A program made the position numbers and the translations under genes. A stretch of 25,678 bases of DNA, taken from positions 1 through 25,678 of the IMG/VR virus record IMGVR_UViG_3300040787_000029; one strand, written 5' to 3'. Position 1 is the stretch's first letter. Every line of letters starts with the position of its first letter. Source of the DNA: a virus. The notes beneath the pieces were generated by a model. That model saw nothing but the letters and a program-made list of their open reading frames with translations, was not told the origin of the DNA and did not search any database. Shown here in pieces: positions 1 through 25,678 of the stretch.

Positions 1-471
1 TCAGAGCAGCGGCCGAACGCCGTCCGGTGCGCTTTTCGCCACGTCCCCGTCCGCGCCCCTTTGTGGCGGGGCCGGCTTGCGTGTCGGTTTCTCTTTGCGG
101 TTCAGCTGCTTGGAGATCGTCACCAGCGCCGCCGCCCAACGCCGCCAGGCGGTGGACCGCACGCAGCCCATCCGGATACAGACCTGCCGCCAGCGCACGC
201 GCTCGGCTCTCAGCCAGATGATCCGCGCCGCATCGGCCTCGACCAAGCCCAACCACTCGATGCACTCCTCCATGCGCTGGATGTCGCGGGGCGACGGCGT
301 CACCCGCATCCGCGCCTCGTGGTAGCCGTAGGCGTGCTTGGCCTCGCGGATGTACTCCGGCCAAGCGTTGCCGTAGCCCTTCGGCCCGGAGCCGGGCGGG
401 TTAGGCAGGCGGCGCAGGGTCAGCGCCGCCTCCTCGAAGCGGTCCTCGAGCTCGCGTGGGGTGATCGTCAT
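1..471 (-). CDS. DUF6362-like phage-associated protein
   Basis: This complete 156-residue ORF has its stop at the window edge and its start at 469-471, behind a good AAGGAG Shine-Dalgarno. The middle (about residues 60-115) is helical, ending in WLRAERVRWRQVCIRMG followed by an RSTAWRRWAAAL stretch that looks like a DNA-binding helix-turn-helix. The tail is basic and proline-rich. From memory this matches the DUF6362 family, which sits beside replication and packaging genes in alphaproteobacterial prophages. Its biochemical role is unknown, and a small sigma-like or terminase-small-subunit-like DNA-binding role is only a guess. It is the last gene visible in a co-oriented operon, 16 bases downstream of the HTH initiator-like gene. 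Confidence 0.7.
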   Translation of the reverse strand: MTITPRELEDRFEEAALTLRRLPNPPGSGPKGYGNAWPEYIREAKHAYGYHEARMRVTPSPRDIQRMEECIEWLGLVEADAARIIWLRAERVRWRQVCIRMGCVRSTAWRRWAAALVTISKQLNRKEKPTRKPAPPQRGADGDVAKSAPDGVRPLL

Positions 472-487
472 GCGGTCTCCTTCGGGG

Positions 488-1360
488 TCAGTAGATCTGG
501 CGGCGGCGCAGGGCGGCCTCGGTCACCAGCCCGCGGGCCAGCAGCTCGTCGCGCATGGTGTTGGAGACGGCGCTCGGCGGGACGTAGGCGTCCGAGTTGA
601 TCCAGGCCGCCATGCGCTCGAGCGGGTCGATGGCGCTCGGCTCCGAGCCGGATGGCTTCTCAGCATGGCCCACGCTATCGGCCGGGGCATCGCTCGCTGG
701 CCGGGCCAGCCGGCGCCGTCGCGCCTCCCGGATCGCTTCGGTGAAATAATCCCAGGAGCGGATCGGCGTCCGTCGCTCCCGCGCCGTGCGCTCGCGGATG
801 ACCGGCAGGATGTCCGCCTCGAGGTCGAGGCCATGGTCGAGCCAGCCATCGGCCACGGCGCTCGTCCCGACGATCGCTCTCCGGCTGGTCTCGCAGAGCC
901 CCGGGCCGCAGGCCGCGAGGCACCGGGCCTGGACGTCGTCCATCGGGACCGCCGCCGGCCGCGTAGTAGTTACTGGTTCTCTTACAGGGTTAGTGTCCAG
1001 ATTTTGGACATGGGATTCGGGATTTTTTGGACATGGCTTTCTCCCGCTTCCATGTCCAGAATCCGGACACGGCTCGGACCTGAAGTCGTCCTCGAAAGCC
1101 AGGACGTAACAGGTCGACATGCGCTTGCGGGTGGTCGGATCGATGCGCCGTTCGCGCCGGATTAGACCAGCGCGCTCGAGTTCATCGAGATGGTTGTTGA
1201 GCCCGGATCGAGATATCTCGGCATCGACTGCCAGCATCTCCTGCGAGGGGAAGCAGCCATGGTCGGGGTTGTGACGATCGCAGAGGTGCCAGAGCACCAG
1301 CTTCGTCGCCGGCCTGAGGCCACGCTGCTGGATCGCCCAGTTTGTCGCCCGGTGGCTCAT
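488..1360 (-). CDS. Helix-turn-helix replication-initiator-like protein
   Basis: This 290-residue protein has an N-terminal winged-helix region. It opens MSHRATNWAIQQRGLRPATK, continues LVLWHLCDRHN and CFPSQEMLA, and then has a SRSGLNNHLDELERAGLI recognition-helix pattern (about residues 1-95). This is the layout of phage replication (lambda O-like) and plasmid initiator N-termini. A low-complexity Cys/Pro/Gly/His segment (about residues 95-125) is encoded by iteron-like repeats, and the C-terminal half is helical. The reading frame stays open up to an ATG at 1450. I chose 1360 because homologous winged helices start near this MSHRATNWA segment, although neither start has a strong Shine-Dalgarno. 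An origin-binding role is inferred from the domain plus the internal repeats. A plain transcriptional regulator is the alternative. Confidence 0.68.
   Translation of the reverse strand: MSHRATNWAIQQRGLRPATKLVLWHLCDRHNPDHGCFPSQEMLAVDAEISRSGLNNHLDELERAGLIRRERRIDPTTRKRMSTCYVLAFEDDFRSEPCPDSGHGSGRKPCPKNPESHVQNLDTNPVREPVTTTRPAAVPMDDVQARCLAACGPGLCETSRRAIVGTSAVADGWLDHGLDLEADILPVIRERTARERRTPIRSWDYFTEAIREARRRRLARPASDAPADSVGHAEKPSGSEPSAIDPLERMAAWINSDAYVPPSAVSNTMRDELLARGLVTEAALRRRQIY
993..1070. repeat. Iteron-like repeats inside the HTH gene (candidate origin)
   Basis: A 21-base unit starting GTGTCC and ending TGGACATGG lies on the plus strand at 993-1013. It recurs on the minus strand at 1050-1070 with 19 of 21 bases identical. 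A third, partial copy at 1016-1036 shares the last 12 bases, TTTTGGACATGG. Each full copy contains a small palindrome (GTCC...GGAC). The surrounding stretch, about 965-1050, is clearly richer in A and T than the rest of the gene. Repeats inside an initiator gene are the arrangement of lambdoid origins. Origin function is inferred. Confidence 0.5.
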
Positions 1361-1430
1361 GGGAGCACGGCCGGCGGCGGCGGGGCCGCTGATCCGGCCA
1401 AGCGGCACATGGGATACCGCGTCGCAATGA

Positions 1431-1559
1431 TCACGGATGCCACTCCGCACCCGGCCAGAGGCCGGCGCTGAAGATCAAGTCGGTGAGCATGCCGCCGGCC
1501 GGGATCGCGAGCGCGACGCCGATGAACACCACGGCGGTGAGGATCAGGACCTCGCGCAT
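1431..1559 (-). CDS. Small single-pass membrane protein (42 aa)
   Basis: This short ORF starts MREVLILTAVVFIGVALAIP and is about half hydrophobic. One predicted membrane helix covers residues 4-27, followed by a short polar tail rich in tryptophan and proline. A strong GGGAGG Shine-Dalgarno sits seven bases before the ATG. The start overlaps the end of the 80-residue gene upstream by 16 bases, as expected in this compact operon. I recognise no family. The size and position fit small membrane proteins of unknown role in phage early operons. Support comes from the ribosome site, the coupling and the clean hydrophobic segment. Confidence 0.55.
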   Translation of the reverse strand: MREVLILTAVVFIGVALAIPAGGMLTDLIFSAGLWPGAEWHP

Positions 1560-1786
1560 GTTTCGCCTCCCGGCCGCGCGGCAAAGAACCGAAGGAGCCC
1601 CTCGGCCTCCTCGCGTTCCTCGACGTCGTCGCTAAGGCTCAGGATGACCCGGCAGGCCGCCTGCACCTCCCGCGTGGTGTGCTGGGCGATGTCGGCAAGC
1701 ACGCCGCGTGCCGCGGCCAGTCGATCGACGTCGAGGGCCTCGGGATGCGCACTTGCCTGGCCCGGATATTCGGGAGCATCCGTCAT
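1544..1786 (-). CDS. Hypothetical small acidic helical protein (80 aa)
   Basis: The protein starts MTDAPEYPGQ and is mostly helical and acidic, with LAAARGVLADIAQHTTREVQ followed by DDVEEREEAEGLLRFF. The frame stays open to 2122, but the ATG at 1786 overlaps the stop of the J-domain gene in an ATGA junction. That makes 1786 the natural coupled start. I recognise no domain. Its place between the J-domain gene and a small membrane protein suggests an accessory early-operon protein, with no visible clue to function. Confidence 0.55.
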   Translation of the reverse strand: MTDAPEYPGQASAHPEALDVDRLAAARGVLADIAQHTTREVQAACRVILSLSDDVEEREEAEGLLRFFAARPGGETCARS

Positions 1787-2358
1787 GACGCCATCTCCCG
1801 CCGCGCCGCTTCTCGGGCGGCGTTGAGCTCGGCCATGAGGACGTTGCAGCCGTCCGCCCGATCGGGGTGCGCAGCCCGCGCCTTCTCGCGCCAGGCGGCT
1901 TCGACGGCGGCGAGATCGGCATCCGGTCCGACGCCGAGCACGTCCCGCCAATCGCGGGGCGGTGGCAAAGCGGAGAAGCCCTGGAAGGCGGCACGGACGA
2001 TGTGCAGGCCGCCGCAGCGCATCTCTTGCCGGCGCGCCTCGAGGATGGTGTAGATCGCCCGGACGTTGTCCTCGGGTCGGGCGAAGCGGTCGACGGCGAT
2101 GCAGCGCCGGGCGCCGTCCCATTCGAAGTACACCGCGACGCCGGGATCGGATGGCCGTGCCGCGCCCAGCGTCACGTTCGACGAAATCACGACGTCCTGC
2201 ACCGGCATGCCGGTGTCGGCGCCGAAGAGGCCGAGCGAGTCCTGCAGTTCGGCGACGGCCCGCGAGAGCGAGACGCCGAACGGCGAGCCGCTGCGCGCCG
2301 TGGCTCGTGGCAGCCCGACCGGCCAGTGCAGCGGATAGGCGAGCGGGTTGGTCACCAT
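1783..2358 (-). CDS. J-domain protein
   Basis: This 191-residue protein ends in a compact J-domain (about residues 136-190): DWRDVLGVGPDADLAAVEAA, then WREKARAAHPDRADG with the HPD tripeptide at 164-166 that activates DnaK/Hsp70. The N-terminal 130 residues form a beta-rich region containing VAVYFEWDGARRCIAVDRF and a helix starting AIYTILEARRQEMR. Such proteins are frequent in alphaproteobacterial prophage replication operons, where they may recruit host DnaK to initiator complexes as lambda P does through DnaJ. That role is an analogy. The gene overlaps its neighbours on both sides by a few bases, so it is translationally coupled. Confidence 0.72.
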   Translation of the reverse strand: MVTNPLAYPLHWPVGLPRATARSGSPFGVSLSRAVAELQDSLGLFGADTGMPVQDVVISSNVTLGAARPSDPGVAVYFEWDGARRCIAVDRFARPEDNVRAIYTILEARRQEMRCGGLHIVRAAFQGFSALPPPRDWRDVLGVGPDADLAAVEAAWREKARAAHPDRADGCNVLMAELNAAREAARREMAS

Positions 2359-2477
2359 GACGCCCGCTCCTTCGCGTCGGCCGCGATGCGCGGCACCGCG
2401 AGCGCGGTGTCCAGCGCGGCGCGTGCGAGGACGACGGCGCCGAGCCCGGTGATCAGGAGGACCATGATCTTTGACAT
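2352..2477 (-). CDS. Small single-pass membrane protein (41 aa)
   Basis: The ORF begins MSKIMVLLITGLGAVVLARA and has one hydrophobic helix at residues 4-20, then a short basic and acidic tail. An AGGGGGCC ribosome-binding sequence precedes the ATG at 2477, and a second in-frame ATG lies at 2465. The stop overlaps the start of the J-domain gene by 7 bases. It resembles in size and topology the 42-residue ORF at 1431-1559, but the sequences are not clearly related. Function is unknown. Confidence 0.5.
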   Translation of the reverse strand: MSKIMVLLITGLGAVVLARAALDTALAVPRIAADAKERASW

Positions 2478-2487
2478 CGATGGCCCC

Positions 2488-2691
2488 CTACAGCGCCGCC
2501 GTGCGGGTGAGACGCCGCACGATGGCTTCCATCAGGTCGATCTGGAGATCGGCCTGCTCACGGCTCATCCGACCGGCACGGATCTGCTTCTCGTAGACAT
2601 GCCGGCGCATCGAGGCCTCGCGCCGCGCCTCCTCGATCAGCTCGCGGATCGTGAAGCGGCCAGGCGCGGTGTCCGGAGTGGGATCGGCCAT
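2488..2691 (-). CDS. Hypothetical helical protein (67 aa)
   Basis: This is a short, charged, fully helical protein: FTIRELIEEARREASMRRHV, then EQADLQIDLMEAIVRRL. It probably forms a helical hairpin or a small coiled coil. The start shares one base with the stop of the upstream gene (TGATG), so it is coupled. I recognise no family. Small helical proteins of this kind are common in prophage early operons. The call rests on operon position and good coding character. Confidence 0.6.
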   Translation of the reverse strand: MADPTPDTAPGRFTIRELIEEARREASMRRHVYEKQIRAGRMSREQADLQIDLMEAIVRRLTRTAAL

Positions 2692-2981
2692 CAGAGCACC
2701 TGAGCGACCAGGGCGGCGATCATCGCGATTGTGACGAGGACCAGTCCGATGCCGCGGATCAGGCGCTGCCGGCGACCCTGCCGATTGATCTCGGTGACGG
2801 CATTCCCGACGATCGTCCTGCGCAACGCACGGGCATCCACGACGTCGGCTCCGCTGCCCCAGGCTTCCAGATGCTCGCAGGCGTCCAGCACTGCTCCTGC
2901 GCTGTGGAAGTCGGGATGCAGCACCACCTCACGCGCCCTCTGGAGGCCGGCTGCGGGGTGGGGGATCAGGACGGCGGTCAT
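2691..2981 (-). CDS. Hypothetical protein with C-terminal membrane anchor (96 aa)
   Basis: The N-terminal 70 residues are soluble and include HPDFHSAGAVLDACEHLEAW. The last 24 residues (GIGLVLVTIAMIAALVAQVL preceded by arginines) form one membrane helix, giving a tail-anchored topology with the soluble part probably in the cytoplasm. It overlaps the upstream HTH gene by four bases (ATGA) and the downstream gene by one. No known family is recognised. Confidence 0.6.
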   Translation of the reverse strand: MTAVLIPHPAAGLQRAREVVLHPDFHSAGAVLDACEHLEAWGSGADVVDARALRRTIVGNAVTEINRQGRRQRLIRGIGLVLVTIAMIAALVAQVL

Positions 2982-3214
2982 CGGCCGCTCCCGGAGCGCT
3001 TCGGCTCCTGGTCGCGCAGCCAGTCCTGCACGGCGCCCTTGCGGTAGTAGACCCGCCGTCCGAGCCGGATGCAGGGCGGCCCGATCCGGCGCGTCTCCCA
3101 GCGCCCGAGCGTGTCGATCGAGATGCCGAGCTCACCCGCCAGGCCGGCGCGGCTCATCCAGTCGTCGAGCAGCCTTTCGTGCTGGTCCTCCGGCGGATCG
3201 TTTGTGTCATCCAT
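2978..3214 (-). CDS. AlpA/excisionase-type HTH DNA-binding protein (78 aa)
   Basis: Residues 19-68 form a MerR-like HTH_17 fold: SRAGLAGELGISIDTLGRWE, then the wing GPPCIRLGRRVYYRKGAVQD. This is the pattern of AlpA regulators and recombination directionality factors. It is the first gene of the minus-strand operon, so it probably regulates that operon or helps excision by the nearby integrase. A second protein of the same fold lies at 20209-20418. The start at 3214 gives a short acidic lead-in, and an internal ATG at residue 20 is possible but less likely. Confidence 0.75.
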   Translation of the reverse strand: MDDTNDPPEDQHERLLDDWMSRAGLAGELGISIDTLGRWETRRIGPPCIRLGRRVYYRKGAVQDWLRDQEPKRSGSGR

Positions 3215-3286
3215 CGCCTCTGTCCCTCCTGTCGGGGTCGCCCAGCGCGGGCGGCCCTTCTGGGGTCAGAGCAAAATCGATCGGCC

Positions 3287-3409
3287 GGGGTGGCGGGGAG
3301 GCGCGGGGTGGCGCGAGCCTCCGAATGGGCGTGCCACCTCTGTTTTTACTGGGCAGGACGGTTTTCGGCGGCGCGGGGTGGCAAGTGGCGAGACCCGCCG
3401 TGCCACCCC
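3287..3409. repeat. GGTGGCA/TGCCACC repeat cluster, left of integrase region
   Basis: Copies of GGGGTGGC occur at about 3287, 3306 and 3375, and inverted copies at about 3330 (TGCCACC) and 3401 (TGCCACCCC). The pair GGGGTGGCA (3375-3383) and TGCCACCCC (3401-3409) is a perfect 9-base inverted repeat around a 17-base centre. A second cluster of the same motif lies at 5661-5713. They may be operators of an element regulator or integrase/excisionase sites. Nothing else coding is evident between 3215 and 3450. Confidence 0.5.
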
Positions 3410-3451
3410 ATCGAGGCCGCGGAATTGCCCCGCCGACACCCGCCGAGTCCC

Positions 3452-3480
3452 TTGAGGCGCGTTCTCATTTCGTTCTAAAA
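3452..3480 (+). promoter_or_regulatory. SOS box (LexA site) overlapping a putative promoter
   Basis: GTTC at 3461-3464 and GTTC at 3472-3475 are separated by exactly seven bases (TCATTTC). This matches the alphaproteobacterial LexA consensus GTTC-N7-GTTC. A possible -35 (TTGAGG, 3452-3457) and -10 (TCTAAA, 3474-3479) surround it, so bound LexA would block the promoter. The site lies between the minus-strand operon and the plus-strand excisionase-like gene. The consensus is established knowledge. Actual LexA control is inferred. Confidence 0.6.
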
Positions 3481-3598
3481 GAGAATCGTGCTGCCGCACA
3501 CAACCGGAGGGACGATCGAGGGCGGACATTCCAGAAGCCGCCACGCCCTGCGCCGGGTTCACCCCGACAGCAGAGGGCCGATCCCAGGAAAGGACGCG

Positions 3599-3640
3599 AT
3601 GGGAAACGCCATCGGCCGCCGAATGCGCGCCGGTGCATGA
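3599..3640 (+). CDS. Possible 13-codon leader ORF
   Basis: An ATG preceded by AGGAAAGGA, an excellent ribosome-binding sequence six or so bases upstream, opens a 13-codon ORF (MGNAIGRRMRAGA). It ends 23 bases before the TTG start of the next gene. The downstream gene has a weak start codon, so a leader peptide could tune its translation. It could equally be chance. There are no other clues. Confidence 0.3.
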   Translation: MGNAIGRRMRAGA

Positions 3641-3663
3641 GCGAGTTATGATCGGATGGGGGG

Positions 3664-4272
3664 TTGCCGCCGCGCGCTTTCTGGACGCTGTCAGAGGTCG
3701 CCGCCCGATGGGGGTGTCGCCCGGAGGATATCGCGGCCTGGGCGGCAGCGGGCCAGATCGAAATCTCGACCGTCGTCCCCCCAGTCGTCTGCGGCGGCGA
3801 GATCGTTGAAGGTCTGATGGCAATCAGCATGAACGATCTGATGCCGATGTTCCGCAGGGATGGGTCGGGGCCCGACACGAGGCGCGTGCGACGGGTTCGA
3901 TCGGAACGCCGATGGCTCTACGTCACCGATCCCAGTGAGGGGCTGATGGTTTCAAAGGCGGACCTCGTGCTGATGGCGGGCGAGATGGCCCGCTTCGAGG
4001 ACGAACACCGCATCTACGGGCGACGATCGGCTCCCGCCGTCGCGGTGCCGATCATGTCGAGCCAGTCGAAATACGACTGGGACGCCATGTGGGTGCACGT
4101 CCTGCAGCGCGTGCACGAGCAGGGCCTGCCGGAGACCCAGCGCGAGTTCGTGAACGAGATCCAGGATTGGTTCATCCGGCGATCCGACGATGGCGACGCG
4201 CCCGATGAGCGCACCATCCGGCGTCGTTTGACGCCTGCGTGGCGGACCCTGCGGGCTGAGGACGCCGATTAG
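3664..4272 (+). CDS. Excisionase-like HTH regulatory protein
   Basis: The 202-residue protein starts with a MerR/AlpA-like helix-turn-helix (FWTLSEVAARWGCRPEDIAA, about residues 6-25). A middle region contains WLYVTDPSEGLMVSKADLVL. The C-terminal domain contains GLPETQREFVNEIQDWFIRR and ERTIRRRLTPAWRTLRAED (about 145-200), a pattern I associate with proteins next to integrases in alphaproteobacterial elements. An in-frame stop at 3649-3651 leaves TTG at 3664 as the only plausible start, just after a run of Gs. It converges on the integrase gene with a 4-base overlap of stops. A recombination-directionality or regulatory role is inferred from the fold and position. Confidence 0.62.
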   Translation: MPPRAFWTLSEVAARWGCRPEDIAAWAAAGQIEISTVVPPVVCGGEIVEGLMAISMNDLMPMFRRDGSGPDTRRVRRVRSERRWLYVTDPSEGLMVSKADLVLMAGEMARFEDEHRIYGRRSAPAVAVPIMSSQSKYDWDAMWVHVLQRVHEQGLPETQREFVNEIQDWFIRRSDDGDAPDERTIRRRLTPAWRTLRAEDAD

Positions 4273-5510
4273 TTCCGCACAACAATCCGAGGCTTTGGCC
4301 GCATCAGTGCGGCAACCTCATCGACGCCAGTGCGGAGGGGCTGGTCGGCGAGGTGGGCGTATCGCTGCGTTGTCTTCGCCTGCGTGTGCCCGAGCAGCTT
4401 GCCGATCATCGCCAGAGACGCCCCGCGGCCGGCGAGCATCGAGGCGAAGGTGTGGCGCAGGTCGTGCAGGCGGACGTCCGTCAGCTCGGCTGCGGTCTGA
4501 ATAGCCTTCCAGAACCGCCGGATATCCTGCAGCGGCTGGCCGTCGACCTCGCCGGGAAAGAGCCAGGGACAATCCGCCGGCGCCGCCGCCCGCCGCAGCC
4601 GCACGATCGTCGCGACGTCCTCCGAGATCGGCACACGGTGGACCTTACGCTGCTTGGTTGTCGCGGCCTGCTTAGTCCAGATGCAGAGATTGAGATCGAA
4701 CTGCTCGAACCGCGCCAGCCGGACCTCGCCAAGGCGGGCGCCGGTGAGCATGCACATTCGGACGAGCGTCGCCGCCCGCTGATCCTCCGCCGCGGCAAGC
4801 GCATTGGCGAGCCGATCGACCTCCTCGAGCGACAGGAACCGATCCCGCTCCGTCTCCGCGCGGCGCAGGAAGCCCTCGGCCGGGTTGTCGTCGCGCATCT
4901 TCCATGGCCGTACCGAGAGGTTGAACATCTTCCGCAGTACCTCGCCGGTGCGGTTAGCCCGGATCGGCGTCGGTTTCGGCCCCTGCAGCGTGCGCCGGCC
5001 GCGAGACTTGGCCTTCTCCTTCGCCGGGCGGGGCCGTCCCTCGGCGATCTTAGTGAGCAGCCGCGCGACGTCGTCGGGCGTGATGTCGGCGACCAGTCGC
5101 GTCTTCCATTCCGGCTCGACGAGATTGCGGAGCATCGAGACCTGGTCCGACGCGTTCCGCGGCGAAAGACGCGGCAGATGCTGCTCGATGTAGAGGTTGA
5201 TCAGATCGGGGATCCGCGGAGCGGCCCGCTGCGCCTCCCGCCGCGCCATCGGATCGTCGCCGGCGTCGATCTCGCGGCGGAGTACTTTGGCACGCTCGCG
5301 TGCCGCGACGACGCTCCATTCCGGCCAGCGGCCGATGGTGAACTTCCGCTGCCGACCCTGGACCCAGTAGTGGAGGCAGAAGGCGCGCAGGCCGGAGGGG
5401 TGAACAACTGCGGAGAAGCCGAGGAGGTCGCTGTCGAAGAGGTGGTACTTCGTGCTCTTCAGGTCCGCTGCCTTGATCAGCTTCTCCGTCAATCTGTAGC
5501 GCTCTGTCAT
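4269..5510 (-). CDS. Tyrosine recombinase / integrase
   Basis: This 413-residue protein has the layout of prophage and island integrases. An arm-binding DUF4102-like N-terminus covers residues 1-95 (FDSDLLGFSAVV, then KFTIGRWPEWSVVAARERAK), followed by a core-binding SAM-like domain (about 100-215) and a catalytic domain (about 225-395). The catalytic residues are all visible: R259 in LTGARLGEV, a lysine near 289, H349 and R352 in RLHDLRHTF, H375 in LLGHT and nucleophile Y384 in TTQRYAHL. The enzyme is therefore expected to be active. It would catalyse site-specific integration and excision, probably at the tRNA-Met-derived att site near 11240. The convergent gene at 3664 is a likely directionality factor. 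Confidence 0.93.
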   Translation of the reverse strand: MTERYRLTEKLIKAADLKSTKYHLFDSDLLGFSAVVHPSGLRAFCLHYWVQGRQRKFTIGRWPEWSVVAARERAKVLRREIDAGDDPMARREAQRAAPRIPDLINLYIEQHLPRLSPRNASDQVSMLRNLVEPEWKTRLVADITPDDVARLLTKIAEGRPRPAKEKAKSRGRRTLQGPKPTPIRANRTGEVLRKMFNLSVRPWKMRDDNPAEGFLRRAETERDRFLSLEEVDRLANALAAAEDQRAATLVRMCMLTGARLGEVRLARFEQFDLNLCIWTKQAATTKQRKVHRVPISEDVATIVRLRRAAAPADCPWLFPGEVDGQPLQDIRRFWKAIQTAAELTDVRLHDLRHTFASMLAGRGASLAMIGKLLGHTQAKTTQRYAHLADQPLRTGVDEVAALMRPKPRIVVRN

Positions 5511-5660
5511 TCCGCAACCTCAAGTCGACCCTCCGCCACCACGCGTAGAGCCGCGCCTTATTCAAGAGAAATAGCGCTCCCCGCAGCTCACTTTTTCGGC
5601 CGGCGCATTCGATCCGCCTCGTGGCTCGCGACGGTTACGCGTGTCTACCCGGCGGGAGGA

Positions 5661-5713
5661 GGTGGCGGGGTGGCACTGGGTGGCGCCGCGGCTAGCAGAG
5701 GCGGTGCCACCGC
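5661..5713. repeat. GGTGGCA repeat cluster, right of integrase
   Basis: GGTGGC recurs at 5661, 5669 (GGTGGCAC) and 5680 within 27 bases. A near-palindrome GCGGTGCCACCGC follows at 5701-5713. The motif is the same as in the cluster at 3287-3409, so the integrase and excisionase-like genes are bracketed by it. The remaining bases of the 5511-5819 gap, between the divergent integrase and XRE/ImmA genes, show no gene. They probably hold promoters for both. Confidence 0.45.
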
Positions 5714-5819
5714 ACGTGGCTTGGATTGATGCTTCGGCGGTGATGCAGCTGCGCGGGAATGCTTCCAACGCAGCGCAGTCTCGTGCCACAAGCAGAGAGA
5801 ACGGATGGGGCGGCGCGCG

Positions 5820-7028
5820 ATGGCGGTCATCAAAGCACAGGTGAAGCCGGAACTTCTGTCGTGGGCCCGCGACACGGCGAAGGTGACCGCCGAGGACGCG
5901 GCGAAGGCAGCGAACGTGGCCGTCGAGCGCCTAGCGGCCTGGGAAGACACAGCTAGTGACGATCGCCCGACTCTCGGGCAGCTCCGCAGTCTCGCGTCGA
6001 AGTATCGCTACCCGCTGGCGGTATTCTTCCTGCCCGAGCCGCCGCGCGACTTCGCCCCGCTCCGCGACTTCCGGCGCATCCCGGATGTACCGGAGCGAGT
6101 CCTGTCGCCAAACTTGGCCTACCATATTCGCTCGGCATACGAGCGGCGTGAACTCGCGTTGGAGCTTTCGGAGGACCTTCGGGAAGCTGCCCCCAAGATT
6201 CCTGTACACGCAGTCCTCGACGAGAATGCGGAAGAGGTTGGCAGGCGCATCCGCGAATTTCTTGACGTCGACGAGGACAGCCAGCGGAAGGCAGCGCGCC
6301 AGGCTTTCGACTTCTGGCGGCGCCGTTTGGAAGAGCACGGGGTCCTGGTCTTCGTCATCAGTGGCCCCCACTACAGCGTCGGGCTGGATGAAATGCGCGG
6401 CTTTGCGATCGCTAAGGCGGAATTGCCGGTGATCGTCGTCAATGGCAAAGACTACAGTGCCGGCGGCAAAGCCTTCACCCTACTGCACGAATTCGTGCAC
6501 GTCCTGCTCGGCGAAAGTGCGATCTCTAACGGCGCCGGTGACGATCCGGGTCTGACTCCCGAAGAACAGCGGGTCGAGCGGTTCTGCGACGCGGTTGCAG
6601 CGGCAATCCTCATGCCCCGCCAAGCCCTGATGCGCTTCGATGAGGTGGCCGCGGCGGGCGAGCGACCGTGGAACGATGCGGAGCTGAAGCAGATCGCGCA
6701 GCAACTCGGCGTCAGCCGCGAGGCGCTCCTACTGCGCTTTGTCACGATCGGGCGGGCGAGTTGGAGCTTCTACATGAGCCAGCGTCCGCGATTCCGTGAA
6801 GAGTACCGGCAGGCGGCGGAGGAACGTACCAAGGACGACAGATCGGTGCAGATTAAGCGGCCAGTCATGCTGATGAGCTGGAACGGCCGCGGCTTCACGC
6901 AGCTGGTGCTGCGCAGCTACTATGGACAGCACATCACTCTTAACGACGTCGCCAGCTTTCTGGGCGCCAAGGTGAAGCACATTCCGTCGCTGGAGGAGGC
7001 TGCGTTCCGGCCTCGCCGTGAGGCGTGA
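5820..7028 (+). CDS. XRE-ImmA/IrrE metallo-endopeptidase regulator
   Basis: Residues 1-60 are a short XRE-type helix-turn-helix (VTAEDAAKAANVAVERLAAW). A linker with KYRYPLAVFFLPEPP follows, the hallmark of XRE-ImmA fusions. The metalloprotease domain has the zinc motif HEFVH at 223-227 and a downstream E253 (VERFCDAVAAAILMP). Family members cleave phage-type repressors or act as antitoxins of nuclease toxins. The next gene overlaps by four bases (GTGA), so the two products are made together. I start at 5820 because homologs begin near MAVIKAQVKPELL. ATG 5805 in the same frame is possible. A role as antitoxin or regulator of the PIN protein is inferred. Confidence 0.82.
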   Translation: MAVIKAQVKPELLSWARDTAKVTAEDAAKAANVAVERLAAWEDTASDDRPTLGQLRSLASKYRYPLAVFFLPEPPRDFAPLRDFRRIPDVPERVLSPNLAYHIRSAYERRELALELSEDLREAAPKIPVHAVLDENAEEVGRRIREFLDVDEDSQRKAARQAFDFWRRRLEEHGVLVFVISGPHYSVGLDEMRGFAIAKAELPVIVVNGKDYSAGGKAFTLLHEFVHVLLGESAISNGAGDDPGLTPEEQRVERFCDAVAAAILMPRQALMRFDEVAAAGERPWNDAELKQIAQQLGVSREALLLRFVTIGRASWSFYMSQRPRFREEYRQAAEERTKDDRSVQIKRPVMLMSWNGRGFTQLVLRSYYGQHITLNDVASFLGAKVKHIPSLEEAAFRPRREA

Positions 7029-7498
7029 GTCTAACCTATTGCATCGACACGAGCGCTCTTATTGCGGCCTGGCAGGAGCGGTACCCGCCTGAGAACTTTC
7101 CCCGCCTCTGGGAGCGCTTCGACGAGTTGATCGAGAAGGGCCGCCTTGTCGCCCCGGTCGAGGTACATCGCGAAACAGCGAAGCGGTCGGACGAGCTGCA
7201 TGGCTGGCTGAAGGCGAGACCCGGCATGTTTCGAGAGCTGGATGAGAAGATCCAGATCGAGGCCGCCAATGTTCTTCAAGCTCACCCGCGGCTGGTCGGC
7301 GAGCGAAAGCTACGTACATCTGCCGATCCGTTCGTCATCGCCCTCGCGCGCGTTGAAACGCTGCAGATTGTTACCGAAGAGAAGTTCACCAACTCGGCAA
7401 ACCGGCCGAACATCCCAGACGTCTGCAAAGCGCTGAACATGCCGCGGTGCTTCGACCTTCTGAAGCTGATTCAGGCCGAGCGCTGGGTGCTCGGCTGA
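7025..7498 (+). CDS. DUF4411 PIN-domain protein (putative toxin ribonuclease)
   Basis: This 157-residue protein has a PIN-like arrangement of acidic residues: D8 in YCIDTSALIAAW, E near 45 in APVEVHRET, D near 101 in TSADPFVIALA, and acidic residues in VTEEKFTN. It matches DUF4411 from memory. PIN domains are metal-dependent ribonucleases, often toxins. It starts at GTG and overlaps the end of the XRE-ImmA gene (GTGA), the coupling typical of toxin-antitoxin pairs. The antitoxin role of the partner is inferred from this pairing. About 530 bases without a clear gene follow, so the two genes form a self-contained unit. Confidence 0.75.
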   Translation: MSLTYCIDTSALIAAWQERYPPENFPRLWERFDELIEKGRLVAPVEVHRETAKRSDELHGWLKARPGMFRELDEKIQIEAANVLQAHPRLVGERKLRTSADPFVIALARVETLQIVTEEKFTNSANRPNIPDVCKALNMPRCFDLLKLIQAERWVLG

Positions 7499-8033
7499 AG
7501 GACAATCTCGCTACCGCGGTGTGGCTCACTGCCTCATCCTTCCGCAGAACACAGCGTTGTGGCATCCAGAGGGCTAAAGGGCCAAGTCCGCCGCAGCTTG
7601 ATCCGCTGCGGTCGCGGTCCGTCCGAGAGTTGCCCGAGCCCAAGAGCAATTCGGAGCTGCTGCGAGTTAGGGTCCCCAAACGGCATCATAAGGGCGCCTA
7701 TGCGCGAACGAGGCGTGAGCTGGAGTTTGATATCGCCGGACTGAGGACACACACATCGGCCGTCGGTATCTCCGATCTCGATGCCCCGAACGCGGCCCTT
7801 GCGGCGGGTGAGCAGCGACAGCGCCATCGCGCAGATGAACGCCGGTCAGCGGTTGAGCTGCCGCTGGCGCGACATCGGCCTGGACGGTCGGAACGTCGGC
7901 CAGCCCGTAAACGGGTGTTACTTACGCCGCCCGAGCGGTAGTTTGACAGTGTGCCCGCTCGGCATCGCTCTCGCGAAGCGTCGAGTCGTATTCACGGCAA
8001 CCACTCAGTTCGGCAGTCCCGGGAAGGAATCTC
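7499..8033. other. Non-coding or decayed spacer
   Basis: No frame in this 535-base stretch has both a plausible start and a recognisable domain. The longest minus-strand frame (7534-7827) lacks a ribosome site. Near the right end are a short inverted repeat CCCGTAAACGGG (about 7905-7916) and a consensus-like TTGACA at 7943-7948 without a good -10. It probably holds the mcrB promoter and the remains of an older insertion. Confidence 0.4.
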
Positions 8034-9791
8034 ATGGCACGGCTCTCGAATTATCCCGAAGCAACGTTTATCGCCCTTGAACACATCAAGGGTACAGCGC
8101 TGGTTCGGTTCGACAGCCTTTTCAATCCGGAGCGGTCCCTCTGGACTCAGCAAAACTTGAAGCGCTTCCATGCACTCTTTGTTGAGCGTTTTGACTTGGG
8201 GACAGGAAAGTTCTTTGAGAAGTGGCGCAAGCAACTCGAGGACGCGAATGACGACATCTTCCAACTTGCGGCTGAAGTTCTTTACGTTCAGCAGTTCTTC
8301 ACAAGTTTAACAGGCCCCGACAAGAAGTTAGAGAACGTGCGCACGGTGCTGGGATGGTGCGCCCACCCAACGACGATCCCGGATTGGGCCGTCAATGGAA
8401 TCCAGACCGGCCTTGCCGGTGACCAGAGCTTCAATCAGCACCGGCCGTATCACATAGCTTGGCTTATCGAGTACCTGCTTCATTGGCACGGCTTCGATGC
8501 CCAGCGGCGCGATGAGCTTCTTTCAAATCCATCGATGTTTGCAGACGACGTCCGCTCCTTCGAGTCCACGCATGGGGCGCATCAGCCAATGCGGGAGGCA
8601 TGGCTCTATATGATTTTCCCGGATCACTTTGAAAGCATCTCCTCCCGGAAGGACAAGCGGGCTATTCGGGAGGCGTTCTCCGACCTCCTTCAGCATGGTC
8701 CTACGTCAGACATCGACGCTGATCTCCTAGACATACGGGGGAGGCTAACCACCGATGCCGGCGATGGCTTCCACTTTTACCGATCGCCAATCATCGAGCG
8801 ATGGCGATCGACTAAAAAGCGCACGCCACGAGAAGATCGGGCATCCGACATCTCGCCTGTTTCAATAGAGCATCGGTCGGGCGATGACCGCTCCGCCGAT
8901 CTCGACGATATCGCTGAGGCCCTCTTTTTAGAGCCACTAGGCATGCTCGGGCAGTGGGCGGATATGCTTCTTGAGGATCGTCAAGCGATCTTTCAGGGCC
9001 CGCCAGGTACTGGAAAAACCTACATCGCTCGCAAGTTGGCGTGGGCCTTGTCAGGCCACGACAGTCGCGTCGAGGTCGTGCAGTTCCACCCCTCCTACGC
9101 CTACGAGGACTTCGTGGAGGGCTACCGGCCGACCCCTTCGGGGGGCTTCGCGCTGAAGCCGGGGCCACTAAAGCGGCTTGCGAAACGCGCCCAAGCCGAT
9201 GACCAACATCACTATGTGCTGCTGATCGACGAGATCAATCGTGGTAACATCGCCAAAATATTCGGTGAGATGTACTTTCTGCTGGAATACCGCAATGAAG
9301 CTATCACGCTGCAGTATTCAGAGGAGAGCTTTTCGCTTCCTCCGAACCTCCTCATCTTGGGCACGATGAATACGGCGGACCGATCGATCGCGTTGCTCGA
9401 CATGGCGATCAGGCGACGCTTCCGCATCATCGATCTTTTTGTGGAGAAGCCTCCCCTGAGAGGGCTGCTGCGGCGGTTCCTAACCGCTAAGGCACCTGAC
9501 ATGATCTTTCTGGCCGACATGCTGGATGAGGTAAATCGGCGCCTCGCGGACCCACACGTCTCTGTCGGTCCGAGCCACTTTCTACTGAGGGACATGGGAG
9601 GTCTGAGCGAGGAGAAGGCCGAGCGCATCTGGACGCACTCCGTGGTTCCTGCTCTTTCGGACCGGTTCTTCGACCGGCCGCAAGACCTGAAGGCGTTCGA
9701 GTACAGAAGCCTGCGCAACCGCACGATGGATGACAAGGTCCAGGCCGCAAGCAACGAAGACGAGCCCGCGGATGCGTCGGATACCGCTTGA
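8034..9791 (+). CDS. mcrB: McrB-like AAA+ GTPase of a type IV restriction system
   Basis: This 585-residue protein has a variable N-terminal region (1-290), presumably the modified-DNA-recognition part, followed by the McrB motor. Walker A is GPPGTGKTY (322-329), FHPSYAYEDFVEGYRP lies at 351-366, the Walker B/McrB signature IDEINRGN at 398-405, and MNTADRSIALLDMAIRRRF at 445-463. McrB binds modified cytosine in foreign DNA and hydrolyses GTP to drive translocation, while McrC supplies cleavage. GGGAAGGA precedes the ATG. The N-terminal domain does not look like the DUF3578 of E. coli McrB, so the target modification cannot be predicted. The mcrC gene overlaps the 3-prime end. Confidence 0.9.
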   Translation: MARLSNYPEATFIALEHIKGTALVRFDSLFNPERSLWTQQNLKRFHALFVERFDLGTGKFFEKWRKQLEDANDDIFQLAAEVLYVQQFFTSLTGPDKKLENVRTVLGWCAHPTTIPDWAVNGIQTGLAGDQSFNQHRPYHIAWLIEYLLHWHGFDAQRRDELLSNPSMFADDVRSFESTHGAHQPMREAWLYMIFPDHFESISSRKDKRAIREAFSDLLQHGPTSDIDADLLDIRGRLTTDAGDGFHFYRSPIIERWRSTKKRTPREDRASDISPVSIEHRSGDDRSADLDDIAEALFLEPLGMLGQWADMLLEDRQAIFQGPPGTGKTYIARKLAWALSGHDSRVEVVQFHPSYAYEDFVEGYRPTPSGGFALKPGPLKRLAKRAQADDQHHYVLLIDEINRGNIAKIFGEMYFLLEYRNEAITLQYSEESFSLPPNLLILGTMNTADRSIALLDMAIRRRFRIIDLFVEKPPLRGLLRRFLTAKAPDMIFLADMLDEVNRRLADPHVSVGPSHFLLRDMGGLSEEKAERIWTHSVVPALSDRFFDRPQDLKAFEYRSLRNRTMDDKVQAASNEDEPADASDTA

Positions 9792-10977
9792 GGAGTTCCG
9801 GCGATCGGAACCCGTAGCCCTTTCGGCGGACGAGCGGCAAGTACTTGCCCGACTCTATCCGGGGATGCGGATCGAGACGTCGCCGGTCCGAGAGAGCGAA
9901 TTTCATCTGACTCCCGATCAGCATGTGGGAATGGTCTGCCTTAGCGATCTCACCCTCGAAATCCGGCCAAAGTTCCCGACTACTTCGGTGCTGTTCCTCA
10001 TCGCCTATGCCTGCGAGGCGATCAGTTGGTCGGAGGACATTGGGGAGTACGGGCATGATGCTGAACTCTCCGACATCATCGCTGTCGTCTTTGCGCGTTT
10101 GGTTGAGCGCACCACTAGACGAGGGCTGTTGGCCGGCTACTTGACTGCGGAGGAGGCCGTCTCCACGCCAAGGGGCCGAATCCTCTTTGACGAGCAGATT
10201 CGTCGTCGGATGGGGTATTCTTTCCCCGTCGAAGTGCGGCACGACGAGTACACCACGGACATTCTGGAGAACCGATTGCTTCTTGCCGGCCTTGCGGCGC
10301 TTGGAAGCTTGCCACTGAGATCAGAGCACGCTCGCCAGGAACTTTCTCGGGCCGAGCGTCTGTTCGGCAACGTCTCGGCAGTTCGATATGAGCGGGGCAG
10401 AGTTCCTGACGTGCTCATCACTCGGGTCAATGGCCACTATCGTGGAGCCATCTCGCTAGCAAAGCTAATCATCGAGGGGGTGTCTATCGATCTAAGGGAC
10501 GGGCCGTCCTGCGGATCCTCGTTCCTCGTCGACATGAACGTGGTGTTCGAGCGATTCCTGCGACGCAGTCTAAGGTCTGCCCTGGACTTGGATGAAGCGA
10601 GCTTTCCTGATCGGCCGCCGCGGCTCCAGCTCGACGTTGGTGGCCGGGTCTCCTTAGCGCCGGACCTCTGCGTGGTGCGTGACTCGAGAGTAACCTGGAT
10701 CGGGGACGCAAAGTACAAGCGGCTCCCGCCCAGCGCGTACCAGAACGCGGACCTGTACCAGTTGCTGGCGTATGCGATTGCAACAGGTCTGCCTAACGGC
10801 ACACTCATATACGCCGCGGATGCGGGTGTGAACGCAGGGAATTACATCGTTCGCAATGCCGGCAAGGTCCTACGTGCGATCTCCATCGATCTTGCCGCAC
10901 CGCCCGCTGCAATCCGGCGCCGTGTTGAGGATATTGGAGACCAGATCCGAGCGTCTTTTGGTGGACGCGAAAGCTAG
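9772..10977 (+). CDS. mcrC: McrC-like nuclease subunit
   Basis: The 401-residue protein carries a McrC N-terminal beta-rich domain (1-240, including VCLSDLTLEIRPKFPT) and a C-terminal PD-(D/E)XK nuclease. The nuclease shows DMNVVFERFL (254-263), PDL (297-299) and WIGDAKYK with D312 and K314 intact. McrC activates the McrB GTPase and cuts DNA. I start at ATG 9772, which overlaps mcrB by 20 bases. An in-frame ATG at 9730 would add 14 residues without clear similarity. Both subunits look complete, so the system is probably functional. It lies next to the tRNA-derived att site. Confidence 0.9.
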   Translation: MRRIPLEEFRRSEPVALSADERQVLARLYPGMRIETSPVRESEFHLTPDQHVGMVCLSDLTLEIRPKFPTTSVLFLIAYACEAISWSEDIGEYGHDAELSDIIAVVFARLVERTTRRGLLAGYLTAEEAVSTPRGRILFDEQIRRRMGYSFPVEVRHDEYTTDILENRLLLAGLAALGSLPLRSEHARQELSRAERLFGNVSAVRYERGRVPDVLITRVNGHYRGAISLAKLIIEGVSIDLRDGPSCGSSFLVDMNVVFERFLRRSLRSALDLDEASFPDRPPRLQLDVGGRVSLAPDLCVVRDSRVTWIGDAKYKRLPPSAYQNADLYQLLAYAIATGLPNGTLIYAADAGVNAGNYIVRNAGKVLRAISIDLAAPPAAIRRRVEDIGDQIRASFGGRES

Positions 10978-11082
10978 GACTAAGGTTCGTTCTCCAATGG
11001 CTCGCTCTGCGCGAGAAGCCAAAGCCCGCCTGCCAACAGATGGCGCACTTCTCGCCCGCCAGCTCCCGGCTTCCTCAGGGAC

Positions 11083-11102
11083 GGGGCAACACAGGGGCAA
11101 CA
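11083..11102. repeat. Paired GGGGCAACA direct repeat, left of att core
   Basis: GGGGCAACA occurs at 11083-11091 and again at 11094-11102, a period of 11 bases or about one helical turn. It lies about 140 bases left of the tRNA fragment. Phased short repeats at this distance from a core are typical of integrase arm-type sites. No other feature is evident between 10978 and 11239. Confidence 0.35.
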
Positions 11103-11239
11103 GGCGTACGCCGGTTTGTTCATGTTCTGTGCAAGCAAGTGCAGTTGGATGCGGCTGAACCGAGCGAGGGAGGGAAAAGATATCAAAGGCATACAGCCTA
11201 AGAGATTGTTTTCCAACAGAACTGCAATCATGGCGCCAC

Positions 11240-11288
11240 CAGGCTCATAACCTGAAGGTCGTAGGTTCAAATCCTACCCCCGCAACCA
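11240..11288 (+). other. 3-prime fragment of initiator-type tRNA-Met gene (att site)
   Basis: The anticodon arm is complete: CAGG, then loop CTCATAA with anticodon CAT at 11246-11248, then CCTG. Variable loop AAGGTC follows, then the T arm GTAGG-TTCAAAT-CCTAC (11261-11277). The acceptor 3-prime strand CCCCGC-A, discriminator A and encoded CCA end at 11288. The A in the position opposite base 1 and the overall sequence fit initiator tRNA. No D arm or 5-prime acceptor strand lies upstream, so this is not a functional tRNA gene. A 3-prime tRNA copy of about 49 bases is the classical scar of tyrosine-recombinase integration. Confidence 0.85.
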
Positions 11289-11304
11289 ACTTCTTGCGCG
11301 TTAT

Positions 11305-11345
11305 CAAACGCTTAAGCGCCGCCCTCCGGGGCGGCGTTTGCGTTT
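11305..11345 (+). terminator. GC-rich hairpin terminator after the tRNA fragment
   Basis: CGCCGCCC (11317-11324) pairs with GGGCGGCG (11329-11336) around a TCCG loop and is followed by TTTGCGTTT. Outer arms CAAACGC (11305) and GCGTTTG (11334) offer an alternative fold. It lies 17-29 bases after the CCA and is probably the original terminator of the tRNA gene, which would make it chromosomal sequence or a copy of it. Confidence 0.55.
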
Positions 11346-11374
11346 CCACCGCCCGTGGAAGCACTGTGGAAGCA
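11344..11374. repeat. GTGGAAGCA direct and inverted repeats, right of att core
   Basis: GTGGAAGCA occurs at 11355-11363 and 11366-11374 with an 11-base period. An inverted TTCCAC at 11344-11349 forms a palindrome with the first copy. The spacing equals that of the repeats left of the core. These may be integrase arm-type sites of a second element to the right. Confidence 0.35.
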
Positions 11375-11645
11375 AGAGGGGCCGAAACCCTTCATATTGC
11401 TGCGAAAACCGGGACCGGCCCCTGCTGCCGCGCTTCACTTGTGCGGCCTCAATCCACCGAAGCCGCGGTTCTCGGGCCTGAGCTAACATCGGCTCGGATT
11501 TTGCGGCGCAGGCTCCGCCGGTAGACGTTCATCGCAGGTGGGCGCGGCCAAAAACGAAGGGGATTTGGCACGGGGCCTTTTGACCTGTGGATGACTCGAA
11601 TCCCAGCGAAGTGTGCGATCCGCACGCATCCTGAGCAATTTGGCT
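11375..11645. other. Intergenic region without recognised gene
   Basis: I see no supported gene here. Short frames on both strands lack ribosome sites and domains. The stretch lies beyond the 3-prime end of the nuclease gene and before the att-flanking repeats. It may hold the end of an element or remnant chromosomal sequence. Confidence 0.4.
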
Positions 11646-14585
11646 TCAAAAAGGAAAGCGATCTATGCGATCAAGGAAAGCGCTTTGAGCGTCGGCAACT
11701 CCCTCCGTAGCATAGAAGTTCATTGGTTGCGGTGTGTCAAAAATAAGAAGACCCTTAACCTCTGGCAGGACATTTAGTCTCAATTGCTTCTGCAGGGCCT
11801 GCCGGTTTGCACGTAGGTACTCAACGCGCCGCAAGTGTCTTAATAGTTTGTCGGGCCGCTCGCGCCCTTTGCTATCTACCAACGTGCGGCCCCGATACTC
11901 AGAAAGGCGCGAAGCAACTTCAGGCTCTGTTCGGCACAGCCTAAGGTTCTTCGCTTCTATCACCCAGACGACGGAATGGTCGGCCTTGATGGCTAGCACA
12001 TCGACGTCACCCAGTTCCGCTTCAACCTTCTGGTTCAACACGGCCGAGAGCTTGCAACGCGGTGTCGCAGATAGCCCCAGTTCGTTGAGCCGTGCAGCAA
12101 CCCTTTCCTCGAATTCCTCTCCGGAAGCCTTGCCCCGCTCGCCAGCGAACCGCCGCGCTGCGTCCGATTGCCAGAAGGCGTTGTTCAGGTGCCCAGTCCC
12201 AAGGCCCGAAATCGCGTACATCATCGCGTCCATCACAAGTGCCGGCGCCACGAGAAGCAGGGGATCCTCCGCGTTCTCTACCATCAGCAAAGGCCGACTG
12301 ATCAGAGAGTGGTTGCGGTCGAACCGGCACAAGTCCCGCTCCGCCTCGGGAAGACCGGCGTACCAGTTGGCGCGTTTCTGCAGCGTCAAGCGATCGAGGA
12401 GGGGACGCACATTCAGGCCCGCGTAGTCGCGACAGTCATGCAGCAGCTGTTCTATAGTGGAGAGCCGCTCGAAAAACACATCTTCGCCGCGATCCTCAGC
12501 AATCCGGCCGAGCAAATAAGGGAAGTTCACGTAGGCCTCGGCCGCGATCTGGTACTCAGCTTCAATCGCGGCGCGAAGCCCTTCTTCCCACGCCTGAGCT
12601 GGATGATCATCCTTCGCATTCATGCGGTCGGAGACATACGCGGCCGCTGCCTCGTCAAGAGACTTGGCATTGGTCCACACGGCACTCGGCTCCAGGAGCT
12701 TCTGAACCGTGCCTCGCTCGCTCATCAGGTCTCCCGTAGGACTGATTTTAAGGCGCGGCTCGATCATTCTCGAGCGGATAACGGGAAAAAGCTGACCGTT
12801 TCCGATCAACAGCATGGCTGAAGCATACATTTCGTCCAGGTCAGCTTCCCCGGGCACCCGCCCGCCGTCAGGGTTTGCCTCGCACGCCGCGATCTCGGCC
12901 AGCGCTTTTGTCATGCGCTGGACGGCATTGACCTCATTTTGCCTTTCAAATGCCCTACGGTCGGCCTCCGCACCGTCGATCGCCCTCAAGGCACGAATGC
13001 TGGTCCGCCAGGTCGACTGCTCATGCCGCGCAGACTGATATGCGCGCACCAGCGCCCTCGTCAGGTGTTGTCTGCCGAAATCGCGGATCGTCTCGATCAA
13101 TGAAGCGAGCAAGCTTTCCCGATAGGCCGCCAAGAACTGCTTGCACTCATCCTCGCCTGTGATCTCTAGACCCATCGCTCGATCGCGAAAGGTCCACACA
13201 GACCCCAACTTGGCGAGCGCGAGGGCAGAAAAGGAGACGGGGGTGAAACTCTCGACCAAGCCCCGTCCGGCTAGCCTGTCGAGCGGAGTGATCGCTTCTC
13301 GCGCGTGCATCCACCGCCAGTCCTGGGAAGGGATGATCTCCTCTACGCTTTCGCGAAGTGCCTCGCGCCCCGGACTTTGATCGCCCGCTAAGCCGTCGAG
13401 GACAGCCGCGGCAAGGAGCACCTCTGCTGAATTCTCCGCCGAGCGTAGGAACGGTAGCCACGCCTCGGTGATCTTAACGGCCACCACGCCTTCCTGCGGT
13501 TTCTCTATTTCGACCACCTCCGTTCCGGGCGGGTCGATGGGCATGGTGGCTTGATCGATAGGTTTGCCCAGGAGGTCGTCAGGCGGTTCTAGAAAAATCC
13601 TGGCCGGATGCGCCGGGAACGCACCAGGAAACCGGTCGATGACTCCGGGTCCTACGGCCGCGAGCCATTCCATAACACCGTTCCATGCGCGGTATCTTAT
13701 CTCTGAGTTGCCCTTTGCGGAGCGGTGCGTTTCGATCCACCACGTACGATCTTGGTAAGCGAATGCTCCGAGCAGGCGGCCGTCCTCAAGATCGCGCACG
13801 CTTGCGAAGACAGGCTTGAGCGCATCCTTTCCCCAGTCCATCCTTTGGACGCGCTTAAAGGAACCATCTGGCGTTGGCAGCGCGCGATAGTCCCGGCGCA
13901 CGGTCCCTTCGCGCCGTGGTTCTCGTAGTGCGTCAGTTGGAAGGCTCATGAAGGCCGGGGGTACCATTTCGGGCATATCGTCCGGGACAATGCTTCCCCC
14001 GGTTGTTCGCCAGAAGCCGAACATGTTGATCAGCCCGTTAGGGTTCAGGAAGTCGTATCCATCCGCGAGCAGTCTGTCTTCTATCTGCGTCATGCGCTGG
14101 ATGTCTCGGAATTTTCCGTTTTCACAAGCACCCAAAATGGCTGTGTCGGCGAAGCTCATTATTATCAGTTGCCAATGCGGTGGCGGCGCCCTGTCGTCTA
14201 TGGTGGGATGAACGATTTGTGGTGGACCCCATCCCGATGTCAGAAGAACGGTCGTGCTTCGCGTAACAAACTGACGGGACGCCAGGAACTCCCAAAAACG
14301 CGAGACGTCCTGTTTTATTTTTTCATTAACACTGCCAGTAATGTGGCGCGTGCTCATATAGCCCTCCGCGGGGAAGCCGCTGAAGGCGCACGGGAGTTGA
14401 ATCACATGGAGAAAGCGCCCCCTGTCGTATTCGCAAACGGAAGCTCTCAGGAAGTCTTGATCGGGCGGCGAGAGATTGATGTGACTGGCGGGCCAGAATG
14501 CCGTTGCTTCAGCGTAACGTTCCTGTGCCTCGAGCAGTCTGACATGAAATAGGTCCCCGAGGCCGCCCTGCAGGGCGGCATTCAC
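11646..14585 (-). CDS. Large protein with C-terminal PD-(D/E)XK nuclease (3-prime part of split gene)
   Basis: This 979-residue ORF starts at GTG. The last 160 residues form a nuclease-like domain: GEEFEERVAARLNELG (about 821), then LGDVDVLAIKAD with D860/D862, and VVWVIEAKN with E877 and K879, the PD-(D/E)XK catalytic set. The preceding 800 residues are long, helix-rich and unrecognised. Bases just upstream, read in this frame, encode AVRAVIV running straight into NAALQGGLGDLF. The natural protein therefore probably includes the 259-residue ORF upstream, joined by a one-base change in a C run (minus strand) at 14606-14609. Nuclease activity suggests a defence role, which is inferred. Whether this half is still translated through the GTGA overlap is open. 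Confidence 0.72.
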   Translation of the reverse strand: MNAALQGGLGDLFHVRLLEAQERYAEATAFWPASHINLSPPDQDFLRASVCEYDRGRFLHVIQLPCAFSGFPAEGYMSTRHITGSVNEKIKQDVSRFWEFLASRQFVTRSTTVLLTSGWGPPQIVHPTIDDRAPPPHWQLIIMSFADTAILGACENGKFRDIQRMTQIEDRLLADGYDFLNPNGLINMFGFWRTTGGSIVPDDMPEMVPPAFMSLPTDALREPRREGTVRRDYRALPTPDGSFKRVQRMDWGKDALKPVFASVRDLEDGRLLGAFAYQDRTWWIETHRSAKGNSEIRYRAWNGVMEWLAAVGPGVIDRFPGAFPAHPARIFLEPPDDLLGKPIDQATMPIDPPGTEVVEIEKPQEGVVAVKITEAWLPFLRSAENSAEVLLAAAVLDGLAGDQSPGREALRESVEEIIPSQDWRWMHAREAITPLDRLAGRGLVESFTPVSFSALALAKLGSVWTFRDRAMGLEITGEDECKQFLAAYRESLLASLIETIRDFGRQHLTRALVRAYQSARHEQSTWRTSIRALRAIDGAEADRRAFERQNEVNAVQRMTKALAEIAACEANPDGGRVPGEADLDEMYASAMLLIGNGQLFPVIRSRMIEPRLKISPTGDLMSERGTVQKLLEPSAVWTNAKSLDEAAAAYVSDRMNAKDDHPAQAWEEGLRAAIEAEYQIAAEAYVNFPYLLGRIAEDRGEDVFFERLSTIEQLLHDCRDYAGLNVRPLLDRLTLQKRANWYAGLPEAERDLCRFDRNHSLISRPLLMVENAEDPLLLVAPALVMDAMMYAISGLGTGHLNNAFWQSDAARRFAGERGKASGEEFEERVAARLNELGLSATPRCKLSAVLNQKVEAELGDVDVLAIKADHSVVWVIEAKNLRLCRTEPEVASRLSEYRGRTLVDSKGRERPDKLLRHLRRVEYLRANRQALQKQLRLNVLPEVKGLLIFDTPQPMNFYATEGVADAQSAFLDRIDRFPF

Positions 14586-15361
14586 GATGACGGCTCTGAC
14601 TGCAAGGGGCCAGGACTGACGACAACAAGTTCGTTTCCGACCGCGAGCAGGGGATGGAACTCGAGCGGCGTCTCGCCAACCTCCCTGCTACCGATCAGCC
14701 CCAGCTGAGCTTCATCGAGGATAAAGGGAGCGAGTGCTTTTGGGTCGATCTCAAGCGCCGCTAGGTCGCGGGCCGAAAAAGTGACCAAACGAGCGAGCCT
14801 CTTGAGTGCCGCCGAATGGGGGAGGGGCATCAAGCCTTGGGGTATGCCGCCGGACTCCGTGGTTCGATCCAGGTCTGCGCGCCTTGCGATCTCTTCGCTT
14901 AGTCGAAGTAGAGCATTTACTACATGGAGCGTGTCGTCCTTGCGCCGCGCCGACGGAAGCGTCTCGAATGCCTCGATTACTACCTGTGAGAAGGCCGTTG
15001 CCGATTCCCATTGCCCCGGAAATATCCGGAAGTTCCCTGCACCCGTTGCAAGACTGTCGCAGAGGAGGTCTTCGATCGGATCCTCCATGTGGAGGATGCC
15101 AGCCTTTGCCAGTCCGCCATTCAGCGCATACTCGATTTCCTTGAAGTTAGGTTCCCGCCGGCCACGCGACTTCGAGAGAACCAAACGCAAGAGCCAATCC
15201 AAGCGGATTCCATTAGCGTGAAAATCGGGGACAACGGTCAATCCTGACAATATTGGAGCAACATAGTTGCGCTTCCATCGCAACAGGATTGCGAGCTCGT
15301 CATGCGCGTCCATGAATGAGGAGTCTGGAGTAGTCATAACACGAGGTTCCCAAGCCGACAT
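14582..15361 (-). CDS. N-terminal part of the split large nuclease protein
   Basis: This 259-residue ORF is helical with conserved-looking stretches (RWKRNYVAPILSGLTVVPDF, LEFHPLLAVGNELVVVSPG). The last residues (PLQSEPSS) look like out-of-frame sequence. One extra C in the run at 14606-14609 would continue VVVSPGPL into AVRAVIVNAALQGG, which is the start of the next ORF. It then reads as residues 1 to about 250 of one 1,240-residue protein. In-frame ATGs at 15361, 15337 and 15313 all lack a strong ribosome site, so the start is uncertain. If the frameshift is real and not compensated, this is a pseudogene. A naturally coupled two-subunit pair is the alternative. Confidence 0.6.
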   Translation of the reverse strand: MSAWEPRVMTTPDSSFMDAHDELAILLRWKRNYVAPILSGLTVVPDFHANGIRLDWLLRLVLSKSRGRREPNFKEIEYALNGGLAKAGILHMEDPIEDLLCDSLATGAGNFRIFPGQWESATAFSQVVIEAFETLPSARRKDDTLHVVNALLRLSEEIARRADLDRTTESGGIPQGLMPLPHSAALKRLARLVTFSARDLAALEIDPKALAPFILDEAQLGLIGSREVGETPLEFHPLLAVGNELVVVSPGPLQSEPSS

Positions 15362-15424
15362 GGGAGCATCAATCGGAGTTCACCAATTAACAATTCTGGT
15401 GTAGTGGAGTCGGCCATCTGGGGA

Positions 15425-15565
15425 TCATCGACCATGCTCGTCGGCTTCGATTGCGGACTCCTCGGTGTCGTTGCCGACGTGCCGGTATGCTACGGTCTTG
15501 GCCGCGCCAAAATCCATCTCGTGACGATGTCTACTTTGGTGGCGCATGATGACGTGGCTCATCAT
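15425..15565 (-). CDS. Possible coupled small ORF (46 aa)
   Basis: The stop of the ImmA gene overlaps an ATG in a TGATGATGA sequence, with GGGAGG a few bases upstream. This is a convincing translational-coupling signal. The ORF encodes a 46-residue, His/Arg-rich protein starting MMSHVIMRHQSRHRHEMDFG and ending with an acidic tail. No family is recognised. A short ATGATGA/TCATCAT hairpin at 15546-15565 overlaps its start and might modulate translation. It could be an extra component of the ImmA module or chance. Confidence 0.33.
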   Translation of the reverse strand: MMSHVIMRHQSRHRHEMDFGAAKTVAYRHVGNDTEESAIEADEHGR

Positions 15566-16503
15566 CAGCCTCCCGCTTTCCCCGCCATAAACATTTCGAA
15601 GGTATCCTCTGTTGGCTCTTCCTCGAGTTCGGCTGCTTCCCAACGTGATGGCGCTCGGTCGGGATAGATTAGAATGGAGATGGTCATCATCTCATTGCTG
15701 GGCGAGAACACGGTCATCTCGTGGACGGGTTCATTCCCCAGCCAAACGCCCGGTTCGTGACGCTCACCATGGCGGCCGGTGTCCGCATCCACGTCCCGCG
15801 CTGCCAGTGACCGCGCGGGAAGCTCGATCACAGTCTGCCGCGCGGCGTAGAAGATCCCGGACCTGAGCAAGGGCTGGCTTGACCAGGCCCAGTCGATGAA
15901 ACCCTCCTTGCCGACGACGATCATGGCGCGCTTGTCGGTGATGGTCATCCATTTCAGGATCGCCGCTGTCAGCGAGACGGCATAGCGATCGGCCAACTCG
16001 GTCATCACATCGATGTCGATGGCGCGTCCCTTGATCTGCGCGCGGAAATCGTCGAGCGGCATCAGGAGATAGGAAGCGAAGGTGTTTGCCTCCGCCTCGA
16101 TCCTGTTCCGGGCACCATCCCAATCGGCCATGTTCCGGTTGGTGCATTGGAGCCCGCCGGGATGATCTTGCCGATGCAGGAGGTAGTGGCCCAACTCGTG
16201 AGCAAGTGTGAAGTTGCGCCGCCCGGCGGACCGGATGGACTCGTTGTAGATGATGCCCCATTCGCCAGAGCTGTCCGGGCGCGGCATGAGCATGCCCTCG
16301 ACGCCCTTGGACAGGTTCAGGCCGCCGACCATCGAGATCGGCGCTTCTGGAAAGACCTGCCGCGAAAAATCCTGCGCCAACGCCGCCACGTCCACGGGGA
16401 ACCGCGGCAGGCCATGTGCCGCCTGATGCAGCGACAGGATCTGCGTGAGGCGGATCGCCCAACCCTGCGGTGTCGTGGGCAGGCTCAATCCTTCTTCCCC
16501 CAC
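15565..16503 (-). CDS. ImmA/IrrE-family metallo-endopeptidase
   Basis: This 312-residue protein has the zinc protease signature HELGH at 102-106 in FTLAHELGHYLLH. A downstream glutamate (E136 or E138, RIEAEANTFASYLLMP) provides the third ligand. The N-terminus (1-60) is a helical lead-in. The C-terminal 100 residues are beta-rich and end in an acidic tail (AAELEEEPTEDTFE). ImmA/IrrE proteases cleave XRE-type repressors upon a signal such as DNA damage. The gene overlaps the XRE gene upstream by 19 bases, so the protease and its likely substrate are co-expressed. The opposite-strand two-gene operon shares the regulatory region. Confidence 0.88.
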   Translation of the reverse strand: MGEEGLSLPTTPQGWAIRLTQILSLHQAAHGLPRFPVDVAALAQDFSRQVFPEAPISMVGGLNLSKGVEGMLMPRPDSSGEWGIIYNESIRSAGRRNFTLAHELGHYLLHRQDHPGGLQCTNRNMADWDGARNRIEAEANTFASYLLMPLDDFRAQIKGRAIDIDVMTELADRYAVSLTAAILKWMTITDKRAMIVVGKEGFIDWAWSSQPLLRSGIFYAARQTVIELPARSLAARDVDADTGRHGERHEPGVWLGNEPVHEMTVFSPSNEMMTISILIYPDRAPSRWEAAELEEEPTEDTFEMFMAGKAGG

Positions 16504-16805
16504 ATGTCGATCATCTGCTGGATCTTGTCCTGATCCTCAGGCTTGAGCTTGCTGAACTTCCGAAAGAACGCCTCCTTCAGAACCTCATCACCAGGCTCCG
16601 CGGTGTCGTCGAGCAAATAGTCAGTGGTGACTTCCAGGGCTTGGGCGATGCGGGTCAGCTTTTCGCCTGAGGGCTTTCGGGTATCGCGGTTCTCGAGTTC
16701 CCAGATGTAGCTCTTGCTCGAGTCGGTGAGCTCGGCGAGCTTGTCGAGTGAGTATCCCTTTTCCTGGCGGTGGCGCTTGATCTTGGCGCCGAGGGACGTG
16801 GTCAT
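16485..16805 (-). CDS. XRE-family helix-turn-helix repressor (106 aa)
   Basis: Residues 6-66 form a classic Cro/C1-type HTH (LGAKIKRHRQEKGYSLDKLA, then SKSYIWELENRD and EKLTRIAQALEVTTDYLLDD). A charged C-terminal tail containing LKPEDQDKIQQMIDMWGKK may mediate dimerisation. It probably binds the two palindromes at 16839-16856 and 16887-16908, controlling both itself and the divergent operon. It is likely to be inactivated by the adjacent ImmA protease. DNA binding is well supported by the fold. The operators and cleavage are inferred. Confidence 0.9.
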   Translation of the reverse strand: MTTSLGAKIKRHRQEKGYSLDKLAELTDSSKSYIWELENRDTRKPSGEKLTRIAQALEVTTDYLLDDTAEPGDEVLKEAFFRKFSKLKPEDQDKIQQMIDMWGKKD

Positions 16806-16838
16806 CGCGTCATCCTTGATTCCTTGGTGCTGGCGGCG

Positions 16839-16856
16839 TGTTCGGTATGCCGAACA
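16839..16856. promoter_or_regulatory. Palindromic operator 1 (TGTTCGG-TATG-CCGAACA)
   Basis: This perfect 18-base inverted repeat has 7-base arms around TATG and lies 34 bases upstream of the XRE start codon in the divergent intergenic region. It shares GTTCG/CGAAC half-sites with operator 2. A homodimeric XRE protein would bind such a site. Confidence 0.7.
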
Positions 16857-16886
16857 AGATCGTGCCGCGCAAGTAGACGTGATGGC

Positions 16887-16908
16887 GCGTTCGATTTGTA
16901 TCGAACGC
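16887..16908. promoter_or_regulatory. Palindromic operator 2 (GCGTTCGAT...ATCGAACGC)
   Basis: This perfect inverted repeat has 9-base arms around TTGT. Its centre is exactly 50 bases from the centre of operator 1, and it lies 53 bases upstream of the 407-residue gene. The shared half-sites and regular spacing suggest co-operative binding, or looping, by the XRE repressor. Confidence 0.7.
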
Positions 16909-16961
16909 CAGCGTATCGCTGCGCTGATTCCCCACTCCTCCCCGACACGAAAGGGCCCCTT

Positions 16962-18185
16962 ATGACCGCGATCACCGCATTCCTCCGCAAGACCCCGATC
17001 ACCCGCCTGCAGGACTACTTCACGGCCGGCGGGTTCACTTCGCTTCCGCCGATCGATTGGGCCAAGCCCGAGCCAGAGGTCGTCGAACCGCTAATCAAGG
17101 CCGTGGACGGCATGTCCGACGACGAAAAGCAGCGGGTCATCCTCGACGCCGGTCGTGTCGCAGCGCTCGCCGATGAGCCGGGCCAGAACGCGCTGCAGAA
17201 CGTCGTGCTGAACCGTGCATTCTTCGACACCCTCGAGGGCGCCAACAACCGTTCGCTCTGGGTCTTCCTGAAGGAGCCTGATCGCTTCCGCCTGGCGGAA
17301 GAGGTCCGCTACAACGACGAACGGCGCCGGGGGCGCTCGTGGAGCGGCTTCCAGGTCGAGAAGGACTGCACGGTCCGCCGCGATCCGACCTCCGTTGCGG
17401 CCTTCACGAAAGCCGTCCGCGACCGCTTCGAGACCCCGCATGTCCATGTCGATATCTTCGACCGGCATCGCATCATCCTCGATGACCAGGAATGCGATCT
17501 GGTGCAGGTCGCCGTTTATCGCGAGGGGCGGCCGGAGGACATGCTGGGCTTCGATGCGAACAGCACGCTGTCTCGGCGCATTGTGAAGCCGGTTTTCGAG
17601 GCGGCCCTGACCTATGAGGCCGAAACCGGCGTCATCGAAGTCGTGGCCAACACGCTCGAGGACCGGAGGGACCTGACCGCGTTCATGGCGCGGGATCTGC
17701 TCGGGATCGACTTCAAGGAGAAGCACATCCCATGGCGCGAATACGACTTGAGCATGCTTCTGAAGCCCTTCGATTTCCCGACCGATCCCGCGGACGGGAT
17801 CATGGGCGTGACCGTGAAGGAGCTGCGCTTCATGGAGCTGGGGGAGCGCGGCGAGCGCATCACGCTCGAGTCCATGTCGGGCGCCGAGCGGTCGATCTGG
17901 GAGATGGCCGAGAAGCGGATCGGTCTCGACATCGGTGGCTCGGGGCACCTATTGCCGGTCGCGACCGAGGCACCGGAATGGGTCATCACGCGCGCACGGT
18001 TCACGATCAAGTTCCATCCCGGACCCGAGGGAGGCCGCGGGAAATCGCTGACGCTCACCGTTACGATGCCCCATGGCTGCAACCTCAAGGACATGACCCC
18101 GCATGAGCGCCTGATCGGCGAGAAGTACCTGCGGCGCTGGGGCATCCTGACCGACACCGCCGAGATCGGTGACCTCGTTGACTAA
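16962..18185 (+). CDS. Uncharacterised protein of the divergent ImmA/XRE module (407 aa)
   Basis: The start at 16962 is set by AAAGGG six bases upstream. The same frame extends to 16770, but that part crosses the operators. The protein begins MTAITAFLRKTPITRLQDYF and is soluble and acidic, with no signal or membrane segment. Alternating strands and helices include HVDIFDRHRIILDDQECDLV (about 160-180) and IEVVANTLEDRRDLTAFMAR (about 225-245). No nuclease, protease or NTPase motif is recognised. The next gene overlaps by 17 bases. Divergence from an XRE repressor suggests expression is held down until the repressor is removed. Function is unknown, and an effector or sensor role is inferred from context alone. 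Confidence 0.8.
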   Translation: MTAITAFLRKTPITRLQDYFTAGGFTSLPPIDWAKPEPEVVEPLIKAVDGMSDDEKQRVILDAGRVAALADEPGQNALQNVVLNRAFFDTLEGANNRSLWVFLKEPDRFRLAEEVRYNDERRRGRSWSGFQVEKDCTVRRDPTSVAAFTKAVRDRFETPHVHVDIFDRHRIILDDQECDLVQVAVYREGRPEDMLGFDANSTLSRRIVKPVFEAALTYEAETGVIEVVANTLEDRRDLTAFMARDLLGIDFKEKHIPWREYDLSMLLKPFDFPTDPADGIMGVTVKELRFMELGERGERITLESMSGAERSIWEMAEKRIGLDIGGSGHLLPVATEAPEWVITRARFTIKFHPGPEGGRGKSLTLTVTMPHGCNLKDMTPHERLIGEKYLRRWGILTDTAEIGDLVD

Positions 18186-19107
18186 GTCGGCTGTGGATCT
18201 GCTGCTCCAGGCGATGGAAACCCGCGCCGGCAAGGTGCAGGTGGCCACGCTGAAGCAAGTGGCGCCTCGGGCAGCAGACAAGCTGCTCGACGCCAGGCTG
18301 TTGGTGGCGACCGGGCGCATCCCGGTCGTCGCCGCCATGGATGCCTATGAGGACGAGCCCATCCCGGCGGAGTGGTGCCCGGAGCGCGGGCAGTTCGGCT
18401 ATCGCAACAGCGTCGGTCGTTGGATAACTGTCGAAGCGGGGGAGATCGCCGCCTGTGTCGTCGATTTTCCTCTGGCATTCGCGAAGATGCTGCTGGCCTT
18501 CGAACGCGCCGGGCCTTCGCGCCCGAGCCCCTTGATCGACGGATTCGTCTGGGACGTCGGAACCATCAGGCTGACGGGCGCGAGTTCGCCGGTGCCGGTC
18601 TGGTTCGCGCGGCGCCTTTCTGATCCTGCCGTCTGGACGCGGCTCGATGCCCTTCTCGAGCGCAGGCCGCCTGAAGAGGTCCGGGTGATTCTGACGTCGA
18701 CACCGGGTGATCGCATCCCCATCACACCCAAAAAGCGGAACGTGATCGTCGGCGTGGCCGATGTGCTCGGCACCTCAGGCAAGCTGGCGATCTCGCCGCA
18801 ATCGCTTGGTGCGCGCGTGTTTCCGGGTCAGGTTCAGCGCCGGTTCCCGATCGATCATTCGGAGGAATGCGGGCTGGTCTGGCACCGCGGTGAAACCCTG
18901 ACCTTCGGCGGAGACAAGCAGCGTCAGCTGCTGCAGATCCTGTTCGCAGCCTACTGGTCCAAGTCGCCCGTCCTTCGGATAGCGGCAGTGCTGGAAGAGG
19001 CGGGCTACGGTGGTCAGGTGAACACGCTCAAGAAAGCCTTCGGCCGCCGCAACGACTGGCAGCGATTCATCAGATTCGATGACGGGAACTGCTGGATCGA
19101 TCCCTGA
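18169..19107 (+). CDS. Uncharacterised protein with C-terminal winged-helix-like domain (312 aa)
   Basis: This ORF starts at GTG 18169 and overlaps the previous gene by 17 bases (GTG 18192 is an alternative). Residues 5-55 look like a small helical domain (LLLQAMETRAGKVQVATLKQ). The middle is beta-rich, with VWDVGTIRLTGASSPVPVWF. The last 70 residues resemble a winged helix: GDKQRQLLQILFAAYWSKSP, VLRIAAVLEEAGYGGQVNTL, then KKAFGRRNDWQRFIRFDDGN. A DNA- or protein-binding wHTH at the end of an otherwise novel protein fits a regulatory or recognition subunit that works with the 407-residue partner. I recognise no named family. Confidence 0.78.
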   Translation: MTSLTKSAVDLLLQAMETRAGKVQVATLKQVAPRAADKLLDARLLVATGRIPVVAAMDAYEDEPIPAEWCPERGQFGYRNSVGRWITVEAGEIAACVVDFPLAFAKMLLAFERAGPSRPSPLIDGFVWDVGTIRLTGASSPVPVWFARRLSDPAVWTRLDALLERRPPEEVRVILTSTPGDRIPITPKKRNVIVGVADVLGTSGKLAISPQSLGARVFPGQVQRRFPIDHSEECGLVWHRGETLTFGGDKQRQLLQILFAAYWSKSPVLRIAAVLEEAGYGGQVNTLKKAFGRRNDWQRFIRFDDGNCWIDP

Positions 19108-19140
19108 CGGCTTCTCCAGCCAGTTTGGCGGGCGGGGTCA

Positions 19141-19169
19141 TTGAAACCAGAACTTGCAGCCTCTACTTA
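19141..19169 (+). promoter_or_regulatory. Putative promoter TTGAAA-17-TACTTA
   Basis: TTGAAA (19141-19146) and TACTTA (19164-19169) are 17 bases apart. They lie in the gap between the 312-residue gene and the orphan gene, pointing at the latter. The match to a sigma-70 promoter is reasonable but not proof. Confidence 0.4.
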
Positions 19170-19237
19170 CATCTGGACCGGTGAGCCGAAATGCTCAGGG
19201 TCACGCGTCAATGCCGGAAGGCTGCGGCGCAGCAGGG

Positions 19238-19252
19238 GAACCTGCGAGGAAC
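19238..19252. promoter_or_regulatory. Possible second SOS-type box (GAAC-N7-GAAC)
   Basis: GAAC at 19238-19241 and 19249-19252 are seven bases apart, the reverse complement of GTTC-N7-GTTC. The site lies about 70 bases after the putative promoter and 46 bases before ATG 19299. The seven-base spacer is GC-rich and one match per window is expected by chance, so this is weaker than the site at 3461. Confidence 0.3.
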
Positions 19253-19298
19253 GATGGCGCGAGCCATCAGAAACAGTTCTAACGACGAGGTACTTCTC

Positions 19299-19847
19299 AT
19301 GCTTCAGCATGACACTCCCAAATACTCTCCCCACCTTCACTGCATATACGATGAGACTGCTCCGACGGGGCAGATCGGTCGTGGCACGCATTATTCCGTA
19401 GTTCAGGCGCTGTCGTGGCGTTCGAACAAAGGAGAGTTGCGTAAGCAAGCCGCAGTCCAGAATGTCGCGATCATCTGGGATGAAGACCACGATGAACGGA
19501 TAATTCCCTGTGTGGAGGCACTGCTCATGACTGGCCTCCTGCACGCGATTTCGATGATCGGAGAGCGGAAGGGTGGCGTGACGATCGTCTTCAACTCGAT
19601 GTCCGCCGCCTATTTGAGCGAAGATCAGAAACGTGCATATCGAGAAGAGGTCGAGAAAGTCATCAACGACGTCGTCGAAGCCAAGTACGAGGACTACTGG
19701 TCGATAACTTTTGGTGAGATGACCGAGACGCCATCCTTGGCGAAAACCGGGCATCAGATCTTTCATCAGTCCTTGATCCAGGACGATGTGCAGAAGATCG
19801 AAACGTACATCCGCAACATCAACAACCTTTGGGCGGTCGATTCGTAA
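19299..19847 (+). CDS. Orphan hypothetical protein (182 aa)
   Basis: The protein begins MLQHDTPKYSPHLHCIYDET. A helical centre contains ALLMTGLLHAISMIGERKGG and VTIVFNSMSAAYLSEDQKRA, and a C-terminal region contains KYEDYWSITFGEMTETPSLA. I recognise no family. I chose 19299 for its GAGG sequence eight bases upstream. ATG 19254, also with GAGGA but very close, would add 15 residues. Base composition is less GC-rich than in the flanking genes, hinting at separate acquisition. It stands alone between the divergent module and two strong terminators. Confidence 0.6.
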   Translation: MLQHDTPKYSPHLHCIYDETAPTGQIGRGTHYSVVQALSWRSNKGELRKQAAVQNVAIIWDEDHDERIIPCVEALLMTGLLHAISMIGERKGGVTIVFNSMSAAYLSEDQKRAYREEVEKVINDVVEAKYEDYWSITFGEMTETPSLAKTGHQIFHQSLIQDDVQKIETYIRNINNLWAVDS

Positions 19848-19875
19848 CCCCTCATCGAGTAGCGTCTCGGAAATG

Positions 19876-19910
19876 AAATGCCCCGGTCGCTGCCGGGGCA
19901 TTTTCTTTTG
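19876..19910 (+). terminator. Rho-independent terminator
   Basis: An 11-base perfect stem (AAATGCCCCGG paired with CCGGGGCATTT) around TCGCTG is followed by TTCTTTTG. It ends transcription of the orphan gene, starting 29 bases after its stop codon. Confidence 0.85.
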
Positions 19911-20058
19911 GTTCCGTGCAACACGCCGTGCTGCGCAGTGGGTGCACGTTTGCGAGAACTGCCGCACCGTTTTGATTGTTCGGTCAAGAGGGGCACTACG
20001 AGGCGGAGAGAAGAGCTCCAACCGTCCACGCTCGATCTCGCCACTCGGCACCAGCGCC

Positions 20059-20086
20059 AAAAGGCCGTCCTCCGGGGCGGCCTTTT
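20059..20086 (+). terminator. Second strong hairpin terminator, probably bidirectional
   Basis: AAAAGGCCGTCC pairs with GGGGCGGCCTTTT around a short TCC-rich loop and carries a T-run on the right and an A-run on the left. It insulates the phage-like operon starting at 20209. The 19911-20058 stretch between the two terminators shows no gene. Confidence 0.75.
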
Positions 20087-20208
20087 CACATTGGCGGACA
20101 TCATTCTTCGCGAACTCCCGCTCTGCCTCCCAGCTGCCTACCCGGTGCCTCCCGCCCGGTCAGCGATGGTCCTTCGCAGGCATTCGGCCAATCGCGAAGG
20201 AGACGACG

Positions 20209-20418
20209 ATGTCAGTCACGCATCTCAACCAGGTCGAGCTGGCGGCTCGATGGAAGATCAGCCCGCGCACGTTGGAGCGCTGGCGTTGGACCGGTGAGGG
20301 CCCCGCCTTCATCAAGATCGGGGGCCGTGTCGTGTACCGGCTCGAGGATGTCGAGGCCTACGAGGCCAACCGGCACTGCTCGAGCACGGCCGACAAGCCC
20401 GCCGTGAAGCTGGCGTGA
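20209..20418 (+). CDS. AlpA/excisionase-type HTH protein (69 aa)
   Basis: The HTH_17 fold is clear: LNQVELAARWKISPRTLERW, then RWTGEGPAFIKIGGRVVYRL and EDVEAYEANR. AAGGAG seven bases upstream fixes the start. As the first gene of the operon it is probably its regulator or a directionality factor. It shows the same fold as the 78-residue protein at 2978-3214 but is not closely identical, which suggests two separate elements. Confidence 0.82.
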   Translation: MSVTHLNQVELAARWKISPRTLERWRWTGEGPAFIKIGGRVVYRLEDVEAYEANRHCSSTADKPAVKLA

Positions 20419-20429
20419 GGGGGGCGGCT

Positions 20430-20915
20430 ATGACGATCCCCAACCGCATCACCCTCGACAACCTTCCCACCCTGCCGGTCGGCGAGATCGCCGCGCTGCC
20501 GGGCGACCAGCTGGCGCTCCTGAAGCAGGACGCCGACGAGAGGCTGCGCGCTGCCAAGAACCTCAGCGACTGGCTCGATGGCGCTATCGCGCTCAAGTAT
20601 GGCGACGAGGCGCAGGAGGCGCGCCGCGCGGAAGGCAGGGACACCGGCACGGTCAGGCTGCAGGACGGCCCGGTCACGGTAGTCGCAGAGCTGCCGAAGC
20701 GCGTCGATTGGGATCAGGCGATGCTCGCCGGTCTGATCGAGCGGATCCGGGCCGACGGCGCCGATCCCACCGAGTACGTCGACATCGCGTTCAGCGTCCC
20801 CGAGCGCAAGTACACCGCCTGGCCCAAGGACATCCGGCAGGAGTTCGAGCCCGCCCGCACGGTCCGGACGGCCAAGCCGAAGTTCCGGCTGCTGCTCGGC
20901 GAGGAGGTGCGCTGA
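20430..20915 (+). CDS. Phage-associated hypothetical protein (161 aa)
   Basis: The protein starts MTIPNRITLDNLPTLPVGEI. Its helical middle (ALLKQDADERLRAAKNLSDW, then LDGAIALKYGDEAQ) resembles a short coiled coil. The second half contains VTVVAELPKRVDWDQAMLAG and ends FRLLLGEEVR. GAGGGGGG before ATG 20430 supports that start over GTG 20415. It sits directly before the Sak4-like ATPase, sharing one base with it. Proteins like this precede recombination ATPases in many phages, but no function is known to me. Confidence 0.65.
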   Translation: MTIPNRITLDNLPTLPVGEIAALPGDQLALLKQDADERLRAAKNLSDWLDGAIALKYGDEAQEARRAEGRDTGTVRLQDGPVTVVAELPKRVDWDQAMLAGLIERIRADGADPTEYVDIAFSVPERKYTAWPKDIRQEFEPARTVRTAKPKFRLLLGEEVR

Positions 20916-21661
20916 TGGCCATCTCGCTCGCATCCCTGCGCACCTCGACGGTGCTGCGCCCGCCCCGCGTGCTGATCCATGGCGTCGCCGGCATCGGCAA
21001 ATCCACGTTCGCCGCGTCTGCCGACGCGCCCGTGTTCGTCCTCACCGAGGACGGTCTCGGCAAGCTGCAGGTGCCGCATTTCCCGTTAGCGACGAGCTAC
21101 GCCGAGGTCGCCGAGGCGCTCGATGCCCTGCTCGATGAGGACTACGCCTATTCCACGGTCGTCGTGGACAGCGTCGACTGGCTGGAGCCGCTGATCTGGG
21201 CCGAGGCCTGCCGTCGCAACGGCTGGCAGTCGATCGAAAGCCCCGGCTTCGGCAAGGGTTATGCCGAGGCGCTGACCATCTGGCGCGAGTACATCGACAG
21301 GCTGAATGCGCTCCGCGACCGGAAGGGCATGGCGGTCATCCAGATCGCCCACACCGACATCAAGCGCTTCGACAGCCCCGAGCACGAACCCTACGACCGG
21401 TACGTGATCAAGCTGCAGGCCCGCGCCTCCGCGCTGCTGCAGGAGCACTCGGACGTGGTGCTCTTCGCCAATTACCGGATCTCGGTCAGCAAGTCCGACG
21501 TCGGCTTCAACAAGAAGGTGACCCGGGCGCTCGGGTCCGGTGCGCGCGTCATGCACACCGAGGAGCGCCCCGCCTTCCTCGCCAAGAACCGCTACGGCCT
21601 GCCGGAAACCCTCCCGCTCGAGTGGTCGGAGTTCCTGGCCGCCATGCCCCAATCCGCCTGA
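20915..21661 (+). CDS. Sak4/RecA-like ATPase (phage recombination or annealing)
   Basis: This 248-residue P-loop protein has Walker A GVAGIGKST at 23-31 and Walker B TVVVDSVDW at 81-89. A later RecA-like helix and strand contain MAVIQIAHTDIKRFD (about 147-161). It matches the phage AAA_24/Sak4 group, RecA-core ATPases that help single-strand annealing or recombination, usually beside an SSB-like protein. Here the partner is the DUF669 protein just downstream. The start shares a base with the preceding stop (TGATG). Confidence 0.85.
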   Translation: MAISLASLRTSTVLRPPRVLIHGVAGIGKSTFAASADAPVFVLTEDGLGKLQVPHFPLATSYAEVAEALDALLDEDYAYSTVVVDSVDWLEPLIWAEACRRNGWQSIESPGFGKGYAEALTIWREYIDRLNALRDRKGMAVIQIAHTDIKRFDSPEHEPYDRYVIKLQARASALLQEHSDVVLFANYRISVSKSDVGFNKKVTRALGSGARVMHTEERPAFLAKNRYGLPETLPLEWSEFLAAMPQSA

Positions 21662-21683
21662 TTACGACTGAAAGGACAGCACG

Positions 21684-22190
21684 ATGGCACGTTTCGACAC
21701 CGCCTTTGACGCCGCCGGCATCGAGCCCACCACCGCCTACGAGATCCTGCCCGCGGGCCAGTATCGCGCCCAGATCGTCGAGAGCGAGATGCGCGTCACG
21801 AAGAACGGGATGGGGAAGTATCTCTGGCTGATGCTCGACATCCTCGAGGGGCCGCAGCAGGGCCGCAAGGTCTTCGACCAGCTGAACCTGGTGAACGCCA
21901 ACCCGACCACGGTCGAGATCGCGCAGCGCACGCTGTCTGCGATCTGCCACGCCACGGGCAAGCTGCAGGTAAACGACAGCGAGGAGCTGCACCTGATCCC
22001 GATGACGATCCAGGTCGGCGTGAAGCCTCCGAAGGACGGCTACGGCGAGCGCAATACGATCCGCTACCTGGTGCCGGAGGCCCCGGCGCAGGCGACCCCG
22101 CCCAAGCCCGCCGCGACGCAGCCGGCCAGTGCGCCCGCGCAGTCGGCGCCCGCCCGCCCGGCCACCGCGCCCTGGAACCGCAAGAGCTGA
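21684..22190 (+). CDS. DUF669 protein (putative single-strand DNA-binding)
   Basis: Residues 1-130 fit DUF669: FDAAGIEPTTAYEILPAGQY, KNGMGKYLWLMLDILEGPQQ, GRKVFDQLNLVNANPTTVEI. The C-terminal 40 residues are a low-complexity Pro/Ala tail ending PWNRKS, as in single-strand-binding proteins. DUF669 proteins usually accompany Sak4-like ATPases and probably coat single-stranded DNA. An ATG preceded by AAAGGA sits 20 bases after the ATPase gene. Confidence 0.85.
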   Translation: MARFDTAFDAAGIEPTTAYEILPAGQYRAQIVESEMRVTKNGMGKYLWLMLDILEGPQQGRKVFDQLNLVNANPTTVEIAQRTLSAICHATGKLQVNDSEELHLIPMTIQVGVKPPKDGYGERNTIRYLVPEAPAQATPPKPAATQPASAPAQSAPARPATAPWNRKS

Positions 22191-22256
22191 CGCCCTCGGC
22201 CGCCGCGGGCTGAGACGCGCGGCGGCACGGACATCGCCAGACCTGAGAGACAGATC

Positions 22257-22622
22257 ATGACGAACACCACCGACGCGGCCTGCGCGGCCGCGAACGCCCC
22301 CGGCTTGCCCGACGACACCCGGCGCCTGATCGAGATCGAGGACGCCATCGCGAAGATCCGCACGCAGATCGCGACCGCCGATCTGACGCGGCAGCGGACG
22401 GCCAGGCCGATCGACCCCGACTGGTTTCACCGCGCGCGCACGGCGCTGCGCCATCTCAATCGCGAGCGCGCCGAGATCGTCGCCCGTCAGGGCGGCCGCC
22501 GCCGACGCGAACGGCTCAAGGACATGATCATCGCAGTCCTGCGCGAGCGCCACGACAGCGCCGCCTGGGCCGCTGTGCTGGCGGAAGCGCGGGCGCGGCT
22601 CGAGCGGGAGGAGGCATGCTGA
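22257..22622 (+). CDS. Hypothetical helical protein (121 aa)
   Basis: This is a charged, mostly helical protein with a basic centre (RARTALRHLNRERAEIVARQ, GGRRRRERLKDMII) and acidic ends. No catalytic motif is visible. It sits between the DUF669 and exonuclease genes, sharing one base with the latter. The basic patch hints at nucleic-acid contact. Family unknown. Confidence 0.65.
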   Translation: MTNTTDAACAAANAPGLPDDTRRLIEIEDAIAKIRTQIATADLTRQRTARPIDPDWFHRARTALRHLNRERAEIVARQGGRRRRERLKDMIIAVLRERHDSAAWAAVLAEARARLEREEAC

Positions 22623-23566
22623 TGGCCGATCTCCCCGAACCCCCGACGCCGACCCTCTCCGCGATCTACGCCTCCTTCGAGGCGCGGCAGGGCGACGGCT
22701 TCCGCGACCACCTCGGCGCCTCGCTGATCGGCAAGTCCTGCGCCCGCGCGCTCTGGTATGACTTCCGCTGGGCGACGCCCGCGCGGCACACGGGCCGCAT
22801 CCTGCGGCTGTTCGAGACCGGCCAGTTGGAAGAGGCCCGGCTCGTGCGCGACCTGCGCGCGACCGGCGCCACGGTGCTGGAGGTCGATCCCGAGACCGGG
22901 CGGCAGTTCCGCGTCGAGGCGCATGGCGGGCATTTCGGCGGCTCGCTTGACGCCGTCGCTCTCGGCCTGCTCGAGGCGCCGAAGACCTGGCACGTCGTCG
23001 AGTTCAAGACGCATTCCGCGAAGAGCTTCGCCGAGCTGGTCGCCAAGGGCGTTGGGCTCGCCAAGCCCCAGCACGCCGCGCAGATGCAAATCTACATGCA
23101 CCTGACCGGCATCACGCGAGCGCTCTACGTCGCGGTCTGCAAGGACACCGACGCGCTGCACATCGAGCGCGTCCATGCTGACCCCGACATGGGCGAGCGC
23201 CTGCTCGAGAAGGCGGGGCGGATCATCTTCGCCCAGCACCCGCCCGAGCGGATCAGCGCGGATCCCGCCTGGTTCGAGTGCCGGTTCTGCGACCACCACG
23301 GGCTCTGCCACGGTGAGGACGCCGCGGCTGTCACCTGCCGGTCCTGCCTGCATTCGACGCCCATTGAAGGCGGCTGGCACTGCGCGCGCCACGACCGGCT
23401 GCTCGACCCTTCCGACCAGCGCCGCGCGTGCCCCCGGCACCTGTTCATCCCCGATCTCGTCCCTGGCGAGGTGGCCGACGCAGGCGAGGACTTCGTCTCC
23501 TACCGCATGCGCGACGGCTCGGCCTGGACCAACGACGCCCGCGAAGAGGAGGCCGCCGCATGCTGA
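22622..23566 (+). CDS. Cas4-like PD-(D/E)XK exonuclease with Fe-S cysteines
   Basis: This 314-residue nuclease has D110 (GGSLDAVAL), E127-F-K129 (WHVVEFKTHSAKSF) and the Q-x-x-x-Y motif at 154-158 (QMQIY), the RecB-type active site. C40 together with C220, C223 and C229 has the spacing of the four cysteines that hold a 4Fe-4S cluster in Cas4/AddB-type nucleases. A second Cys cluster (C239, C242, C254 and C273 or so) looks like a small zinc ribbon. It would process DNA ends for recombination during element replication. ATG 22622 shares a base with the preceding stop. ATG 22616 is also possible. Confidence 0.85.
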   Translation: MADLPEPPTPTLSAIYASFEARQGDGFRDHLGASLIGKSCARALWYDFRWATPARHTGRILRLFETGQLEEARLVRDLRATGATVLEVDPETGRQFRVEAHGGHFGGSLDAVALGLLEAPKTWHVVEFKTHSAKSFAELVAKGVGLAKPQHAAQMQIYMHLTGITRALYVAVCKDTDALHIERVHADPDMGERLLEKAGRIIFAQHPPERISADPAWFECRFCDHHGLCHGEDAAAVTCRSCLHSTPIEGGWHCARHDRLLDPSDQRRACPRHLFIPDLVPGEVADAGEDFVSYRMRDGSAWTNDAREEEAAAC

Positions 23567-25299
23567 CCCTGCGCCCCTACCAGCAGGCCGCGATCGCCTC
23601 GATCTACGGCTATTTCGAGAAGGAGAGCGGCAACCCGCTCGTCGTGATCCCCACGGCCGGCGGCAAGAGCCTCGTCATGGCCGCCTTCATCGACGGCGTG
23701 CTCAAGGCCTGGCCCGACCAGCGCGTGTTGGTCGTCACCCATGTCCGGGAGCTGATCGCGCAGAACCATGCCGAGATGCTGGGGCTCTGGCCCGAGGCGC
23801 CGGCGGGCATCTACTCGGCCGGGCTCGGCCGCCGCGACGCGCGGGCCCGGATCCTCTTCGCCGGCATCCAGTCGATCCACGACAAGGCGACGCGCATCGG
23901 CCATGCCGATCTGGTGCTGATCGACGAGGCCCATCTGATCCCCGGGCGGTCGAACACCATGTATCGCCGCTTCCTCACCGACCTGCAGGCGATCAACCCC
24001 GCGCTCAAGGTGATCGGGCTGACGGCGACGCCCTTCCGGCTCGACAGCGGCATGCTGCACGAGGGCGAGAACGCGCTCTTCACCGACATCGCCCACGAGG
24101 TGTCGGTCCGTGATCTGATCGATCAGGGCTATCTCTCCCCGCTCATCTCGAAGCAGACGCAGACCCGCCTCGATGTGACCGGCGTAGGATCGCGCGGCGG
24201 CGAGTTCATCGCGCGCGACCTCGAGGACGCGGTCGACCAGGACGCCATCACGCGTGCGGCCGTGGCCGAGGTGATCGCCCATGGCGAGACGCGCCGGTCC
24301 TGGCTCGCCTTCTGTTCCGGCGTGCGCCACGCCACCCATGTCGCCGAGGAGTTCCGCCGCCGCGGGGTCAGCTGCGCCACCATCTTCGGCAAAACGCCGA
24401 AGGGCGAACGTGACGCGATCATCGCCGCCTTCAAGCGCGGCGAGATCAGGGCGCTGGCCTCCATGGGCGTGCTGACGACGGGCTTCAACGCGCCAGCCGT
24501 GGACCTGATCGCCATGCTGCGGCCCACCAAGTCGGCCGGGCTCTATGTCCAGATGGCCGGTCGGGGCACGCGGCTCGCCAAGGGCAAGGAGAACTGCCTC
24601 GTTCTCGATTTCGCAGGCAATGTCCGCCGGCATGGCCCCATCGATCTGGTGCGGCCGAAACGGCCGGGCGGACCGGGCGACGGGCCGCCGCCCACGAAGA
24701 TCTGCCCGAAATGCGGGACCATCGTGGTCATCGCCGCGCTCGAATGCCCCGACTGCGGTTTCGAGTTCCCCGGCCGCGAGGTGAAGCTCGAGCCGACCGC
24801 CTCGACGCTGGAGGTGCTGTCCACCGGCAAGCCGCAATGGGTCGGCGTCACCGACGTGACCTACAGCCGCCATGAGAAGCGCGGCGGGCGGGTCTCGCTG
24901 AAGGTCACCTACCGCTGCGGGCTCGCCTTCCACACGGAATGGGTCTGCTTCGAGCACGACGGCTATCCACGCCGGAAGGCCGCGAGCTGGTGGCGCGAGC
25001 GGGTGCCCAAGCTGGAGGTGCCCGAGTCCGTCGATGAGGCGCTCATCCTGGCGGACCAACTGCGCCGTCCCACCGAGATCGCCGTCCGCCCCGCGGGTCG
25101 CTTCAACGAAATCACCGCCTACAGGTTCGCCCCATGCCTTACAGCCGTGCCGGGCTCTGCGCCGTCTGCCACCGAGAACCCCGCGGCTGGGGCTGGTTCG
25201 ACGCGCGCTTCCGCGTCGCCGACCCGCGGCGCGACACGAGCCGCAGAGACCTCTGCAGCCGGGTTTGCCAGGACATCTGCCACCGGAGGTCGGGCATGA
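23560..25299 (+). CDS. SF2 DEAH-box helicase with C-terminal zinc ribbon
   Basis: This 579-residue helicase shows Q-motif-like LRPYQQAA (4-11), motif I PTAGGKS (31-37), motif II DEAH (122-125), motif III GLTATPFR (153-160) and motif VI QMAGRGTR (331-338). A zinc ribbon follows with C382, C385, C396 and C399. It probably unwinds DNA for replication restart or recombination. The last 55 residues are Ala/Ser/Thr-rich and lie in the region that also encodes the next protein in another frame. The ancestral stop was probably near 25133, so that tail looks like accidental read-through. ATG 23560 overlaps the exonuclease stop. Confidence 0.88.
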   Translation: MLTLRPYQQAAIASIYGYFEKESGNPLVVIPTAGGKSLVMAAFIDGVLKAWPDQRVLVVTHVRELIAQNHAEMLGLWPEAPAGIYSAGLGRRDARARILFAGIQSIHDKATRIGHADLVLIDEAHLIPGRSNTMYRRFLTDLQAINPALKVIGLTATPFRLDSGMLHEGENALFTDIAHEVSVRDLIDQGYLSPLISKQTQTRLDVTGVGSRGGEFIARDLEDAVDQDAITRAAVAEVIAHGETRRSWLAFCSGVRHATHVAEEFRRRGVSCATIFGKTPKGERDAIIAAFKRGEIRALASMGVLTTGFNAPAVDLIAMLRPTKSAGLYVQMAGRGTRLAKGKENCLVLDFAGNVRRHGPIDLVRPKRPGGPGDGPPPTKICPKCGTIVVIAALECPDCGFEFPGREVKLEPTASTLEVLSTGKPQWVGVTDVTYSRHEKRGGRVSLKVTYRCGLAFHTEWVCFEHDGYPRRKAASWWRERVPKLEVPESVDEALILADQLRRPTEIAVRPAGRFNEITAYRFAPCLTAVPGSAPSATENPAAGAGSTRASASPTRGATRAAETSAAGFARTSATGGRA

Positions 25300-25520
25300 T
25301 CGATCCGACCCCCAATGAGACGGCGGCCATGGTCGAGGGCGGCAAGGCCGGCGGCGCCTATCTCGATAGCCTCGGCCGGACCGATCTCGCTCTGCTGAGC
25401 GAGGAGGAGTGGGACACCTTCGTCGAGGTGATCGTCACCGGCTACTGCGACCACCTGCGCGATCTGGCGGCGAAGGACCGCGCCCGGCTCGACGGCATGA
25501 TCCCGGAGGTGCCCTTCTGA
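25134..25520 (+). CDS. Cys-rich DUF6511-like protein
   Basis: The first 50 residues form a small zinc-finger-like unit (LCAVCHREPRGWGWFDARFR, then DLCSRVCQDICHRR). The rest is the helical IDPTPNETAAMVEGGKAGGA, SEEEWDTFVEVIVTGYCDHL and RDLAAKDRARLDGM. This matches the DUF6511 family from memory, found in the same prophage operons. Its 5-prime 166 bases overlap the helicase tail in a different frame. The Cys spacing argues that this frame is the functional one. Exact role unknown. Confidence 0.72.
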   Translation: MPYSRAGLCAVCHREPRGWGWFDARFRVADPRRDTSRRDLCSRVCQDICHRRSGMIDPTPNETAAMVEGGKAGGAYLDSLGRTDLALLSEEEWDTFVEVIVTGYCDHLRDLAAKDRARLDGMIPEVPF

Positions 25521-25678
25521 TGGCGAACACCTCGTGGATGGCGCGCGTGGGCGCGCGTCTCGTGACCAACGGCTACGCGATCCTGCCGATCGCGCCCGGC
25601 ACCAAGAAACCCGGCCAGTTCGCCCGCGCGGCCTGGCACGACTACCCGCAGTGGAACAGGCATGCGAGCCGCGCCACG
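25520..25678 (+). CDS. Primase-polymerase N-terminus (partial, runs off window)
   Basis: The ORF starts at ATG 25520 sharing one base with the preceding stop. The first 53 residues are MANTSWMARVGARLVTNGYA followed by ILPIAPGTKKPG and WHDYPQWNRHA. The NGYAILPIAPGTKKPG opening is typical of bifunctional primase-polymerase (prim-pol) proteins that start replication in phages and plasmids. The catalytic residues lie beyond the window, so activity cannot be judged. Confidence 0.72.
   Translation, partial: MANTSWMARVGARLVTNGYAILPIAPGTKKPGQFARAAWHDYPQWNRHASRAT

Follow-up and report, generated by a model that had tools for sequence, protein, structure and literature searches.

Tandem arrays of genetic elements at a single tRNA gene are well documented, the 3919 islands of the Islander collection including 125 tandems of two or more elements and 4 with at least three (PMC4383910). 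In such tandems a single intact tRNA gene is accompanied by several displaced 3′ copies of like orientation and by an integrase for each element; the anticodon-loop crossover (subsite A) is named among their standard subsites (PMC4383910). Prophages of Rhodobacteraceae have been reported in tRNA genes including tRNA-Met (PMC8224337), and these, together with the tRNA hot spots of S. meliloti (PMC11476347), resemble the present case in being alphaproteobacterial prophages in tRNA genes, tRNA-Met among them; the parts of these two sources available to us describe neither tandem occupancy nor an initiator site for the pair of elements discussed here, referred to as A and B. Tandem tRNA-targeted elements are already known, and what is new is this A/B case, which is unusually clear and well resolved. 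The DNA under study, called the window, is a 25,678-base IMG/VR record, a 25.7-kb linear fragment (a circular record was ruled out, with no terminal repeat found and no ORF required to run through a junction of the two ends), for which a megablast search of a phage collection returned no match. Unlike the Islander tandems, it holds only a tRNA fragment with the inner seam, and the ownership of the two sides was settled by arm repeats and by the gene content of relatives. This 49-base fragment is very probably the seam between two different temperate phages that occupy a single tRNA-fMet gene one behind the other, in an alphaproteobacterium of Rhodobacterales type.

Two features define the fragment:

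11240 to 11288, plus strand: 3′ part of initiator tRNA-fMet, shared att core (49/49 identity; A arm to the left, B arm to the right)
11244 to 11250, plus strand: anticodon loop CTCATAA, putative crossover region (A-type and B-type right ends share an identity block whose left edge lies here)

The fragment, CAGGCTCATAACCTGAAGGTCGTAGGTTCAAATCCTACCCCCGCAACCA, matches intact tRNA genes over their 3′ part, from the anticodon stem to CCA, without a single mismatch (49/49), and a chance match is excluded because the match is both long and exact. These bases recur in at least 119 stretches in each of two collection scans. The intact genes that share them are alphaproteobacterial, carry a CAT anticodon and read CGCGGGGTGGAGCAGCCCGGTAGCTCGT / CAGGCTCATAACC...ACCA; identity to them breaks off exactly at 11240, and ARAGORN detected no complete tRNA in the 25,678-base window. 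The program labels the intact homologues tRNA-Met(cat). They start with C, and C1 lies opposite A72 (5′-CGCGGGG / CCCCGCA-ACCA), the mark of initiator tRNA-fMet and not of elongator tRNA-Met. The copy of tRNA-Met from the anticodon arm through CCA, lacking its 5′ half, that had been claimed from the sequence-only reading is therefore real, and can be refined: the intact gene behind it is that of the initiator tRNA-fMet. In some genomes this target gene sits after 23S and 5S rRNA, with a 5S rRNA upstream in G139:C28 and in G041:C8 (where the tRNA lies at the contig end), and no 5S rRNA was found within 1.5 kb of tRNA-fMet in L360, L322 or L364; "end of an rRNA operon" was rejected as a general description of the site, being true of some tRNA-fMet copies only. 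Matches of the window to plasmids were confined to the tRNA block and to weakly matching integrase DNA, and the three hits inspected were all intact tRNA genes. The same tRNA-fMet 3′ end also occurs in many short marine viral contigs with very different flanks (L003-L121; AT-rich, SAR11-like), and to judge by these differing flanks, unrelated phages appear to target tRNA-fMet as well.

The left part of the window, from 1 to 11239, is assigned to prophage A:

1 to 471, minus strand: PHROG 6836 protein (DUF6362-like), which adjoins terminase and portal in relative G011
488 to 1450, minus strand: replication initiation O-like protein (PHROG 345; 68.8% in G066)
1783 to 2358, minus strand: conserved PHROG 9210 protein (82% in G066)
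3664 to 4272, plus strand: conserved PHROG 13283 protein beside the integrase gene (PHROG, G066 comparison)
4269 to 5510, minus strand: tyrosine integrase of A (Arm-DNA-bind_3 and Phage_integrase by Pfam; PHROG 1)
5805 to 7028, plus strand: cargo, IrrE-like metallopeptidase (Pfam PF06114)
7025 to 7498, plus strand: cargo, DUF4411 PIN-like protein (Pfam PF14367)
8034 to 9791, plus strand: cargo, McrB-like AAA ATPase (Pfam PF07728)
9730 to 10977, plus strand: cargo, McrC (Pfam PF10117)

The window thus holds, besides a tRNA 3′ fragment running through CCA, a tyrosine integrase gene within the element. This integrase is 55-66% identical to 25 viral relatives and 92.7% identical in amino acids to its closest relative, at G066:C35:16950-18182 on the minus strand, whose neighbours match window positions 1-4272 at 62-82%. 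A tRNA-fMet 3′ copy lies at 25757 of the same contig, approximately 7.6 kb from that gene and in the same relative orientation, and because G066 pairs a closely related integrase with such a copy, the integrase and the fragment of the window belong together. The suggestion that an integrase 6 kb away fits the fragment agrees with these data, as the gene starts 5.7 kb to its left, reading away from it, and G066 has a like layout; the proposed tyrosine-recombinase scar is likewise borne out by the presence of the same tRNA-fMet 3′ end around the integrase gene in 17 of the 25 viral relatives, as counted in the fetched stretches only. Relatives of A (G066 and viral records L244-L268) share the arm-binding and catalytic domains of the integrase, the tRNA-fMet 3′ end and the adjoining replication and regulatory genes, but differ in cargo, which in the window (IrrE-like, DUF4411, McrB/McrC) fills the stretch between integrase and fragment. 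Terminase and portal genes were found in A relative G011, while the window itself holds no structural or packaging genes. The A-type right end of G066, unlike that of the window, borders on chromosomal DNA.

What follows the fragment, from 11289 to 25678, is a second phage, B, whose features are as follows:

11313 to 11345, plus strand: GC-rich hairpin with a weak T tract just past the tRNA end (-29.2 kcal/mol for 11289-11345, z -4.1)
11646 to 14585 and 14582 to 15361, minus strand: cargo, two ORFs jointly matching defence protein Upx (PADLOC Upx 2.5e-83, 2.5e-29)
15565 to 16503, minus strand: cargo, CapP (PADLOC capP 4.7e-71)
16485 to 16805, minus strand: cargo, CapH (PADLOC capH 1.4e-32)
16962 to 19107, plus strand: two conserved proteins (PHROG 37634 and one without assignment), upstream of the replication operon
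20209 to 20418, plus strand: small helix-turn-helix protein, excisionase-like by inspection (DNA conserved in G001, G002, G307)
20415 to 25678, plus strand: replication operon with SSB-like protein, Cas4 exonuclease, helicase and the start of a primase-like gene cut at the record end (PHROGs)

Window positions 11240-11408 are 92-93% identical to the DNA found at the intact tRNA-fMet and just after it in Paracoccus subflavus (G001:C5:72-239), in Tropicimonas (G002:C13:218212) and in other genomes, the P′ arm DNA of B being 91-93% identical to that of P. subflavus (NZ_SISK01000014), Tropicimonas sp. IMCC34043 (NZ_QMEK01000006) and G307:C4. The replication operon is 81-99% identical in amino acids to G001:C5 and G002:C13, and 90-98% identical to G307:C4; A and B each have separate replication genes by PHROG assignment. 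In G001 and G002, B ends 41-61 kb onward with an integrase of its own, 32% identical to that of the window, and a displaced tRNA 3′ copy; with tape measure, tail protein and endolysin genes present in P. subflavus, B is a complete phage in Paracoccus subflavus and Tropicimonas. There its left neighbour is an intact tRNA and not, as in the window, another prophage. The integrase of B is present in G001, G002 and G307, and the B of the window would carry its own beyond 25678. The hairpin is probably a terminator brought in by B for the tRNA that it rebuilds. Cargo beside the arm differs between the B prophages, those of P. subflavus, Tropicimonas and G307:C4 giving no Upx or CapPH match. The Upx-like protein of the window is split, whether naturally or by a frameshift, over two overlapping ORFs (979 and 259 aa) that match different parts of one profile; it adjoins the CapP/CapH regulator pair, with which no CBASS effector was seen among the proteins scanned.

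The notion that the fragment gives a precise boundary holds as regards prophage A and must be revised for its right side, where a second prophage begins, so that two elements are bounded: the fragment is at once attR of prophage A and the truncated attL of prophage B. The binding sites of such integrases are paired repeats on the two attP arms, and one pair of this sort lies on each side of the fragment:

11083 to 11102, plus strand: A arm-type repeat pair GGGGCAACACA GGGGCAACA, period 11 (window left arm GGGGCAACACAGGGGCAACA; 9/9 repeat, P about 0.001 by shuffling)
11355 to 11374, plus strand: B arm-type repeat pair GTGGAAGCACT GTGGAAGCA, period 11 (window right arm GTGGAAGCACTGTGGAAGCA)

Each pair is a 9/9 repeat, a level reached in 0.1-0.25% of shuffles (0.4-1.2% when any period from 8 to 14 is allowed), and from their position and pairing these 11-bp direct repeats are predicted integrase binding sites. 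The left arm is identical at 20 of 21 positions to A's own P′ arm and at 19 of 21 to its P arm, both in G066, where the intact tRNA with CGGGGCAACACACGGGCAACA (C18) is set against TGGGGCAACACACGGGCAACA at the right end (C35); the right arm matches B at 21 of 21 positions and is the same as the arm to the right of the intact tRNA-fMet in B prophages. In nine controls the two arms of one element agree at 17-20 of 21 positions, whereas those of the window agree at only 14; these controls (B in G001, G002 and G041, the complete B attP of L310, the small G007 element, two G307 prophages, one of G041 and A in G066) were picked by the analyst and are non-independent, several being B, and the A pair of G066 spans two contigs. 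Matching repeats on both arms, as a complete attP of one phage would have, are not what the window displays. The A arm motif alone, sought in viral contigs, was set aside, its four matches all lacking the tRNA-fMet core.

The same seam is present in assembled chromosomes. On the single contig G307:C4, three prophages follow one another: an intact tRNA-fMet stands at 266882, 3′ copies lie at 318522, 367571 and 426383, and the integrases are found at 311334, 361314 and 423399. To the left of the copy at 367571 is an A-type element (integrase 59%), and to its right is B (replication proteins 90-98%). In G041:C21 the intact tRNA at 78 precedes an A-type integrase at 46166 on the minus strand and a copy at 51441, after which B begins; the right end of this B lies at C12:988816, and the bases after it match those after an intact copy on C19, in an empty-site comparison. 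Both relatives thus bear out the prediction made from the sequence alone, with an intact gene to the left and a further 3′ copy to the right, and an intact cognate tRNA at the other end, in the same orientation, is present in G307, G041, G001 and G002. Further mixed seams, with the B arm on the right and other left neighbours, were found in G049, G139, G265 and G310 (the latter equal to viral contig L309). Among 149 sampled genomes of one family, 101 have an intact tRNA-fMet, and at least 26 of these have surplus 3′ ends, at least 10 with two or more extra, although these figures come from pattern counting in draft assemblies and the extra copies need not lie at one gene. Two other layouts were observed. 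A further natural array lies within the one contig G111:C1 (L420, L421), where an intact tRNA-fMet at 965190 is joined by 3′ copies at 1016344 and at 1017784; the final interval spans only 1.4 kb and has GGTGCTAC arm repeats. In G066:C18 (L419:650-907) an intact tRNA-fMet with an A-type right arm is separated by ten Ns from a second intact tRNA-fMet, a layout that probably reflects an element left out in scaffolding.

Other explanations of the locus were weighed. The fragment could be the intact attP of a single phage, flanked to the left by integrase and cargo and to the right by replication genes, since phage genes occur on both sides and an attP would also consist of a tRNA 3′ piece with two arms, an arrangement of which L310 provides an example in an IMG/VR contig. 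The disagreement between the window's arms at a level below that of true pairs nevertheless makes this very unlikely, as do the use of another integrase by the complete relatives of the right half and the A-type arms at both ends of the closest relative of the left half; the B helicase, moreover, was found in 0 of 11 viral records with an A-type integrase, an observation of limited weight (13 records and genomes were searched) made with a query that does match B prophages. A recombinant phage with the left arm of A and the right arm of B is possible. Joining of A's attR and B's attL from different molecules through the 49-base tRNA repeat, as an assembly chimera, would fit the multi-copy nature of the tRNA-fMet repeat, at which assemblies break and many contigs start or end, and the origin of the source record as a fragment from the IMG/VR collection. 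Such an artefact is decidedly unlikely in view of the merely 49 bases of the common block and of the recurrence, inside bacterial assemblies, of the A-type/B seam in G307:C4 and G041:C21 and of the B arm beside other left neighbours. Finally, fragment, integrase and orientation are all consistent with a simple attR at which A ends and ordinary chromosome follows, and in G066 chromosomal gyrB does lie within 5-8 kb of the A-type right end; since 11289-25678 is a phage that elsewhere begins at an intact tRNA, this account has next to no chance of being correct.

The tandem of two prophages, in which the two sides of an internal fragment have different owners, could have formed as follows. The attP of each phage would carry the 3′ part of the tRNA gene, and the integrase would recombine within the anticodon loop (11244-11250), the point from which the right ends of both A-type and B-type elements share the tRNA sequence, the right end of B reading ...CGACACGA / CTCATAACC at this block; integration would therefore rebuild the tRNA on the left and displace a 3′ copy to the right end. 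The copy displaced to the right end of A would double as the first bases of B. B is likely to have inserted first, and A most likely second, into the tRNA gene rebuilt by B, because a new element enters the rebuilt gene and pushes the older one away; this order is not readable from the sequence. The full array would hold a displaced 3′ copy with the arm GTTGGAAGCA... and a B-type integrase at the right end of B, and both elements may still be mobile. The outer boundaries, the intact tRNA and B's integrase lie outside the record because it is a linear 25.7-kb fragment.

The genes beside the seam are probably virus-defence genes, as predicted from profile matches: A contributes McrBC, while B contributes the Upx-like ORFs and CapP/CapH. 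The same slots in relatives give profile matches to DzbA/DzbB-like proteins (G066), HEC-03 (G041), a PD-T4-6-related protein kinase (G307) and PDC-S28 (G001:C25), and the B slots of G041 and G307 match McrB/McrC-like proteins. GC content is 57-63% at approximately 6-20 kb around the seam, as compared to 66-70% in phage genes. This GC valley of the window (6000-20000) coincides with the defence-type cargo of both phages. In A-type relatives, the slots between integrase and tRNA fragment (L417:8442-10366, L414:6365-7690, L354:12421-16879, L297:16904-19492) hold HEC-03, kinase, Dzb-like and PDC-S28 matches. The seam might even act as a moving defence locus, in which the joined cargo could travel as a unit between phages or hosts through co-excision or through recombination of the ends, a proposal that starts from A and B having the tRNA core in common while differing in arm-binding specificity, and which we consider improbable; the joined block could then comprise IrrE/DUF4411, McrBC, Upx and CapPH, at about 5.8-16.8 kb.

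The useful part of these observations lies in the sharp evidence of one tRNA fragment dividing two viruses, and in the arm-repeat test, in which paired 11-bp repeats separate attP, same-type tandem and mixed tandem from sequence alone. When a viral contig contains a solitary tRNA 3′ fragment, the border so marked may be one between virus and virus, and not necessarily one between virus and chromosome; virus boundary calls at such seams would otherwise fuse two phages into one. Given the extra 3′ copies in the sampled family, tRNA-fMet is a site at which elements land repeatedly, and the defence-type genes at the prophage ends meeting there vary.
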